Source of the DNA: Candidatus Hydrogenedentota bacterium
GTDB taxonomy: Bacteria > Hydrogenedentota > Hydrogenedentia > Hydrogenedentales > CAITNO01
Assembly (NCBI GenBank): GCA_903893795.1
Contig: CAITNO010000110.1
Coordinates: forward strand, 1 to 64,000
Length of the DNA: 64,000 nt
Direction of reading: 5' to 3'
Part shown: in pieces, positions 1 through 64,000 of the stretch
Layout: every line of letters starts with the position of its first letter
Position numbering within the stretch: the stretch's first letter is position 1
Translations under genes and position numbers: made by a program
Notes under the pieces: generated by a model
Database searches by the model: none
The model's input: only the letters and a program-made list of their open reading frames with translations
Told to the model about the DNA's origin: nothing

Positions 1-37
1 GCTCTTCTGGTGCCGATTCGCGCATCGACCGAATACA

Positions 38-64
38 GCCGGCAGGGATGCCGGCGCTCCCAGT
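38..64. repeat. Dispersed palindromic repeat, copy 1
   Basis: A 7-bp perfect stem GCCGGCA / TGCCGGC (38-44 and 49-55) with loop GGGA is followed by GCTCCCAGT. The same design recurs at 47909-47934, where the stem is GCCGGCG / CGCCGGC and the same nine bases follow. It sits just past the stop codon of the minus-strand gene ending at 67. It looks like a REP-type or miniature repeat; mobility is inference. Confidence 0.6.
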
Positions 65-66
65 GA

Positions 67-2586
67 CTACTGACGCGGCGTGGTGCGTTTGGACCGCATC
101 AACACCAGCAACGCCGCGCAGATACTCACGGCAGATATCACGCCGATCACCGCACCAATCTTCACCGTCAGCGAGTCGAACACAAAGGACACCTCGTGCG
201 TGCCCGCCGGCACGCGGACGGATTGAAACACATCAAACGCGGGCTCAATTGATACGGGTTTTCCGTCCAGCGTGGCATGCCAACCGGGATAGCGCGTCTC
301 CATGAAGCAAAGCGTGGCGGGTCTGGGCAAATCACCCAGGCGCACACTCATTGCATTCGCGCGCGATGTCGTGATGGTCATCCGGTCGTTGTTGTCTGCA
401 TGTCTCGCCACGCGCACCTGGCTTATTTCTAGCTCTTTCCCCGTTTCATCGAGGTGGGGCCGAAACACGGTCCTGATATGCGGGAAGTCGGGCAGTGGAA
501 TCCGGGCCTCGGTGTACGGGTGGGTGGAAAGGGTCTTTCCGGGAAGGAATTCGCCGTTGTCGGCGTCGAGGAAGTCTACCTCGATGTCACCAGCAGATTC
601 GGCCTGATAGGAGATGCACAGTTCATTCTCGCCATTCGTCCCGTCGAACACAGGCAGCAACATCATTCCCCGTTCCGCGGTCTCCTGCCGATATGCCACC
701 GGATGATCCAAGAGCGCCATCTCCCCAAGTGTCGGATAGAAATCATACAAAGCTTCAATCTTCGGCGAAACGACCGGCCCCGACGCACCGCCCTCAAACA
801 GCCTGAAACGCCGTTTGCCCAGCAGAGTTGCCGATGCGTTCACACGTGTGACTTCCGTGTAGTACAGGCGCCGATCATAATGGCCGGCGCGTTTCGGCGC
901 GGCCAGCTTCGCGTGGACCCGCTCCACCGTCAGTGGATCATAACCGTTGATAACGGGCTTCAACTGGTACATCAGCATGTTTTCGGTAAACAGGTCATCC
1001 GTGCCGCCCACCCAACGGCGGTTGTCTGTCTGAAAGTCGGGTGTTTTTTCCAGCGCATTTGCATTGTGAGGATACAAATTGTCACGAATCTGGTCCGGAA
1101 TATAGGCGTGGTTCCACAGAGTCACTTCGCCGATGAGGCACAGCAGGACCATTCCCCCCGAGACCGCGCGCAATGGCCGATAAAAGGAAAGCGCCATCAT
1201 CACAAATGCCAACGCCGGGATGAGCCACGCCCCAAAGGAAATGGGGTATTCCGGGCTCAGCCACAGCCATTCCAGCAGAACCCACAGGACCGACCCACAC
1301 AGCAACGCATACACAAGGAACCAGAACCGGGGGCTGAAACGCGAGCGCGCCGGCGAAGCCAGCGCGTCGGCGCCGAAGCCGGCCAGCAGCGCCCAGAACA
1401 GGCAGCCAAACACGATGGCCCGCTGCGGTTCGGTAATTTGAAACGGCGCAACGGCGGCGATGATCCAGCCAAAGGGAAACGCGGGTTCGATGCAGCAGTC
1501 CAGCATGACCAGGAAGAGGATGGCGCACAGGGCCACCTCCCGCCGCTGCCGGTGACGGACACAGAACAGCACCAGCAGCGCCATGGTTGCGCCCATCATG
1601 CGGATGCCCTGTTTGCCGTAGAAGAGCAGCAGCGCCCGGCCCAGCAGCGCGGGGTCCTTGAAGGGATTCAACTGGATGGGGAAGGGGTCGAGCGAAATGC
1701 TGTACTGTTGCTTTGCCCGCGCCGCATAGGCGGAGAACTCCGCCGTGGGGAGCAGGCTGGGCATGGCGATGAGCACGGCCGTGCCAAACAGGAGTGCCAG
1801 CAGGAGGAGGTCGCCTGTCAGGCACCTGGCCCTGGTGCCCGCAGCGCCTTCCGGCCTTCCATAGGCCGCGCGGTGCAGTATCCAATAAGACAGGAGCGAC
1901 GTGCCCGCGTACAGGGTGAATTGCGGAAAGCCGGGCAGTATGCCGATGCCGAAGGCGAGGCCGCAGGCCAGTCCGTAAAGCGCCTTGTCCTGGATCCGGC
2001 CTGCCGACAGGGCCCGCCGGAAGAGCAGCAGTTGCCAGGGAAACCAGGCGGCGATGGCCACGAGGTGCCAGTGCTGCACCAGGCGGTAGCTGATGGCTGC
2101 GCTGGCCATGTACCCCACGGCGGCCACCAGCGCGCCGAGTTTGCCCATGCGAAATTCGCGCGCCAGAAAGAAGGTGCCCACCGCCAGCAGGAGAAGGTGA
2201 AAACCCTGCATGACGGCCAGACTGACAAAGGTGGTCATGGGCGTGGGATGGACGTTCAGCAGGCTGCGCAGGATATGAACGGGATAATAGAGCGCCGCCT
2301 GCGGGTTGGCGGCAAAAGGGGTGCCGCAAAACAGGAGAGGGTTCCATTGGGGCCACTCTCCGTGGTGGATGGAATAGTCCATGAAGAACGACATGGCGCC
2401 GAGGTAGTTCCATGAATCGGCCCGGCCGAGCAGGATGGACGGGCCAAAGAGAAACAGGAGCGGACCATAGATTAGCGCCATGACAATGAGCACCACCCCG
2501 AGAACCTGCAATAAGAGCAGCAGGCGGTCGAGGCCGCCTTTTCGCCCGGCACCGGGTGCCGCGTTTGATACCGACGCGTGAGTCAT
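67..2586 (-). CDS. YfhO-family polytopic membrane protein
   Basis: Large integral membrane protein of about 839 residues. Many hydrophobic helices run from about residue 20 to 540, followed by a soluble extracytoplasmic domain and a last helix near the C-terminus. The C-terminal signature ETRYPGWHATLDGKP, then VPAGTHEVSFVF, is typical of the bacterial YfhO family (GT-C-like proteins thought to glycosylate cell-envelope polymers). Start uncertain: ATG at 2586 places the first helix soon after the N-terminus and has a GAGGG some way upstream. An in-frame ATG at 2649 and a longer frame to 2715 also exist, but the latter runs through a small palindrome. The gene is isolated on its strand; the substrate cannot be read from sequence. 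Confidence 0.8.
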   Translation of the reverse strand: MTHASVSNAAPGAGRKGGLDRLLLLLQVLGVVLIVMALIYGPLLFLFGPSILLGRADSWNYLGAMSFFMDYSIHHGEWPQWNPLLFCGTPFAANPQAALYYPVHILRSLLNVHPTPMTTFVSLAVMQGFHLLLLAVGTFFLAREFRMGKLGALVAAVGYMASAAISYRLVQHWHLVAIAAWFPWQLLLFRRALSAGRIQDKALYGLACGLAFGIGILPGFPQFTLYAGTSLLSYWILHRAAYGRPEGAAGTRARCLTGDLLLLALLFGTAVLIAMPSLLPTAEFSAYAARAKQQYSISLDPFPIQLNPFKDPALLGRALLLFYGKQGIRMMGATMALLVLFCVRHRQRREVALCAILFLVMLDCCIEPAFPFGWIIAAVAPFQITEPQRAIVFGCLFWALLAGFGADALASPARSRFSPRFWFLVYALLCGSVLWVLLEWLWLSPEYPISFGAWLIPALAFVMMALSFYRPLRAVSGGMVLLCLIGEVTLWNHAYIPDQIRDNLYPHNANALEKTPDFQTDNRRWVGGTDDLFTENMLMYQLKPVINGYDPLTVERVHAKLAAPKRAGHYDRRLYYTEVTRVNASATLLGKRRFRLFEGGASGPVVSPKIEALYDFYPTLGEMALLDHPVAYRQETAERGMMLLPVFDGTNGENELCISYQAESAGDIEVDFLDADNGEFLPGKTLSTHPYTEARIPLPDFPHIRTVFRPHLDETGKELEISQVRVARHADNNDRMTITTSRANAMSVRLGDLPRPATLCFMETRYPGWHATLDGKPVSIEPAFDVFQSVRVPAGTHEVSFVFDSLTVKIGAVIGVISAVSICAALLVLMRSKRTTPRQ

Positions 2587-2883
2587 CACAACCGCGTTTG
2601 CCCTCGGGATAATCGCGCCCAGATACAGCCAAGCTGTGGGAAAGTTCATAAGGAGCCACCGGCGAAATCGCCGGACACCCGGTCTGCCACGGCATACTAC
2701 CATGCGCATGAACACGCTTCAAGAGATGTTTTTTTGCGGTTGTGGGGTTGATTACCTCGCATTCCATAGAATATGTTCTAATCATTGGTGGAGAAGCTCT
2801 CGGGACGGAGCCGGTGGGAAGTCAGCCTGGCAAGCGCTCCGCGTTGGAAGTGCTTTTTCGCATACTGTTGGAGGGATAGGGCC

Positions 2884-5800
2884 ATGATGTCATGGAAGTG
2901 CGGGATCATACTTGCTGTTTTGTCGGCGGTGCTGATCGGCAAAGGTGCGGCGGCGGCCGAAGTGCCGGTTCCAGATGCGGAACTGCTGAAGGCGTTTTGC
3001 GGGGCGTTGGGAAAGCCTGTCGGTCCTGTTACCGACGCGGAATTGGGCACGATTACCACGCTGGCCGCAAGCAGCAAGGGGATCTCGGAACTGACGGGGA
3101 TGCAGTACTGCACGGCGCTTGTTTCCCTCAGCCTGTTCAACAACAAGATTTCAAGCCTGCAACCCTTGGCAGGCATGCCCAACCTGGTGACGCTGGACTT
3201 GTCCTGGAACAGTATAGGCAGCCTCACCGCCATCACGTCGATGCCGAAAATTAACGATTTGAACCTGAGCCATAACCCCACATCCTCGCTGGCCGGCCTG
3301 CCGGTGGGCCCGTACAGGAAACTTAACCTGTCCTTTATGGCGTTGTCGTCGCTCGCTTCAATGCCTGCGGTGCAGTTCCTGCCCCCCAACGTTTCGGCCG
3401 AATCTTCGTTCACGCTCGCCGCGAATCAAATCCAGTCCCTGTCCGGCCTTCCAACCGTCACGGCCTTGGTTTGGTTTGACGTTTCATCCAACGATCTCAC
3501 CAGTCTGGCGGGTCTGTCGGCCCTGAAAGACCTGCGCTCGTTGAACCTAACCGGTAATCAACTGGCCTCCCTGACCAATCTGCCGTCGTACCCCAACCTT
3601 AGAGGGTTGTACTTGTCGGGCAACCTCCTGACAAGCCTGTCGAACATGGGCCAGCAGCCGGGACTACTCTACCTGTATGCCGACTACAACGGCCTGACTT
3701 CGTTGACCGGCATTGGGGGGGCACCCCAACTGGAATACCTTTCCGCCCGATACAACGAATTGACCTCCGCGCAGGGCATCGCAGGTTGTCCCAGTCTCAG
3801 CGAGATCTACATCAGCCACAGCAAGCTTTCCTCCCTTGACGGACTGGGCTCCCCGACGGGGGTGCATTGGCTGGACGTGTCCCACAACCGCCTGAAAACC
3901 CTGGCGATCAGCGGCGGCAGCCCGACCGTCCGGCTCTTGAATGCGTCGGACAACAGCCTGTCCTCGCTCCAGGGGATTTCCCAATACAGCGGCCTTCAAT
4001 CGCTGCAGCTCACAAGGAACCGTCTGGCCAGCCTCGCCGGGCTGCCAAGCAGCATCACAGACTTGATTGTCTCCGACAATCCGCTCCAAACGCTGTCGGA
4101 GACTTCTTCATTGACACAGTTGGCGTGGCTTACCGCGGACAATCTCCCACTGGGGCGCAATCCGGCCGCCGGTCTGCCGGACTCCCTGCAATCCCTCTCC
4201 ATGTCAAACACCGGGTTGACCGACACATCCTTTCTGCTGGGGTTGCCAAATATTTCCGCAATCTATCTATCGAGAAACCACATCGCCATCCTGCCGTCCC
4301 TGGCCGGCATCCACGGTTTGACGCGTGTCGATTTTTCGCACAACGCACTGACCAGACTCGATGGCATTGCGGGCTCCCAGACGCTGAATTACGCCGACTT
4401 CTCCCACAATGGGATTTCCTCCCTGCCCGACTTGGCGTCTCTGCCGAAACTTGATCAACTGTACCTTGCCCACAACCGTCTGTCCGCACTGCCCGACCTC
4501 AGCGCGCTGGTCCTGTCCAACTTTGACGCCTCAAACAACGCCATAAACACGGTGACGGCTTTGCCTGCTGCGCAAGTCCTGCGCCTTGCAAACAATGCAT
4601 TGACAGAGCTCCCTGCGGCAATTCCAGATCCGTTGGGCATGCTCGACGTCTCGGGCAACGCGCTGACGTCCGCCGATGTGCTGGCTTCGCACCCGAACCT
4701 GTGGTCGCTCAACCTCTCCAACAACCAGATTTCCTCCGTGGCGTTCCTGAACTCCGTGCCGCGCATCAAAGAGGTGTTTCTGGAAGGGAACCCCACCGGA
4801 AATTGCGAAAGTGCGCTTTCGCAACTGGCCGACATGCAGGCCATTGGCGTGTCCCAGGGACAAGTTTCCGGAAACGCATACTTTGCCCGGTGGAAAAGCA
4901 CACTGTATTCCCTGTGGCTTTCCGGCACGTCCTTTTCCGATCTCACCTCCCTTGTGCAATGCACCGGGATAACCGCCCTTCGTGTGCGCGGTGCGGGATT
5001 GCAGGACATCTCGGCATTGTCGGCGCTCAAGGGCATCCAGTATCTGGATTTGTCCGAAAACGCCGTCGCAGACATCACGCCTCTGGCAAAGTGCGGATCA
5101 TTGTACGTGCTGAATCTTTCAGCCAACGCAATCACAGACATTTCCTCGATGCCGGTCCCCAACATGTTCTACGTGCTGGATCTGTCCGGCAACGCCATTC
5201 AGGATATTTCCCGTCTCACCGACCCCTGGTGCACCTTCTATGACAGCGGCACGCTTCCCACTCCGCCAAGAAGCTGGGAACTGCCTTGCGATGCGCTGAC
5301 CCCGGTGCTCGACCTGTCGCGGAACCCCCTGGCAAGCAATGCTGTGGCCCGCGACATTCCAACCATTAAGACCCGGGGAGTCAATGTCGTGCTAAGGGAT
5401 GATCGCTGCACCTCCGGACAGGCGGTTTCTGCCGGCCAGCGCGACGCGTACCAGTCGCTATTGGACAATTTCACGACCCTCGACCTAGACGCGGATCACC
5501 TGCTTTCATGGCTGGAGATTTCCGGCGCTCCGGGGCCAGCCGTCTCCCCTGCCGGGTTTGAATACCTGGACGGCAACGGGGACGGGTTTGTGTCGCGGGA
5601 TGAACTGCTCAATGCGCTGTATGCCGCCTGCGAGAACGAGGCCGGTGCCGTCACGCGCTCACAGACATTGGAGATCGGAGGAAACGTCTTGCTGGCCGTG
5701 CCCTGTCCGGTCTGGCCCCTGTCCACGTATCAATGGATGCGGAATGGATCCCCCCTGAAGAACTCGGAGCATGTCATTGGGGCAAACGAGCGCGGCATGG

Positions 5801-6006
5801 GCATCTTAAGCATCACGGAAGACGACAGTGGAAGCTACGCCTGCATGTACGACGACGGCAGCAAGTCCAACGCCGTCTATGGCCCCATCACCCTGAATGT
5901 TGTGGAGAGGCTTCCCCTGACGGGGTTGGCCGGCTGTGTGGTCCTTGTCGTGGCGATATCCCTCCTGTTCTTCCGAATATCCGGGGAACGGCGAAAACTG
6001 TCTTGA
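2884..6006 (+). CDS. Secreted leucine-rich-repeat protein with EF-hand, Ig-like domain and C-terminal LPLTG-type tail
   Basis: About 1040 residues. ATG 2884 is chosen because GGAGGG lies 8 nt upstream and a signal peptide (MMSWKCGIILAVLSAVLIG) follows. Residues about 56-830 are some thirty or more SDS22-like leucine-rich repeats of about 22 residues (pattern LxxLxLxxNxLxSLxx). Then come calcium-loop-like motifs (LDLDADHLLSWLE near 866 and DGNGDGFVSRDE near 895) and an Ig-like domain (about 922-1009; YQWMRNG, DDSGSYAC). The tail is LPLTG at 1010-1014, a hydrophobic helix and a basic end (ISGERRKLS). Predicted to sit on the cell surface and bind proteins or glycans; no enzyme domain is visible. 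The tail resembles those of the proteins at 35345 and 61653. Confidence 0.85.
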   Translation: MMSWKCGIILAVLSAVLIGKGAAAAEVPVPDAELLKAFCGALGKPVGPVTDAELGTITTLAASSKGISELTGMQYCTALVSLSLFNNKISSLQPLAGMPNLVTLDLSWNSIGSLTAITSMPKINDLNLSHNPTSSLAGLPVGPYRKLNLSFMALSSLASMPAVQFLPPNVSAESSFTLAANQIQSLSGLPTVTALVWFDVSSNDLTSLAGLSALKDLRSLNLTGNQLASLTNLPSYPNLRGLYLSGNLLTSLSNMGQQPGLLYLYADYNGLTSLTGIGGAPQLEYLSARYNELTSAQGIAGCPSLSEIYISHSKLSSLDGLGSPTGVHWLDVSHNRLKTLAISGGSPTVRLLNASDNSLSSLQGISQYSGLQSLQLTRNRLASLAGLPSSITDLIVSDNPLQTLSETSSLTQLAWLTADNLPLGRNPAAGLPDSLQSLSMSNTGLTDTSFLLGLPNISAIYLSRNHIAILPSLAGIHGLTRVDFSHNALTRLDGIAGSQTLNYADFSHNGISSLPDLASLPKLDQLYLAHNRLSALPDLSALVLSNFDASNNAINTVTALPAAQVLRLANNALTELPAAIPDPLGMLDVSGNALTSADVLASHPNLWSLNLSNNQISSVAFLNSVPRIKEVFLEGNPTGNCESALSQLADMQAIGVSQGQVSGNAYFARWKSTLYSLWLSGTSFSDLTSLVQCTGITALRVRGAGLQDISALSALKGIQYLDLSENAVADITPLAKCGSLYVLNLSANAITDISSMPVPNMFYVLDLSGNAIQDISRLTDPWCTFYDSGTLPTPPRSWELPCDALTPVLDLSRNPLASNAVARDIPTIKTRGVNVVLRDDRCTSGQAVSAGQRDAYQSLLDNFTTLDLDADHLLSWLEISGAPGPAVSPAGFEYLDGNGDGFVSRDELLNALYAACENEAGAVTRSQTLEIGGNVLLAVPCPVWPLSTYQWMRNGSPLKNSEHVIGANERGMGILSITEDDSGSYACMYDDGSKSNAVYGPITLNVVERLPLTGLAGCVVLVVAISLLFFRISGERRKLS

Positions 6007-6187
6007 AGTCTGGGACAGCCTTTTTACTGCCTTCGGGTGACGCTCCTTATCATTGCTCCGCGCCTCCCAGTTGCGGGGTTGCCTCCACTCAGAAGAAAAC
6101 CGGTTGATTGGGCAGAATCTTTCCGCCTAGTTTGTTTATCTCTCATGGTTTGGGTGATTTCAGCACAACCTTTTGGAGTGTAAGACC

Positions 6188-7150
6188 ATGAGCAAGCGGA
6201 AACTGGGAAATTCAGGGTTGGAAGTGGCGCCAATCGCCTTTGGCGGCAATGTTTTTGGCTGGACGGTGGATGAAGCCATGTCCTTCAAACTGCTGGACGC
6301 TTTTGTTGCGGCCGGATTCAGTCTTGTGGACACGGCCGACCTCTATTCCCGGTGGGTTCCGGGCAATTCCGGGGGCGAGTCGGAGACCATTATCGGCAAA
6401 TGGTTCAAGCAAAGCGGCAAACGTGAATCCGTGGTGCTCGCCACCAAAGTGGGGATGGACATGGGTGGGGACAATAAAGGCTTGTCCCCAAAATACATTG
6501 TTCGCGCCGTGGAAGATTCACTCAGGAGGCTGCAGACAGACCATATCGACCTGTATCAGTCCCACGTGGATGACCCGGAGACGCCCCTTGAAGAAACGCT
6601 GGCAGCCTATGCGCAGTTGATAGAACAGGGCAAAGTGCGCGCGATAGGCGCCTCGAACTACACGGAAACCCGACTCGGCGAGGCGCTGGCGTCGAGCAGG
6701 ACAAAGCGAGTGCCCCGGTATGAGACGTTGCAACCCTGGTACAACCTGTTTGACCGCGAGGAGTTTGAATCCGGTCTGGAGGCTTTGTGCTTGGAAAACG
6801 GACTGGGGGTGATTCCCTACTACTCGCTCGCCAGTGGATTTCTGAGCGGCAAGTATCGATCAGAAAAGGACTTGGGGAAGAGCGCCCGGGGCGAGGGGGT
6901 CAAGAAGTACCTGAACGCCCGCGGATTCCGCATACTTAAGGCGCTGGATGAGGTGGCTGCGGCGCAAAGCACCGCGCCCGCCACGGTGGCGCTTGCCTGG
7001 CTGATTGCCCGGCCCAGCGTGACCGCACCCATTGTGAGCGCCACCAATCCTGAACAACTGGAGGAGTTGCTCCGCGCCGCCGCGCTTGTGCTCGATGATG
7101 CTGCCCTTGGACTTCTTAACCGGGCCAGTGACCGGGAAGCAGGGAATTGA
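6188..7150 (+). CDS. Aldo/keto reductase
   Basis: About 320 residues, a normal length for NADPH-dependent aldo/keto reductases (TIM barrel, cytoplasm). N-terminal KRKLGNSGLEVAPIAFGG is the family signature. The catalytic tetrad can be followed: Asp in VDTADLY and Tyr four residues later, Lys in VLATKVG, His in YQSHVDD. The nucleotide-binding end shows IVSATNPEQLEELL. ATG 6188 has GGAG about 10 nt upstream; an in-frame TTG at 6173 overlaps that ribosome-binding site and is rejected. The YajO/YccK-like subgroup is likely, but the substrate is unknown. It stands alone between the LRR protein and the signalling block. Confidence 0.92.
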   Translation: MSKRKLGNSGLEVAPIAFGGNVFGWTVDEAMSFKLLDAFVAAGFSLVDTADLYSRWVPGNSGGESETIIGKWFKQSGKRESVVLATKVGMDMGGDNKGLSPKYIVRAVEDSLRRLQTDHIDLYQSHVDDPETPLEETLAAYAQLIEQGKVRAIGASNYTETRLGEALASSRTKRVPRYETLQPWYNLFDREEFESGLEALCLENGLGVIPYYSLASGFLSGKYRSEKDLGKSARGEGVKKYLNARGFRILKALDEVAAAQSTAPATVALAWLIARPSVTAPIVSATNPEQLEELLRAAALVLDDAALGLLNRASDREAGN

Positions 7151-7628
7151 GCAAGAATAAGAAATTATTTTTTTCAAAAGAATTCATTTATAATCATGAG
7201 AGCCTTTACTGGAGGCTCCGGATGGATGAAGCTTTCCAATTATTGGACACTAAATGTGCATCTTCCAGATTCTGGACGGTTCATTGCCTGAAGTTTACAT
7301 GCGCCCTTCCATGATGCGGCGACTGTAAGTTCTATTCTGGCTTAATGTTAAACGATATATTGGTTCCGGGAAACGGCGATGGCGCGGATTTTGCTAAAAT
7401 ATTTTTCATATGCCACTTGCGAGTTTGCCAAGAATGCGTTACGATTATGATGTGAGATTGGGGCTGATCCAGTCTGGGACCACCGTGTAAAGAGTCAAAT
7501 TCTGGGCGGGTCCTGTGCAAAGTCACAGGTTGTATTCTTCTCGCTTGGTGGGCAATATGGTTGAGATGGAAGAGACCCGGTTTTGTTGGGTCAAATTGCT
7601 GTAACTGGGTAGGCGGGTGAGTTGTGAC
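7151..7628. other. Intergenic region before the large kinase
   Basis: AT-richer than its flanks. No convincing gene on either strand. Two small hairpins: GAGCC/GGCTC around 7199-7216, and CCTGTG / CACAGG at 7512-7517 and 7524-7529 followed by a T-rich run. The second could be an attenuator or weak terminator ahead of the kinase. The promoter of the signalling operon should lie here, but no strong -35/-10 pair stands out. Confidence 0.4.
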
Positions 7629-10600
7629 ATGACACCAAACACGCCATTCGAGCGGGTAATCCGTCTCGTGTCCGGCATTTGTGTCGGTGCGGCCGGGGTG
7701 ATCGCGTGTCTCGTGCTGTTGAGTTGGCTTACCGGCCACGGGATGATAGGTGCGTTGAAATATGGCTATGTGCCCATGGCCCCGGGCACGGCTGGCGCGA
7801 TACTCCTGCTAACTCTTTCCGTGCTGGTCAGCATTCTCCACCCCGAACACCCGCTTGGCATTAAGTTCTGTTGGCTCTCTGCATTCCTCACTGGGACAAT
7901 ATCCATAATTGGGATGGCGCTGCTCCTCTTTGCCCCTGAAAGCCTGTTTTCGGAATGGATAATACCGGCCAAGGACAGGGTCGTGGGCCAGCCGGTTAGT
8001 GTCATATCTCCGGTGACGGCGCTCGTGCTGTTCTTGTATGCGGCGGCCCAGGCACTTGAATCCCCCCCCGGCAGGCGAAAGCGTTCAAACCGTCAGGCTG
8101 CCTCCGCGTTTGCCTTTGTCGGCGGCCTAATCAGTTGTTGGGTGGTACTGGGCTACATCCTCGGGATACCGGTCCTGTACGGCACCGATGCCGTTCCCAT
8201 GGCCCTGTCCAGTGGGATTGCACTTTCCCTGCTGAGCACGGGATTGATCTACAGGGCGGCACCCGGCGTGTGGCCCATGTCCAGAATCCTTCCCGACGAT
8301 TCTGCAGAACCCTCCAGGTGGACGGCAAAAGGCCCCCTCGTGGCTTTCCTTCTTTTGTTTGCCACCATCGCGGTGGTGGGCGGCATTGAACTTGAAATGC
8401 AGCAGGTAAACATGCGCAGCGCAGCGCATGCCGAGTTGGATGCTGTTGCAGACCTGAAGATACAGGATATCGCCCATTGGCGCCAGGAGCGCCTTGCCGA
8501 TGCGCATTTCTTCGCCAATGCCGCATTTGTGGCCCGGGACCTGCAGGAGTTTCTCGCGGACCCCAACGCAGGCACGATTCGCGCCGAGGTTGTGAACTGG
8601 CTGACACTCCTCAAGGGGGGGGAGCGCTATTTTTGCGCCTCCGTTTTCGACGCATCGGGCGATGAGCGTCTCTCCATTCCCCCGCAGCCGGAACCGCTGG
8701 ACAGCGACATGCGCGCGCTGGTGAGCGGGACGCTGAAAGACAATGCCATCAGCATGACCGACCTGCACGAAGGGGCCGGCCATGAGGTCTATCTGAGTCT
8801 TACGGTGCCCGTCCATGCCCCTGGAGCGGACCCCGCCGCCGCGCCTATTGGGGTCATTGTGCTGCGGATGGACCCCCGGCAGTTTCTCTTTCCTCTCATC
8901 CAGACCTGGCCCACGCGCAGCACCACCGCCGAAACGCTCATCGTGCGCCGGGAAGGCGACGAGGTGCTCTATCTGAGCGACCTGCGCCATCGGGAAGGCG
9001 CCGCAATGAAGCTGCGTGTTTCCGTGGATCAGGATAGTCTCCCGGAAGTGAGGGCCGTCCAAGGCAAGACGGGGCTTGTTGAGGCGGTGGATTATCGCAA
9101 TGTGCCCGTGGTGGCAGTCCTGCGCAAAGTGCCCGATTCCACCTGGTTCCTGGTGGCCAAGGTCGACCAAACCGAAATCTATGCGGCCTCGCGCAGGCAG
9201 GCGCTCCACATCGCGGCCATCATGGCCCTGCTGGTACTGGCGGCCGGGCTGGGCATCGTTGCGCTGTGGCGCCAGCGCAACATGGAGTATTTCCGCCAGA
9301 CCCTGGACCAGGAAACAAAGCAGGGTATTCTGACGCAGCGCTTCGAGCACCTGATGCGCCAGGCAAACGATTGCATCCTCCTTGCGGACGAGAACGGAAA
9401 CATTGTCGAGGCGAATGACCGTGCCATCCAGGTCTACGGCCAATCGCAGGCGGAACTGCGCTGCGCCGGCCTCGTCAGCCTGCGCGCCCCCGGCGCCCGG
9501 GCGCAATTTGAAACGCAGATGGCAGAATTGGCCAAAAACGGAAACATCCGTTTTGAGACGGTGCATCAACGGGCTGACGGAACAGAGTTCCCCGTTGAAG
9601 TCAGTGCACGTATGGTGGATATCGGCGGCGCGGCCCACCAGCTCTTCATCGTGCGTGATATTACCGGGCGCCGTGAACGGGAACGGGAGATTGAACGGCT
9701 GAACCGCCTTTACGCCGCGCTCAGCCATGTGAACCAGTCCATTGTGCGCTCCCAGACACAGCAGGAGATGCTCGAAAGCGTGTGCGCCGCGCTGGTGGAG
9801 CACGGCGGTCTGCAGGTCGCGTGGATGGGTCAATATGATTCGCAGGAAAGCCCCCCAAGTCCGCGCGCATGGCGCTGCATGGATGGATCCCCAACGCCCA
9901 ATCTGGCCTTGGTCGCGGAATGTTTGCGGCAGGGGCAGCGTCCGGTCGCGGGCACTGCGTCCGGTGTGAACCGGCCGGTGGTTTGCCTGGACCTGTCCGC
10001 CATGGACTTCGGCCACGAGGCGCGTCCGGAGATTGACCGCCTGGGCATTTGCGCGGTTGCCGCCCTGCCCATTCGCCTTGGCAAAATGACCTGGGGCGTG
10101 CTCGCCGTGGGCGCCAAAGACGCCGGCTATTTCGGGGACCGCGAAATGGCCCTTCTGGAGGAGGCGGCGAATGACGTCTCCTTCGCCCTGGATCATCTTG
10201 CGATAGAGGCCGAACGCAGGCGCGCCGAAGACCAGTTGCACGAAACGCAGCAGCGGCTGGCCCTGGCCGTGGAAGGCGCGCGTCTGGGTTTGTGGGACTG
10301 GGATCTGCGGACCAATGCCGTCCATTTCTCAAGAGAATACAAGCGCCAGCTCGGTTACGAGGACGGGGATTTCTATAACACCCGTGAACGCTGGGAGGAA
10401 AACCTGCACCCGGACGACCGCGAATGGACACTGGGAGCCATTGAAGATTTTATCAGGCAGCGCGGAGAGTATCAGGAATTGGAGTTCCGCCTGAAACACC
10501 GGGACGGCTCCTACCGGTGGATGCTGAGCCGCGCGGTGCTGCGCTGCGGTCCCGAGGGTGTGCCGGAGCAGATGATCGGATGCCACATCGACATCACCGA

Positions 10601-13295
10601 CCGCAAGCACGCCGAGGAGGCGCTGCGCCGGAGCGAGGAGAACCTGGTGCTGGCCGAGCGCATCGCCCACGTCGGCTACTGGGAACGCTCCCTCGACGGC
10701 GTCAGCATCCTGTGGTCCGACGAGGCCTACCGTGTGTTTGGCCTGGAACCGCAGGAACGGCCCATCAACCTGCCCGCCTTTCTGGCCATGGTCCATCCGG
10801 AAGACCGGGACGCCGTTTTGGAGGCGATTCGCGCCACGCGGGAAGAGGACAGGCCCTACAACATTGATTACCGCATCGTGCGCCCCGACGGGTCGGTGCG
10901 CTTTGTCCACTCCCAGGGAGAGCTTTTCCTTGATGCCCTGGGCCGGCCGAGCCGCGTGTTTGGCACGATGCTCGACATTACCGAACGAAAACAGGCGGAA
11001 GCGGCGCTGCGCGAAAGCGAGCAGCGTTATCGCCTCATCACGGAGAACAGCGGAGACGTTATCTGGCAGTTGGACCTTGCCTCATTGAAATTCACCTACG
11101 TCAGCCCTTCGGTGATGCGGCTCCGGGGCTACACGCCGGACGAGGTGATGGCGCAATCCATGGAAGAGGCGCTAACCCCCGACTCCTTTCGCCAGGTTGT
11201 CGAAAGCATTGTGGCGTACCAGGCCAATCCGGAAGCCAACGCGGAACTCCGGTCTCCACGCACCTCCATCGTGAAACAACCCTGCCGGGACGGCTCCGTG
11301 GTGACCACCGAGGTGGTCACCACCGCCCTGACCGATGAACTGGGCAACGTGGTCGGCATCCTGGGGGTCACCCGGGACATTAGTGATCGTGTGCGGGCCG
11401 AGGAATCCCTTCGCAAGAGCGAGGAGCGCTTCCGGGCTGCCTTCGAGGTGGGTCTCTTCGGCATGGTGCTTATTTCCACCGACGGTCATTTCGTGGAGGT
11501 GAATCCGGCTTTTTGCCAAATGCTGGGCTATTCAGAGGCTGAACTGAAAGCACACACCTTCATAGACATCACCCATCCGGGCGACCGGGCCGAAAGCGCT
11601 GACGAGGTCAGAAAACTGCTCGCCGGCATCGCAGACAGTTTTGAACTGGAAAAGCGCTATCTGGACAAACAGGGACGCACCGTCTGGGGCGTGGTCAGAG
11701 CGAGGGTGCTGCGGGACCCCGACGGCATGCCGCGTCTCCTGCTTGCCCAGGTCCTTGACACGACAGCGCGCAAGAAAGCAGAGCAGGAAATCATTGCCAA
11801 TCAGGACCGCCTGAACCGCGCCCAGGCCGTTGGACGCATCGGAAGCTGGGAATACAACCCCCACGCCCGCAATATTTGGGGTTCCGCCGAGGCCTGCCGC
11901 ATTCTGGGACTGCCGGTCCACGAAAGGGAAGTGTCCGCCGATGAGGTGGAGTCGCGCATTCCGGAATGGGGCCGTATACATCAGGCCATGGTGGACCAAC
12001 TGGGCGAACGAAGCGCCTATGACGTTGAGCTGACACTAAACCCCATCGATGGCGGCCCCCAGAGGACGCTTCGCGTGGTTGCCGAATTGGTGCTGGATGA
12101 CCGGGGCCAGCCCGCGCGGATCGTTGGTGTGTCCGAGGACATCACCGACCAAAAGCGGACTGCGGAACAACTGCAGGAAACACAGGAACGGCTGTACCTG
12201 GCCCTCCAATCCTCAGGCGTGGGCACACTCGACTGGATTATTGACGAGAAAAGACATATTTGGGACGCCAACACGAGACTCCTTTTCGGTATGGCCCCGG
12301 ACAATGACGCCGAATTGGAGACACAGTTCATGGCGGCCGTCCATCCAGAAGATCGGGACCGCATTCTGGAAGAACTGGACCGTGCGGTGCGGACGCAAAC
12401 GGACGGCGAAACAGAGTTTCGGGTGGTCTGGTCCGATGGCAGTGTTCACGATCTCTCGGTTCGGGGCAAGGTGTACCGCGACCCTTCAGGCCGGGCCGTG
12501 CGCATGATCGGCGTCTGCTGGGACATCACCGCACGAAAAGAGGTGGAAGCCATCCTGAAGGCCGATTCCAGCAGGCTCGGACTCATCATAGAAGAGCGCA
12601 CCCGGCAGTTGCGTGAAGCGCAGGACGAACTGGTGCGCAAGGGAAAACTGGCGGTGCTGGGACAGTTGGCGGGCGGTGTGGGTCACGAACTGCGCAATCC
12701 GCTTGGGATTATTTCCAACGCCATCTACTATCTCAAACTGGTCAATGTCGGGGCCGATGAAACGGGCAGGGAGTACCTGAACATCATTTCAACGGAGGTG
12801 CGCAACTGCCAGAAGATCATCACGGACCTGCTTGGATTCGCGCGCACCGGCCGGGCGGACCGCTCGACCGTCGCCCTGCCAATGCTGGTGGCCGAGGTGC
12901 TGGCCCAGGTTGCCCCTTCCGCGGATGTGGACGTGGTCCTGAATTTTCCCGTGGACCTGCCGCTCTTGTCGGTGGACCCCGGTCAGGTGAGACAGGTGCT
13001 GTCCAACATCATGCTGAACGCCTGCCAGGCAATGCAGAACGGCGGCACGTTGACGGTGGGGGGCTGTTGCAGGGAAGGCCGCGTTCTCGTGTCCATAACG
13101 GACACCGGTTGCGGCATGTCTGAAGAGGAACTGAAACGGATTTTTGAGCCGCTGTATTCGACCAAGGCAAGAGGCATCGGCCTGGGGCTCTCGGTCACCA
13201 AAAACCTCGTTGATGCAAACGGGGGGGCCATTGAAGTGACAAGCAAACCCGGCAAGGGCAGCACATTTACTGTGGCGCTGCCGACGCAGGAGTGA
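7629..13295 (+). CDS. Giant membrane sensor histidine kinase with seven PAS and one GAF domain
   Basis: About 1888 residues. ATG 7629 follows GGTGAG at 7 nt; an in-frame GTG lies at 7617. Order: about seven N-terminal transmembrane helices (residues 10-250), an extracytoplasmic sensor region (about 255-510, Cache-like by position), another helix (about 520-540), PAS (about 570-685), GAF (about 694-860), six more PAS/PAC units (about 865-1640), a HisKA domain with phospho-acceptor His near 1686 (GGVGHELRNPLG) and a HATPase domain with N box near 1792 and G box near 1850 (GIGLGLS). No receiver is attached. The next gene, a double receiver protein, starts within its last codons, so the two are probably translationally coupled partners. 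Ligands cannot be read from sequence. Confidence 0.9.
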   Translation: MTPNTPFERVIRLVSGICVGAAGVIACLVLLSWLTGHGMIGALKYGYVPMAPGTAGAILLLTLSVLVSILHPEHPLGIKFCWLSAFLTGTISIIGMALLLFAPESLFSEWIIPAKDRVVGQPVSVISPVTALVLFLYAAAQALESPPGRRKRSNRQAASAFAFVGGLISCWVVLGYILGIPVLYGTDAVPMALSSGIALSLLSTGLIYRAAPGVWPMSRILPDDSAEPSRWTAKGPLVAFLLLFATIAVVGGIELEMQQVNMRSAAHAELDAVADLKIQDIAHWRQERLADAHFFANAAFVARDLQEFLADPNAGTIRAEVVNWLTLLKGGERYFCASVFDASGDERLSIPPQPEPLDSDMRALVSGTLKDNAISMTDLHEGAGHEVYLSLTVPVHAPGADPAAAPIGVIVLRMDPRQFLFPLIQTWPTRSTTAETLIVRREGDEVLYLSDLRHREGAAMKLRVSVDQDSLPEVRAVQGKTGLVEAVDYRNVPVVAVLRKVPDSTWFLVAKVDQTEIYAASRRQALHIAAIMALLVLAAGLGIVALWRQRNMEYFRQTLDQETKQGILTQRFEHLMRQANDCILLADENGNIVEANDRAIQVYGQSQAELRCAGLVSLRAPGARAQFETQMAELAKNGNIRFETVHQRADGTEFPVEVSARMVDIGGAAHQLFIVRDITGRREREREIERLNRLYAALSHVNQSIVRSQTQQEMLESVCAALVEHGGLQVAWMGQYDSQESPPSPRAWRCMDGSPTPNLALVAECLRQGQRPVAGTASGVNRPVVCLDLSAMDFGHEARPEIDRLGICAVAALPIRLGKMTWGVLAVGAKDAGYFGDREMALLEEAANDVSFALDHLAIEAERRRAEDQLHETQQRLALAVEGARLGLWDWDLRTNAVHFSREYKRQLGYEDGDFYNTRERWEENLHPDDREWTLGAIEDFIRQRGEYQELEFRLKHRDGSYRWMLSRAVLRCGPEGVPEQMIGCHIDITDRKHAEEALRRSEENLVLAERIAHVGYWERSLDGVSILWSDEAYRVFGLEPQERPINLPAFLAMVHPEDRDAVLEAIRATREEDRPYNIDYRIVRPDGSVRFVHSQGELFLDALGRPSRVFGTMLDITERKQAEAALRESEQRYRLITENSGDVIWQLDLASLKFTYVSPSVMRLRGYTPDEVMAQSMEEALTPDSFRQVVESIVAYQANPEANAELRSPRTSIVKQPCRDGSVVTTEVVTTALTDELGNVVGILGVTRDISDRVRAEESLRKSEERFRAAFEVGLFGMVLISTDGHFVEVNPAFCQMLGYSEAELKAHTFIDITHPGDRAESADEVRKLLAGIADSFELEKRYLDKQGRTVWGVVRARVLRDPDGMPRLLLAQVLDTTARKKAEQEIIANQDRLNRAQAVGRIGSWEYNPHARNIWGSAEACRILGLPVHEREVSADEVESRIPEWGRIHQAMVDQLGERSAYDVELTLNPIDGGPQRTLRVVAELVLDDRGQPARIVGVSEDITDQKRTAEQLQETQERLYLALQSSGVGTLDWIIDEKRHIWDANTRLLFGMAPDNDAELETQFMAAVHPEDRDRILEELDRAVRTQTDGETEFRVVWSDGSVHDLSVRGKVYRDPSGRAVRMIGVCWDITARKEVEAILKADSSRLGLIIEERTRQLREAQDELVRKGKLAVLGQLAGGVGHELRNPLGIISNAIYYLKLVNVGADETGREYLNIISTEVRNCQKIITDLLGFARTGRADRSTVALPMLVAEVLAQVAPSADVDVVLNFPVDLPLLSVDPGQVRQVLSNIMLNACQAMQNGGTLTVGGCCREGRVLVSITDTGCGMSEEELKRIFEPLYSTKARGIGLGLSVTKNLVDANGGAIEVTSKPGKGSTFTVALPTQE

Positions 13296-13300
13296 AGCAT

Positions 13301-14068
13301 ATGGACGCGCCCGTTCGAGAACTGGTGGTCGATGACGACCCCAGGATGGTAAAAACCCTCGTGGATATTCTCCGCGCCAAGGGGCATGCGCCCCAGGGCG
13401 CCAACAGTGGAGAGGCCGCGCTGGAACTCCTGGGCAAAATGCCTTTTGACTGCGTGCTGACAGACATTCGCATGGGCACGATGGACGGACTGACCCTGTT
13501 TCGCACCATTCGCTGTGCGGGCCACACCCTTCCGGTCATCTTCATGACCGCCTACGCCGACGAGGAAATGGTGCGGCAGGGGCTGAATGAGGGCGTGGTG
13601 GGGGCCATCACAAAGCCCTTCGACATGGAAAAGCTCCTCAGCTTTCTCAATGGTGTGCGTGATGCGGGGTCGGTCCTGATCGTGGACCATGAGCCGGAAT
13701 TCTGCCTGTCCGTCGAGGGGATGCTGGGTGCCCGCGGATTCGCGGTGAGGCACATTTCCAACGTGGCAGCCCTCGACGGCGCCGTCGGTCCGAACCACCA
13801 GACCATTCTGTTCGACACGGGATTCGACCGGGGGACGGGCATGGAAATTCTGGGGAAGGTCCGCCAGAGCTCCGAATCCGCCCCGGTGATTCTTGTCACG
13901 GACGATTGTGAGAAAACGGGAGGGTTGGCCGGTGAGGCGCTGAGCATAGAGGCCCACGCCTGTCTTGAAAAACCGGTGGATGTGGATCGGCTGATGGAAC
14001 TCCTCGCCGAACTGCGCCACGTCAAACTGCGCCGCCTGCTGGAAACACCGAGCGGCAGGGACGAGTAG
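13301..14068 (+). CDS. Double receiver-domain protein (REC-REC)
   Basis: About 255 residues made only of two CheY-like receiver domains. REC1 (about 1-118) has the acidic pocket VVDDDP, phospho-acceptor in CVLTDIRMG and Lys in TKP. REC2 (about 125-245) keeps the acceptor position (ILFDTGF), Thr (LVTDD) and Lys (EKP), but its acidic pocket reads IVDHEP, with one acidic residue replaced by His, so phosphorylation may be weaker. ATG 13301 has AGGAG 8 nt upstream; a GTG at 13292 would overlap the kinase stop. No output domain, so it probably acts as a phosphorelay intermediate or sink for the kinase upstream. Confidence 0.85.
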   Translation: MDAPVRELVVDDDPRMVKTLVDILRAKGHAPQGANSGEAALELLGKMPFDCVLTDIRMGTMDGLTLFRTIRCAGHTLPVIFMTAYADEEMVRQGLNEGVVGAITKPFDMEKLLSFLNGVRDAGSVLIVDHEPEFCLSVEGMLGARGFAVRHISNVAALDGAVGPNHQTILFDTGFDRGTGMEILGKVRQSSESAPVILVTDDCEKTGGLAGEALSIEAHACLEKPVDVDRLMELLAELRHVKLRRLLETPSGRDE

Positions 14069-14074
14069 AGCGCC

Positions 14075-16036
14075 ATGCACAGGACACGCAAAATACTGGT
14101 CGTGGATGATGACGGCAACCTTTGCAGGACTTTGGCGGACATCCTGCACATCAAGGGCTACAGCCCACTGGTGGCGATGAAGGGGGCAGACGCATGCAGG
14201 GTGGTGCGCGAGCAGCGCCCCGAGTTGGCCCTGGTCGATCTGAAACTGCCGGACATGGACGGGCTTGATCTGGTCCGCGAGTTTCGGCAGCTTAATCCGG
14301 GAATGGAATACATTCTGCTCACGGGGCACGCCTCCCAGGAATCGGCCATTGAGGCCCTCAATCTCGGCGCCTACAGCTATTTGGAAAAGCCCTATGACAT
14401 GGGCCGCCTGCTGATCACCGTTCAACGCGCCCTTGAGCGCCGCGACGCGGCCGAGGCATTGCGCAGAAGCGAGGCGCAGTACCGCGAACTGGTGCAGAGC
14501 GCCAACAGTATCATCCTGCGTCTGGACACGGAGGGCCGGATTACCTTCTTCAACGAATACGCCGAGAAGTACTTCGGCTACAACCAGGAGGAGATCCTGG
14601 GGGCCAGCGTCGTTGGCACCATCGTTCCCGAAGCCGAGGCCGAGGGACACCCCATGACCGCCATGGTTCGGGAGATCCTGGCCGAGCCCGAGCGGTATGC
14701 GGTCAACGAGAATGAGAACGCCCGCAAAAATGGAGAGCGCATGTGGGTGCTCTGGTCAAACAGGGTCATCCTGGATGAACGGGGCAATTACGCGGGCATT
14801 TTGAGTGTCGGCAGCGATATCACCGCAGTAAAACGGATTGAGGAGCAGTTGCGGCTCCGGATCCGGCAGCAGGTGGCGGTGGCCGAACTGGGGCGGCGCG
14901 CGCTGGTCGAGCGCGACCTTGCGGTCATCATGAAGGAGGCGGCCGACCTGACCGCAGGCGGGCTGGACGTCGGTCTGGTCGAAGTGCTTGAACTCATTCC
15001 CGAAAAAAACACCCTGCTGCTGCGCGCGGGCACGGGTTGGAGCGAGGGCCTTGCCGGCGTTCTGGCCGTCGAGGCCGACCCCGAAACACTTGCCGGACAA
15101 AGTCTTGCGGCGAATGATGCAGTCATCGTGGAAAAGCTGGACGGAGAAGAACGGGGGCGGAGGGAAGTGCTTAAGGCCCACGGTGCGGTGAGCGGCATGG
15201 CCACCGTGATTCCGGGGGATGAGGGGCCTTTTGGCGTGCTTGGCGCTTATGCCCGCACCTGCCGCGCCTTTGCCGGCCAGGATGTGCTTTTTCTTCAATC
15301 CATGGCCAATATTCTCGGTGACGCCATCGTCCGCAAGAACGCCGAAAACCGCGTGGAGCGGCAAAGACAGCAATTGCGTGCCATGGCCTCCGACCTTGCC
15401 CTTGTGGAGGAGCGCGAACGCCACCGCATCGCCGTGGGGCTGCACGACCAGGTCATCCAGAATCTGGCGGTGGCCACCATCCGCCTGGACGGATTGCGCG
15501 AGTCGCTGCACACAGAGGAGGCGCTGAACATCCTTCAGGTGGTCCGGGACAGCACGGGCGAGGCCATTGCCGACCTGCGGTCGCTCACCTTTGAACTGAG
15601 CCCGCCGGTACTGTATGAACTGGGGCTGGAATCGGCGCTCCAATATCTGGCGGAGCTGATGGAGCGCGAACATGCGCTGCCCGTGCACTGTCGGGACGAC
15701 GGATTGGAGAAACCCCTTCGAGAGGACCTTCAGGTGACACTGTACCGCTCGGCGCGCGAACTGATGATGAATGCGGTGAAACACGCGCGGGCCAGCCGCC
15801 TGAATTTGTCCGTGTCGCGTTTGGGTGAAGACATTTGTATACTTATCGAGGATGATGGCGTGGGTTTTGACAGCGCCGCCCTTGAAACACGAAATTCCGC
15901 CGAAGCGGGGTTTGGGCTGTTCAGCATCCGAGAACGGCTGGGCTGCCTGGGTGGGCAAATGGTGATTGATTCGCAACCGGGACAGGGGACAAGAATCGCG
16001 CTGATGGCGCCGCTTGCTCCGGAGATTGTCAAATGA
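14075..16036 (+). CDS. REC-PAS-GAF sensor histidine kinase, NarX/DegS-type (HisKA_3)
   Basis: 653 residues, apparently cytoplasmic (no transmembrane helix). Order: receiver (about 1-120; LVVDDDGN, LVDLKLPDMDG, LEKPYD), PAS (about 125-255), GAF (about 260-420), a HisKA_3 dimerisation helix with His457 in the motif LHDQVIQNL, and a C-terminal HATPase. HisKA_3 kinases pair with NarL/LuxR-type regulators, and exactly such a regulator follows, its ATG overlapping this stop (ATGA). The gap to the preceding double-receiver gene is 6 nt, so this is one operon. The N-terminal receiver suggests input from the large kinase upstream; that link is inference. Confidence 0.9.
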   Translation: MHRTRKILVVDDDGNLCRTLADILHIKGYSPLVAMKGADACRVVREQRPELALVDLKLPDMDGLDLVREFRQLNPGMEYILLTGHASQESAIEALNLGAYSYLEKPYDMGRLLITVQRALERRDAAEALRRSEAQYRELVQSANSIILRLDTEGRITFFNEYAEKYFGYNQEEILGASVVGTIVPEAEAEGHPMTAMVREILAEPERYAVNENENARKNGERMWVLWSNRVILDERGNYAGILSVGSDITAVKRIEEQLRLRIRQQVAVAELGRRALVERDLAVIMKEAADLTAGGLDVGLVEVLELIPEKNTLLLRAGTGWSEGLAGVLAVEADPETLAGQSLAANDAVIVEKLDGEERGRREVLKAHGAVSGMATVIPGDEGPFGVLGAYARTCRAFAGQDVLFLQSMANILGDAIVRKNAENRVERQRQQLRAMASDLALVEERERHRIAVGLHDQVIQNLAVATIRLDGLRESLHTEEALNILQVVRDSTGEAIADLRSLTFELSPPVLYELGLESALQYLAELMEREHALPVHCRDDGLEKPLREDLQVTLYRSARELMMNAVKHARASRLNLSVSRLGEDICILIEDDGVGFDSAALETRNSAEAGFGLFSIRERLGCLGGQMVIDSQPGQGTRIALMAPLAPEIVK

Positions 16037-16698
16037 ACAGCGGGCAAGGCATGTGCGTCCGAGTGGTGTTGGCGGACGACCACAAGATTATGCGGGAGGG
16101 GCTGTGCAGTCTGCTGCGCAACGATCCCCGCGTGGAGATCGTCGGCGTGGCGGAGGACGGCCGCAGTGCCGTGCAACTCGCCCGGGAACTGAAGCCGGAT
16201 GTCGTTGTGATGGATGTCGCCATGCCCGACCTGAACGGGATTGAGGCGTCGCGCAAGATCAAGGCCGAATTGCCCGACGTGCGCATTCTGGCCCTGTCCA
16301 TGCACTCCGACAAGCGGTACATATCGAATATGCTTCAGGCCGGCGCCTCCGGCTACCTGCTCAAGGATTGCGCCTTCAAAGAACTCGTCCAGGCAATTCA
16401 CACGGTTGCCCGGCGCCAGGTTTATCTGAGCCCGAGCATCGCCGCTCTCGTGACCGAGGACTACGTCCGCCAGTTGATGACCAGGGACGCCTCACCTGCG
16501 GCGGTGCTCAGCCCAAAAGAGCGCGAGGTGCTTCAACTGATGGCCGAAGGCCACAGCACCAAACAGATTGCGGCCACCCTGAACCTGAGTGTGAAAACCA
16601 TTGAAACGCACCGGCAGCAGGTAATGGAGAAGCTTGACCTCCACAGCGTTGCCGAACTGACCAAATTCGCCGTGCGTGAAGGCTTGACATCTCTCTAA
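16033..16698 (+). CDS. NarL/FixJ-family response regulator (REC-LuxR HTH)
   Basis: 221 residues. Receiver domain (about 5-122) with VLADDHKIMREGL, phospho-acceptor in VVMDVAMPDLNG and Lys in LLKD, then a LuxR-type helix-turn-helix (about 155-215; LSPKEREVLQLMAEGHSTKQIA, VKTIETHR). It should bind DNA as a dimer after phosphorylation. The overlap with the HisKA_3 kinase marks that kinase as its partner. It closes a four-gene operon beginning at 7629. The receiver is strikingly similar to the N-terminal receiver of the hybrid kinase at 17174 (LNGIEA, ILALSMHS, MLQAGASGYLLKD). Confidence 0.93.
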   Translation: MNSGQGMCVRVVLADDHKIMREGLCSLLRNDPRVEIVGVAEDGRSAVQLARELKPDVVVMDVAMPDLNGIEASRKIKAELPDVRILALSMHSDKRYISNMLQAGASGYLLKDCAFKELVQAIHTVARRQVYLSPSIAALVTEDYVRQLMTRDASPAAVLSPKEREVLQLMAEGHSTKQIAATLNLSVKTIETHRQQVMEKLDLHSVAELTKFAVREGLTSL

Positions 16699-17173
16699 CA
16701 CCCCTTCCGACCCGTTCTTGAGGCGATCCGCACTTATTGTGTGTGAAACACATTCTTCAGGCGCGAGGCTCCGCGTGACGCTTCGTGAAATGGTCCGAGT
16801 ACGGGGGGTGGTTCCACATTGGGTTTGATCCGCCTGCTGGACGTTGGCGGGGAGTTCATGCCTGTCCCATAAGCACTTGCCGGTGCACATTACCATTGCG
16901 GGCAGCCTGAACCTGGTTACGGCTTGCCATTTTGGGGGTTATTCCCACAATTCGCTCGACATATGGCCTCAATCTAAGGGAAATGGAAGGGCAGAATCAG
17001 GGAATACCCTATTTCAGTCTCACCCACCTTGGGTCATAATTACTTCAGTAAGTACAGGTGCCTTTCGGCGAATGGAATGCGCCGATGCACCAGCGAGAAA
17101 AGTTGAGGTAATAGAACAGGGGGCTGCGCGCAGGCCATTAGGGCTGCGCACGCCGTACAAAGGGAGCGGTGAC
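16699..17173. other. Intergenic region between the LuxR regulator and the hybrid kinase
   Basis: No gene recognised, although the kinase frame stays open upstream to about 16844 without RBS or sensible protein. A small hairpin with TGTGT / ACACA lies near 16738-16752 and may help end the first operon. AT-rich stretches near 16930-17060 are likely promoter territory for the kinase. No clear operator is seen. Confidence 0.4.
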
Positions 17174-20143
17174 ATGGCCATCAGTGTTTTGCTTGTTGAT
17201 GATCACAGCGGGGTGCGCGAGAGTCTGCGCTGCCTGCTGGACAAAGAGAAGAATTTCGAGGTTGTCGGCGAGGCCGAGAACGGGCAGGTCGCCGTGCAAA
17301 TGGTGGACCTGCTGCGTCCGGACGTTGTTGTGATGGACGTGCTGATGCCAAAGCTTAACGGCATTGAAGCCACGCGGGCCATCCGGGAGCAGGGACACGA
17401 CACCAAGGTGCTGGCGCTCTCGATGCACTCGGAACGGCGCTACATTGCCAGCATGCTCCGGGCCGGCGCATCCGGATATGTGCTCAAGGATCATGCCTAT
17501 TCAGAGCTGGTCCGGGCCGTGCGGTCGGTGGCCGGCTACATCACGCCGATGCAGAATGTCATGGGTGGCACCCCCGTGGTCACCATGCTGGAAAACCTTC
17601 AGCCGGGGGACCACGCCTGCTGTATTCATGAAACGGAGGAGGAGGCTCGGGCCGTGGCGGGGCCCTACCTTTGCCAGGGGCTTGAGGCTTCCGAGAAGGT
17701 GCTCTATATCGCCGACATTCGCACCCCCCAGATGATTGGGGAATGGCTGGGCTTTTACGGTGTTGACATGGAACGCCGTGTGGAAAGCGGGCAGCTCAAA
17801 ATGGTGCGTTCGGAAAGCGCCTGCACACACGGCGGAATATTTGACGCGGACCGGATGATCGCCTATCTGAAGGAGGAACTGCGGGAGGCGCTGGAGGAGG
17901 GCTACCGGGCGCTGCGTGTTGTCGGGGAGATGAGTTGGGCACTTTCGGGGTTCGAAGGTTCGGAAAGGCTCAACGAATACGAATCCAACGTGAATGTGCT
18001 GCTCCGCGACAGTGCCTGCACGATGCTTGACCTGTACGACCGAAACCGGTTTTCGGCGGAGACCCTGCTGGAAGTGCTGGCAACCCATCCCATCGTCATT
18101 TGCGGCCTGGACGTGTGTGACAATTTTTACTACGTGCCCCCCGAGGCGCGTTTGTCCCAAGAACCGGCCCAGATGGAACTCGAACGGAAGCTCGACGGAC
18201 TGCGCGGGCACCGCCAGACGGAAGCCAGCCTCAAGAGGACCGCAGACCTGCTGACACACCTCTTTGACACGTTTCCCATGCCGGTGTATTACAAAGACTC
18301 CAAAGGCGTCTATTTGCAGTGCAACCGTCCTTTTGCCGAGCAGATCATCGGGTTGCCCAAAGAGAAGATCCTGGGGCGCACGCTGGAGGAAATCGATTGC
18401 ACGGTCCCCGAAGCTTTGATGGAGGACTGCCAGGAGAAGGATGCACAACTGCTGTCCGGAGAAGGCAGGCAGGTCTACGAGATGCAGATAGGGTGCGCCA
18501 ACAGGGAGCAGCGGTCTTTCCTGATGCACAAACAGGCTTTTGTTGACCCCCAAACAGGCGAGTTGGCCATTATGGGCATGATGACCGATCTTTCCGACCA
18601 GAAGAAGGCGGAAGCCGAGAGCGCCCGGCTTATTGCCGCCATTGAACACGCGGCCGAAGCCGTCGTGATAGTCGATACGGCGGGAATCATCCAGTACGTC
18701 AATCCCGCGTTCACCGACACAACCGGATACAGCCGGGAGGAAGCGGTCGGGGCAAATCCGCGCATACTCAAGAGCGGACGGCAGGATGACGCCTTCTACC
18801 ATCAGATGTGGGAAGACCTGGCCGGGGGGCGCGTCTGGTCCGGAAGCCTGGTAAACAGGCGCAAGGACGGGGGCCTGTATAACGAGAAAATGACCATTTC
18901 ACCCGTCCCCGACGCGCAGGGAAAGCTGACCCATTTCGTGGCCATCAAGCGGGACATCACGGAAAACATCAACATGACTGCCCGACTGCGCCAGGCGCAG
19001 AAGATGGAGGCCATCGGCACCCTGGCCGGGGGCATTGCCCACGACTTTAACAACATCCTTGCCGGCATCTTTGGCTACAGCGAACTGGGCCTGGAGGAGG
19101 TGGACCCCAAGTCCCGTCTGCACGGCGACCTGATGCACATTCACGATGCCGCCAAGCGGGCCAAAGACCTCATCTACCAGATTCTCGCATTTAGCAGACA
19201 GGCGGAAGGCGAGCGCTATCCGCTCCGTCTGGACATGGTTATCAAGGAGTGCCTGAAACTGCTCCGTCCAAGCATCCCCTCGAGCATTGAGTTTGTGGTA
19301 AACCTTGGAACGAACTGTCCGCAGGTAATGGCAGACGCCACCCAAATGCACCAGATCATCATGAACCTGTGCACCAACGCCTACCACGCCATGCGCGACG
19401 AGGGTGGCATCCTGACCGTTGGGCTGCACCCCTTCATCATGGATGATTCGGACACCCAGGGCGGTCCGGAACTGTGTCTCACTGTCAGCGACACCGGCCA
19501 AGGCATGTCACCGGACACCCTGGACAGGATTTTCGAGCCCTACTTCACCACCAAGCCCTCTGCCGAGGGTACGGGCCTGGGATTGGCGACAGTGCATGGC
19601 ATCGTTGCCAGTCATGGCGGTGCGGTCACGGTGTGCAGCGAGGTGGGCAAGGGTTCCACATTCAGCGTGTATCTCCCCGCCATGAGGGAGGACTCACCCA
19701 TAAAGCCGGTTGTCAAGGAGAAGCCCGCGGTCGGAGGAAATGAGCGGATTATGGTTGTGGACGACGAGGAACCCCTGACCTTGCTGCTGGAAAGGGTGCT
19801 TACCCGTTTGGGCTACAGGGTGACAGCCATGCAGAATAGCCTGGAGGCGCTGGCCGCCTTCAAGGCATCCCCGCAGGACTTTGACCTCGTGCTGACAGAC
19901 CAGACCATGCCCGGCATGACCGGATACCAACTCGGTCAGGAGATGCTCGCCATACGCCCCGATATTCCCATAATCCTCACCACGGGCTACACCGACAGCG
20001 CCTACAAGGACAAAGTGCTGCTCAACGGCATCAGTGCCTTTATGGCCAAGCCTGCGGAAACAAACGACATGGCGCGGCTGGTGCGCCGCGTACTTGACGG
20101 GGCCAAGAATCAGAAAGACCCCGTCAAAGCGGCGAAAACGTAA
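17174..20143 (+). CDS. Hybrid kinase REC-MEDS-PAS-PAS-HisKA-HATPase-REC
   Basis: About 989 residues. ATG 17174 is chosen since GGGAG precedes it and the receiver begins at once (MAISVLLVDDHSG). Order: NarL-type receiver (1-120), MEDS domain (about 135-320; LQPGDHACCIHETEEEA, GEMSWAL), PAS1 (about 356-480), PAS2 (about 482-600), HisKA with His623 in GGIAHDFNNIL, HATPase (about 720-835; GTGLGLATVHGI) and a second receiver (about 855-975; LVLTDQTMPGMTG). MEDS is the sensory domain first named in methanogens and methylotrophs (DcmR). The protein is probably soluble. It reads as a LuxR-type regulator whose DNA-binding half was replaced by a sensor kinase. Own transcription unit, in line with the signalling block. 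Confidence 0.9.
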   Translation: MAISVLLVDDHSGVRESLRCLLDKEKNFEVVGEAENGQVAVQMVDLLRPDVVVMDVLMPKLNGIEATRAIREQGHDTKVLALSMHSERRYIASMLRAGASGYVLKDHAYSELVRAVRSVAGYITPMQNVMGGTPVVTMLENLQPGDHACCIHETEEEARAVAGPYLCQGLEASEKVLYIADIRTPQMIGEWLGFYGVDMERRVESGQLKMVRSESACTHGGIFDADRMIAYLKEELREALEEGYRALRVVGEMSWALSGFEGSERLNEYESNVNVLLRDSACTMLDLYDRNRFSAETLLEVLATHPIVICGLDVCDNFYYVPPEARLSQEPAQMELERKLDGLRGHRQTEASLKRTADLLTHLFDTFPMPVYYKDSKGVYLQCNRPFAEQIIGLPKEKILGRTLEEIDCTVPEALMEDCQEKDAQLLSGEGRQVYEMQIGCANREQRSFLMHKQAFVDPQTGELAIMGMMTDLSDQKKAEAESARLIAAIEHAAEAVVIVDTAGIIQYVNPAFTDTTGYSREEAVGANPRILKSGRQDDAFYHQMWEDLAGGRVWSGSLVNRRKDGGLYNEKMTISPVPDAQGKLTHFVAIKRDITENINMTARLRQAQKMEAIGTLAGGIAHDFNNILAGIFGYSELGLEEVDPKSRLHGDLMHIHDAAKRAKDLIYQILAFSRQAEGERYPLRLDMVIKECLKLLRPSIPSSIEFVVNLGTNCPQVMADATQMHQIIMNLCTNAYHAMRDEGGILTVGLHPFIMDDSDTQGGPELCLTVSDTGQGMSPDTLDRIFEPYFTTKPSAEGTGLGLATVHGIVASHGGAVTVCSEVGKGSTFSVYLPAMREDSPIKPVVKEKPAVGGNERIMVVDDEEPLTLLLERVLTRLGYRVTAMQNSLEALAAFKASPQDFDLVLTDQTMPGMTGYQLGQEMLAIRPDIPIILTTGYTDSAYKDKVLLNGISAFMAKPAETNDMARLVRRVLDGAKNQKDPVKAAKT

Positions 20144-20210
20144 CGACTGTAACCGTCGGAAATGCTTGGGAAATCCCGTTCCCAGGCAATCCGACACCAA
20201 GGAAAAGACC

Positions 20211-21422
20211 ATGTATACGAATTGCACCGAGCCGACCGGAATCCTTGGCCTGGCTTCCTGGACAGGCGGCGCCGTGGTTGCGGCACCCAAAAGGTTGCTC
20301 TTTGTTGACGATGACCCGAGCATACTCGACATGCTGGAGCGCATGATTGCGCCGCATGCCGCCGGTTGGCAGACGTTTTTTTGCCTTGGTGCGGAAGAGG
20401 CCATGACCATGGTCGAACAGGTCGATTTTGACGCTATCGTTTCCGACGCCCGCATGCCCGGAAGGGACGGATTCTGGCTCTTGAAGACGCTTCAGGATTC
20501 GGAACGCACCCGGAACATACCGGTGATACTACTGACGGGTGACTGTGAGCCCAGCCTCAAGCGCCAGGCGCTTGAAATGGGCGCGACGGACCTGCTGAAC
20601 AAACCCATCTGCCGCGAGGACCTGCTGGGGCGGCTGCGCAGCGCGCTGCGCCTGAAGGCATCCCAGGATGAACTGGCCGCGCACATAATATCGTTGGAAA
20701 ACAATGTCCGCGAACGGACCCAGGCGCTTGAAACCTCCCACCGCGAGATCGTCTGGCGGCTCGCCAAGGCCTGCGAATACCGCGACGACGAGACGGGCCA
20801 GCACGTGATGCGCGTGGCCTTCTATTCGCGCGCCATTGCGGTGGGCCTGGGTATGAGCCCTGATTTTGTCGAGGAAATATTCCTGACCAGCCCCCTTCAC
20901 GACATCGGCAAGATTGCCATGCCGGACCGGGTGTTCCTGAAGCCGGGTTCCCTCACCCCGGAGGAAATGAGGGTTATGCGGAGCCATTGCGAGGTCGGAG
21001 CGCGGCTCCTGCTCGAACGACCCCAGGCGCTGGCCTTGTTTCACGGGGATGGATTTGACAGGGAGGAGTTCTTTGGCGACGGGGACGAAAACCCCTTCAT
21101 CAAGATGGCTTCGCGCATCGCCCTTGGCCATCATGAGAAATGGGATGGGACGGGGTACCCCGGCGGACTTGCAGGCAGGGCCATTCCAATGGAAAGCAGG
21201 ATAGTGGCGCTTGCCGACGTCTTTGACGCGCTGGTCACGGAAAGGCCCTACAAGCCGGCGTTCTCCCTGGAAAAATCGTTGGGAATACTCGCGACCGAGG
21301 CCGGACACCATTTTGACCCGGAGGTATGCAGCGCCTTCAACGCGAAAATAGACGAAATAGAAAGCATTCGCCGTCGCTTCCTCGAAACACCTTACCACGT
21401 GTGCATTGAAAATGCCCGGTGA
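20211..21422 (+). CDS. Response regulator with HD-GYP domain (probable c-di-GMP phosphodiesterase)
   Basis: About 403 residues. ATG 20211 follows AAGGA. Receiver (about 25-145; FVDDDPS, phospho-acceptor in AIVSDARMPGRDG, LNKP), a short coiled-coil linker, then HD-GYP (about 165-385) with HDIGKI near 229 and HHEKWDGTGYPGGL near 307. These are the metal- and substrate-site signatures of HD-GYP phosphodiesterases that hydrolyse cyclic di-GMP. An insertion between the HD and HH elements (GDGFDREEFFGDGDENPF) is slightly longer than usual. It follows the hybrid kinase by 67 nt and is likely cotranscribed, so that kinase is a plausible phosphodonor. Confidence 0.9.
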   Translation: MYTNCTEPTGILGLASWTGGAVVAAPKRLLFVDDDPSILDMLERMIAPHAAGWQTFFCLGAEEAMTMVEQVDFDAIVSDARMPGRDGFWLLKTLQDSERTRNIPVILLTGDCEPSLKRQALEMGATDLLNKPICREDLLGRLRSALRLKASQDELAAHIISLENNVRERTQALETSHREIVWRLAKACEYRDDETGQHVMRVAFYSRAIAVGLGMSPDFVEEIFLTSPLHDIGKIAMPDRVFLKPGSLTPEEMRVMRSHCEVGARLLLERPQALALFHGDGFDREEFFGDGDENPFIKMASRIALGHHEKWDGTGYPGGLAGRAIPMESRIVALADVFDALVTERPYKPAFSLEKSLGILATEAGHHFDPEVCSAFNAKIDEIESIRRRFLETPYHVCIENAR

Positions 21423-21540
21423 CAAAGCGAAGGTTGTGCGTTCACATGCGGACGGAATGCAGAAAAAGACAACACACGCAAACACCAAGAGGGTTGGCTG
21501 TCTCAGACAGTCGGCCTGACCGCCGAGGAGGCGGATATAC

Positions 21541-22155
21541 GTGCGCATTCTTGTGGCAGAAGACAACGTCGGCACCCGCAATATGCTGAAGGCGCGTCTG
21601 CAGCGCTGGGGGCATGAGGTGGTGTGCGCCGCAGACGGTGAAGAGGCGTGGCAAACACTTCAACAGGAGAATGCGCCAAACCTGCTGGTGCTTGACTGGA
21701 TGATGCCCGGCCGGAGCGGATTGGACCTTTGCCGGGCAGTTCGCGCGAGGGAAACGGCAATTACGCCCTACATCATTCTCCTCACAGGCCTGGTGGACAA
21801 GAACGACATCGTGGAAGGCTTTGAGGCGGGGGCAAATGACTACGTCACCAAACCCTTCAACGGTGCCGAACTTCGGGCGCGCATCAAGACCGGACAGAGC
21901 ATCCTCGAACTTCAACTGTCGCTGGCCAAACGGGTGGCGGACTTGGAAGCCTCGCTTGCCCATGTAAGAACACTTCAGGGCATACTTCCCATCTGCATGC
22001 ACTGCCACAAAATCCGCGATGACGATGAATCCTGGCAAAAAATCGAGAGTTATATTCTGCAGCACACGGACGCCCAATTCAGCCACGGACTGTGTCCGGA
22101 ATGCCTGACGGAGCATTATTCCTGGGTGGACGGCGCCGAGAAAAAGCCGGCATAA
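21541..22155 (+). CDS. Receiver-domain protein with C-terminal Cys-rich motif
   Basis: 204 residues. GTG 21541 is supported by AGGAGG 9 nt upstream. Receiver at 1-120 (LVAEDN, LLVLDWMMPGRSG, VTKPF), a short helix, then a C-terminal module with LPICMHCHKIRDDD, a Trp, and FSHGLCPECL. This module is often appended to receiver and PAS proteins and its paired cysteines probably bind a metal or structure the end. The CMHCH string resembles a haem motif, but there is no export signal, so haem attachment is unlikely. Last gene of the signalling block; a strong hairpin lies 107 nt downstream. Confidence 0.85.
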   Translation: MRILVAEDNVGTRNMLKARLQRWGHEVVCAADGEEAWQTLQQENAPNLLVLDWMMPGRSGLDLCRAVRARETAITPYIILLTGLVDKNDIVEGFEAGANDYVTKPFNGAELRARIKTGQSILELQLSLAKRVADLEASLAHVRTLQGILPICMHCHKIRDDDESWQKIESYILQHTDAQFSHGLCPECLTEHYSWVDGAEKKPA

Positions 22156-22261
22156 CCGGCTTTGCTTATTACGGGTCGGTTGGGAATGTCGGGTGCCTGC
22201 CTTCGTTATCCTTAAGACACCATTTCAGTACATTCCCACCTTTTGAAAACAGCACAAGGAA

Positions 22262-22291
22262 GCGGCCCGGAGTCGGTTGACTCCGGGCCGC
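22262..22291. terminator. Bidirectional terminator hairpin between convergent units
   Basis: Perfect 13-bp stem (22262-22274 with 22279-22291) and GGTT loop. On the minus strand it is followed by a T-rich stretch (22240-22261). It lies between the plus-strand signalling block (ends 22155) and the minus-strand decahaem cytochrome (ends 22314), so it can serve both. Confidence 0.85.
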
Positions 22292-22313
22292 AATTGCTTG
22301 GCCGAAGAGAGAA

Positions 22314-24860
22314 CTACGGGGTCAGCTTGTGCACCGTGGCGACCGCGAATTCTTTGCCGACACCGTGGCAAACGGCGCAGGCCTCGACGCCCTGGGCCGC
22401 GTCGGAGTTAGTCACGGCGTGGATGTCGGTGATCAGGCTGTCATGGCATGACGTGCAAGCGGCCCGCTCGGGCAGAATCGTCGTGGTGCTGCCATCGTCA
22501 TTCGCAATCAATGTCGGCATCGCCTCCGGAGCAAGCGGAAGGTCAACACTGTTCTTGCCGTGGCAGATGGCGCACTTCTGGCGCAGGCCGGGGAAGCGAA
22601 CCTCGTTGGCGACGAAGGAACCGACGCTGAACGGCCGATTCAGGTTTTCGCCCGTGTGGAACTTGTGCAGCATGTCCTTCAGGCTGATTTCGCCGGCGCT
22701 GGGATTGTGGCACATCTCGCAAACTTCCACGCCAAGGCGCGAACCGCCGTGGCCACGGATGGTTTCACCGTGGCACTTGGCGCACAGTGCGTCATCGACA
22801 ACAGTGCGGTGCGGCACCGGCGTGCTGCCGTCCACCGTGAAGAAGCGAATGCCGTTGTCCTTCAGGCCCTGCTCTTCCGTGTTGCCTTCACCGTCCACGA
22901 AGTCCACGCGGCCGGTCATTGCAACAGCGAAAGTGATGCCGGGCACATCGAGCGGCAGTTTCTTCTTGAAGATGTACTGGTATGCACCGGTCGGGCTGGT
23001 CGTGTTGACGAGCGTGCCCGTCGGTTTTCCGGCGACCCGGTTGATGGTTTCGTTCGAGTTTGTTGTGTACTCCGAAGCTGGCCAGGCAACAATTGCCCCG
23101 GCGCGGGCAATGGGAGTGATGTCGGTAATAGGCGTTCCGTCGCCGTTCTTGGCCAGGAAGTCGATAGTCAGCGTGCCGTCAGTCGGATCGACCGCGACAT
23201 TGGTGAGTTGCAGGTCAAGGCCGGGGTTTTCTGCAAGCTCCTCAACAGGAATGTGGTTGTCGGCTATTGGGGCGACGCCGGGACCGGACGGATTGTGGCA
23301 GGTGGCGCACTTGCTGTCGTCGGTCTGGGTGAAGTCGAGCGGGTGGTTGTGGAACCCGGCCGGGGTGGTGGTCGGGTCTGCAAACCAAGTGAGGTCATGG
23401 CAGGAGCCGCAGGCGGCCCTGCTGGGCTTGTTGAAGTAGTCCGCCTGTGCGTTTACTGACTTGTTCTCCGGACCGGCCACGTGGCAAATGTCGCAGGAGC
23501 GGATGTCCTGGGGCAATGTGACCGTCGAGTAGTCATTGATGGAGTTGCCGTAACCGATGATCTGGTAAGGCGTGCCAGCCACAACGCTGGGCAGGTTTAT
23601 ACCCATGTGAATCTTGTGGATAAACACCTTCATGTCCACGGTGTTGCCCGTGTCCGGGTCAGTGGTACCGGGATTGTGGCAGAGAATGCACAGTTTGACT
23701 TCGGTGCGGTTTCCGCCGTGCAGTCCCAGGCGGGTGTGGCAGTTGTTGCACTTCTCGGTGACGGTAACGTCGCGTGAAACGGCTACGGGGTTGCCGTCGG
23801 GGCGCCACTCGAAGATGGCATTGTTGGAGGGGTAGGTGAGCCCGTCCAGGGCCGAGAGGCGCGCAAGCTGCGAGCCCACCGCATGCGTGGCGGTCTTGCT
23901 GTAGTCGGCCGGAAGGGCAGTCTTGAATTTGTACGTGTAGGTTCCGTCGCTGTTCTGCTTCAAACCGGCGGGGCCTGCACCGTCATAGGTGGCCTGGGTG
24001 GCCTTGACGCTCGGGTCTGCGGCGGCGGCCACGGTCTTTGAGATATAGCTGATATACTGGGCGGAGTTCCCTGCGGGCGGGGCCTCGTCCAGATGGGCAA
24101 TGATGAACCGCACTTCGCTGAACTCAACGGGCGGAATGACGTCGCCGCGGTTGTTGGTGGCTGTGAAAGTGACTTCAGGCCTGAGGTCTTCGGGGATCAC
24201 AACGCCCGTGATGTTGGCTTTGAAGCCTGCAGGAATCAGGGGCGTGGTGCCGATGGTGCCGCCGGGGTTCAGCACCGAAATGGTGCTGTTGGCGGTGGCG
24301 CCGCTGTGGGAACCGGTGACCGTGATGGTGGCGACGCCGGCCGTAAGCGCGGTGGCGTTGATGCTGGCGCCGGTGGTGCCGCTCAGGCCCACAACCGCCG
24401 CGTTGGTGATGGTCCAGTTGAGCGTGTCAGTCGCATCGGTGGAACCGGCGCTCAGGCCAACCAACTGGCCGGTTTCAATCACAGCCGAAGCGGGCGTAAC
24501 GGTCAGCACCACGGGCTCGGGTTCCACAGCAACCGTGGGAACTGAGATGACCGCAGTGGCAGCACTCTTGCTCTTTGAACCCGTCACAGTGATGGTGGTT
24601 ACGCCGGGCGCGAGCGCCGTGACGGTCACAGACAACCCCGTCGTGGCATCAATGCTCGCCACCGCCGGGTTGCTGTTCGTCCACGTGAAGGGCGCATCGG
24701 CCGCGTCCGTGGATGACGCAGTGAGCGTCAGGTTCTGGTTGGCCTGCAGCGTAGCCGCCAAGGGGGTAACACTGACCACGCCGACGAGGGGGCATCCCGT
24801 AATGCACACAGCCACCAAGGCCAGCAACATCAACATTTTCACTCCGCGCAAACTCTTCAC
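22314..24860 (-). CDS. OmcA/MtrC-family decahaem c-type cytochrome lipoprotein
   Basis: About 848 residues. GTG 24860 is chosen: AGGAG lies 8 nt upstream and a lipoprotein signal follows at once (MLMLLALVAVCITGC). Two Big_2-like Ig domains follow (about 25-105 and 105-190; VSVTPLAATLQANQNLTLTA, LTVTPASAVIETG). The rest carries exactly ten CXXCH haem motifs: CNNCH, CILCH, CDICH, CGSCH, CATCH, CAKCH, CEMCH, CAICH, CTSCH, CAVCH. Ten haems with interspersed beta domains is the OmcA/MtrC design for outer-surface electron transfer. The N-terminal Big_2 pair may hold it away from the membrane. No MtrA/MtrB-type decahaem-porin pair is adjacent. It is the last gene of the cytochrome block, about 360 nt from the NapC/NirT gene and probably with its own promoter. 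Confidence 0.9.
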   Translation of the reverse strand: MKSLRGVKMLMLLALVAVCITGCPLVGVVSVTPLAATLQANQNLTLTASSTDAADAPFTWTNSNPAVASIDATTGLSVTVTALAPGVTTITVTGSKSKSAATAVISVPTVAVEPEPVVLTVTPASAVIETGQLVGLSAGSTDATDTLNWTITNAAVVGLSGTTGASINATALTAGVATITVTGSHSGATANSTISVLNPGGTIGTTPLIPAGFKANITGVVIPEDLRPEVTFTATNNRGDVIPPVEFSEVRFIIAHLDEAPPAGNSAQYISYISKTVAAAADPSVKATQATYDGAGPAGLKQNSDGTYTYKFKTALPADYSKTATHAVGSQLARLSALDGLTYPSNNAIFEWRPDGNPVAVSRDVTVTEKCNNCHTRLGLHGGNRTEVKLCILCHNPGTTDPDTGNTVDMKVFIHKIHMGINLPSVVAGTPYQIIGYGNSINDYSTVTLPQDIRSCDICHVAGPENKSVNAQADYFNKPSRAACGSCHDLTWFADPTTTPAGFHNHPLDFTQTDDSKCATCHNPSGPGVAPIADNHIPVEELAENPGLDLQLTNVAVDPTDGTLTIDFLAKNGDGTPITDITPIARAGAIVAWPASEYTTNSNETINRVAGKPTGTLVNTTSPTGAYQYIFKKKLPLDVPGITFAVAMTGRVDFVDGEGNTEEQGLKDNGIRFFTVDGSTPVPHRTVVDDALCAKCHGETIRGHGGSRLGVEVCEMCHNPSAGEISLKDMLHKFHTGENLNRPFSVGSFVANEVRFPGLRQKCAICHGKNSVDLPLAPEAMPTLIANDDGSTTTILPERAACTSCHDSLITDIHAVTNSDAAQGVEACAVCHGVGKEFAVATVHKLTP

Positions 24861-25218
24861 AAGTATTTCTCCTGCTGTGTCGTTCCTAAGTCCGACAGTT
24901 TTGACATTCGCCACACGCACTAAGCTCTTATTGCTCTGCGGCACTTGCCGCAATCGCCTTTCACGTCTGCCAGCACTCTCCAATACTGCAGATTGCCTAG
25001 AAATACGCCATGATACGCCCAATTTGATGGCACGTAGACGAGTTCTAAGCATTATTCCCTGAGAGCATGCTTGAAGTATACCTGTTTACCGAACGTTAGG
25101 CATCCGTAGAAACAACTATAAAAGCAAAAGAGGTATCCGTAATAAATACGGACACCTCATGTAATGGCATTCATTTAGTGGGTTTGGCGCCCCGCAAATA
25201 ATGGCGGGGACCTAAGCC
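24861..25218. other. Intergenic region upstream of the decahaem cytochrome
   Basis: No gene seen. It holds a terminator hairpin of the upstream gene (25130-25158), a smaller stem CCCCGC/GCGGGG at 25190-25209, a 6-bp stem TGCGGC/GCCGCA at 24937-24952 in the likely leader of the cytochrome mRNA, and an ATCCGTA sequence at 25112-25118 similar to ones upstream of the Fe-S operon. The promoter of the decahaem gene should lie here, but no clear -35/-10 pair was found. Confidence 0.4.
25130..25158 (-). terminator. Terminator hairpin of the NapC/NirT-like cytochrome gene
   Basis: An 11-bp stem (25130-25140 with 25148-25158; one G-U pair in the minus-strand RNA) with a 7-nt AT loop. On the minus strand the U-rich run of 25120-25129 follows. 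Its core TCCGTA-N5-TACGGA also resembles a putative operator seen upstream of other cytochrome genes, so a double role is possible. Confidence 0.65.
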
Positions 25219-26649
25219 CTATAGACCCAATTGCTTCAACACCTCGGGATTGGTTTCATCCATGGCAAGCACACTATGGCAAGCATCACAGTCCTGACCG
25301 ACAGCTTTTCCGTCAGCATTCTTCAGGACATCGTCATGACACCGGAAACATCCGGGGAACTGTTCGTGGCCCAGATTGTTCGGGTGCGTTCCCCAGGTCA
25401 GATTCATCTTGGGGAAGACATTGCGTTTCCATATCGCCTGCAGTTCATGAATGGCCGTGTCCACCCGTTCAGGAGTGGACTTGACCAGGTCAGGATACTT
25501 GTCCTGATAGAAGGTGCGGACTTTCTGCGCAATCAGCTCCGGATCGCTTTCCTGACCCTTGGCCTCGGTCAACGTCTCCACGCCCAGCTTCTTGATGTAG
25601 GGGAGTGTGGCGTCTAGTTTACCGGTCTCCAGCGCCGCATCCACCTCCGTCACGGGCATTTTGAACACGTGTGAGGGCCGGTTGTGGCAGTCGATGCAGT
25701 CCATCTTCCGCTCCTCCGCATGGGCCAGAGCCTCGGGGGTGAAGACATCCTTGCCGGCACTGTAAACGGTCTCTTTGCCATCCTTTTGAACTATGCGCAC
25801 CTTGGAGATCTTCTGGCGCTTGGGATCGGGCGTGGTGTAGAAGGTCTGTTTGTCCGGACTGATGTGCCAACTGTGAATTCCCTTGCCCTGACCGCCGCCG
25901 CCCAGATGCATCAGCAGCACGGTCTTGGTGGGCGTGTTGGCCTCGTCATCCTGATAATGCGTGATGATCTTCACCCGGTCGCCCACGAACTTTTCAGGCC
26001 AGTGGCACTGCTCGCAAGTGTCGCGGGACGGACGCAGATTCTCCACCGGCGAGGGAATGGGTGTGGGGTAACTGTGCATGGCCACGGCGAGCACCTGGCC
26101 CAACCCGGAGATTTTCGACTTCACGAACCAGGAGGTTCCCGGTCCGATATGGCACTCAATGCAGCGCACCCGCAGATGGGGAGATCCCGTATAGGCCGTG
26201 TATTCCGGTTCCATCACGGAATGGCAGGTCTTTCCGCAGAATTCGGGCGAGTCCATGAACTGAAGACCCTGGTAGGAAACGGTGGCGAAAATAAGCAGAT
26301 TGAATGCGGTTAGAATCACCACGGTTGTCACAACATGACGCGTGTGGGGATTGTTGAAATCGAGGATGGGGAAGGGGGTGTCGGGCTTCTTGCCGTGGGA
26401 GCCGAACTTGTAGTCCCACAAAGCGCCCAGCGGCACCAGCAGCAGTCCGCCGACGAAGGAGCCCGGGAGCACCATGAACGCCAGAATGCCCACATAGGGG
26501 GAATCAACAAGACCCAGCGAACAGACGATCAGGCAACTGACGATGAGAAAGGCGCTTATCCCCGCCAGCATGGCACCGAGCAGGGTGAGCCAGTTCCGGC
26601 AAAAGAGCGTTGTCAAGGCCGCCAAAATCATGCGTTTCTTTCGTTCCAT
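25219..26649 (-). CDS. NapC/NirT-family membrane multihaem cytochrome (ImcH-like quinol dehydrogenase)
   Basis: 476 residues. The second of two adjacent ATGs (26649) is preferred, as AAGGA lies 7 nt upstream. The N-terminus carries three hydrophobic helices (about 15-45, 50-75, 100-125). A periplasmic domain follows with six haem motifs: CGKTCH, which is CX3CH rather than CXXCH, then CIECH, CEQCH, CIDCH, CFRCH and CDACH. The region after the third helix (FMDSPEFCGKTCHSVMEPEY) is the NapC/NirT quinol-oxidation signature. Three helices plus an enlarged haem domain resemble Geobacter ImcH, which moves electrons from menaquinol to the periplasm; ImcH itself is described with seven haems. Placed between the Ccs genes and the decahaem gene, it may feed periplasmic cytochromes. 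Confidence 0.85.
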   Translation of the reverse strand: MERKKRMILAALTTLFCRNWLTLLGAMLAGISAFLIVSCLIVCSLGLVDSPYVGILAFMVLPGSFVGGLLLVPLGALWDYKFGSHGKKPDTPFPILDFNNPHTRHVVTTVVILTAFNLLIFATVSYQGLQFMDSPEFCGKTCHSVMEPEYTAYTGSPHLRVRCIECHIGPGTSWFVKSKISGLGQVLAVAMHSYPTPIPSPVENLRPSRDTCEQCHWPEKFVGDRVKIITHYQDDEANTPTKTVLLMHLGGGGQGKGIHSWHISPDKQTFYTTPDPKRQKISKVRIVQKDGKETVYSAGKDVFTPEALAHAEERKMDCIDCHNRPSHVFKMPVTEVDAALETGKLDATLPYIKKLGVETLTEAKGQESDPELIAQKVRTFYQDKYPDLVKSTPERVDTAIHELQAIWKRNVFPKMNLTWGTHPNNLGHEQFPGCFRCHDDVLKNADGKAVGQDCDACHSVLAMDETNPEVLKQLGL

Positions 26650-26859
26650 CATTCCATCCTTTCGGCATGCCAGCCGCTTGGTTAACCAAAGGGGTCAGAC
26701 TGTAGCACCAACGGGCGCGTTTTTTCATCTTTTCACAGATCGCCCCGCCAGATACACTGCGTGACGCAAACGTTTGAAAATGCGGTCGGCATTTCTGCCA
26801 CATCCAAATCAGTCCAATGGATTTAAGACACTTCGGCGGAGTTGCCGACGCGCACTACC

Positions 26860-28806
26860 CTACCCTGCCTGCGGACGGGCACTTTTAACGTTGTGGTCAC
26901 GCAACCATGCGATGCAGCCCAGAAACACAATGGCCGTCTCAAATGCGTAGAAACCCACCAACGCCAAATGCGCCCCACTCGCAAAGCCATAACTGTGCAG
27001 TCCGACGCCAAGCATGTTGACACCGAACCACGAGAAGGCAATGACAATGCCGCCGATAATCGCGGCAATGTTGATTCCGAAGTCCCGCAGCATGCCGTCC
27101 ATTCTCGCGTGGAGAATGGCGAGCTGCCAGAGCACAATCATGAGCGCGCCGTTTTCCTTGGGGTCCCATCCCCAGAAACGGCCCCAGCTTTCGTTTGCCC
27201 AGATGCCGCCAAGCACCGTTCCCACGACGGAAAACACCAGGGCGAAGCAAAGGGAACCGTACACCATGCGGGTAAGTCCCCGGTAGAACTCCCTGTCATC
27301 GCGCCGCAGGCGGAAGAGCCGCCCCAGCACAAACACATGGGCCAACCCGCCCGACAGCAGTCCGGCCGCGTAGCCTATGGTGATAGTGGTCACATGGGTC
27401 GCCAGCCAGAAATTGGTGTCGAGCACGGCAACCATGCTCACCATGGTGTCGGAACCCTCGCGCACCTCGTATTTGTTGGCCAGGAACATGCCCGCCACGC
27501 CCAGAACCGAGGCGAGAGAAAGGGCCACCCGCTGGTGGTTCACCCATTCCATGAACAACGACACGGCCACGGCCACGGCGGTAACAAAGAGAATGGTTTC
27601 ATACAGCGTGGTGACCGGGGGCCTTTCACGGATGATGCAGCGGAGGACGATGCCGCAGGAGAGCAGCACGGTGGACAGGAGAATGGCGCCAAAAGAGGCG
27701 GCGGCCAGCATCTTGCTGGCGGGGCGCATCCACAGGCAGGCGACCAGAATGAAGCTGAGCACATAGAGCAGCAGGGCGTTGTAGAAAGGCTGCATCCGGT
27801 AGAGGAAGACCTCAAGGCCAATCTTGCCGTATTCACCGCGCGCCGTTGCCTGGGCACGCAACGAACCGTGAAGGGTGGCCGCCTGCTTCTTGAAGGCGTC
27901 CAGATTTGCCGTGCTGGAGGCGAGTTCCTCGAAATTCGCCAGCAGGTCCAATTGGGCGGCTGAAAGTATTTCCCCAGAGAAAGCGACTTGCACCATGTCG
28001 GCGGGAGAGTACCATTCAGCGTTGCCCGGTCCGGCCGGCGGCGGGAACAGCGCCAATTCCGTGGCGTCCACCGAAGCATCCTGCACTTCCTTGAGGAAAG
28101 CCGCAAAATCTTTCAATTCGGGGGCGGCCGCATCGGATTTTTTCTTCAAATCCATGTAAGCGGTGAAAAGTTGCGGAGCCTTGCGCAGCACTTCACTCAA
28201 CCGGCACTCGGCCTGGTTCGGGAAAAGGGCGGCCATTTCCTTGTGCTCCGTAAGGCTGAACTTCTTGCGGGCGCAGTCGGCAAAAGAAATAATCTCCTCA
28301 AACTCGCGCAGATTCATCCCCAACGCCATCAGCTCGGTTTCCATCACCGAGCGCTGCTGCTCATCCTTCTGCATGTACTGACGACCCAGCGTTATCAGCT
28401 TTTCATGCGCGGGTGACAGTTCAGCATAAGAATAATAGTCCCGCTTTTTCTTGGGCAGCAGGCCGATGGCAATGATGACCTCGTCATTGTCCACCCGGAA
28501 CACGTTGTATTCCTTCGCGGCATCGGGGTAGAAAATGCAATTCATGAACCAGGCCATGGGCGTAAGGCTCTTGCCTTCCGCATCGGGACAGCTTCGGCTG
28601 CCGTGAAATTTGAGCAGTTTGAACGCCGCAAAAGTGTCCAACGGCTTTACCCGGCCGTCATCCTGCACCGGCAGGGTGGAGAACAGGCTCAGGGTGTTCT
28701 TGTCCCACTGGGGCGGGGAGGGTGCCCGCTCCGCCGCGACCGCCCTGAAAGCGGACGTGAGAACTCCGGTAAATATCAGCGCCAGACAAATCACCTGCCG
28801 CATCAT
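26860..28806 (-). CDS. ccsA: Cytochrome c biogenesis protein CcsA/ResC with long N-terminal domain
   Basis: 648 residues. A signal-like N-terminus is followed by an extracytoplasmic domain of about 310 residues (starting with DDGRVKPLDTFAAFKLLKF, a motif also found in fused CcsBA proteins of Bacteroidetes). Then comes a C-terminal bundle of about eight helices with the tryptophan-rich haem-handling motif WGRFWGWDPKENGAL. This is the haem-exporting subunit of the system II maturation machinery, which attaches haem to CXXCH proteins outside the membrane. Its ATG overlaps the stop of the resB gene (ATGATG/TGA), so the two are cotranslated as usual for the Ccs complex. It should mature the 33 haem sites encoded in this block. 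Confidence 0.92.
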   Translation of the reverse strand: MMRQVICLALIFTGVLTSAFRAVAAERAPSPPQWDKNTLSLFSTLPVQDDGRVKPLDTFAAFKLLKFHGSRSCPDAEGKSLTPMAWFMNCIFYPDAAKEYNVFRVDNDEVIIAIGLLPKKKRDYYSYAELSPAHEKLITLGRQYMQKDEQQRSVMETELMALGMNLREFEEIISFADCARKKFSLTEHKEMAALFPNQAECRLSEVLRKAPQLFTAYMDLKKKSDAAAPELKDFAAFLKEVQDASVDATELALFPPPAGPGNAEWYSPADMVQVAFSGEILSAAQLDLLANFEELASSTANLDAFKKQAATLHGSLRAQATARGEYGKIGLEVFLYRMQPFYNALLLYVLSFILVACLWMRPASKMLAAASFGAILLSTVLLSCGIVLRCIIRERPPVTTLYETILFVTAVAVAVSLFMEWVNHQRVALSLASVLGVAGMFLANKYEVREGSDTMVSMVAVLDTNFWLATHVTTITIGYAAGLLSGGLAHVFVLGRLFRLRRDDREFYRGLTRMVYGSLCFALVFSVVGTVLGGIWANESWGRFWGWDPKENGALMIVLWQLAILHARMDGMLRDFGINIAAIIGGIVIAFSWFGVNMLGVGLHSYGFASGAHLALVGFYAFETAIVFLGCIAWLRDHNVKSARPQAG

Positions 28807-29954
28807 GACTTTTTCGCCTTTTCTTTTTTAAGGTATGCCAGCAAACGCTGCATGAAATGCAGCACCAGCCCGATTCCGGTGATGATGCAGGAATAAAGTG
28901 GTATCTGGTCCGCCGGATTGCGCACCACCGCAAAGACTGAATAGAAGGGGCCCTTGGCCGGACCGTTCTGCGGCCCCCAGGAGGACTGGTAGAAGGTGTA
29001 ACCCCGGTGGCGCAACGGCTCGTTCATGGTGATCCGAATTTCGCGCTCCGCCCCGTCTTCAATCTTGGTAACCTGACTGGAGTACTCGCGCGCCATGTTC
29101 GTGCGCGGGTGCAGTTCCCGTTTGAAATGGTCCAGACGCAGTGTAAACGGCAGTTTCCAGCGGTGCCTGCGCAACGCCAGGTTCCACTGCTTGCCTCCGG
29201 CCTCCACGGTCACCGGTGCGTTGTTTCCCGCCCAAAGCTGCGCTTCATGGGCGGCGCCGGACTGCTTTTCCAGCAGGGTGGCGGTGGCGCCGGACAGGTT
29301 TTGCTCCTGCTCCCGGTTCAGGGAAAGCTCGGTCAATTTCCCCGTGCCATGCGGGGCCGAAGCGGCTCCGTTGCCCATGGCCGCATTGGGCATGTAACCG
29401 CCAATCTTGAGATCAAAGGGAAGCGCTGAGAATTTGAAGGTTCTCGATTGGCCGTACGTGAGTCCGTCGAAGTCGGACTGGCGAATAATATACTCGGTGA
29501 CCGGGGCACCGGCGGAGGCTTCACCAACGCCGATTTCCCATTCATAGGAGGACTCAAACTCGTCGGAAGACTCGTTTTCGTACAGGGCCATGTGCCCTGA
29601 TTGGCAGAAGGCATAAGAGACAAACGAGCCTGCCAGCAGGGTTAGGATGCCGACATGGGCAATGAGAATGCCCACCTTTTTCCAAGACCAGCGGAACCGC
29701 ACCACCGCACCCCAGAGGAGGTTGACGAAGGTGACAATCATTACCAAATAGCCGCCCGGCAAAGGAATCGGCACAGAGCCAAAGCCCCAATGCACCACGA
29801 AAACAGATTCAAAATACTTCTGCTGACTCTGGTACAGGCCGTTCTCCACCTGGTTCATGGTTCCCAGGTAGGTCAGGAGCAGCAACAGCAGAAAGAGCAG
29901 ACAAGAGAGCTTGTATGACGCCAGGATGTTACTTATTCGCTTGAACACCGGCAT
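28803..29954 (-). CDS. resB: ResB/Ccs1-family cytochrome c biogenesis protein
   Basis: About 383 residues. ATG 29954 has GGGAGG 9 nt upstream and overlaps the end of the preceding lipoprotein gene by 26 nt. Transmembrane helices lie near the N-terminus (LSCLLFLLLLLLTYLG; YLVMIVTFVNLLWGAVV; VGILIAHVGILTLLAGSFVSYAF), followed by a large extracytoplasmic domain and a last helix (IPLYSCIITGIGLVLHFM). This is the ResB layout. ResB partners CcsA in system II apocytochrome chaperoning and haem ligation. The longer frame upstream (to 30011) lies within the preceding gene and lacks an RBS. Confidence 0.9.
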   Translation of the reverse strand: MPVFKRISNILASYKLSCLLFLLLLLLTYLGTMNQVENGLYQSQQKYFESVFVVHWGFGSVPIPLPGGYLVMIVTFVNLLWGAVVRFRWSWKKVGILIAHVGILTLLAGSFVSYAFCQSGHMALYENESSDEFESSYEWEIGVGEASAGAPVTEYIIRQSDFDGLTYGQSRTFKFSALPFDLKIGGYMPNAAMGNGAASAPHGTGKLTELSLNREQEQNLSGATATLLEKQSGAAHEAQLWAGNNAPVTVEAGGKQWNLALRRHRWKLPFTLRLDHFKRELHPRTNMAREYSSQVTKIEDGAEREIRITMNEPLRHRGYTFYQSSWGPQNGPAKGPFYSVFAVVRNPADQIPLYSCIITGIGLVLHFMQRLLAYLKKEKAKKS

Positions 29955-30639
29955 TGCCCGCGGCCTCCCCCTCATTCTGCTTTTCCTTGGCGGTGGCGTC
30001 GCCTGCGGCAACGGTGCTCGCGAGTGACTTGCAGAAGGACAGGAAATGTTCCTTTTCTGCCTTTATCACGGCGGCCGGGCCGGTCATCTTCACAAACAGG
30101 GTCTCTTCCGTCAGGGTGACCACCGTACCCAGAAGCGAATAGTCTGTGAACTGTTGTCCCGCCATTCCAGTGAAACTGCCGTTAATCTCGGCCAGCGGAG
30201 CGGGCTGCCCCAGCACGTCCACCTTGGGCAGTGCGGCGATCTCTTCCGGTTTCAGGTCGGCCTGGCCCATTTGACGGCTCCAACGATTGATGTTGGCATC
30301 AACGCCGCCGGCCGTCCCTTTGAGCAGGGTCAGGTAGCATTCGGCATCCGGGCTGGCCGCGATCTTGAAATTGCCAATGCGCATGGAGGTGGCCGGGGCT
30401 TCCGACCAGCCTTCGGGCACCTGCCACTTGTAGGGACTGACCGAGGGGTGGCCCGGAGGCAGCGTTCCATCGGCGGGGGGCATCTTCATCCCCATGTCAT
30501 GCCCTGCAGGCATGTCCTGCGCCGGCGCAGGCGCCGGAGGGGGCGCGGCAGTTCGGGTTTCGCTAATTTCCTTGGCGCCCTGACCTCCGCATCCCGCGAG
30601 TGCAAGCAACGCCACCAATACGACACTCAGTTTCCGCAT
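29929..30639 (-). CDS. Putative lipoprotein in the cytochrome maturation operon
   Basis: About 236 residues. ATG 30639 follows GGGAGA and starts a lipoprotein signal (MRKLSVVLVALLALAGC). A Pro/Ala- and Met/His-rich linker comes next (APAPAQDMPAGHDMGMKMPP), then a compact domain containing WKVPEGW-like text, MRIGNFKI, CYLTLLKG and INRWSRQMGQ. I do not recognise a named family. The Met/His cluster could bind copper or haem, but that is speculative. It overlaps resB, so a role in cytochrome assembly or the respiratory chain is likely from position alone. Confidence 0.7.
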   Translation of the reverse strand: MRKLSVVLVALLALAGCGGQGAKEISETRTAAPPPAPAPAQDMPAGHDMGMKMPPADGTLPPGHPSVSPYKWQVPEGWSEAPATSMRIGNFKIAASPDAECYLTLLKGTAGGVDANINRWSRQMGQADLKPEEIAALPKVDVLGQPAPLAEINGSFTGMAGQQFTDYSLLGTVVTLTEETLFVKMTGPAAVIKAEKEHFLSFCKSLASTVAAGDATAKEKQNEGEAAGNAGVQANK

Positions 30640-30669
30640 GTCCAATGAATCTCCCTGTTTAGAAAACAC

Positions 30670-30700
30670 GTGGAATGCCCCGCCGTACAGGGCATTCCAC
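30670..30700 (-). terminator. Terminator hairpin after the tetrahaem cytochrome gene
   Basis: Perfect 11-bp stem (30670-30680 with 30690-30700), 9-nt loop, followed on the minus strand by GTGTTTTCT. It separates the tetrahaem gene (ends 30737) from the lipoprotein-resB-ccsA unit (starts 30639). Confidence 0.8.
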
Positions 30701-30736
30701 GCAAGAAACAAATCTGCGGGTTAAATGTATTTCTTA

Positions 30737-31306
30737 CTACTTGGCCTTGGCCGGATTGTTGTGGTTGATCTTGGCGTACATCTTGTCGAAATCAAACACT
30801 TCGCCCGGCTTCGCAGTCGGGTTCTTCTCGTTGTGGCACTTCTTGCAGGTTTCCGCGTTGGGCTTCAGGATCTTCTTGGCGGGCTCGGCGGTCTTGTCGC
30901 CGCCCTTGAACTTCTTGCCTTCCGCCGTGTGGGCCGATGCCGGGCCGTGGCAGGCTTCGCACTGCACGCCGTCGGTCGGCTGGATCTTCTCGGGGCACTT
31001 GCCGGTGGCATCAGCCGCCGTGACGTGGCACTTGAGGCATTCCGGGGATTCGGCCGCCGGCTTGGTCAGGCCAGCCTTGGTGGCGACCTCCTTGGCCTTG
31101 TCGGTGGACAGCAGTTCCAGCGCCTTGGAATGGGCTTCCGCTTTCCACTTCGTCCACTGCTCGCCCTCTTCCTTCTTGTTATGGCAAATCTTGCACTGTG
31201 AATTGCCAACATAGGTCGCATCCTGGGCGACTGCCGCCGTCGTGAATGCGAACGCAACCACTGCTGCCAACAGGGCAGCTTTACACACCGACATCTTGTT
31301 GATCAT
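30737..31306 (-). CDS. Periplasmic tetrahaem cytochrome c, c554-like
   Basis: 189 residues. ATG 31306 has GAGGAG 8 nt upstream. A signal peptide (about 1-27, ending AVAQ) precedes a domain with four CXXCH motifs: CKICH, CLKCH, CEACH, CKKCH. The opening YVGNSQCKICHNKKEEGEQW, an AHSKALELL helix and GVQCEACHGPASAH match the cytochrome c554 family. It is probably a soluble periplasmic shuttle between inner-membrane quinol dehydrogenases and outer-membrane cytochromes or reductases. Own promoter (31367-31394) and own terminator, so it can be expressed separately, perhaps at high level. Confidence 0.88.
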   Translation of the reverse strand: MINKMSVCKAALLAAVVAFAFTTAAVAQDATYVGNSQCKICHNKKEEGEQWTKWKAEAHSKALELLSTDKAKEVATKAGLTKPAAESPECLKCHVTAADATGKCPEKIQPTDGVQCEACHGPASAHTAEGKKFKGGDKTAEPAKKILKPNAETCKKCHNEKNPTAKPGEVFDFDKMYAKINHNNPAKAK

Positions 31307-31366
31307 GAGCGAATCTCCTCAGTTCCGTGCCCACCCCGGGCACAAGCAGTTTGCCAAGTACCTCAC

Positions 31367-31394
31367 ATGGTACCACAGTTGTAACGAAAGTCAA
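31367..31394 (-). promoter_or_regulatory. Candidate sigma-70-type promoter of the tetrahaem cytochrome gene
   Basis: Read on the minus strand: TTGACT (31389-31394), 16-bp spacer, TACCAT (31367-31372), then a leader of about 60 nt to the ATG at 31306. The -35 matches the consensus at five of six positions, the -10 at four. CCGTAATAATAC (31414-31425), like a sequence upstream of other cytochrome genes, lies just upstream of the -35. Confidence 0.4.
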
Positions 31395-31562
31395 CCAAAA
31401 ACTTAAGACTTGACCGTAATAATACTCTCTTACCGCCCCTGCATCATCGGGAGAAAACGTGAGTTTACGCCCTGAAGCGTCCGTTAAAAGTACGTAATTC
31501 CCGTGGCTGAGTCAAGAAACAGCCCTTGGAGAGGGTCTAAGCTCCGCGTAGGACACGCAGGA

Positions 31563-32762
31563 CTATTTGGTTTCCACGGGTGCTTTCTCGTCAGACGGCG
31601 TTTCTGGGGCGGTCGAGGTGCGTTCCCCCGGCTGATCTTTCGGGTATTTGCGGTCATCGTGGCAGGCGGAGCAGTCCGGGGCTTCGCCCAATCCGTTTGG
31701 ATGGCAGGCCTCGCACTCGTTGTCCTTATGGGCCTCGCTGAAGACCAGACCGGTTTTTGTGTGGTCGAAGTCCTTGGAGGGGAACCAGTTGGCCTCGTGG
31801 CAGTCCTTGCAGTTCTTCTTGCCGAGGGCGAATTTGCCCTCCTTATGGCATTTTGTGCAGGCAAGCTGCTTGTGGAAGTCCTTGAGTTCGAAGACTGTGC
31901 TCTTGTTGTGGTCAAAAGTGCCGGTCTCATGGTCCTTGTGGCACTTCGCACAATTGTCCGAGGTGTCATGGCACTTGACGCAGTCCTCGTGGGAATCCTG
32001 GCGCACATGCTTTTGCGGACCTGCCGAGTCATGGCAGCGGCTGCAATTTTCCTTCTGGTGGCAGTCCGCACAGTGTTTGCCGAAAAGTTCGACGTGGTCC
32101 TTGTGGTGGAAGGTGACCATCGAACCGGCTTCCTGCTCCGGGGTGGGATAGACGGTTTTGTCCGGAACCGCCACATTGGGATGCAGTTTTCCCGTGATAT
32201 CGGTCGGGTCGGCATTGCCCTTGGATTCCGCCCCGGCGATGGCGCCGCGCTTGGCGTGGCAGAAGATGCAGTCGGTATCGTGGCTCCACTCGCGGTGGCA
32301 GGCCAGACACTGGCGGTGATAGGCGCCCTTGAGGCCGGGCCGTTGCAGATTGCCCGGATCGTTGGTTTTTTCATGGCAGGTGCGGCAGGTGACAATCTTG
32401 CCCTCTTCGCCGTGGTGGTGGCAGGCGGAGCATCCACTGCCGATCGCTTCCATCCCCGCGTGAAGTTTGTGGGGAAACACGACGGGGACGTACAGGTCGG
32501 TCAACTGGTCCATGATGACCACCTCGGGCTGTTCCGGGGTGGCCTCGTCGAGGTTCTCATTGGTGCGGGAACGGCGGCACTTGGCCGCGGGGAGCAGGTC
32601 GTCCGCGCTGGGATTGCTGGTCCGATGGCAGGGGGAGCAGTCGTTGCTCACATCGGTTTTTTGCGGTGCGGCCGGGGTACCTTCGGCCGGTTCCGGGAAA
32701 GCAGGCAGGCACAGCACCAGCGCCAGAAGGGTGAATATGGTCAGACGGCTCGTATTAAGCAT
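31563..32762 (-). CDS. Periplasmic 13-haem c-type cytochrome (class III/c7-like)
   Basis: About 399 residues. ATG 32762 lies just inside the end of the NrfD-like gene and begins a signal peptide (MLNTSRLTIFTLLALVLCLP). Thirteen CXXCH motifs are visible: CSPCH, CSACH, CRTCH, CLACH, CIFCH, CADCH, CSRCH, CVKCH, CAKCH, CTKCH, CKDCH, CEACH, CSACH. Spaced histidines such as FPHKLHAG and VTFHHKDHVELFGKHC fit bis-His class III (c3/c7) packing. The C-terminal end is charged and haem-free (PKDQPGERTSTAPETPSDEK). With the Tat Fe-S protein and NrfD-like protein upstream it makes a three-gene unit resembling Hmc-, Qrc- or Cbc-type quinone/cytochrome oxidoreductases. Confidence 0.88.
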   Translation of the reverse strand: MLNTSRLTIFTLLALVLCLPAFPEPAEGTPAAPQKTDVSNDCSPCHRTSNPSADDLLPAAKCRRSRTNENLDEATPEQPEVVIMDQLTDLYVPVVFPHKLHAGMEAIGSGCSACHHHGEEGKIVTCRTCHEKTNDPGNLQRPGLKGAYHRQCLACHREWSHDTDCIFCHAKRGAIAGAESKGNADPTDITGKLHPNVAVPDKTVYPTPEQEAGSMVTFHHKDHVELFGKHCADCHQKENCSRCHDSAGPQKHVRQDSHEDCVKCHDTSDNCAKCHKDHETGTFDHNKSTVFELKDFHKQLACTKCHKEGKFALGKKNCKDCHEANWFPSKDFDHTKTGLVFSEAHKDNECEACHPNGLGEAPDCSACHDDRKYPKDQPGERTSTAPETPSDEKAPVETK

Positions 32763-34023
32763 GGGATCCTGCCTGGGCGGGGCGCCGCTTCTTTGCAGTT
32801 TTGGCCTCCCCAAGGGTTTCGTGTTCCTCGACCGGCAACACCGGAAAGAGCGTAACGCAGACGCGATAGGCCAGAACAAGGGTGGCGACAAGGCCGACCG
32901 TCACAAGAATCTCGGGCACGCTGGGGAAATAGGGCGTTTGCGCATAGGGCGGCTTGAACGCCACAAGAAAGACGTTGATTCGGTTCAGTAGCACCCCGCC
33001 CACCACGAGGGCAGACGCGATTAGTAGTACCGCCGGAGAACGGCGTCCCTTTGCGGACAGCAGCAGCGCAAAAGGCAGCACAATGCCGAAGCCAATCTCG
33101 GCCAGGAACATGAAACTCGTGCCGTCGCCGGCGAAGGCACCGCCCCAGGCCTCGCGTATCATCAGGTCCGAGAGTCTGGCCACGCCGTAGACCCCCACGA
33201 AGAGCGCCACAAAGCGGCTGTAGGACGACAGGACAACTATCTCGGGTTTTCTTCGGAAGGTCCATGAGGCCAGCAGGGACTCGAAGACAACCATCGCAAA
33301 TCCGGCGGCAAAGGCCGACAGCAGGAACAGCAGCGGCATGATGGGCGTATACCACAGCGGACTCATTTTGTAGGGAACGATCAGCAGGAGCGAGCCGAGG
33401 GAAGACTGGTGCATGCACGAAAGCACCACGCCCGCCACGATGAAAAGAAACATTATTTTCGCGAGCGTGCCGTGCACCAACCGCAGCAGCGCGTCAATGG
33501 GCCGGTTGAGCGACTTCAGCGGTCCCGGCAGGTTCACGTGGCCGATAAAGCGCTCGCAGACAATGGGCATGAACTCGATGTACAGCACATTCAGATAGAC
33601 CGTGACGCACATGGCCACTTCGAAGAGCACCGAATTGCCCTGCCACATGGTCGGCCACAGGGGGTGCCAGATGTTGTAGTAGCGGCCCAGGTCGGCCATA
33701 AGGCCGATCACGGCGAAGGTGTAGCCGAGCATGGCCGTCAGCAGGGCCGGGCGCACCAGCACTTCGTACTTGTGCCGGTGAAATATGTGGGCAACCGCCG
33801 CGGAAGTGAATCCGCCCGCGGCCAGCGCCACGCCGGACGCGACATCCACGCCAATCCAGAGCCCCCAGGGGTACTGGTTGGTCAGATTGGTGGCCGCACC
33901 CAAACCGAACACGAAGCGGTAGGCAGCGGCGGCAAGACCGGCCAGCGCGATGCAGGACAGGATAAGCACACCGGGTGTCATGAGTCCGCGGCGCAGGGAA
34001 ACGGGCTGTGCGTGCTCGCTCAT
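32755..34023 (-). CDS. NrfD/HybB/PsrC-family quinone-interacting membrane subunit
   Basis: 422 residues with about ten transmembrane helices. The early YPWGLWIGVDVASGVALAAGGF is the NrfD/HybB family signature. ATG 34023 overlaps the Fe-S gene stop (ATGA) and has AAGGAGG 4 nt upstream. Family members bind (mena)quinone and pass electrons to or from a periplasmic Fe-S partner without haem. Between a Tat Fe-S protein and a 13-haem cytochrome it should couple the quinone pool to periplasmic cytochromes. The C-terminus extends into the cytochrome start by 8 nt. Confidence 0.9.
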   Translation of the reverse strand: MSEHAQPVSLRRGLMTPGVLILSCIALAGLAAAAYRFVFGLGAATNLTNQYPWGLWIGVDVASGVALAAGGFTSAAVAHIFHRHKYEVLVRPALLTAMLGYTFAVIGLMADLGRYYNIWHPLWPTMWQGNSVLFEVAMCVTVYLNVLYIEFMPIVCERFIGHVNLPGPLKSLNRPIDALLRLVHGTLAKIMFLFIVAGVVLSCMHQSSLGSLLLIVPYKMSPLWYTPIMPLLFLLSAFAAGFAMVVFESLLASWTFRRKPEIVVLSSYSRFVALFVGVYGVARLSDLMIREAWGGAFAGDGTSFMFLAEIGFGIVLPFALLLSAKGRRSPAVLLIASALVVGGVLLNRINVFLVAFKPPYAQTPYFPSVPEILVTVGLVATLVLAYRVCVTLFPVLPVEEHETLGEAKTAKKRRPAQAGSHA

Positions 34024-34892
34024 TTGTCCTCCTTGCTATCGAACATCTTCATGGCCACCGCCAGCAGCCCAAACAGGAGCATGGGGGGCACGCCGTGCTT
34101 AAAAATGCCATGCTGGAGCGGTTCGGTGTACTCGGGGATGGGTTTCTCCCCAAATTCCATGAGCCCCAGTTCGGTGACGGGGCGGCTGGTGAGGTAGAGC
34201 CAGGAGGTGCCCCCCAACTCATGTTCTCCGTACACATGGTCCAGATACTGTTCCGGATGGGCCTTTATTTTCGCCCGGGCCAAACCGAGCAGTTCGCTCC
34301 GCTTGGCAAAAGTGAGGCACATGGGCGGGCAAATATCCACGCAGGCGGGCGCTTTGCCGCCCTGGGACACGCGTTCGAAGCAGAAGGAGCATTTGCTCAC
34401 CTTGGGCGTGAGCGCATGGTCATATTCATAGGCGGGCACCTGGAAGGGGCAGGCCACCATGCAATAGCGGCAACCCATGCACTTCCAAGGGTCGTAGGTT
34501 ACAGCACCATTTGCCTGCGGGCGAATGGCGCCGACCAGACAGGCCGACGCGCAGGCCGGCTTGAGACAGTGCATGCACTGGGCCTTGACAAAGGTGGGTT
34601 TAACCGCCCCCGCCGTGTCGCCGTACCGGTTGACCACCGTATAGGCGTCGGCGGTCATGCGCCGTGGTTGGTCAAAAACGGACCTGTCCTCAAAGGCTTC
34701 CAAGGGAAGTTCCGTGAGCTTGTTGGATTGTGAACAGGCAAATTCGCACTTGCGGCAACCGATGCACTCGGTCGTGTCCACAAGAACGCCATAGCCCCCG
34801 ACCTCGTCCGCCGCAGCGAGGGCCGGTTCGGAGAGGGTCATGCCCGCCAGCCCGGCAACGCCCGCCCTGCAAAGAAACTGTCTTCTATCCAA
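34020..34892 (-). CDS. Tat-exported 4Fe-4S ferredoxin-type subunit with C-terminal anchor (HybA/HmcB-like)
   Basis: About 290 residues. Start uncertain: TTG 34892 gives MDRRQFLCRAGVAGLAG with GGGA 9 nt upstream, while GTG 34907 adds five residues. The RRQFL motif is a twin-arginine signal. Four Cys clusters bind [4Fe-4S] centres: CIGCRKCEFAC, CMHCLKPACASAC, CMGCRYCMVAC, and CSFC with CVDICPPMC. A C-terminal helix (PPMLLFGLLAVAM) resembles the HybA anchor. As first gene of a three-gene overlapping operon it should relay electrons between the NrfD-like subunit and the 13-haem cytochrome on the periplasmic side. Confidence 0.88.
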   Translation of the reverse strand: MDRRQFLCRAGVAGLAGMTLSEPALAAADEVGGYGVLVDTTECIGCRKCEFACSQSNKLTELPLEAFEDRSVFDQPRRMTADAYTVVNRYGDTAGAVKPTFVKAQCMHCLKPACASACLVGAIRPQANGAVTYDPWKCMGCRYCMVACPFQVPAYEYDHALTPKVSKCSFCFERVSQGGKAPACVDICPPMCLTFAKRSELLGLARAKIKAHPEQYLDHVYGEHELGGTSWLYLTSRPVTELGLMEFGEKPIPEYTEPLQHGIFKHGVPPMLLFGLLAVAMKMFDSKEDK

Positions 34893-34957
34893 TGTACTTA
34901 TTCCCACTCGGATGGGTCCTGTAATAAAAACGGATGTTACTCTAAATTGTACGGAAA

Positions 34958-35019
34958 AATACGGGAAAAACATCCGTAGGAATACGGGATTTATACCAGT
35001 GTTGAATACGGGAAAAACA
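34958..35019 (-). promoter_or_regulatory. Three direct repeats upstream of the Fe-S/NrfD/cytochrome operon
   Basis: AATACGGGAAAAACA at 34958-34972, AATACGGGA at 34981-34989 and AATACGGGAAAAACA at 35005-35019. The starts are spaced 23 and 24 bp, about two helical turns, so the copies face the same side of the DNA. ATCCGTAGGAATACGGGAT (34972-34990) is also an imperfect palindrome. They lie about 65-125 nt upstream of the Fe-S start. The layout suggests an operator array for an activator; the regulator is unknown. Confidence 0.5.
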
Positions 35020-35103
35020 CGTATAAATCATAATCTTGGGATGAGAAAAAGCAACAGAAATAAGAAAGGAGATATATTCCAGCAGGGGGAGCAACACCTT
35101 AAA

Positions 35104-35177
35104 GGCGCGGCGGTCAGGGATGCGACCCCGTCGTGCGGTGGGCTCAAAGACACATCCCCCACTGCGCTTGCCGCGCC
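35104..35177. repeat. GC-rich nested hairpin island
   Basis: Outer arms GGCGCGGC (35104-35111) and GCCGCGCC (35170-35177) enclose an inner stem GCGGTGGG (35135-35142) / CCCACTGC (35158-35165, one wobble). It contrasts sharply with the AT-rich flank. Could be a dispersed repeat element or a structured leader. Confidence 0.4.
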
Positions 35178-35344
35178 GGACCATAAACAGATTCATCATC
35201 CCCAAACCATGCGGTTTACTGGCGCGCATGGTCCCTTTTTTCTCTTGAAATTGACATAGCCTTTACGCATAATCTGCGGCGATGCGGTCAGCACGCATAC
35301 CAGGTCAGTGGCAGTAAATCAGCAGGTAACGGGACGGGCTTTCC

Positions 35345-36802
35345 ATGAATATCAACAGACACGTTTTTTTACTTTTATTATTTGCATGTTTACCGATTTT
35401 CTTGGTGTCATTTTCTGCGAACGCCCTGGAAGCGGGCATTGAGGACGCCTACGTTAAGATCATCGTGAACTCTTTTGACGGTGGCCCGCCGCCGGATCCG
35501 AACACTTTGGACGGCAATGCGGACGGCGTGGTGGATCGGGCGCAGTACCGCCTGCTGGACGCGCTGTTGCGGGACGAGTCCGCGCCGCATCATGCGGAGG
35601 TTTTGGCCGCATACCAGGCCAATCTGGCCCGTTTTGTGCAGGACAACACCCTGGGCATTCGCTGCGTCTTCATGGAAGCGCTCTACCATTTCACCTGCGA
35701 CGACTTTAACAAGCACACGGCCGGGACCTTTACCCTGGCCGAACCGAATGCGGTCCAAACGGTCATTTCGGAGTTTAGCGACAGCGCGGGCGTCACGCTG
35801 AATCCTGCCAACTACAAACTCAGCCTTGCGGGTCTGCTACCCGGCAATGCCGACCTGGACGGTGACGGCTACACAAACGCCCAGGAATTCGCCGCGGTAT
35901 GCGGCAACATGGACGCCTATGTGGCCGCCGTAAAAGACCCCGCCTTGAACCCCGAGACGCTGCCCTGCTGCGCAAACTGCGTGCTGCATATCACCGCCGA
36001 ACCCCAAGATTTCCAGGGGTACACGGGCGGGCCACTGACACTGTCCGTGACTGTGAGGGACTGGGAGGGCGCGGTGCATTACCAGTGGCGAAAGGGAGAA
36101 AATCCTGTGGGGACCGATGCGCCTGTACTGGTTTTCAACAGTCTTCGCGTGTCGGACTCGGGACTTTACCAGTGTACTGTGACCGACGCCTCAGAAACGG
36201 TCACCACACGAACCGCGCAATTGACCGTGGCCGAACCCATGGCAATTGTCCGCCAACCCCTGGCCGCAAAGCGGCACGCCGGGGAAACGCACACATTTCT
36301 CGTCGCCGTGACCGGCGGTTTGCCGCCCCTTCACTATCAGTGGATTAAGGACGACAACCATGTCGGCGGCGACTCCCCGGAACTCGTGCTGACAGAAATC
36401 GTCGATGGTGACGCGGGGTCCTATTGGTGCGTGATAACCGACCTGCGCGGGCAGATCGTGTCCGAAAAAGCCGGTTTTGTCGTTCTCGCACCCGGGGAGG
36501 GGGAAGACACAGGCGTGGTCGAAGGGGAGCTTGGTGTTGAAGGCGAGACCCCGGTTGAGGGTGAGGTGGTGCATGAAGGGGAGGTCCCCGTCGAAGGTGA
36601 AATTGCGGTTGAAGGGGAACTTCACGTTGAGGGTGAAGCGCTTCCCGAAGGGGAAGGTGAAGGGGAAAGCGGTACCAAGGCTGGAGAAGGCTGTTTTGGC
36701 TGCACTGACAACAATGACGCAGACTGGTTTGACACACTGCCCATCGTGTCGGGAGCCGGGTTCGTATTCTTCCTGCTGGGTTGGCGCTCCGGCACCCGGT
36801 GA
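35345..36802 (+). CDS. Secreted protein with two Ig-like domains, VEGExx repeats and C-terminal anchor
   Basis: 485 residues. Signal peptide at about 1-28 (HVFLLLLFACLPIFLVSF). Calcium-loop-like motifs occur at about 56-70 (DGNADGVVDRAQY) and 168-180 (DLDGDGYTNAQEF). Two Ig-like domains follow (about 218-295 and 297-382) with the hallmarks HYQWRKG / DSGLYQC and HYQWIKD / DAGSYWC. Residues 384-448 are acidic, with eight hexapeptides of form xEGExx (18-nt period), then CFGC, then LPIVSGAG (from 465) with a hydrophobic helix and RSGTR end. The repeats probably form an extended stalk. Ligand unknown. Start ATG 35345 has only a weak GGGACGGG upstream. Confidence 0.8.
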   Translation: MNINRHVFLLLLFACLPIFLVSFSANALEAGIEDAYVKIIVNSFDGGPPPDPNTLDGNADGVVDRAQYRLLDALLRDESAPHHAEVLAAYQANLARFVQDNTLGIRCVFMEALYHFTCDDFNKHTAGTFTLAEPNAVQTVISEFSDSAGVTLNPANYKLSLAGLLPGNADLDGDGYTNAQEFAAVCGNMDAYVAAVKDPALNPETLPCCANCVLHITAEPQDFQGYTGGPLTLSVTVRDWEGAVHYQWRKGENPVGTDAPVLVFNSLRVSDSGLYQCTVTDASETVTTRTAQLTVAEPMAIVRQPLAAKRHAGETHTFLVAVTGGLPPLHYQWIKDDNHVGGDSPELVLTEIVDGDAGSYWCVITDLRGQIVSEKAGFVVLAPGEGEDTGVVEGELGVEGETPVEGEVVHEGEVPVEGEIAVEGELHVEGEALPEGEGEGESGTKAGEGCFGCTDNNDADWFDTLPIVSGAGFVFFLLGWRSGTR

Positions 36803-36862
36803 GGGTTTGCAGTAAGGACCGCCCAACTTCAGGGTTCTTCTGCGGCCCGCGCTTGCGGCCTG

Positions 36863-38791
36863 CTATTGCTTGTCCAGTGTCACTTCCAGCAGCGTCAATG
36901 ACAGTGGCGCGAAGCTCACGGGGATTTCCGTGCCTGACAGTTCCAGCATGTCTGCCAGCGGGATGATGCGGGACGCATCGTCCCGGGAGTTCATCACCTC
37001 TGCGGTCCCGGTGTTTTCACGGTCTCTTAGGACCGTTTGAGACACCTTGACAATGTGCGACGGAAAAGCTTCCATGCGGAATGTGGCGGCGGTGGAATCC
37101 GTGGCGGTGTTTACCGCGTACAGCCGCAGCGTCCGGCCGTCATCGCTGAGCGCGGCGCTGAGGTCCAAGTTCTGGCCGGGCCAGGGTTGGGCTGTCGGGC
37201 GATTGATGCGCAACGGCCAGGAACCGGCCGCGCGCTGGTAGAGTTGCTGGGCGTAATAGGTGGGGGCGAGAAAGAGCCAGCCGGGACCGGTCTGAATGAC
37301 GCCCGACCCAAAGCTGTCCACAAGGTTGCTGCGGATGGCGATCTCCACGAGGTCCGCGTTGCGGTGCATGAGATTGAGATAGCGCGAACAGGCCAGCGCA
37401 TTGGAAAGGGTTTGCAGCATGCCGCGGCCCAGGTTCCAGTCCCCGGCGGTGGTGTTCCATTCGGTCACGGCCACGCGGACATCGCGTCCGCCCCCGTCGC
37501 GGGCGATCTGTTCCCTTATTTTCCTGAACTCCCGCTCCTTTCCGGCCAGATCGGCGCAGCCGTAATGGTGGGGACAGAGATAACCGAGATAGTCGCCGCC
37601 TTCGGCGAGTGTTCTGTCCGTTAGAAAGGCGGACAGAATCTTGATGTCCGGGTCGGCCTTCTTCATGGCTTCCGCGAAGGCCCGCACACTCGCATCATAC
37701 TCCCTGCCGCCCACTTCATTTCCAATCTGCCAATACTTGACGCGGTACGGTTCGGCATGCCCGTTTTCGGCGCGAATGCGCCCCCACTTCGTGTCCGGGG
37801 CACCATTGAAATACTCCACCTGGGCGGCGGCATCGGCGGGCGTTTTACCGGACCAGCGCAGACAAATCAGGGGCTCGGCGCCGATGAATTGGCAGAGCCG
37901 GACAAACTCCTCCACGCCGACGAAGTTTGGTTCGAGCCCGCCCCAGCAGGTGCTGAATGGTTCGCGTCTGTCCCAGGGTCCGATGCAGCGATCCCATTCG
38001 TAGCCTTCCATCGTGCTGCCGCCCCAGCGGACCACGCCGGGATTCATGGCTTTGAGCGCGTCCACCACATCGGGCCGCCAGATGCCGAGAACGGCCTCCG
38101 CGCCGATGAGACTGACGCGGTCGAGCCAGAGGGTGCCCGGTCCTTCGCCCTCGATCGTGAGCGTGGCATTGTCGCAGGCGCCCGTGGCGCGCAGTTCGGC
38201 TTCAAGGCCCGTCCAGTCCGCCGGTGCCGGGCCGAGTTCCACCGGTCCGGCAAGCACGCGGCCTCCGCCGTGCAGCCACGCCCTTACCGGCACCTTTCCC
38301 TCGCCGCGCGCATGCAGCCGAAGGTGATAGGCAATGCCCCCCTTCAGGCAGAAGCCATCCTGCGCCAGTCCGGCGCGGCAACGCTCCCCGCCCAGCACGA
38401 TCTTTTGGCTGCGTTTTCCGTTGAACGGGTTTTCCGTGTCGAAGGAATATTGCGCCGTGTGCACGGCGCCGTCCGGATACCATGGGCGGAAGGGTTTGTC
38501 CAGTTCCTTCTTGTAGGCCACTTTGTAGGGCGGTTCCTCCTCGAAACTGTCCCCCGCCACCTGCTGTGCCAGCATAGAGGGAATCAGATTGCAGAGCGGC
38601 TCGATGAACTGCCCGCCCTGTTTCAGGTCGATGGGCTTCGTGGAAATGCGCTCGTTGAGGATAGTGATAGATTCAAAGGGTACTGTGGTTCCCGCGCCCT
38701 GTCCAACCGCCAGAGCCCCCCATATCCAGACAGATAGAGATAGGGTCGCCAGCAGGGTTGTCCTGATTTTGCCCTGCACTGCGTTTAACAT
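36863..38791 (-). CDS. Secreted GH51-like alpha-L-arabinofuranosidase
   Basis: About 642 residues. ATG 38791 has GGAGG 6 nt upstream and opens a signal peptide (about 1-33). An N-terminal beta-rich, carbohydrate-binding-like region covers about 60-225 (YSFDTENPFNGKRSQKIVL). A catalytic TIM barrel follows with acid/base Glu359 (YWQIGNEVGG) and nucleophile Glu444 (VAVTEWNT). The C-terminal beta domain ends FAPLSLTLLEVTLDK, as usual for GH51. It should remove terminal arabinofuranosyl or related residues from plant or algal polysaccharides in the periplasm or outside. Convergent with the Ig/VEGE protein gene. Only 60 nt separate them and no terminator is visible there. Confidence 0.85.
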   Translation of the reverse strand: MLNAVQGKIRTTLLATLSLSVWIWGALAVGQGAGTTVPFESITILNERISTKPIDLKQGGQFIEPLCNLIPSMLAQQVAGDSFEEEPPYKVAYKKELDKPFRPWYPDGAVHTAQYSFDTENPFNGKRSQKIVLGGERCRAGLAQDGFCLKGGIAYHLRLHARGEGKVPVRAWLHGGGRVLAGPVELGPAPADWTGLEAELRATGACDNATLTIEGEGPGTLWLDRVSLIGAEAVLGIWRPDVVDALKAMNPGVVRWGGSTMEGYEWDRCIGPWDRREPFSTCWGGLEPNFVGVEEFVRLCQFIGAEPLICLRWSGKTPADAAAQVEYFNGAPDTKWGRIRAENGHAEPYRVKYWQIGNEVGGREYDASVRAFAEAMKKADPDIKILSAFLTDRTLAEGGDYLGYLCPHHYGCADLAGKEREFRKIREQIARDGGGRDVRVAVTEWNTTAGDWNLGRGMLQTLSNALACSRYLNLMHRNADLVEIAIRSNLVDSFGSGVIQTGPGWLFLAPTYYAQQLYQRAAGSWPLRINRPTAQPWPGQNLDLSAALSDDGRTLRLYAVNTATDSTAATFRMEAFPSHIVKVSQTVLRDRENTGTAEVMNSRDDASRIIPLADMLELSGTEIPVSFAPLSLTLLEVTLDKQ

Positions 38792-38906
38792 GGCGGGCCT
38801 CCGGATGCTGCCGGGCACCCATCAGCCCGGCACGGATAAATATAGCACGAATGTCCATGGGGGCAATTGGAGAATCCAGAAGTCAGAATCTAAAATCCAG
38901 AAGAAA

Positions 38907-38940
38907 AGAAGTCAGAACGGGCGCACCCGTTCTGACTTCT
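38907..38940 (-). terminator. Terminator hairpin after the YXWGXW gene
   Basis: Perfect 15-bp stem (38907-38921 with 38926-38940), CGCA loop, followed on the minus strand by TTTTCTT. Lies between the stop of the gene at 38986 and the start of the GH51 gene. Confidence 0.85.
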
Positions 38941-38985
38941 GTGCGCAGCGTTCTTTGGTCGCGACCATGGCCGCACCAAGCCAGG

Positions 38986-40815
38986 CTACCGCTCTTCCGG
39001 CTTCTTGTCTTTTTCCTTTCTGCCTCGAACGGATGCTGGGTCCCGCCTCTTGTCCGGCGTGGCTTCCCGCGTCCCGGGCGCCTGAATCTTGGGCTCGGTC
39101 TGGGGTGTCCTCATCTCCCGCTTTGGAGCTTCGGCATTGCGCGATGGTGTGCGTGTGGATTCCACGGTGTCCGGTCCACGCTGGATCTCGCGCGGACCAG
39201 GCCTGGCATCCATGTGTACGGGCTCGGTTCTCGGCGTCACGTTGGTCGTTTCAGACGCTTGGGGACGCCTCTCCGGCCCGGACCCGAATCGGTTCGGCCT
39301 GGGCGCGTCCCATTTTGGTTTTTCCCTTGTCTCCACAGGGCGCCCCTCCACTCTTCCCGGTGTGTCCTGAGGCTGTGTCCGTCCGGGTATGGCGTCCAGC
39401 TTGCGCGTGTCCTCCCGCGGTTGGCGTCCCTCCAGTGCCTGCGGCTTTGGCCTTTCGGGCATGGGGGGCGGCGTTTTAGCGCCTGGCATATTCTCGATGG
39501 GCTTGGCCGCGACGGGAGACATGGGCAGTTTCATGCTGGTGGAGCGCATTTCCCCGCGGCCCTCATTGGGCTTGTCCGCGGAGGGTTCCTCCCTTTCAAG
39601 CTTTGCGCGGTCCGTCTGGAACTGGCGAACCTCCCGGCCGCGGCTTTCAAATTGTTTGCGTTCCTCCGCGTTCACGGGGGCAAGCTGCAGCGGCATGGTC
39701 CTGCTGTGCGCCGTTTCGGCCAGGCTTCTTCCAACGAGCATATCGTCCGGTGTCTTGTCTTTTCGGCTGTTGTAGATGTTCACCTGGAGGGCGAGCGTCT
39801 GGGGCGGGCGAGCATCCACGTGTCTGCGCCGAAAGTCGAACCGCTCCTGGACATGGTGATCCCAGTCCGGGTCATGCCGCAACTGCTCCGCGCGGTAATG
39901 CACATAGATGGGGTCATCGCCGTAGCGCCGAAGTTCCTTGGAGTACCAGGGATAGAACCCGCGTTGTTCGTATCGGTGGTCGTAGTAGTCGCCGAAGTAA
40001 TAGTGGTTCGAGCGCGGCTGCACGAACAGGCAGGCAGCGACCACGCCCAAGTCTATGGCGATGCTCGGAGTATAGACGTAGTCGGGCCGCCCGTACAGGG
40101 GCCTTTCATAGTATACCGGGGCAAACATCATGCCGCGATGAACGATGTCATGGTCCCAGTAGCCCGGCACATACACATAGCCCCGGGGTGTCCAGGTGTA
40201 ATGCGCGGACACCCAGATCCATTCGGGCCGCTGGGGCACCCAGTATCCGGCCTGCCAGGCATAGCCGGGCGGCTGCCAAACCCAGCATCCGGGCGTCCAC
40301 AGGTAATCGGGGCCGGGCGCGGGGGAGTTCGGACCGGCCTCGATGGGTTCGGGCGGAGGCGGCAGATAGGTGACTTCGGTTTGGGCGACATCTCCCCAAA
40401 AACCCGAAATCCACTGCCATCCACCGGGAACGGCGGACCAGTAGCCGGGAACCCATTGGCGGCCCGGGGGAAGATCGCGCCACACACCGCTTTCCCAGAT
40501 AAAGTCGCTCCGGTCGTCATCCCAGCTCCAGTAGCCCGGAATCCAGGCCACATTGCCGCCTTCCGGGCGCTGGTCGGGGGGAATTTCCGCGATGGCTTCG
40601 GGCGGGGCCTTCGACACGATGATCCCCGCCGTGGCACCGGTCATGGACGCCTTGGCAAAGGCCTCATGAACGGGACCGCGGGTCAGCACCTGCATGCCCG
40701 CCTCGCCCGATTCCTGGCTCCAGGCGGACGCTGACACGCCCAACACCAGCACGCCGGCCACGGAAACCCGCAGCATCCATGCCCGTGGTGCCCATACAAA
40801 ACGTGTTGTATTCAT
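38986..40815 (-). CDS. YXWGXW repeat-containing secreted protein
   Basis: About 609 residues. ATG 40815 has GGAG 7 nt upstream; signal peptide at about 1-33 (VSVAGVLVLGVSASAWS). Residues about 65-270 are Trp/Tyr/Pro-rich repeats of the YXWGXW type (VAWIPGYWSWDDDR, QWVPGYWSAVPGGWQWISGFWGD, YVYVPGYWDHD). A Tyr/Arg/His-rich section follows, then a long low-complexity Pro/Arg/Glu-rich tail (about 400-609). Similar repeat proteins occur widely in Planctomycetes and Proteobacteria without a known function. Probably envelope-associated. Monocistronic by its flanking hairpin and spacing. Confidence 0.8.
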   Translation of the reverse strand: MNTTRFVWAPRAWMLRVSVAGVLVLGVSASAWSQESGEAGMQVLTRGPVHEAFAKASMTGATAGIIVSKAPPEAIAEIPPDQRPEGGNVAWIPGYWSWDDDRSDFIWESGVWRDLPPGRQWVPGYWSAVPGGWQWISGFWGDVAQTEVTYLPPPPEPIEAGPNSPAPGPDYLWTPGCWVWQPPGYAWQAGYWVPQRPEWIWVSAHYTWTPRGYVYVPGYWDHDIVHRGMMFAPVYYERPLYGRPDYVYTPSIAIDLGVVAACLFVQPRSNHYYFGDYYDHRYEQRGFYPWYSKELRRYGDDPIYVHYRAEQLRHDPDWDHHVQERFDFRRRHVDARPPQTLALQVNIYNSRKDKTPDDMLVGRSLAETAHSRTMPLQLAPVNAEERKQFESRGREVRQFQTDRAKLEREEPSADKPNEGRGEMRSTSMKLPMSPVAAKPIENMPGAKTPPPMPERPKPQALEGRQPREDTRKLDAIPGRTQPQDTPGRVEGRPVETREKPKWDAPRPNRFGSGPERRPQASETTNVTPRTEPVHMDARPGPREIQRGPDTVESTRTPSRNAEAPKREMRTPQTEPKIQAPGTREATPDKRRDPASVRGRKEKDKKPEER

Positions 40816-41323
40816 GTTCTGTCTCCATATGGTCCGCGCGCTGCCGCATTGTGGCGCCCCTGCACACAAGAGGCCTTGTTCCGCAGCACGTTCTTTTATC
40901 ATACCTGTCCTGTGCGCCGAAAGGCATCACGGCCTTTCGGGTCAAGGGACCACCACTTTTGCAACGCCCCGGAATTGACGGTTCTTTCTTTCCTTCCAGG
41001 GCGCTTTACGCTCACCAACAAAAGACGACAACCGCACCGGTTGTATTCACAACTGACGGGTCAAGAATTTGGAGCAGACATTCCTGTCTGCTGATTTGGA
41101 TTCGCATCAAGCAAGGCAGGCAGGAATGCCTGCCCCACACTGGGCGAAACCAACGCCACTTTCGGTGCTGTTGGGACATGGCGGCAAGGAACAAGAATCT
41201 CACGATGAATCCTTGTGGGCTGTGGACAATGCCCACGTTATTTGTCTTCTGCAGGTGGTAGTTCTACAATCCTGTCAAAGTGTGAGATGGTTCGAAGGGC
41301 GCAACCAATTCGGGAAGAGAAAC
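40816..41323. other. Intergenic region between divergent YXWGXW and DUF1003 genes
   Basis: About 500 nt without a recognisable gene. It contains a pair of hairpin repeats (41071-41138). The DUF1003 frame stays open upstream to 41069, through these repeats, but without coding character. Both promoters should lie here. Confidence 0.45.
41071..41138. repeat. Paired hairpin repeat of dispersed type
   Basis: Two linked palindromes: GCAGACA TTCC TGTCTGC (41074-41091), then GGCAGGC AGGAAT GCCTGCC (41115-41134) and CCAC. Such GGCAGGAATGCCTGCC elements are common as dispersed intergenic repeats in planctomycete-like genomes (from memory). Only one pair is present in this window. Confidence 0.5.
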
Positions 41324-41914
41324 ATGGACAATTCTATCGAAAAAGCAGCCGTTCAGTTGTTTAACAAGAGCATTCAGGAGCTGTCCGCGGCGGAACACCT
41401 TGTTCTTTCGCGGTTTGTGGAGCGCAAGCATGTGGCCCGCAACCCCAGCGCCGAGTTTGCCGACCTGATGACTTTCGGCCAGCGCCTGGCAGACAAGGTT
41501 GCCGCCGTTGGCGGGTCGTGGGGGTTTATCATCGGATTTGGAACGTTCATCCTCTGCTGGGTGGTCCTGAACTCCTATATCCTGATTCGTTCCGGAAAGG
41601 ATTTCGATCCCTATCCCTACATTCTGCTCAACCTGTTCCTCTCCATGATCGCATCCATCCAGGCGCCTGTCATCATGATGTCCCAGAACCGGCAGGCCGT
41701 CAAGGACCGGCTGGATGCGGCGCACGACTATGAGGTCAACCTGAAGGCGGAACTGGAGATTCTTGAACTGCACCGGAAAATGGATGAACTGCGCGAGCAG
41801 AAATGGGCCGGACTGCTGGTGCTGCAACAGGAACAGATTCACCTGCTGGAGCAGCTTGCGGCCAGACAGGTTCATTCCGCCGGTTCATCGGGCACGGAAA
41901 CACCCGCTTCCTAG
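41324..41914 (+). CDS. DUF1003 membrane protein
   Basis: About 196 residues. A soluble N-terminal part (about 1-60; LSRFVERKHVARNP) is followed by two transmembrane helices (about 64-86, GFIIGFGTFILCWVVLNSYI; about 95-118, YILLNLFLSMIASIQAPVIMM), the motif SQNRQAVKDRLDAAHDYEVN and a C-terminal coiled coil. This is the DUF1003 pattern; its function is unknown. ATG 41324 has a purine-rich GGGAAGAG upstream. Convergent with the flavodiiron gene. Confidence 0.88.
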   Translation: MDNSIEKAAVQLFNKSIQELSAAEHLVLSRFVERKHVARNPSAEFADLMTFGQRLADKVAAVGGSWGFIIGFGTFILCWVVLNSYILIRSGKDFDPYPYILLNLFLSMIASIQAPVIMMSQNRQAVKDRLDAAHDYEVNLKAELEILELHRKMDELREQKWAGLLVLQQEQIHLLEQLAARQVHSAGSSGTETPAS

Positions 41915-42007
41915 TCCCTGCGGCACCGCATTAAAATACTCCTCATTGCCAACGCCTGCGACAGCACCACCTCGCTGCGGTTTTCCCTGTTCGGGCTCGC
42001 AGCGGGC

Positions 42008-43204
42008 CTATACCGACGCCCCGGACATCTCCAGCGCCTTTTGCGCCAGCAACGCGCCCGCGGCGCGGCATTCCGCCAGGATCTCCGGCGTGGGCCGGTA
42101 TTGCGACTTGATCGGCGTGCGCAGCACGTTCCATTTGAGGCCTTCCAGGTTTTCCTGAATTGCCTCGGCCGAGCCGCGGCCCCAGCCGTAGGACCCGAAT
42201 CCCACGGCCACCTTGGCCGTCGGTTTCAGGCCGTGCAGATAGGCGAAGACCGCGCCAAGCTGGGGCATCATGGTGCCGTTCAGCGTGGCCGAACCGACGG
42301 CCACGGCCGCCGCGTCGAACACGTCGGCCGCAATGGTGGTCAGCGTGTTGCGGCGCACGTGAATCACCTTCACATGCACACCGGGGGTCGCCGCGCCCTC
42401 TTCGAAGGCGCGCGCCATGGCGGCCGTGCTCTCCCACATGGTGTCGTACAGAATAATGATTTTCGGCTGGGGTTTGCCGGAGGTCCACTGGCGGTACGCT
42501 TCCAGGATTTTCGGAATGTGGCTGCGCCAGATGACGCCGTGCGAGGTGGCGATTATCTCAATATCCAGGCCGCTCACCGAGTCCATGGCCTTGTGTGTCG
42601 ATGCGCCGTAGGGCATGAGTATGTTTGCGTAGTAGGTCCGGGCCTCCTCCAACACCGTTCCGATGCAGTTTTCGTCATCGAAGCGTTCCGTGGTGGCGCA
42701 GTGCTGGCCGAAGGCGTCCATTGAGAACAGCAGTTTGTCCTGGCGCACATAGGTAAACATTGACTCGGGCCAGTGGGCCATCGGGGTGTTGATGAATTCC
42801 AGGGTCCGTTTGCCCAGGGAAAGGGTGTCGCCCGGCGCGACAATTTTCGTTTTCCACCCCGTGGTGTCGTAATGCTTGGCCAGTGCGCTGAGGCACTTGG
42901 CGTTGCACACCAGTGTGGCGTTGGGCATCGCCGCCAGCACCTGGGGCAGCACGCCCGAATGGTCGGGCTCGGCATGGTTGCACACCACCCAGTCCACCTT
43001 TGCCGGGTCGATGAGCCCGGCGATATTGTCCAGCAGCATGGCCCCGTAGGGTTCCTTCACAGTGTCGATGAGCGCTGTCTGTTCATCGCGGATCAAATAG
43101 GCGTTGTAGGTCGTGCCGCGTTCGGTGCTGTAGCTGTGGAAATCACGCACGGTCCAGTCCACGAAACCCACCCAGTCTATACCCTCACACAAAGATACGT
43201 GCAT
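42008..43204 (-). CDS. Flavodiiron protein (A-type flavoprotein)
   Basis: 398 residues. ATG 43204 has GGGAGAG 6 nt upstream. The N-terminal metallo-beta-lactamase-like domain carries the di-iron ligands of H-x-E-x-D-H (His77, Glu79, Asp81, His82 in NHAEPDHSG), with further His in MAHWPES and ATSHGVIWR. The C-terminal flavodoxin domain starts near 250 (IIILYDTMWESTAAMA) and binds FMN. These cytoplasmic enzymes reduce O2 to water or NO to N2O in anaerobes. No rubredoxin gene is adjacent. Its presence fits an anaerobe needing protection from oxygen. Confidence 0.95.
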   Translation of the reverse strand: MHVSLCEGIDWVGFVDWTVRDFHSYSTERGTTYNAYLIRDEQTALIDTVKEPYGAMLLDNIAGLIDPAKVDWVVCNHAEPDHSGVLPQVLAAMPNATLVCNAKCLSALAKHYDTTGWKTKIVAPGDTLSLGKRTLEFINTPMAHWPESMFTYVRQDKLLFSMDAFGQHCATTERFDDENCIGTVLEEARTYYANILMPYGASTHKAMDSVSGLDIEIIATSHGVIWRSHIPKILEAYRQWTSGKPQPKIIILYDTMWESTAAMARAFEEGAATPGVHVKVIHVRRNTLTTIAADVFDAAAVAVGSATLNGTMMPQLGAVFAYLHGLKPTAKVAVGFGSYGWGRGSAEAIQENLEGLKWNVLRTPIKSQYRPTPEILAECRAAGALLAQKALEMSGASV

Positions 43205-43381
43205 GTAATTCTCTCCCTGTTAATGATGATTTCTTTGCCTTCGGGCGGAAAGTCCTGCAGCCTGCCCGATTACCCGTAACGCCGAAAGAACACGCCAAAA
43301 GGGACAATCATTTCCGGCAAATGGTGCATAAGACTAATCACAGCCATTCCGGAAGTCAAACCGGCAGCGCGATTCTTGGCT

Positions 43382-46300
43382 TTATTGAACCGTGCTTGCC
43401 ACGCGGAATCCCACATTAAATACCTGTTGGTAGGATTCGTAGCCCAACCGGAACGAGGCCGCGGCCCGGCAGGGCCGGTCATACCAGGAGCCTCCCTTCA
43501 CGATGCGCCGGGCCTTTTCATCCGCCGTGGCAGTCCATTCCCAAACATTTCCGTGCATGTCATACAGGCCATAGGGATTGGGCGCGTAGTGGCCCACTTC
43601 GGCCGGCAGGAAGGAGCCGTCGTCGAAGCGGGCATCCTGGGGCACCCAGTTGTCGTACTTGTTCGGGTTGGGAAGCAGGTTGACCTGCACATAGGTGTTG
43701 CGCGCAAATTCGCGCAGCCGCGCATCGCCCAGATTGGCATATTTCGAGAAATCCGCGTCGATACCGCCGTACCAGAAGGGTGTATGCGTGCCCGCACGGC
43801 AGGCAAACTCCCACTGCTGTTCCGAGGGCAGAGTGAAGGTCTCGCCCGTCTTTTCAGACAGCCAGCGGCAAAAGTCCATGGCCCGGTTCCAGGACACGCG
43901 CACCACGGGCTGTTTGGAGCCGTTCACCGGATAGCCGCGCACGCCAAACTGGTAGGAGTGCATCGATTCGACCCCGCTGTCATGGGTGGTGTCGAAGCGG
44001 GAGTACTGCCCGTTGGTGATTTCAAAGCGGCCGATCCAGAAGGGTTTTGCTGAGGGCCCGGCCGGTATCTGGGCCAGTTCCAGCGTCTTACCGTCGCCCA
44101 GATCCACGCTTCGCACCGGACCGGCCTCCACCGGTGAGGCTGCCGCTTCGGGCTCCGCCACACGTTCCGGCTCCGCCGGGGGAACGATGGGTCCGTCGGG
44201 CATGCCGATTTCGGTGGGCACGACGGCCTCATGGTCCACCTCGACGTTGGCATACTTGCGCATCAGTTCGAGGCGACGGGCGGCGGGTTTTCCTGCGGCC
44301 TCCGTGCCCACGATTTCGGTCCAGGTGCCGTGATAGGGCGCGTTCAGGTCAATCCACGTGTTGATCCGGTCCCATGCCTCGGCATCGAGCGCCACGCCGT
44401 GGTGGCCCCCTTCCAGCAGTTGCACCAGTTCGGTCGTGCGTCCGTGGAATTCCATGGGCGTCAGCAGGTGGTAGTCGCTTTCGATGCCGCCCCGCCGCAC
44501 GTAACGGTGCAGGTTGGCATAGGCCACCGAGAATTTTCCGCCTATGGCCGGATTAACGCTGCCGGGGAAATCGCTCTTCCAGTCGGTAATCTTTTCCGTG
44601 CCGCGCAGGTCGGGGCGGTTGGCGTCTTTCCCGTCATGGCAGGAAAGGCAATAGCGGTCCAGCACGGGCTGCACCTCGCGGGCAAAGCTGAACCCGCGCG
44701 CCGCGCCGCGCCAGGGCGTGATGGGCACGGCCGCCCCGCGTGATGCCGCACTGCCGCGGGCGGGGGGCGTGGAGTTTTGCCGGTCATGGCAGCCCACGCA
44801 GGACACCGATTCGCCCGGCATGGCCGTGAACCAGCTCCGCATCAGTTGCAGGGCACGCCCCTGCGTGTCGAGGGGCTGCAAGGCAATGGGCTCGTTTGCA
44901 GGCACGCGGAACAGCGCCGAACCGTCCTCCTCCACCGGGACCGTGCCCAGGATGCGCTTCACGTCCCAAGGGCCGTCCATGCCCACCGCTCCCATCAGTC
45001 CGCCCATCTTGCGGTAGGCGTAACTGTAGGAAACCACCCGCAGGGCCTTGACCGTGCCGCGCGGAATGCCCGCGAGTCCTGGTCCGGAGTACACATCGGC
45101 GATATAGACGGTTGCTTCCTTGTCGCCCAACTTCACCTTGTCCGGAATCGCGGGCGGCGTCGGTCTTGCCATCACCGGCACCGGCTCCAGCAGCGCATAG
45201 CCCGGCTCCTCGCGGAGCAGCACCATGTTGTCGAAGATGTCCACGAGGTATATGCCCCAGGCCGACTGCGGGGTCGGCTGGGCGGCCACGAGGAAGTATT
45301 TGTCACTCAGCGGCCAGGGGTGCAGGAACTTGGGCCACGAATTGTCGGCAAGGTTGTCCATCGTCACCTGCGGCACCGGCTTGCCCCATCCCGGAATCCG
45401 CTGCACCGCGCCTTCGGTCTCGCTGCGGCCGAGCGCCGGGTCCAGCACCACCAGTTCGCCCATGCGCGGCACGCCGTGGTGTCCCGACACAATCGCCACC
45501 ACCTTGGTCGGATGGTTCGGAATCGGCTTTGCATACATCACCGAGGTCGGCCAGTAGGAGTTGCTGCCGTAGTACTCCATCTGTCCCGTGCCGTCGGGGT
45601 TCATGTGGAAGAGCAGCCGCGTGTTCGCGTGGGGCGTGTCGGTGTACTCCCACCGGGTGTAGAGGATGCGGCCGTTGTTCAGCACCGCGGGGTACCAGTC
45701 ATGGTCCTGGTCAAAGCACAATTGCCGCACGCCCGACCCGTCGGCGTTCACGATGCACAGATTGGCCACGCTGTCGCTACCATACACGCAGGGCACACCC
45801 TGATAGTTCGCCGTGGACGCGTAGATGATCCGCCCGTCCGGCAGGTAGCAGGACATATAGTTGTCCACATCCTCCTCGTCGCCCCGCGTCACCTGCCGCA
45901 GGGCAGAACCGTCCACGTGCAGTTCCCAGATCTGGGAACGGTCATGGCTGCCCGGCATGGAAAAGAGCAGCCGGTCGCCGTCGAAATGCAGTGCCATGTC
46001 GCCCACAAACTTGGACTTGTCCGGTCTGAAGAGCGTGCCCAGCGGGGCTTCCGGCTGTTTTAGGGAGAGGAAGTCAATCTCGTTGTCATAGTTGCCCAGC
46101 GGCAGCGAGCAGTTGCCCTGCCAATTCTGCGGCAAACCCAGGGTGTGGTCATTGGCGTTGCGTTTGACGACCAGGATGCGGTCGATGGACGACAGCAAAG
46201 GGTTGGCCAGCAGGGCATCGCGTTGAAACGCCGCCAGTTCAGCCTGAAACGCCGGGTCGTCGGCAAGCTGCGGTGCATCAGCCAGGCGCTTTTCGAAGGC

Positions 46301-46483
46301 GACGACGCGCTCAAGCCTGACGGCACCCTTGGGATAGGCTTCCGGTCCCGCCGCAGCAAAGTCGGCCACGGCCCGGTGCAGTGCCGCCAAGTCCACCGGC
46401 AGGGCGGCCCATGCGGCCCCCGCCGTCAACAACAGAAGACACGCCAGTGTCAAAGCACTGAAACGGGCTGGATACTTGCACAT
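43382..46483 (-). CDS. HzsA-like propeller/dihaem protein fused to a formylglycine-generating-enzyme-type domain
   Basis: About 1033 residues. ATG 46483 has CGGAG about 10 nt upstream; signal peptide at about 1-27. Order: a short helical region; a beta-propeller (about 95-480) with blades such as DRLLFSMPGSHDRSQIWELH and GRIIYASTANYQG; a region with two haem c motifs CVGCH (about 562-566) and CLSCH (about 612-616); a linker rich in Pro/Glu; and an FGE/sulfatase-modifying-factor fold (about 790-1033; FWIGRFEITNGQYSRF, TLPSEQQWEFACRAG, GLYDMHGNVWEWT, RIVKGGSWY). The first three parts resemble the hydrazine synthase alpha subunit and its many planctomycete relatives. The FGE fold is often a substrate-binding rather than a catalytic module. 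True hydrazine synthesis is not implied: beta and gamma subunits are absent. Confidence 0.75.
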   Translation of the reverse strand: MCKYPARFSALTLACLLLLTAGAAWAALPVDLAALHRAVADFAAAGPEAYPKGAVRLERVVAFEKRLADAPQLADDPAFQAELAAFQRDALLANPLLSSIDRILVVKRNANDHTLGLPQNWQGNCSLPLGNYDNEIDFLSLKQPEAPLGTLFRPDKSKFVGDMALHFDGDRLLFSMPGSHDRSQIWELHVDGSALRQVTRGDEEDVDNYMSCYLPDGRIIYASTANYQGVPCVYGSDSVANLCIVNADGSGVRQLCFDQDHDWYPAVLNNGRILYTRWEYTDTPHANTRLLFHMNPDGTGQMEYYGSNSYWPTSVMYAKPIPNHPTKVVAIVSGHHGVPRMGELVVLDPALGRSETEGAVQRIPGWGKPVPQVTMDNLADNSWPKFLHPWPLSDKYFLVAAQPTPQSAWGIYLVDIFDNMVLLREEPGYALLEPVPVMARPTPPAIPDKVKLGDKEATVYIADVYSGPGLAGIPRGTVKALRVVSYSYAYRKMGGLMGAVGMDGPWDVKRILGTVPVEEDGSALFRVPANEPIALQPLDTQGRALQLMRSWFTAMPGESVSCVGCHDRQNSTPPARGSAASRGAAVPITPWRGAARGFSFAREVQPVLDRYCLSCHDGKDANRPDLRGTEKITDWKSDFPGSVNPAIGGKFSVAYANLHRYVRRGGIESDYHLLTPMEFHGRTTELVQLLEGGHHGVALDAEAWDRINTWIDLNAPYHGTWTEIVGTEAAGKPAARRLELMRKYANVEVDHEAVVPTEIGMPDGPIVPPAEPERVAEPEAAASPVEAGPVRSVDLGDGKTLELAQIPAGPSAKPFWIGRFEITNGQYSRFDTTHDSGVESMHSYQFGVRGYPVNGSKQPVVRVSWNRAMDFCRWLSEKTGETFTLPSEQQWEFACRAGTHTPFWYGGIDADFSKYANLGDARLREFARNTYVQVNLLPNPNKYDNWVPQDARFDDGSFLPAEVGHYAPNPYGLYDMHGNVWEWTATADEKARRIVKGGSWYDRPCRAAASFRLGYESYQQVFNVGFRVASTVQ

Positions 46484-46861
46484 GGTCACGATACTCCGGC
46501 AAGAGACATCCCCACCGTCCTACCCATCATTCCATGATATCCGCCCGCTGTTCCGTGACGCAACGGACGCCTATTCTTTCGCGACACATCAAGGTCCGCG
46601 TCTCTTTTGACTGCGGTGGCCATGCCGCCGCTTTTCTTCGACGGAGCCATGCCCCGGCGATCCGGAGCCCGCAGGCACGGCCTGCGGGAAGAAAAGCGGT
46701 GGCATGGCCACCGCAGTCAACACAAGAACATCGGCTTCCCGCTCCATTGCATTATTCCCAGATCACATCTTCTGCTTTGTTCCTCTTCCCCCGCATCGCC
46801 CCCTGGAAATCTGGCATACTATGCGTGCGCATTCGCGCAATTCATCCAATTTGGAGACTAT
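46484..46861. other. Intergenic region with MITE-like element
   Basis: Divergent region between the HzsA-like gene and the DUF486 gene. Most of it is the long inverted repeat at 46606-46722. Open frames across it on both strands are accidental. GGAG for the DUF486 gene lies at its end. Confidence 0.5.
46606..46722. mobile_element. MITE-like long inverted repeat
   Basis: Two 33-bp arms (46606-46638 and 46690-46722) are inverted copies with one mismatch, starting TTGACTGCGGTGGCCATGCC on the left. The 51-nt centre has its own stem CCCGCAGG/CCTGCGGG (46668-46688). No transposase is encoded. Short, non-coding, terminal inverted repeats: the design of a miniature element or large REP-like unit. 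Mobility is inferred. Confidence 0.55.
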
Positions 46862-47215
46862 ATGGAAAAGTTGTACACTGTGCTGCTGTTGATTGGCTCG
46901 AACCTGTTCATGACCTACGCGTGGTACGGTCATTTGAAGGACTTGAAGGGCAGGGCGCTGTTTCTGGTTATTCTTGCAAGCTGGAGCGTGGCCTTCTTTG
47001 AATACTGCCTGCAGGTGCCCGCGAACCGTATCGGCAGCGGTGTTTTCTCGTTGGGGCAGTTGAAGGTTATCCAGGAAGTCATCACGGTGTGCGTCTTTGC
47101 GGCATTCTCGGTGGTGTACATGAAGCAACCGCTACGACTCGACTTCCTCTGGGCTGGCCTGTGCCTTGTTGCCGCGGCCTATTTCATGTTCCGCGGCGGC
47201 GCGGTGGCAAGCTGA
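46862..47215 (+). CDS. DUF486 family small membrane protein
   Basis: About 117 residues. ATG 46862 has GGAG 5 nt upstream. Four predicted transmembrane helices with the family motifs LIGSNLFMTYAWYGHLK, ILASWSVAFFEYCLQVPANRIG and LKVIQEVITVCVFAAFSVVYM. DUF486 proteins resemble small members of the drug/metabolite transporter superfamily; no substrate is known. The frame runs open to 46607 through the inverted repeat, but that part is not coding. It converges on the LOG-like gene with only 41 nt between. Confidence 0.9.
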   Translation: MEKLYTVLLLIGSNLFMTYAWYGHLKDLKGRALFLVILASWSVAFFEYCLQVPANRIGSGVFSLGQLKVIQEVITVCVFAAFSVVYMKQPLRLDFLWAGLCLVAAAYFMFRGGAVAS

Positions 47216-47234
47216 AGTTGGTCGCCCGTTCCCC

Positions 47235-47258
47235 ATTCCTAATTCCTAATTCCTAATT
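47235..47258. repeat. 7-bp tandem repeat (ATTCCTA)x3
   Basis: Three exact ATTCCTA units plus ATT, between two convergent genes. The last bases form part of the stop codon of the LOG-like gene. Possibly a slippage-prone spacer. Confidence 0.7.
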
Positions 47259-47835
47259 ATCCCGCCGCTTCGTGGTCGCCTATCACGGGGGGATTGGCCC
47301 TGAAAGACTCCACACAGCGGTGCACCAGTTGGCGCGGGTCTTCGTCGAAGAAGATGCGCGAACCAGTCGGTTTCTCTATCACCGGCAGGATGTTGTCGAT
47401 GTGGTCTGCCACGCCGCCCGAGCCGGTCAGCACGCCAATCATGCGGCCCTCGTCGTAGGCGATGGCGAACTCCCCGAGCGTTCCCGAACGGCCGCCGACG
47501 ATGATGACGATGTCGCAACTGCGCACGCCGATGGTTTCGCGGCCCATCAGCCCGGCGCCGGTGTAGATCATCACGTCGATGTGGTCGATGGGGCTGCCGT
47601 AGCGGTTGACATGCTCGTCGAAGCTCATGGCGGGCGACACGCCGATGGTGAAGCCGCCCCGTTCTTTGCAGCCGATAATGGCCTCGTGGGGCAGGCCGGG
47701 ACAGCCGCCGGTGAGGATGGCGCAGCCCTCGTCGGCTATCGCCCGTCCCAGTTCGCGGCAGCGCTCCAAGGTGCCGTCTTTCATCTGGCCGCCGGCCGAA
47801 CCCATCACCCCGACCTTGATCAAACCGCAATGCAT
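47257..47835 (-). CDS. LOG/TIGR00725-like SLOG-fold protein
   Basis: About 192 residues. Rossmann-like SLOG protein with KVGVMGSAGG near the N-terminus, LTGGCPGLPHEAI (nucleotide-phosphate loop) and GGRSGTLGEFAIAY (the GGxGTxxE-type motif of lysine decarboxylase-like/LOG proteins). Such proteins hydrolyse or bind nucleotides; LOG members release cytokinin-type bases from nucleotide monophosphates, and the role of the bacterial TIGR00725 group is unsettled. ATG 47835 is preferred; the longer frame upstream to 47988 crosses the dispersed repeat at 47909 and part of recN. Last gene of the minus-strand housekeeping run. Confidence 0.85.
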   Translation of the reverse strand: MHCGLIKVGVMGSAGGQMKDGTLERCRELGRAIADEGCAILTGGCPGLPHEAIIGCKERGGFTIGVSPAMSFDEHVNRYGSPIDHIDVMIYTGAGLMGRETIGVRSCDIVIIVGGRSGTLGEFAIAYDEGRMIGVLTGSGGVADHIDNILPVIEKPTGSRIFFDEDPRQLVHRCVESFRANPPVIGDHEAAG

Positions 47836-47908
47836 TACCGCTTCCCTTTCTCTTCCCTGGGACCGCCAATCTCCCGATTGGCCTTTTCCGGCGTGTCGGC
47901 CAGCCTCG

Positions 47909-47934
47909 GCCGGCGAGACGCCGGCGCTCCCAGT
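47909..47934. repeat. Dispersed palindromic repeat, copy 2
   Basis: Stem GCCGGCG / CGCCGGC (47909-47915, 47919-47925), loop AGA, then GCTCCCAGT (47926-47934), as in the copy at 38-64. Located between recN and the LOG-like gene. Confidence 0.6.
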
Positions 47935-47941
47935 AAAGGCA

Positions 47942-49621
47942 TTACTGCTTCCCTTTTTCCGGCATGTCGGCCAACAGCGCCCGCGCATGGCCCAGGCTGA
48001 TGTCCGAAACCGAACCGTCCAGGAGCCGCGCCACCTCGCGCTCCCGCTCGTCCGCGTCGACCCAGTCCATGCCGGTGACGGCGTGGCCGCGCACGTCGTG
48101 CTTGCTCACGGTGTAGTGTGATTTCGCGGCGGCGGCAATCTGCGCGAGATGGGTGATGCAGATGACCTGGTGCGACCGGGACAGTTCCGCCATTTTCGCC
48201 GCCACGCGCCGCGCCACCGCGCCGCCCACGCCGGCGTCGATTTCGTCAAAGACCAGCGTGGGAATGCGGTCCGCGCCCGCAAAAACGGATTTCAGCGCGA
48301 GCATGATGCGCGAAATTTCGCCGCCCGACGCCACCACGCGCAAGGGCCGGGGCCGTTCGCCCGCATTGGCCGAAAGCATGAACTCGACGCGGTCAACGCC
48401 GTGGGCGCACAGGTCGACCGGTTCGATATGGGCCTCGAAATGGGCGCCCTTCATGTCCAGATCGCGCAGCGCCGCAACCACCTGCTTGTCCAGTTTCAGG
48501 GCGGCGGCGCGCCTCGCGGCGGAAAGCCGCCCGGCGGCGTCCATGGCCCCGGCCAGCGCCGCGGTCCGTTCGCGGCGCAGTGTCTCCAGCCGCTCGTCCC
48601 GGTTCTCATAGCCCGCCAGTTCCTCCGCCGCGCGGTTGCGGTAGGCGAGCACGGCGTCCACATCGGTGCCATACTTGCGCTTGAGCGCACCAATAAGCGC
48701 CAGCCGCCGGTTGATGTCGTCCAGTTCGCCGGCATCAAATTCCATGCGCGAAGTGTGCTGCCGGATTTCCGACGCGACCGAATCGATCGTCTCGCGCGCC
48801 TCGGCCAACTGGCGCAACAGCGCGCCAAACTCATCGTCTATCTCCGACAGTTCCTCCAGGTCCTTCAGCGCGGCATCAACACCGTCGATGGCCGCGCCGG
48901 ACTCGTTGTCGTAGAGGCCGCTGTAGACTTGGTTTGCCAGCGTGAAAAGGGTTTCGGCATGGGTGATGCGGCGCAGACGCGCGCGCAGTTCATCCTCTTC
49001 GCCCGGTTGGAGTCCCGCAGCGTCGATCTCGTCCACTTCAAAGCGGAGAAACTCAGCGCGCCGGGTGCGCTCGCGGTCGTCCGTTTCCAGCGCTGCAATG
49101 TCGCGGTCAATGGCCGACAGGCGCGCCACCGCCGCCGCCACCCGGGCGGCCGCGTCTTCCGTTCCGGCGAAGGCGTCCAGCAGGTCCATCTGGCACTCGG
49201 GACGCAGCAGGGACTGGTGCTCATGCTGGCCGTGAAGGTCGACCAGTTCATCGCCCAGCGCGGCCAGCAGCGCAACGGGCACGATGCGGTCGCCCGCGTA
49301 GGCCTTGCCGCGACCGTCCGCGCTGATGCTGCGCGCCACCAGCAGCGCGCCGTCCTCCAGTTCCACCTCATGCTCGCGCAGCAGCGCCCGCAGACGGGCC
49401 GAGGGACGGTTCACGCGAAACACGGCCTCCACCCGCGCCATGGGCGCGCCGTCGCGCACCATGTCGGCCGAGGCGCGCGCGCCCAGCACGAGACCCAGCG
49501 CGCCGACGATGATGGATTTGCCCGCGCCGGTTTCGCCGGTCAGCACACTGAAACCCGGCGTGAATTCCACTTCAAGCCGGTCAATCAGGGCGTAGTTTTG
49601 GATGCGCAGCGTTTCCAGCAT
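47942..49621 (-). CDS. recN: DNA repair protein RecN
   Basis: 559 residues, normal RecN length. Walker A GETGAGKS (29-36) follows the family start MLETLRIQNYALIDRLEVEF. Long central coiled coils (about 150-390), a signature region (RVVASGGEISRIMLAL) and Walker B (PTLVFDEIDAGVGG) near the C-terminus, then HQVICITHLAQIAA. This SMC-like ATPase acts in double-strand break repair. ATG 49621 lacks a clear RBS, which suggests translational coupling to tlyA 21 nt upstream. tlyA-recN adjacency is common in bacteria. Confidence 0.97.
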   Translation of the reverse strand: MLETLRIQNYALIDRLEVEFTPGFSVLTGETGAGKSIIVGALGLVLGARASADMVRDGAPMARVEAVFRVNRPSARLRALLREHEVELEDGALLVARSISADGRGKAYAGDRIVPVALLAALGDELVDLHGQHEHQSLLRPECQMDLLDAFAGTEDAAARVAAAVARLSAIDRDIAALETDDRERTRRAEFLRFEVDEIDAAGLQPGEEDELRARLRRITHAETLFTLANQVYSGLYDNESGAAIDGVDAALKDLEELSEIDDEFGALLRQLAEARETIDSVASEIRQHTSRMEFDAGELDDINRRLALIGALKRKYGTDVDAVLAYRNRAAEELAGYENRDERLETLRRERTAALAGAMDAAGRLSAARRAAALKLDKQVVAALRDLDMKGAHFEAHIEPVDLCAHGVDRVEFMLSANAGERPRPLRVVASGGEISRIMLALKSVFAGADRIPTLVFDEIDAGVGGAVARRVAAKMAELSRSHQVICITHLAQIAAAAKSHYTVSKHDVRGHAVTGMDWVDADEREREVARLLDGSVSDISLGHARALLADMPEKGKQ

Positions 49622-49642
49622 AAGGGCGTTACCCGCGGGGGC

Positions 49643-50380
49643 TCACCGCTCGAGGCGGCGGAGATAGGCCAGAAACTCGCGGTTTCCAGCAGGCCCCAGC
49701 AAGGGAGAGGGTATCACATCGATTTCACGGAATCCCAGTGACCGCGCCAAATCGCAGACTTCCTCGACCACGCGCTCGTGCACGGCCCCGTCGCGCACGA
49801 CGCCCCCCTTGCCCACCTGTTCGCGCCCCGCCTCAAACTGCGGCTTCACCAGCGCGATGCCCGACGGGTCGTCGCCCAGCAGCGGCATTACCGAGGGAAG
49901 CACAAGCCGCAATGAAATAAAGGAGCAGTCCACCGTGAAGAAGGTGGGACGCTCTTCCAACTGTTCCGGCGTCAGGTGGCGGATATTGCAGCGTTCCAGC
50001 ACCACCACCCGGGGATCCTGGCGCAGGGCCCAGGCGAGCTGGCCGTAGCCCACATCGACGGCGTACACCCTGGCCGCGCCGTGCTGCAGGAGGCAGTCGG
50101 TGAAGCCCCCCGTGGAGGCCCCCACATCGATGGCGACCTTTCCCGTCACTTCCGGCGCAAAGGCGGCAAAGACCGCCTCCAGCTTGTCGCCGCCGCGACT
50201 GACAAAGCGCTGTGCTTCGCGCAGCACCAGTTCCATGTCCACCGAAACGCGGGAACCGGGCTTGTCCAGCACGGTACCGTCAGCCGCGCAGATCTGTCCC
50301 GTTTGGAGGAGTCCCTGCGCCTTGGAGCGGGTCACCCCGAAACGGCGCTGCACCAGCACGTCGAGCCGTTCCTTTTCCAT
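49643..50380 (-). CDS. tlyA: TlyA-family rRNA 2'-O-methyltransferase
   Basis: About 245 residues: an N-terminal S4 RNA-binding domain (about 1-60; ERLDVLVQRRFGVTRSKAQG) and an FtsJ/RrmJ-type SAM methyltransferase domain (about 62-240) with motif I DVGASTGGFTDCLLQ, VDCSFISLR and LVKPQFEAGRE. TlyA methylates cytidines of 16S/23S rRNA in mycobacteria; some homologues are called hemolysin A. ATG 50380 shares one base with the stop of the pcs gene (TGATG), so the genes are coupled. Confidence 0.95.
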   Translation of the reverse strand: MEKERLDVLVQRRFGVTRSKAQGLLQTGQICAADGTVLDKPGSRVSVDMELVLREAQRFVSRGGDKLEAVFAAFAPEVTGKVAIDVGASTGGFTDCLLQHGAARVYAVDVGYGQLAWALRQDPRVVVLERCNIRHLTPEQLEERPTFFTVDCSFISLRLVLPSVMPLLGDDPSGIALVKPQFEAGREQVGKGGVVRDGAVHERVVEEVCDLARSLGFREIDVIPSPLLGPAGNREFLAYLRRLER

Positions 50381-51159
50381 CAGGCCGCCTTTTCTGGATG
50401 CGGGCGGGGGCGCAGGGTAAGCCATGCGCAGACGGCGGCGTAGTACACGACATAGACCCAGGAAAGATTGATGAAGGGCAGGTGCCCGTGCGGATAGCGG
50501 AACAGCGCAAAGACCAGGCACAGCGCCCACAGGGAACCGAAGACCACATTGAACGCCCGCCAATGCTGTGTCCGGCTCGGATAGAGGCAGCGCAGCGGCG
50601 CAAAGGAGGCCACAGCGCAGGACAGCAGCACCACGACATTGAGCCACACGGGAGACTTCAGCATGAACATGTAGAAGATGACGATGTTCCAGTACGACGG
50701 GAAGCCGCTGAAGGTGTGATCTTCAGTCTTGGCGTCACAGCGGGCAAACTGGTAGCCCGACGAGATCAGGATGGCCGCGGCCACCGGAAAGCGCCACAGT
50801 TCCCCCGCCAGCGAAGTCATGCACAGGAAGAACGCGGGCACGACAGACCAGGTGAAATAGTCCACCACATTGTCCAGCAGCGCGCCGTCCACCGACTGCA
50901 CCACTGTCTTTACACGGAAGCGGCGCGCCAGCGCGCCGTCCACGCCGTCAATGGTTACCGTGGCGGCCATCCAGAAAAGCGATGCCACTGCGTCGCCGCT
51001 CGCTGCGGTGGTCAGCGCGAAGAGGCCGCACACGGCCCCCGAGGCGGTGAGCAGGTGCACGCTCCACGCGCGAACCAGTTCAAGACATGTAGGACAGCCG
51101 GGGGCGGTTGTCCCACATTCCTGCCCGGTATAGGGTGTCGTCATCTCGTCAGTTTTCAT
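50380..51159 (-). CDS. pcs: Phosphatidylcholine synthase-like CDP-alcohol phosphotransferase
   Basis: 259 residues with about eight transmembrane helices. The active-site motif reads DGVDGALARR ... DGALLDNVVD; between AR and the following G lie 12 residues. That matches the Pcs form DGX2DGX2ARX12GX3DX3D rather than the usual AR-X8-G spacing of PssA or PgsA. Pcs condenses CDP-diacylglycerol with choline to give phosphatidylcholine in the inner membrane. Motifs WSVHLLTASGAVCGLFAL and FTWSVVPAFFL also fit. ATG 51159 lies inside the end of mltG (11-nt overlap). Choline would have to be imported; no transporter is visible here. Confidence 0.82.
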   Translation of the reverse strand: MKTDEMTTPYTGQECGTTAPGCPTCLELVRAWSVHLLTASGAVCGLFALTTAASGDAVASLFWMAATVTIDGVDGALARRFRVKTVVQSVDGALLDNVVDYFTWSVVPAFFLCMTSLAGELWRFPVAAAILISSGYQFARCDAKTEDHTFSGFPSYWNIVIFYMFMLKSPVWLNVVVLLSCAVASFAPLRCLYPSRTQHWRAFNVVFGSLWALCLVFALFRYPHGHLPFINLSWVYVVYYAAVCAWLTLRPRPHPEKAA

Positions 51160-52324
51160 TGGGCGGTGTCACCGGCATGATTCTGCCGCTCTCGGGGGTG
51201 GGGGTGGATGGGGTCAGTTGTTGCCTCCGCTGTTTCTCCAGCGCTTCACGCTGGGGCTCAATCTCGCGGCGGAACTTGGCCACGGCCCGGTTGTGCTCCT
51301 CTTCGGTGTTGCTGAAGGTGTGCGTGTGTCCGTCGGCGTTGGACACGAAGTAGAGATTCTTCGTGTCGGCCGGTCGCATGGCGGCGCGCAGACTGGCCGC
51401 GCCCGGGCTGGATATGGGGCCCGGCGGCAGACCGTTCTTCATGTAGGTGTTGTAGGGCGAGTCCACTTCCTTGTCCTCGTTCACCAGGCGCTGGCCGTAC
51501 TTGTTGAGCACAAACTGAAGCGTCGAGTCGAGCTGCAGGGGCATCTTCTTGTCGATGCGGTTGTAGATCACCCGCGCCACCAGCGGACGCTCCTCGTCCG
51601 CCTTGGTCTCCTCCTCGACGAGCGAGGCAATGGTGACGATCCGCATCTTGTTCAGCTTTTCCGCCCCCGGCACCTGCGCCGCCAGTTTCTTGTACGCCTT
51701 GTCGAACTGGGCGGCCATGCGCTCCACCAGCGCGCGGGGCTCCGGTTCGGTGTCGAAGAAGTAGGTGTTGGGCATGAGGAATCCCTCGAGGGAGTCGGCG
51801 TCCAGGCCCAGCTTCTTGATCAGCGCCTGATCATGCGCCGCCTCGATGAAAGCTTTCGGGTCCTTGACCAGTTCGGCAGCCTGCCGGATGGTCAGTCCCT
51901 CCGGTATGGTAATGCGGAACTGGGTGTCGAGAACCTGATGGGAGGGGCCCTTGTACAACTGGCGCAACAGTTGCAGCGCCGAGTTGCCCCGGTGCAGCCG
52001 GTAGGCCCCGCTGCGGATGGGCTGGTTGGTGCCGTCTATCCGCGCGGCCAGTTGGAAAAAAGTCTCGTGCTCGATCAGGCCGTTCTCGACAAGCAGCCTG
52101 CCCACATCGCGGCCCGTGGCCTTCTGCGGCACGGCGACCTCCACCTCGGGTCCGTCCGCGCCGGGCTGGGTAACATGGTCATACACGACAAACGCCACAA
52201 TGCCGCCGGCCACGCCGGCCAGCAGCAGCGCGGCCAGTCCGAAAAGCACCGCCGTGGCCAGGATTCGGAAGAAGGTCCAGCGGCGGGGCGGCGTGTCGAA
52301 AACGGGCTCATCCGGCTGTGTCAT
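51149..52324 (-). CDS. mltG: Endolytic murein transglycosylase MltG
   Basis: 391 residues. A cytoplasmic N-terminal stretch of about 16 residues, one transmembrane helix (about 17-45), a LysM-like region (about 55-130) and the YceG domain. The catalytic Glu lies in IASLVEEETKADEER near residue 235, with VIYNRI, LQLDSTLQF and YNTYMKNGLPPGPISSPG following. MltG cleaves nascent glycan strands and sets their length. ATG 52324 overlaps the ruvX stop (ATGA). A Pro/Ser/Thr-rich C-terminal tail is longer than in E. coli. Confidence 0.96.
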   Translation of the reverse strand: MTQPDEPVFDTPPRRWTFFRILATAVLFGLAALLLAGVAGGIVAFVVYDHVTQPGADGPEVEVAVPQKATGRDVGRLLVENGLIEHETFFQLAARIDGTNQPIRSGAYRLHRGNSALQLLRQLYKGPSHQVLDTQFRITIPEGLTIRQAAELVKDPKAFIEAAHDQALIKKLGLDADSLEGFLMPNTYFFDTEPEPRALVERMAAQFDKAYKKLAAQVPGAEKLNKMRIVTIASLVEEETKADEERPLVARVIYNRIDKKMPLQLDSTLQFVLNKYGQRLVNEDKEVDSPYNTYMKNGLPPGPISSPGAASLRAAMRPADTKNLYFVSNADGHTHTFSNTEEEHNRAVAKFRREIEPQREALEKQRRQQLTPSTPTPESGRIMPVTPPNEN

Positions 52325-52773
52325 GGGCGCGGTTCCCGCGCGCGCAGGTCCGACGCCGCGCGGTCAAGATGGGTCTGGAGGATGTGCGTGGCGGCAATCT
52401 TGTCCACCACCTGCTTGCGCTTGTCGCGGCGCACATTCGCGCCGATGAGCATCCGGTTGGCGGCGGCCGTGCTGTAGCGCTCGTCCTGTATCACCACCTC
52501 CACCGTCACGGCCGCGCGCAGGCGCTCGATGAAGGCCAGCGTTTTGTCCGCCTGCGGCCCGTGGCCGCCCGCCTCGTTAAGCGGCACGCCGGCGACAATG
52601 CGCACGACCTCCTGCTCGTCGGCGATCTTCTTGATCGCTGCCACGGCCGCGTCGCGCGACGCCTCTTTGACCACGGCGTGGGGGCTTGCGATCATCCGCA
52701 TCGGATCGCTGAGCGCCACGCCGATGCGCACGTCGCCTATGTCGAGGCCCATGACCCGGCCAAATTCAGCCAT
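52321..52773 (-). CDS. ruvX: Putative pre-16S rRNA nuclease / Holliday junction resolvase-like RuvX (YqgF)
   Basis: About 150 residues. RNase H-like fold with the opening motif VMGLDIGDVRIGVALSD, then IVAGVPLNEAG, VVIQDERYSTAAANRML and a C-terminal DKIAATHILQTHLD. YqgF proteins process the 5' end of 16S rRNA and are also annotated as RuvX. ATG 52773 has AAGGA 7 nt upstream; an alternative ATG at 52788 lacks this. The ruvX-mltG order is seen in many bacteria. Confidence 0.95.
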   Translation of the reverse strand: MAEFGRVMGLDIGDVRIGVALSDPMRMIASPHAVVKEASRDAAVAAIKKIADEQEVVRIVAGVPLNEAGGHGPQADKTLAFIERLRAAVTVEVVIQDERYSTAAANRMLIGANVRRDKRKQVVDKIAATHILQTHLDRAASDLRAREPRP

Positions 52774-52791
52774 GTGTTGTTCCTTCATTCG

Positions 52792-53730
52792 TCAGTTTGT
52801 TCGCTTCTGCCCGGGGGGCGGTTCGTCCCGCCAGAGCTTCCACCATCCTGCCACCGCGCCCGCGAAGTTGTCCGGCTTGTCCCCGTAGAGGCGCGCGCCC
52901 AGGCGCAGCGCTTCGGCGGCGGCAGACTCCGCGGAATGGTCCGCGCAGGCCTCCACGGCGGAAATTGTCTCTTCGGAAAGGCTGCCCTGCGGCAGCGCCG
53001 CCAGCGCCGCTTCGACCAGGTCCAAATCGTGCACATGGCCCAGACAATCGGTCAACTGGTGCAGTTCAGCTTCCAGCGCATCGCACACACCGGGCCAGAC
53101 AGCGCGCAGCATGGCGACTTGGTAGCGCAGGTCCTTGGCGCGCTTGCGCCATTCGTGCACGGCCTCCATGTCGCCGGTTTTGCGCATGCGCGCCATGGCG
53201 CGGCGGCCAAGGGCATAAGACCGGCGCAGTCCCGCCCGGAGTATGCGCGTCTCCCGGCCCCGTCCCAGGGCCGGGTCGTGCGGGGTGGTGAGTTTTCCGG
53301 AAATGAGCAGGAAGGCCTTCTCGGCGGTGCCTTCGGCCGATACCGGTTTCGTTTGCGAATCCGCCTGCGGCCGGGAGAGAACGTCACGGCAGGCCCGCAG
53401 GGAAGCCCGGTTTGCCTCCGCCGTGCCGGCTTCTCCGGCAAGCGTGTCCAGACATTCCAGCAGGGCTTTCGCATCGCGCGCGCCGGAAATGCAGCGGGCG
53501 GCGTCGCGCAGGGACAGGTTCCACTTGCGGAACGCCTTCTTGGGCATGCCCTCCTGGACCAGCCGGAGCAGGGCCCGGGCATACTTGAGGCACTTGCGGC
53601 ACTCGTGAATGCCCTCGTCGCGCCGTTCGGGCGGCGCCTTGAGATATTCCAGCGCAGCGACCAACTGCATTTCGAGAATGCGCTGCGTCCCGGCGGCGAG
53701 TGATTCGTCCTGTTTGAACTGGAGTTCCAT
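52792..53730 (-). CDS. CHAD domain protein
   Basis: About 312 residues, helical, rich in Arg/His. The two CHAD half-repeats show IHECRKCLKYARALLRLV (about 40-58) and VHEWRKRAKDLRYQVAML (about 195-215), plus LGHVHDLDLV. CHAD domains bind polyphosphate through conserved basic residues and often stand near phosphate or energy genes; no CYTH domain is attached. ATG 53730 has GGGAA just upstream. First gene of the minus-strand housekeeping run and divergent from queC. Confidence 0.88.
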   Translation of the reverse strand: MELQFKQDESLAAGTQRILEMQLVAALEYLKAPPERRDEGIHECRKCLKYARALLRLVQEGMPKKAFRKWNLSLRDAARCISGARDAKALLECLDTLAGEAGTAEANRASLRACRDVLSRPQADSQTKPVSAEGTAEKAFLLISGKLTTPHDPALGRGRETRILRAGLRRSYALGRRAMARMRKTGDMEAVHEWRKRAKDLRYQVAMLRAVWPGVCDALEAELHQLTDCLGHVHDLDLVEAALAALPQGSLSEETISAVEACADHSAESAAAEALRLGARLYGDKPDNFAGAVAGWWKLWRDEPPPGQKRTN

Positions 53731-53838
53731 TTCCCTATTGTAGCGCGTGGGACGGGGGCGCGTCATGCCCGGCGTGTGCGGTACAATGGGTGGAACCATG
53801 GCGCGGCTGAAAAGCGCCCTGGGACGGAGACGCAACCC

Positions 53839-54531
53839 ATGACAACCAAATCAAGCCGACCCGCGCTGGTGCTGCTCAGCGGCGGGCTGGATTCCAGCGT
53901 GCTGCTGCACCTGGTGGCCCGGCGACTGCATGACGGCGCGGTGCATGCCATCAGTTTCAACTACGGCCAGCGCCACGCCCGGGAACTGGACTGTGCAGTG
54001 CGGCAGGCAGTCACGGTGGGCGTCACTGAACACCGCATCGTGGACGCGTCATTCTTCGCCCCGCTCGTGCAGAGGGGCACCGCCCTCGTCCAGGGTGGGG
54101 CGGAAGTGCCCGACCTCGCCGACGTGGCCGAGGCGGACCGTGTCCAGCCGCCCACCTATGTGCCCAACCGCAACATGATGCTGCTGTCCATGGCCGCGGC
54201 CTACGCCGAGGCCTCGGGCATTTCAGATGTCTACTACGGCGCCCAAGCCCAGGACGAGTACGGCTATTGGGACTGCACCACTGAATTTCTGACGGGGCTC
54301 AACGCCGTACTGGCCCTCAACCGGCGCACACCCGTCATCGTCCATGCCCCGCTGATGCATCAGTCCAAGGAAGACAACGTGGGCATGGGTCTCGACCTCG
54401 GCGTCGATTTCGCGCAGACCTGGAGCTGCTATCGGGGCGGAGAAAGCGCCTGCGGAACCTGCCCCACCTGCGTGGAGCGGCTCAAGGCCTTCACCGCCGC
54501 AGGCATGGAAGACCCCATTCCTTACGCTTGA
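53839..54531 (+). CDS. queC: 7-cyano-7-deazaguanine synthase QueC
   Basis: About 230 residues. PP-loop ATPase motif VLLSGGLDSSVLL at 12-24, FNYGQRHARELD, PTYVPNRNMMLLSMAAAYAE, and the C-terminal zinc site formed by Cys in TWSCYRGGESACGTCPTC. It converts 7-carboxy-7-deazaguanine to preQ0 in queuosine biosynthesis. ATG 53839 is chosen by homology with the family start; the frame is open to 53776 without an RBS. TACAAT at 53782-53787 could be a -10. No other queuosine genes are in the window. Confidence 0.96.
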   Translation: MTTKSSRPALVLLSGGLDSSVLLHLVARRLHDGAVHAISFNYGQRHARELDCAVRQAVTVGVTEHRIVDASFFAPLVQRGTALVQGGAEVPDLADVAEADRVQPPTYVPNRNMMLLSMAAAYAEASGISDVYYGAQAQDEYGYWDCTTEFLTGLNAVLALNRRTPVIVHAPLMHQSKEDNVGMGLDLGVDFAQTWSCYRGGESACGTCPTCVERLKAFTAAGMEDPIPYA

Positions 54532-54610
54532 GCAAAGTCTCTCTGTCATTACAGCGCGGACTTATCCCTGGCCAGCCAGAGCAGGAGCGGGCTTCCGAGC
54601 GCGACATGGG

Positions 54611-54645
54611 CCACCCTGTTTTCTGCCAGGCATTAAACAGGGTGG
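54611..54645 (+). terminator. Probable queC terminator
   Basis: 11-bp perfect stem (54611-54621 with 54635-54645) and 13-nt loop, followed by TTTGCCC; 80 nt after the queC stop. The U-tract is short, so strength is uncertain. Confidence 0.5.
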
Positions 54646-54752
54646 TTTGCCCATCTGAAAAACCGCCTTTAAGAGCATGACGGGAAAGTGCCTTATGGCG
54701 GTGTTGATATGTTTTTCGAGTGTTCGTGGGAGAAACACCAGACGGGTTTCCT

Positions 54753-54785
54753 CGGGTATATTGCAATCGTATTGCAATATACCCG
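54753..54785. repeat. 15-bp perfect palindrome
   Basis: Arms 54753-54767 and 54771-54785 (CGGGTATATTGCAAT and its complement) with a 3-nt centre CGT. Lies 42 nt past the stop of the minus-strand Kelch gene. No T-run on either side. Could be a terminator of that gene, a protein-binding site or a remnant attachment site. Confidence 0.5.
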
Positions 54786-54826
54786 GACCCTGCCTGTTCC
54801 GTCGCGCACCCGCAGAACCTCTCCGC

Positions 54827-56821
54827 TTACGGCGCCACCAGCCTGATGTAGTCGTTGTAGACGGCCGAGTAATTGTTTCCGGCGTCCAGATACTGCACGC
54901 GCACGGTGTAGTAACCGGGCGTGGCGGGCAGGGTGTAGAACCTGGGTGTGGAAAGCGCCTCCCAGACCGACCAGGTGGCGCCGTCAATGCTGAAGCGCAT
55001 GCGGGTCACGCCGGAACCGGTCCCGTCGTTCCATTTCAGGCCCAGCGAGACCTTGCGGTTGTTGGTGCTCAGTGCACCCTCGTTGATGAGGATGCTTCCC
55101 GTCGGGGCAATGGTGTCCACGCGGATAAAGTCGTTGTACGCGCGGGAGTTGTTGCCCCCCGCATCGCGGTACATGACGCGGACGGTGCGGTACCCGTCCC
55201 CTGCGGCCAGTGTCCACGGTTTGGTGGGCGCAAGCGGTTCCCATGCGGTCCAGGTGCTGCCGTCGTTGCTGAATCTCATCCGAACAACGCCGGAACCGGT
55301 GCCATCGGACCACATCAGGGACAGGGTAACCTCGGCGTTGTTGGTCACGGACCGTCCGCCGTTAATCACCACGGACCCTGTGGGCGGGGTGGTGTCGGGC
55401 AGGGTCATCCGCCACAGGTCGTTGCAGTAATACGCAGCCCCCGTGCTGTCGTAGGCCCAACCGCCAAACATCCACAAATTGCCGGAGGAACCCTGCCAAG
55501 CAGTGGCCCCCAAACGTGACCCGGGTGTGTTGGCCAGCGCCGCCGTGCCAGGTGCTCCATAAACTCCCGAGTTCCCCATCGTGCTGCCGCCCTTCATCCA
55601 GGCCCAGTCTCCCGTTGACCGGTCATACTTCCACACATCGTTCAAATAGCCCAGCGAGCCTGGGGAATCATAGCCGTAGCCGCCGAAAAGCCAAAAAGCG
55701 CCAGACGCGTCGCTCCAGCCGCATGATGACAGGTCGCGCCCGCCTGGGGTATTGGTTTCCGCCGCGGTTCCCGGTGTTCCATAGACTCCGGATGCACCAA
55801 TTGCGCTGGAACCTTTCATCCAGGTCCAGTGGCCCGTTGCAGGGTCGTATTTCCAAAGGTCATTCAGCAGGCCCGTCCCCCCGGATGAGCCGTAGCCGGA
55901 GCCGCCAAAGAGCCACAGTTCACCGACCGGGTCCGTCCAGGAAATCGCGCCGAAGCGGGCGCCAGGCATGTTGGATGCTGACTCCGTCAGGCGCGTGCCA
56001 TAAATACCCATCTGGTTCCCCGTCGATGAACCACCCATCCAAGCCCAATAGCCCGTGGCCGGATTGTATCTCCACAAGTCGTTCAGATTGACCAACCCCC
56101 CGGTGCCGCCATAGCCATAGCCGCCAAAGAGCCAGAACATGCCGGTGCTGTCCGTCCATGAAGCGGCCGCATGGCGCGCGCCGGGGCAGTTGCTTTCTGC
56201 CTCCACTCCGGGCGTTCCGTACCCCCCCACTTGGTTTGGCGCTGAGGAGCCTTTTACCCAGATCCAGTTTCCGGACACCGGGTTGTAATTCCACAGGTCA
56301 TTCATATAACTTCCGCTGGGGTTGTTGCCGGAACCTCCAAAGAGCCACAACTTCCCCAAACTGTCCGTCCACGTGTTTGCGGCCTGCCGCCCCGGTGGGA
56401 TGTTGGTTTCCGCCTCCGCGCCCGGCGTGCCATAGACTCCCGGTGGGTTTATCGCATTTGCGCCTTTCATCCAGGTCCAAGAGCCCGTGGTCGTGTCATA
56501 TTTCCAAAGGTCGTTCAGGAACCCGTCGTGCCCGGAACTGCTGTCGAAGCCTATGCCGCCGAAGAGCCACAACGCGCCTGAACTGCCGTTCCAGGAAACC
56601 GCACCGCATCTCGCGCCGGGCGTGTTGGTTAGTGAAGGTTCCCTGAAAGTGCCGTAGTTGCCGTACTGACCAACAGTATTGGAACCTTTCATCCAGGTCC
56701 ATTGCACATTGGCATCGGCTTGGGCTGATTGGCCGCCAGAGCCGCAAAACCATCCCGGCAACACTCCCCACAATACGGCAAAGGTCCAAGACCAACATGT
56801 TCCCCAGCGGATGAACCCCAT
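54827..56821 (-). CDS. Secreted Kelch-like six-bladed propeller protein, paralogue A
   Basis: About 664 residues. ATG 56821 has AAGGAGG 5 nt upstream; signal peptide at about 1-35. Six Kelch-like units of about 75 residues follow (WTWMKGS, NTPGAR, SWTDSTG, LWLFGGYGY, LNDLWKYDP, TGxWxW), enough for one six-bladed propeller. Two C-terminal Ig-like repeats of about 95 residues come next (PPTGSVVINGGRSVTNNAEV; SDGTGSGVVRMRFSNDG; and a second copy), ending YNDYIRLVAP. Galactose-oxidase-type Kelch propellers bind glycans or proteins; no catalytic residues were identified. No anchor, so it is probably released or surface-bound through partners. First of three tandem paralogues (A-C). Confidence 0.85.
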   Translation of the reverse strand: MGFIRWGTCWSWTFAVLWGVLPGWFCGSGGQSAQADANVQWTWMKGSNTVGQYGNYGTFREPSLTNTPGARCGAVSWNGSSGALWLFGGIGFDSSSGHDGFLNDLWKYDTTTGSWTWMKGANAINPPGVYGTPGAEAETNIPPGRQAANTWTDSLGKLWLFGGSGNNPSGSYMNDLWNYNPVSGNWIWVKGSSAPNQVGGYGTPGVEAESNCPGARHAAASWTDSTGMFWLFGGYGYGGTGGLVNLNDLWRYNPATGYWAWMGGSSTGNQMGIYGTRLTESASNMPGARFGAISWTDPVGELWLFGGSGYGSSGGTGLLNDLWKYDPATGHWTWMKGSSAIGASGVYGTPGTAAETNTPGGRDLSSCGWSDASGAFWLFGGYGYDSPGSLGYLNDVWKYDRSTGDWAWMKGGSTMGNSGVYGAPGTAALANTPGSRLGATAWQGSSGNLWMFGGWAYDSTGAAYYCNDLWRMTLPDTTPPTGSVVINGGRSVTNNAEVTLSLMWSDGTGSGVVRMRFSNDGSTWTAWEPLAPTKPWTLAAGDGYRTVRVMYRDAGGNNSRAYNDFIRVDTIAPTGSILINEGALSTNNRKVSLGLKWNDGTGSGVTRMRFSIDGATWSVWEALSTPRFYTLPATPGYYTVRVQYLDAGNNYSAVYNDYIRLVAP

Positions 56822-57031
56822 GACTGCCTCCTTGTTCAACGGCCCCATTTCGGGCCCATGCGCCCTTGACCGCGGCACTGAAACCCCAATTCTGTGGTGC
56901 CTGCCATCAATTATAAGGGCAGATCAGTATTTAGTCAACGGCAATAATAGAAAAAAGCAGAAAAAAGCCTCGGCGTGGCCGGATGCTTGCGTATCGCGGT
57001 AAGACGGCGCTTTGGTCCGATGGCGAACCGT

Positions 57032-59029
57032 TCAGGGAGCGATGAGTTTTATGTAATCGTTGTACACAGGCGAGTAGTTGTTGCCGCCGTCGAGATACTG
57101 CACGCGGACCGTGTAGTAACCCAGCGTGGCAGGCAGCAGATAGGACTTGGTCGCCTTCGGCGCCTCCCAGGCCGTCCAGGTGGAACCGTCAATGCTGAAA
57201 CGCATCCGGCTCACGCCGGATCCCGACCCGTCGGACCATGTCAGGCCGAGCGAGACCGTGCGGCTCTTGGTGCTTGCCGCACCGGCGTTGATGAGGATGC
57301 TTCCCGTGGGGGCGGTGGTGTCCAGCCGGATGTAATCGCTGAAAATAATGGAGTTGTTCCCGGCCTTGTCCCGGAACATGGCCCGGACGGTCTTGTATCC
57401 GTCGCCCGCGGGCAGCGCCCACGCCTTGGTCGCGGCCAGCGCTTCCCATGCGGACCAGGTGTTGCCGTCATTGCTGAACTTCATGCGCACCGCGCCTGAA
57501 CCGCCCGTGTCCGCCCAGGTCAGCGAAAGGGTGACATTGGCATTGTTGGTGACGGACCGGTTACTGTTGATGACGACCGTCCCGGAGGGCGGAACGGTAT
57601 CCGGCACGGTGATGCGCCACAGGTCATTGAGCGAACTGCCGATGCCGGCCCCGTCATATCCGAGCCCGCCAAAGACCCACAGCGCACCCGAGGCCGCATC
57701 GGCCCAGGCCGCCGACTCTTCGCGCGCGCCGGGCGTGTTGCCCGCTGCGGGCGTCAGGACTGTCCCGTAGCTCCCCGACTGGTCCACCACATCGGAGCCC
57801 TTTATCCAGGCCCAATTGCCCGTGAGAGGGTCATACTTCCACAAATCGTTGAGGTAACCGGTGCCGACACCCCTGTCCCATCCAAAGCCGCCAAAGAGCC
57901 ACAGCGCGCCGGAAGCATCCGTCCAGGAGACCGACGTGTTGCGTGCGCCGGGAGTATTGGCCGGGACAGGCGTTAGGACCGTTCCATAGGTTCCCTTTTG
58001 GTTCGTCGTGCTGGCGCCCTTCATCCAGGTCCAGTTGTTCGTGGAGGGTTCATACTTCCACAAGTCATTAAGATTGCTTTCGGGTCCGTCATCGGCGCGG
58101 CCCACGCCGCCAAACAGCCAAAATGCGCCCGTAAAGTCCACCCATGAAACCGCGTTGCTGCGTGCTCCGGGGGTGTTGGCCGGGGCCGGTGTCAGGACCG
58201 TGCCGTAGGTTCCCATCTGCTCCACCACATCGGTGCCCTTCATGAAGGTCCAGTTGTTGGTGGACGGGTCAAACTTCCAGAGGTCATTGAGATAGCCCGT
58301 TTGGATGTCGCTGTCCCAGCCATAACCGCCGAACAGCCACAGATTGCCCGATTCGTCGGTCCATGAGACGGACCTGTAGCGCCCGCCGGGGGTGTTGCCC
58401 TCTGCCGCTGTTCCCATCGTGCCGTAGGTGCCGTGCTGCCCGCCCGTGCTCGAACCCTTCATCCAAGTCCAGTTGCCCGTGACCGGGTCGTACTTCCACA
58501 GGTCGTTCAGGTCTTCCTCACTGCCCAGACTGTCGCGGCCCAGGCCGCCAAAGAGCCACAGATTGCCTGAAGTGTCCATCCATGTGGCTGAACCGATGCG
58601 CCCGCCGGGGGTATTTGCCGTCGCGGGCGTCAGGACCGTGCCATAGGTTCCGATCTGGTCCACGACATCGGTGCCCTTCATCCAGGTCCAGTTGCCCGTG
58701 ACCGGATCGTACTTCCAGAGGTCATTGAGATAGCCCGTTTGGATGTCGCTGTCCCAGCCGGAACCCCCAAACAGCCAGAGTTTGCCGGAGGCATCGGTCC
58801 ATGAGGCTGCGCTTTCGCGCGAGCCGGGGGTGTTGTCTGGCGCGGGCGTGAGGAGCGCACCGTAAGTGCCATGCTGTCCCCCCGTGCTGGAACCCTTCAT
58901 CCAGGCCCATTGAAGGTCTGTGCCTGCCCAGGCCGCCTGCCCCCCCTGCACCCAGACACAACCCAGCAGCAGGACCAACAACAAGGCAATGGCCGATGTC
59001 CGATTGCCCTTTTCACTTCGCTTCTTCAT
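57032..59029 (-). CDS. Secreted Kelch-like six-bladed propeller protein, paralogue B
   Basis: About 665 residues. ATG 59029 has GAGGAG 9 nt upstream; signal peptide at about 1-36 (SAIALLLVLLLGCVWVQGG). Same plan as its neighbours: six propeller units, then two Ig-like repeats, ending YNDYIKLIAP. Within it, units 1 and 3 are close copies (SSTGGQHGTYG and YLNDLWK after DSDIQTG), and so are units 2, 4 and 6 (TDVVDQIGTYG, TDVVEQMGTYG, SDVVDQSGSYG). This points to recent internal duplication in pairs. Own RBS and about 210 nt on either side suggest separate or loosely coupled expression. Confidence 0.85.
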   Translation of the reverse strand: MKKRSEKGNRTSAIALLLVLLLGCVWVQGGQAAWAGTDLQWAWMKGSSTGGQHGTYGALLTPAPDNTPGSRESAASWTDASGKLWLFGGSGWDSDIQTGYLNDLWKYDPVTGNWTWMKGTDVVDQIGTYGTVLTPATANTPGGRIGSATWMDTSGNLWLFGGLGRDSLGSEEDLNDLWKYDPVTGNWTWMKGSSTGGQHGTYGTMGTAAEGNTPGGRYRSVSWTDESGNLWLFGGYGWDSDIQTGYLNDLWKFDPSTNNWTFMKGTDVVEQMGTYGTVLTPAPANTPGARSNAVSWVDFTGAFWLFGGVGRADDGPESNLNDLWKYEPSTNNWTWMKGASTTNQKGTYGTVLTPVPANTPGARNTSVSWTDASGALWLFGGFGWDRGVGTGYLNDLWKYDPLTGNWAWIKGSDVVDQSGSYGTVLTPAAGNTPGAREESAAWADAASGALWVFGGLGYDGAGIGSSLNDLWRITVPDTVPPSGTVVINSNRSVTNNANVTLSLTWADTGGSGAVRMKFSNDGNTWSAWEALAATKAWALPAGDGYKTVRAMFRDKAGNNSIIFSDYIRLDTTAPTGSILINAGAASTKSRTVSLGLTWSDGSGSGVSRMRFSIDGSTWTAWEAPKATKSYLLPATLGYYTVRVQYLDGGNNYSPVYNDYIKLIAP

Positions 59030-59291
59030 GGTCACGTTCTCCTCAGTCATTGGCCTTGGACCAGACAAGCCGCGCTGCCATGCGGCAGCCGCCTGTCATG
59101 CGCTCTCCCCCCGTGCCACGAGTATAGGCGTGTCACTAAAAAGAGTCAACCGCAACAGGAGGACGATTCCGGTGTGTGCGGAGCTTACACCCCCCGCCCT
59201 TCGGGCTGCCCCCAGCAAGGACCTAATAGATCGCCTGCGAAGCGTAGTTCCATTGGTTGCGGCTCTGCTGCTCCGGGTTCAAACGCTCCGC

Positions 59292-61283
59292 TTACGGCGC
59301 CACCAGCTTGATGTAGTCGTTGTAAACGGCGGAGTAGTTGTTTCCGGCGTCGAGATACTGCACGCGCACCGTGTAGTAACCCAATGGGGCGGGCAGCAGG
59401 TAGGACCTTGGGGTGTTCATCGTTTCCCAGGCAGTCCAGGTGGCGCCGTCGATGCTGAACCGCATGCGGTTTACCCCGGAACCCGTCCCATCGGACCAGG
59501 CCAGCCCCAGCGATACGGTGCGGCTCTTGGTGCTCGATGCGCCGCCGTTGATGAGGATGCTGCCCGTGGGGGGGACGGTGTCCACGCGGATGTAATCACT
59601 GTAGATGGCGGAGTTGTTTCCCGCCGCATCGCGGAACATGGCGCGGACCGTTTTGTATCCCTCGCCCGCGGGCAGGGTCCATGTCCGGGTCTTGGCCAGC
59701 GCTTCCCAGGCGGTCCAAGTGGCGCCGTCATTGCTGAATTTCATGCGCACCGTGCCCGAGCCACCCTTGTCGGCCCAGGTCAGGGCAAGGGTCACATTCG
59801 CACTGTTGGTGACGGAACGGTTGCCGTTGATCACAACCGTCCCCGTGGGGGCGATGGTGTCGGGGGTGAGCACACGCCAGAGGTCGTTGCAATAGTCCAG
59901 CGTTCCCGCACTGTCGAGCCCACGGCCGCCAAAGAGCCACAGCGCGCCCGAAGGGCTGGTCCACGAAACGGCATCGGTGCGCGCGCCGGGCGTGTTGGCC
60001 GCCGCGGCGGTTCCGGGAGTGCCATAGACGCCGCTTTGGCTGGCCGTGCTGGCCCCCTTCATCCAGGTCCAGTTCCCCGTCAAGGGGTCGTATTTCCAGA
60101 GGTCGTTGAGAACACCGTTTGCCGACGCACCGTCCATGCCGCTGCCGCCAAAGAGCCACATTGCGCCTGTGCCGTCGTTCCAGGCCACGGCCTGATAGCG
60201 CGCGCCCGGGGTGTTTTTTGCCGCGGCGGTTCCGGAAGTGCCGTAGGTGCCTGATTGATCGAAGGAACTGGAGCCTTTCACCCAGGCCCAGTATCCCGTC
60301 GGCGGGTCGTATTTCCACAGGTCGTTGAGCAGGCCGATGTTTCCGTCGATATCCCACCCGTATCCGCCAAAGAGCCACATGGCACCCGAAGGGTCGGTCC
60401 ATGCCAGCCCGCTTTCGCGCACACCCGGGGTGTTGCCATATTCCGGTGTTCCCAGTGTGCCGTAGGTGCCCGGTTGGTTGATTACCGACGTGCCCTGCAT
60501 CCAGGCCCACCTGTTGGTGATTGGGTCATATTTCCAGAGGTCGTTGAGGTAGTCCAGATGGGAGTAGCCGTCATAGCCGAAACCGCCAAAGAGCCACAAC
60601 CCGCCTGCATCATCGGCCCATGCCACCGCGCCGGTCCGCCCACCGGGGGTGTTGTCCGCCGCCGCCTTGCGAAAGCTGCCGTAGGTGCCGATGTGGTTGA
60701 CCGTGTTGGGACCCTTCATCCAGGTCCAGTCTCCGGTGGCCGGGTCAAGTTTCCACAGGTCATTAAGCCGCCCCAGACGGGCCGCGCTGTCATAGCCCCG
60801 GCCGCCAAAGAGCCACAGCGCGCCCGCGCTGTCGGTCCATGAGACTGCGCCGGTGCGTCCGCCGGGGGTGTTTTCCGCCGCCGCGGTTCCGAGTGTGCCG
60901 TAGACGCCCGATTGGCTGGTTTGTCCGCCCTTCACCCATACCCAGTTTCCGGTGACGGGCGCGCATTTCCACAGGTCGTTGTAATAGAGTTCGCCCCCGG
61001 TCCCGTCATAGCCGAGGCCGCCGAAAAGCCACAGCGCCCCCGCCGAATCGGTCCATGAGACCGCATTGTTGCGCGCGCCGGGCGTGTTGGCCGCCGCGGG
61101 CGTGCCAGGCGTGCCGTAGACCCCCGACTGGTTGACCGTGCTGGCTCCCTTCATCCAGGCCCACTGCATGCCCGAATCGGCCCAGGCAGCCTGCCCGACC
61201 GGTCCGCAGGACCACCCCGTTACCACCGCCCACAGCACGGCGAGCGCCACCGCCCACTTCAAGAGTTCTTGTGTCCGGTTCAT
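59292..61283 (-). CDS. Secreted Kelch-like six-bladed propeller protein, paralogue C
   Basis: About 663 residues. ATG 61283 has AGGA 9 nt upstream; an ATG at 61292 abuts that site and is rejected. Signal peptide at about 1-35 (VALAVLWAVVTGWSCGPVG, similar to paralogue A). Six propeller units (MQWAWMKGASTVNQSGVYG first) and two Ig-like repeats ending YNDYIKLVAP. Length is within two residues of paralogues A and B, so whole-gene duplication with unit number preserved is likely. Ligand unknown. Confidence 0.85.
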   Translation of the reverse strand: MNRTQELLKWAVALAVLWAVVTGWSCGPVGQAAWADSGMQWAWMKGASTVNQSGVYGTPGTPAAANTPGARNNAVSWTDSAGALWLFGGLGYDGTGGELYYNDLWKCAPVTGNWVWVKGGQTSQSGVYGTLGTAAAENTPGGRTGAVSWTDSAGALWLFGGRGYDSAARLGRLNDLWKLDPATGDWTWMKGPNTVNHIGTYGSFRKAAADNTPGGRTGAVAWADDAGGLWLFGGFGYDGYSHLDYLNDLWKYDPITNRWAWMQGTSVINQPGTYGTLGTPEYGNTPGVRESGLAWTDPSGAMWLFGGYGWDIDGNIGLLNDLWKYDPPTGYWAWVKGSSSFDQSGTYGTSGTAAAKNTPGARYQAVAWNDGTGAMWLFGGSGMDGASANGVLNDLWKYDPLTGNWTWMKGASTASQSGVYGTPGTAAAANTPGARTDAVSWTSPSGALWLFGGRGLDSAGTLDYCNDLWRVLTPDTIAPTGTVVINGNRSVTNSANVTLALTWADKGGSGTVRMKFSNDGATWTAWEALAKTRTWTLPAGEGYKTVRAMFRDAAGNNSAIYSDYIRVDTVPPTGSILINGGASSTKSRTVSLGLAWSDGTGSGVNRMRFSIDGATWTAWETMNTPRSYLLPAPLGYYTVRVQYLDAGNNYSAVYNDYIKLVAP

Positions 61284-61652
61284 TGTTGGCATTCCTGATT
61301 GCAGTCACGGGCAGGCAGACCGCATGCAAAACACAAGCCACCAGGAGATGGCGGTTCTGTGCCGCCAACCGATAATTTCAGTATAGACAGCGCCGTTGAT
61401 TCAATACAATGCCGATTCTGGCGATCTCGGTTTATGTTGTCGGTTCGTATCCGAAGATTCCGGGGCCTTCGTCGGCATTGGAATTGAAGCCACCACCCAT
61501 GATGTTCATCTCAAGTATGTTTCAGTCAGCCTGCCATATACCAGATTGTTGCACTCATACGGTCTCAAAACAATGGTAGTATTGGGTGGGTTCGATATCA
61601 TCGTGCCAACCCCAGGCAGATGGTGTCCAACGAGTTGGTGTACGTGAAAGAC
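61284..61652. other. Divergent intergenic region before the cysteine peptidase
   Basis: AT-richer than its surroundings, with no gene recognised. TACAAT at 61405-61410 (+) could be a -10 element, but no matching -35 is visible. The plus-strand frame at 61620 adds an unlikely N-terminus to the peptidase. Confidence 0.35.
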
Positions 61653-63389
61653 ATGATAAAGCACCCATTTCTCGTTTGCGTTTTGGCGTTGTCGGCAGTC
61701 CTTTTCGCGTCCTCCGGCGCGCAAGCGATGCAAATTGCCCCAGCGAATCCTGAATTCGTGGCGTGGCAGTCCGGCAAGTCTCTGGGTGGCGGACAGTTCG
61801 GTTACGTGCCCCCACCGGTGGACTGGGCCGGCAAGCAGGCCCCTTCTGGAAAGGCCGCGCCGCCCGCCAGTTTCGACCTGCGCACGCAGGGTGCCCTCAC
61901 CAGTGTGAAGAGTCAGGGTGCCTGCGGTGCCTGCTGGGCTTTTTCCGCCTGCTCCGCGATGGAAAGCTGGGCTCTGTGGAAACTCCCCCAGTCCCTTGAT
62001 TTCTCCGAAAACAACATGAAGAACCACCACGGTTTCCTGCTGGGTTCCTGCGACGGCGGAAACAACGACATGGCCACGGCCTACCTGTCGCGGGGTGACG
62101 GTCCCTTCCTTGAGGCAGATGACAGCTACAATGACATGGGCGTCACTGTTCCAGTTCCCGGGGCGAAACCCGTCAAGTATGTGATGTCAATGCCCGTCTT
62201 CACCCTGGGCGCCGGGGGCGACCGCACCGAAATTCAGAACGCCATCATGACTTTCGGCGCGCTGTCCGTTGCTTTGACCTGGAACGACAACGCGTTCAAC
62301 AGCAGCACCAACACCTACTACTTTCACAACAACGCGGGCGCCAGCTATGGGCACGCTGTTGCGGTGGTCGGCTGGGACGATGCCAAGGCAGTTCCCGGCG
62401 CACCGGGCGCGGGCGCATGGATCTGCAAGAACAATTGGGCAACCTCATGGGGGGAAATCGGCTTCTTCTACATCTCTTACTACGACACCGCCGCGGTCAA
62501 GGAGGCCCGGGCCTTTATCAACCAGGTTCCGGCAGGCACCTACAGCCGCATTTACCAGTATGACCCCCTCGGCATGACGGGAGCGGCGGGTTCCGGCGTT
62601 TCCAACGACATGTGGGGCGCCAACGTATATACCACCGCCTCCGCCGGCAGCATCACGGGCGTGGGCACCTGGGCCGCCGGACACAACACTTCGTACCAGG
62701 TTGTTGTGTACAGGTCGGGTTTTAACGGCGGCTTCTCCAATCCCGCGGCCAACGTCAGCGGCACTGCCGACCAGCCGGGATATTTTGTGGTTGATCTGCC
62801 CGCGCCGGTGGGCGTCGCTTCGGGTGAGAAATTCTCCGTCACTGTGCACTACACCACACCCGGCGAGCCTTATCCGCTTCCGCTGGAAATACCCGTCGCC
62901 GGATACGCAAACGCCACCGCCGCCGCCGGCCAAAGCTACATGAGTGATGACGGCGCAACCTGGCAGGACATCCCCACCCAGGGCGGCACCTGGTCCAATG
63001 CCAACGCCTGCATCAAGGCGCTGGTGAAGGAGGCAGCGACTCCGGTCGAACTCACCGTGTACGGTCCCGGACTGGCGCAGGTGGGAAATGCGCTGAACTT
63101 CCTCGCGGTTGCGACGAATCTGGTGGGCGCGGCCACCTACCAGTGGCGGATGGATTCCGTAAACATCGGCGGCGCGACGCAAAGCACCTTCGTGATTCCC
63201 TTCGCCAACACCTACAACACCGGCGACTACACCGTGGTGGTGACCGATGAAAGCAAGGCCGCCTACGAGAGCAGGCCCTACCACGTTGAGGTGCTTCCCG
63301 CAGATTCCATTCCGGTTGCGGGCATGGCGGGGCTGGCCGCGCTGACCGCCGCACTGGCCGTTCTCGGCGCAAAACGCCGCCGCAAATAA
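61653..63389 (+). CDS. Secreted papain-family (C1A) cysteine peptidase with lectin-like and Ig-like domains and C-terminal anchor
   Basis: About 578 residues. Start uncertain; ATG 61653 opens a good signal peptide (MIKHPFLVCVLALSAVLFASSGAQA). The mature peptidase begins near FDLRTQGALTSVKSQGACG. Catalytic triad visible: Cys94 (GACWAF), His234 (SYGHAVAVVGWDD), Asn261 (KNNWATSWGE). A beta domain like the lectin-like module of other bacterial C1 peptidases follows (about 300-460; YQYDPLGMTG, YQVVVYRSG), then an Ig-like domain (about 470-550; TYQWRMD). The tail is IPVAGMAG from 553, a helix and AKRRRK. Probably a surface protease; no long inhibitory propeptide is evident. Confidence 0.87.
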   Translation: MIKHPFLVCVLALSAVLFASSGAQAMQIAPANPEFVAWQSGKSLGGGQFGYVPPPVDWAGKQAPSGKAAPPASFDLRTQGALTSVKSQGACGACWAFSACSAMESWALWKLPQSLDFSENNMKNHHGFLLGSCDGGNNDMATAYLSRGDGPFLEADDSYNDMGVTVPVPGAKPVKYVMSMPVFTLGAGGDRTEIQNAIMTFGALSVALTWNDNAFNSSTNTYYFHNNAGASYGHAVAVVGWDDAKAVPGAPGAGAWICKNNWATSWGEIGFFYISYYDTAAVKEARAFINQVPAGTYSRIYQYDPLGMTGAAGSGVSNDMWGANVYTTASAGSITGVGTWAAGHNTSYQVVVYRSGFNGGFSNPAANVSGTADQPGYFVVDLPAPVGVASGEKFSVTVHYTTPGEPYPLPLEIPVAGYANATAAAGQSYMSDDGATWQDIPTQGGTWSNANACIKALVKEAATPVELTVYGPGLAQVGNALNFLAVATNLVGAATYQWRMDSVNIGGATQSTFVIPFANTYNTGDYTVVVTDESKAAYESRPYHVEVLPADSIPVAGMAGLAALTAALAVLGAKRRRK

Positions 63390-63484
63390 CGTCACCAGAA
63401 CAGATTCCTTCCTGTTCCGGCGAAAGCCCCGGCTCGTATATACTCCCCGCATATTTGCGGGCTGCAACCGGGAAAGGATGTGTC

Positions 63485-64000
63485 ATGAACCGTTTCTGGG
63501 CATTGTGCGTGGCCTGTGCGCTGTGCGCGGCGGGCTGGGCCCACGGGCAGGAAGGCACACCAGGCTGGATTGACGTCACCAAGCCGCCCTACAACGCCCA
63601 GGGCGACGGTGTCACCGACAACACGAGGGCTTTTCAGGACGCGCTGCACCAGGCCGGGGAGGGTGCGGGCGGCACCGTCTTTGTGCCGCGCGGCCGCTAT
63701 CTCATCGCGGGGAACCTGCGCTTCCGGCCCAATGTGACACTGCTCGGCGCGTGGGAGTCCGTGCCCCATTCCTATACCTTCTTCGGCGACGGCAAGGAAC
63801 CGCTGCCCGGCTCGGTATTGCTGGCCACGGCGGGCGAAGGCAGCACCGAGGGCGCGTCGTTTATCTCGCTCCACACCAACTGCTGCATCAAAGGCCTGAT
63901 CATTTTCTATCCAAACCAGACCCGCACCAATCCGCCCAAGCCCTACCCTTGGACTATCGCCTCCACCGAGGGCGGCGCGGACCAGTGCACGGTGCGCGAC
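63485..64000 (+). CDS. Pectate-lyase-like right-handed beta-helix protein, N-terminal part
   Basis: The first 172 residues are present; the frame is open at the window end. ATG 63485 follows AAAGGA. Signal peptide at about 1-21 (FWALCVACALCAAGWA). Then IDVTKPPYNAQGDGVTDNTRAFQDAL and GGTVFVPRGRYLI, the classic opening of the Pectate_lyase_3 / GH28-like superfamily, followed by NLRFRPNVTLLG and FISLHTNCCIKGLIIFYPNQ from the first helix turns. Members cleave or bind acidic polysaccharides; the activity cannot be set from this part. It follows the peptidase by 95 nt in the same direction. Confidence 0.85.
   Translation, partial: MNRFWALCVACALCAAGWAHGQEGTPGWIDVTKPPYNAQGDGVTDNTRAFQDALHQAGEGAGGTVFVPRGRYLIAGNLRFRPNVTLLGAWESVPHSYTFFGDGKEPLPGSVLLATAGEGSTEGASFISLHTNCCIKGLIIFYPNQTRTNPPKPYPWTIASTEGGADQCTVRD

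Follow-up and report, generated by a model that had tools for sequence, protein, structure and literature searches.

A candidate extracellular electron transfer gene cluster and a separately encoded porin-cytochrome conduit in the phylum Hydrogenedentota

Introduction

Does the run of cytochrome genes at positions 22314-34907 of a 64,000-nucleotide stretch of a Hydrogenedentota genome (the window) encode a route from the quinone pool to the cell surface, and if so, where would electrons cross the outer membrane? A preliminary description of the window had proposed a self-contained electron transfer island with two quinone exits that converge on periplasmic cytochromes and a surface terminal reductase. 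The phylum has a worldwide distribution and is poorly understood (PMC11406978), and its members are uncultured. In the literature that we searched there is no described multihaem-cytochrome route of extracellular respiration for Hydrogenedentota, a survey of the phylum does not mention one, and no paper combined Hydrogenedentes, multiheme cytochromes and extracellular electron transfer. We compared the locus across 68 Hydrogenedentota genomes, with the window genome as G000, and we consider it probable (roughly 0.75) that the cluster encodes the inner-membrane, periplasmic and surface parts of an extracellular electron transfer chain whose conduit lies on another contig.

Results

Contents of the cluster

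The cluster has nine genes, every one on the minus strand. All of the genes named in the preliminary description are among them, as is a conserved lipoprotein gene between those for c554 and ResB that it had overlooked. The features, including three terminator-like sites that are consensus matches only, are as follows:

22262..22291 (-), terminator-like stem-loop past the OmcA/MtrC gene, 13 pairs, 11 GC
22314..24860 (-), OmcA/MtrC-family decahaem lipoprotein, N-terminal Big_2 (Ig-like) stalk, TIGR03507 and PF22113, lipobox ITGC
25130..25158 (-), terminator-like stem-loop, ImcH/OmcA-MtrC interval, 12 pairs then TTTTGCTTTT
25219..26652 (-), ImcH-type quinol oxidase, NapC/NirT domain, 3 transmembrane helices, one CX3CH and five CXXCH
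26860..28806 (-), CcsA/CcsB, System II haem handling and ligation, PF01578 76 bits, TIGR03144 124 bits (cut-off 188)
28803..29954 (-), ResB, System II cytochrome c maturation, PF05140 71 bits
29929..30639 (-), lipoprotein, fold without assignment, lipobox ALAGC, conserved with ResB/CcsA
30667..30703 (-), terminator-like stem-loop, c554/lipoprotein gene interval, 17 pairs then TTTT
30737..31306 (-), 4-haem periplasmic cytochrome, c554 family, PF13435 58 bits
31563..32762 (-), 13-haem periplasmic cytochrome c (class III/c7 type), signal peptide, 13 CXXCH, PF02085 61 bits, start ATG 32762
32755..34023 (-), NrfD-family integral membrane quinol oxidoreductase (HmcC/HybB-like), 9 hydrophobic helices
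34020..34907 (-), Tat-exported 4Fe-4S protein (HmcB/HybA/CbcT-like), twin-arginine motif STLDRRQFL

The 33 haem sites originally counted are made up of 32 CXXCH motifs (10 in the decahaem protein, 5 in the ImcH-type protein, 4 in the tetrahaem protein and 13 in the 13-haem protein) and the single CX3CH of the ImcH-type protein. When the same proteins were shuffled the mean number of CXXCH motifs was 0.02-0.14 and no shuffled version had more than 2, so this richness is not due to chance. A single operon for the entire cluster was considered and set aside: the wider intergenic spacings (about 256, 207 and 358 bp) together with the terminator-like stems speak against it and suggest more than one transcript, the number of such stems being close to the shuffled background.

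The cluster has its own maturation genes, as had been claimed, and CcsA and ResB are conserved together with it; besides this CcsA/CcsB gene the genome has two more with a PF01578 domain, three in all. The adjacent lipoprotein matches no Pfam domain except a sub-threshold lipoprotein motif, and its homologues occupy the equivalent position in relatives, where the c554 gene is kept either beside the conduit (below) or beside the lipoprotein/ResB/CcsA genes.

The decahaem lipoprotein

Assignment of the terminal cytochrome to the OmcA/MtrC type is upheld by a TIGR03507 score of 414 bits (cut-off 209, model positions 7-672), by a PF22113 score of 174 bits, and by matches to the PDB sequences of MtrF (1e-35) and OmcA (2e-24). 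Its ten CXXCH motifs form two pentahaem clusters of five and are all conserved in 9 homologues. GTG 24860 is the most likely start codon, because AGGAG lies upstream and a proper lipoprotein signal follows from this choice; a start at 25052 is less likely. The lipobox and the OmcA/MtrC-family domains also bear on the possibility, raised at the outset, that this protein is purely periplasmic: together they suggest a surface-exposed location. It shares the lipobox, the 10 CXXCH motifs and the two pentahaem domains with the Shewanella MtrC, MtrF and OmcA proteins, which act on MtrAB, and differs from them in having, in the window's family and in G003 and G031, an Ig-like stalk ahead of the OmcA/MtrC domains. 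An OmcA/MtrC gene scores above the curated cut-off in 27 of the 68 genomes (about 40%).

Candidate quinol oxidases

The protein first described as a six-haem NapC/NirT type does have that domain (PF03264, 43 bits) and six sites, but these are five CXXCH and one CX3CH, and it is more precisely called ImcH-type. Published ImcH proteins have three transmembrane helices, one adjoining CX3CH and 5-9 CX2CH motifs (PMC6295460). Because these features are all found here, namely three hydrophobic helices (residues 31-49, 54-72 and 107-125), a CX3CH (C139-GKT-C143-H144) that is invariant across 7 aligned homologues, and five CXXCH, the name can be applied. The likeness to Geobacter ImcH is thus one of features (the helices, the membrane-adjacent CX3CH, a NapC/NirT-like part and multiple CX2CH); the Geobacter proteins have 6 CX2CH and 495-519 aa, compared with 5 and 477 aa here (PMC6295460). 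The imcH genes in that 2018 survey did not adjoin mtrAB (PMC6295460), whereas the gene here clusters with OmcA/MtrC and, in relatives, with a Pcc-type porin as well. Shewanella uses a CymA-type rather than an ImcH-type quinol oxidase.

The Fe-S, NrfD and 13-haem genes are a second candidate exit. Their order and overlaps give a Cbc4-like operon arrangement without a catalytic subunit, and by gene content (Tat Fe-S protein, NrfD-type protein, multihaem cytochrome) they resemble Geobacter Cbc4 (CbcSTU), Shewanella SirCD and Desulfovibrio HmcABC, differing from these in the 13 haems of the cytochrome and from Hmc in that no HmcDEF genes lie at the cluster. Membership in the Hmc or Hyb complexes was rejected, all NCBIfam scores being under the curated cut-offs: HmcB 331 bits (420) and HybA 217 (263) for the Fe-S protein, HybB-like 364 (450) and HmcC 273 (550) for the NrfD-family protein (PF03916, 68.5 bits), and HmcA 57.5 (400) for the 13-haem protein. 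Nine other genomes likewise have the 13-haem gene next to that for the NrfD-family protein.

Does this module belong to the chain? The proposal of two quinone exits holds in that there are two candidates; their pairing, however, is a genus-level gene arrangement, since the module is seen joined to the ImcH-OmcA/MtrC genes in the window's genus only. In other families it is a separate unit on its own contigs without those genes, and it is absent from 14 of 28 OmcA/MtrC genomes, as would be expected of a mere neighbour serving another pathway, for instance an exchange of the Hmc-like or hydrogenase/formate-linked kind that connects the periplasm with the quinone pool. We consider this rather doubtful, given that OmcA/MtrC accompanies the module in 14 of its 15 genomes (Fisher p 4e-6) and that the CbcSTU and SirCD modules feed respiratory cytochromes (PMC11434368). 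Convergence of both exits on the same periplasmic carrier, as originally proposed, would be one reading of the gene arrangement.

A probable outer-membrane conduit on another contig

The preliminary description saw no MtrAB-like porin in the cluster and took the outer-membrane step to be unusual or encoded elsewhere; our searches agree with the second possibility. The best match to the MtrB/PioB barrel (PF11854) in the same genome scores 10.5 bits against a cut-off of 23, and, in contrast to the Shewanella system, such a barrel was found in none of the 68 genomes. The same genome does have a Pcc-type porin-cytochrome trio on contig C32 (G000:C32, about 41.7-45.1 kb) that encodes a 6-haem lipoprotein, a predicted barrel and a 14-haem lipoprotein, so the cluster is not self-contained. 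Because the trio is on a 97 kb contig and the cluster on a separate 135 kb contig, no shared operon is seen in the window genome.

An AlphaFold2 model of a 79%-identical porin homologue is a 22-strand barrel of moderate confidence (mean pLDDT 73). Its best 50 Foldseek matches are all outer-membrane barrel proteins, with low TM-scores (about 0.3-0.5) and no MtrB entry among them; the porin sequence gave only chance matches, to ribosomal proteins, among solved structures. The model of the 14-haem protein (pLDDT 53) was unusable and was left out of the fold search. The porin gene adjoins the 14-haem gene wherever the contig reaches far enough, and the 6/8-haem subunit has an invariant CX5CH motif that may be an extra, atypical haem site.

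Known Pcc porins have 18-22 strands, and their clusters include Geobacter OmbB-OmaB-OmcB and a two-gene Anaeromyxobacter/Kuenenia form with a 12-14-haem cytochrome (PMC4245776). Here too a barrel gene adjoins multihaem genes and the 22 predicted strands are within that range; the likeness is one of arrangement (three-gene trio, strand number, multihaem partners), and the 14-haem protein is ~340 aa, as in Kuenenia and Anaeromyxobacter. The present trios differ in their haem numbers (6 or 8 plus 14, both proteins usually lipoproteins), in their gene order (6/8-haem, porin, 14-haem) and in their OmcA/MtrC decahaem partner.

Proposed electron route

In the chain that we propose, the ImcH-type cytochrome (25219-26652) would oxidise menaquinol at the inner membrane, with the Fe-S/NrfD/13-haem complex as an alternative in the window's genus. 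The tetrahaem c554 and 13-haem cytochromes would gather electrons in the periplasm, and the C32 conduit (6-haem lipoprotein, 22-strand barrel, 14-haem lipoprotein) would carry them across the outer membrane to the lipid-anchored, Ig-stalked decahaem cytochrome, which may then pass them to a mineral or some other acceptor outside the cell. Haem attachment would fall to ResB and CcsA. The scheme builds on observed genes, families, haem motifs, conserved linkage and co-occurrence; its protein-protein wiring, surface location, direction and substrate are our inferences.

Are electrons more likely to leave or to enter? In principle a Pcc or Mtr conduit can run either way, and the surface cytochrome could instead supply the quinone pool with electrons drawn from Fe(II), from a cathode or from a partner cell. 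For some Hydrogenedentota, iron oxidation by way of Cyc2 has been put forward (PMC9769843), and a partial cytochrome bd match in the genome makes some oxygen use possible. We nevertheless regard inward flow as improbable and outward flow as most likely: a search of the genome gave no haem-copper oxidase, modules of the ImcH and CbcT/SirCD types are known above all for oxidising quinol in outward respiration (PMC6295460, PMC11434368), and polysaccharide degradation genes, for example an arabinofuranosidase at 36863-38818, fit an organotroph.

Linkage and co-occurrence across the phylum

Are the cluster and the C32 trio parts of the same system? Their different contigs would also fit two separate systems, with the decahaem protein charged by diffusing periplasmic cytochromes or another exit and the trio serving another acceptor. 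A few genomes do have one without the other: OmcA/MtrC without a detectable porin in three (G001, G042 and G051) and a porin without OmcA/MtrC in four, some of these exceptions being incomplete MAGs, and G024 carries two conduits but lacks a full-length OmcA/MtrC gene. Separate systems are nonetheless quite improbable in view of the strong co-occurrence in the 68 genomes (Fisher p 2e-11 for OmcA/MtrC with the porin, and 2e-14 for OmcA/MtrC with ImcH) and the lack of an alternative MtrB/PioB porin. The synteny and conduit that the preliminary description had suggested seeking in relatives both exist there: the trio lies within 15 kb of the OmcA/MtrC gene in 15 of the 25 relatives in which both occur, ImcH does so in 20 of 27 genomes, and in G063 (L070) the conduit, c554, CcsA, lipoprotein, OmcA/MtrC and ImcH genes form one same-strand run. 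Purely periplasmic respiration, such as reduction of nitrogen or sulfur oxyanions, is highly improbable: c554 and NapC/NrfH-like domains occur in nitrogen metabolism too, but the cluster has no catalytic reductase gene, its terminal protein belongs to the OmcA/MtrC family and is a full-length lipoprotein, and a porin-cytochrome trio is linked to these genes in relatives.

Each component is of a known type, and what is new is their combination in Hydrogenedentota, for which we found no earlier description of it. We give about even odds to a hybrid conduit in this phylum without MtrAB, that is, an Mtr-type head (the OmcA/MtrC decahaem protein) fed by a Pcc-type trunk (6/8-haem protein, perhaps with an extra haem at CX5CH, 22-strand barrel and 14-haem protein). 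Because OmcA/MtrC is tightly tied to the ImcH-type oxidase and the Pcc-type conduit, the 27 of 68 genomes become candidates for metal- or electrode-respiring or electron-sharing bacteria. The findings suggest that OmcA/MtrC heads operate without MtrAB, and screens for extracellular respiration based on MtrB would therefore miss these genomes.

Matches outside the phylum

One match labelled Nitrospiraceae (L083, JAACEL010000106.1) was rejected, since its contig agrees in length and in the positions of the matches with G045:C157, which comes from a genome placed in Hydrogenedentota; the label is probably a labelling or binning issue and gives no evidence of transfer beyond the phylum. The porin profile alone found weak porin homologues in 12 distant genomes outside the phylum, the majority of them immediately next to 10-14-haem genes. 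At nine of these 12 loci there is a 10-14-haem cytochrome that matches the 14-haem profile, and at a tenth an 11-haem gene, unmatched by the profile, lies beside the porin gene.

Gene content of the cytochrome cluster

The preliminary description had reported multihaem, Fe-S, NrfD, ResB and CcsA genes on a single strand of the window, and both the genes and the haem motif counts were recovered (32 CXXCH and one CX3CH; shuffled versions of the cluster proteins have at most two CXXCH). The cluster is arranged as follows:

34907 to 22314, minus strand: Tat Fe-S protein, NrfD-type membrane protein, 13-haem cytochrome, 4-haem c554, lipoprotein, ResB, CcsA, ImcH-type cytochrome (class predicted from sequence), OmcA/MtrC-family decahaem lipoprotein

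Against TIGR03507 (cut-off 209) the decahaem protein reaches 414 bits; the MtrC/MtrF domain II/IV model hits it twice, and a PDB search finds MtrF (1e-35) and OmcA (2e-24). Its likely start is GTG 24860, with AGGAG ahead of it and, after it, a hydrophobic signal that leads into the lipobox ITGC. The mature N-terminus is a Big_2 Ig-like sequence ahead of the OmcA/MtrC part, an extension also present in G014 (same family), G005 (same genus) and two further genomes, G003 and G031. Shewanella homologues carry disulfides, which are absent here because outside CXXCH the protein has just the lipid cysteine and one signal-sequence cysteine.

ImcH homologues have three N-terminal transmembrane helices, an adjacent single atypical CX3CH and 5-9 CX2CH (quinol oxidase survey, PMC6295460). 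The window's NapC-like protein has three helices (31-49, 54-72 and 107-125), five CXXCH and, at residues 139-144, a CX3CH conserved without change in seven homologues, and so by sequence it is classed as ImcH-type. The survey lists 12 phyla with no mention of Hydrogenedentes, and it found no mtrAB next to imcH (PMC6295460). In two relatives, 19-haem and 11-haem proteins lie near OmcA/MtrC (L049:15407-20000 of G048 and L056:5564-10706 of G049); the multihaem proteins of the former end in cytochrome b561/FdnI-like domains and look like CbcL-like quinol oxidases, which would give some relatives another exit.

Fe-S and NrfD share a 4-bp overlap, and the end of NrfD also overlaps the start of the 13-haem gene. 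This module resembles Geobacter Cbc4 (CbcSTU) and Shewanella SirCD in composition (PMC11434368); Hmc or Hyb identity was rejected because its scores are ~80% of the curated HmcB, HybA and HybB cut-offs and pass none of them. A search with the window's 13-haem protein found carriers in 15 of the 68 phylum genomes. In nine of the loci fetched, NrfD adjoins the 13-haem gene, usually together with the Fe-S gene. The module stands alone in most of these (G002, G054, G043, G052, G047, G039 and G051); only in G004 and G005, of the window's genus, does it continue into c554-lipoprotein-ResB(-CcsA). The island is thus two modules joined in the window's genus. Immediately upstream of the Fe-S gene, G004 has two genes (L113:6395-8597) that Pfam identifies as a LuxR-type response regulator and a histidine kinase, candidate regulators of the Fe-S/NrfD/13-haem genes; gene pairs of similar size adjoin the module or c554 in G005, G002, G047 and G014, and the window has no regulator/kinase pair at the corresponding place.

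A candidate outer-membrane conduit on another contig

The window's genome (7.0 Mb, 159 contigs, 88% complete, 2.8% contaminated) contains three PF01578 genes, so the CcsA/ResB pair is a dedicated maturation set and not the sole one. The island had also been called self-contained, with an outer-membrane step that, for want of an MtrAB-like porin, was taken to be unusual or encoded elsewhere. The porin is indeed missing: MtrB/PioB (PF11854) reaches 10.5 bits against a cut-off of 23 in this genome, and a profile search found it in none of the 68 phylum genomes. "Self-contained" does not hold, since screening the same genome for a paired-CXXCH pattern led to another contig, where the outer-membrane step has a strong candidate:

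Contig C32, ~41.7-45.1 kb, one strand: 6-haem lipoprotein, 543-aa protein with no haem motifs, 14-haem lipoprotein

The 543-aa protein ends in F and matches nothing in Pfam or NCBIfam. AlphaFold2 gives a homologue 79% identical to it a signal helix and then 22 strands (mean pLDDT 73, pTM 0.64), and every one of this barrel's 50 best Foldseek matches is itself an outer-membrane barrel protein; the TM-scores are low. Its homologues in named collections nearly all carry the label Candidatus Hydrogenedentes/Hydrogenedentota (nearest, 79% identity). The 6-haem protein (8-haem in some relatives) best matches the MtrA/DmsE and GSU2203 families at 57-82 bits, below their cut-offs. It and 15 homologues (C32; L066:11341-12126) share an invariant C-x-G-x-x-G-C-H-D (CX5CH) near the C-terminus, possibly an atypical haem site; as of 2014 Pcc periplasmic cytochromes had shown no such motif, and CX>4CH haem binding was still a question (PMC4245776). 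An alignment of 14 sequences shows every one of the 14 CXXCH in the 14-haem protein to be invariant. In G020 the place of the 6/8-haem gene, upstream of porin and 14-haem genes, is taken by a gene for a 21-haem protein (L136:2-1288, truncated at its start by the end of the contig).

We ran the porin profile over 386 genomes, ~318 of them outside the phylum, and obtained weak matches in twelve outside genomes (E 1e-5 to 1e-16). At nine of these twelve loci the 14-haem profile matches a 10-14-haem cytochrome (E 1e-18 to 1e-64), and at a tenth (L156) an 11-haem gene unmatched by that profile adjoins the porin. Recovery of cytochrome neighbours by a porin-only search lends support to interpreting the barrel as part of a putative porin-cytochrome conduit. 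Set beside it by description, the two-gene Pcc form of Anaeromyxobacter and Kuenenia has a like pairing, a porin with a 12-14-haem cytochrome of ~340 aa, and 18-22 strands are predicted for Pcc porins (PMC4245776).

Contigs C31 (31.9-37.3 kb) and C51 of the window's genome encode large 13-haem proteins, called at 1798 and 1325 aa, with a CcsA close to each; an identical 60-base stretch at both ends of C51 and the end of C31 suggests an assembly repeat or duplication.

Linkage in the phylum and proposed electron flow

Among the 68 genomes, OmcA/MtrC occurs in 28, the porin in 29 and ImcH in 30. Co-occurrence of OmcA/MtrC with the porin (Fisher p 2e-11) and with ImcH (2e-14) is overstated by these values because the genomes share a phylum and so are not independent samples; physical linkage is unaffected by this. 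Of 25 genomes that have both porin and OmcA/MtrC, 15 have the two no more than 15 kb apart (gaps 1.7-11 kb); ImcH is as close to OmcA/MtrC in 20 of 27 (mostly <1 kb). Loci fetched solely for their OmcA/MtrC gene also have the trio close by. In G063 (L070) the 8-haem, porin, 14-haem, c554, CcsA, lipoprotein, OmcA/MtrC and ImcH genes are consecutive on one strand; in G048 (L133) and G031 (L047) the conduit continues into c554-ResB-CcsA, and in G014, of the window's family, it follows OmcA/MtrC on the same strand after ~11 kb.

In the most likely scheme, ImcH or the Fe-S/NrfD module would oxidise menaquinol and hand the electrons to c554 and the 13-haem protein in the periplasm; from there the Pcc-type conduit would carry them to the decahaem protein at the surface and on to an external acceptor. 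Outward rather than inward flow is more likely because no haem-copper oxidase was found in the window's genome and cytochrome bd has only a partial match, which at 88% completeness is not conclusive. The components are each of known kinds; what is new is their combination, with OmcA/MtrC in genomes that lack MtrAB and with linkage to ImcH and to a Pcc-type conduit, across a phylum for which the literature searched held no description of extracellular respiration.

Other genes in the window

7617-21422, plus strand: series of sensor kinase and response regulator genes shortly ahead of the cytochrome cluster, on the opposite strand
43382-46489, minus strand: 1035-aa protein with a hydrazine synthase alpha middle domain (PF18582, 2e-33), two CXXCH and an FGE-sulfatase domain
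54827-61292, minus strand: three adjacent ~670-aa proteins with a common N-terminal WAWMKGS.., probably tandem paralogues
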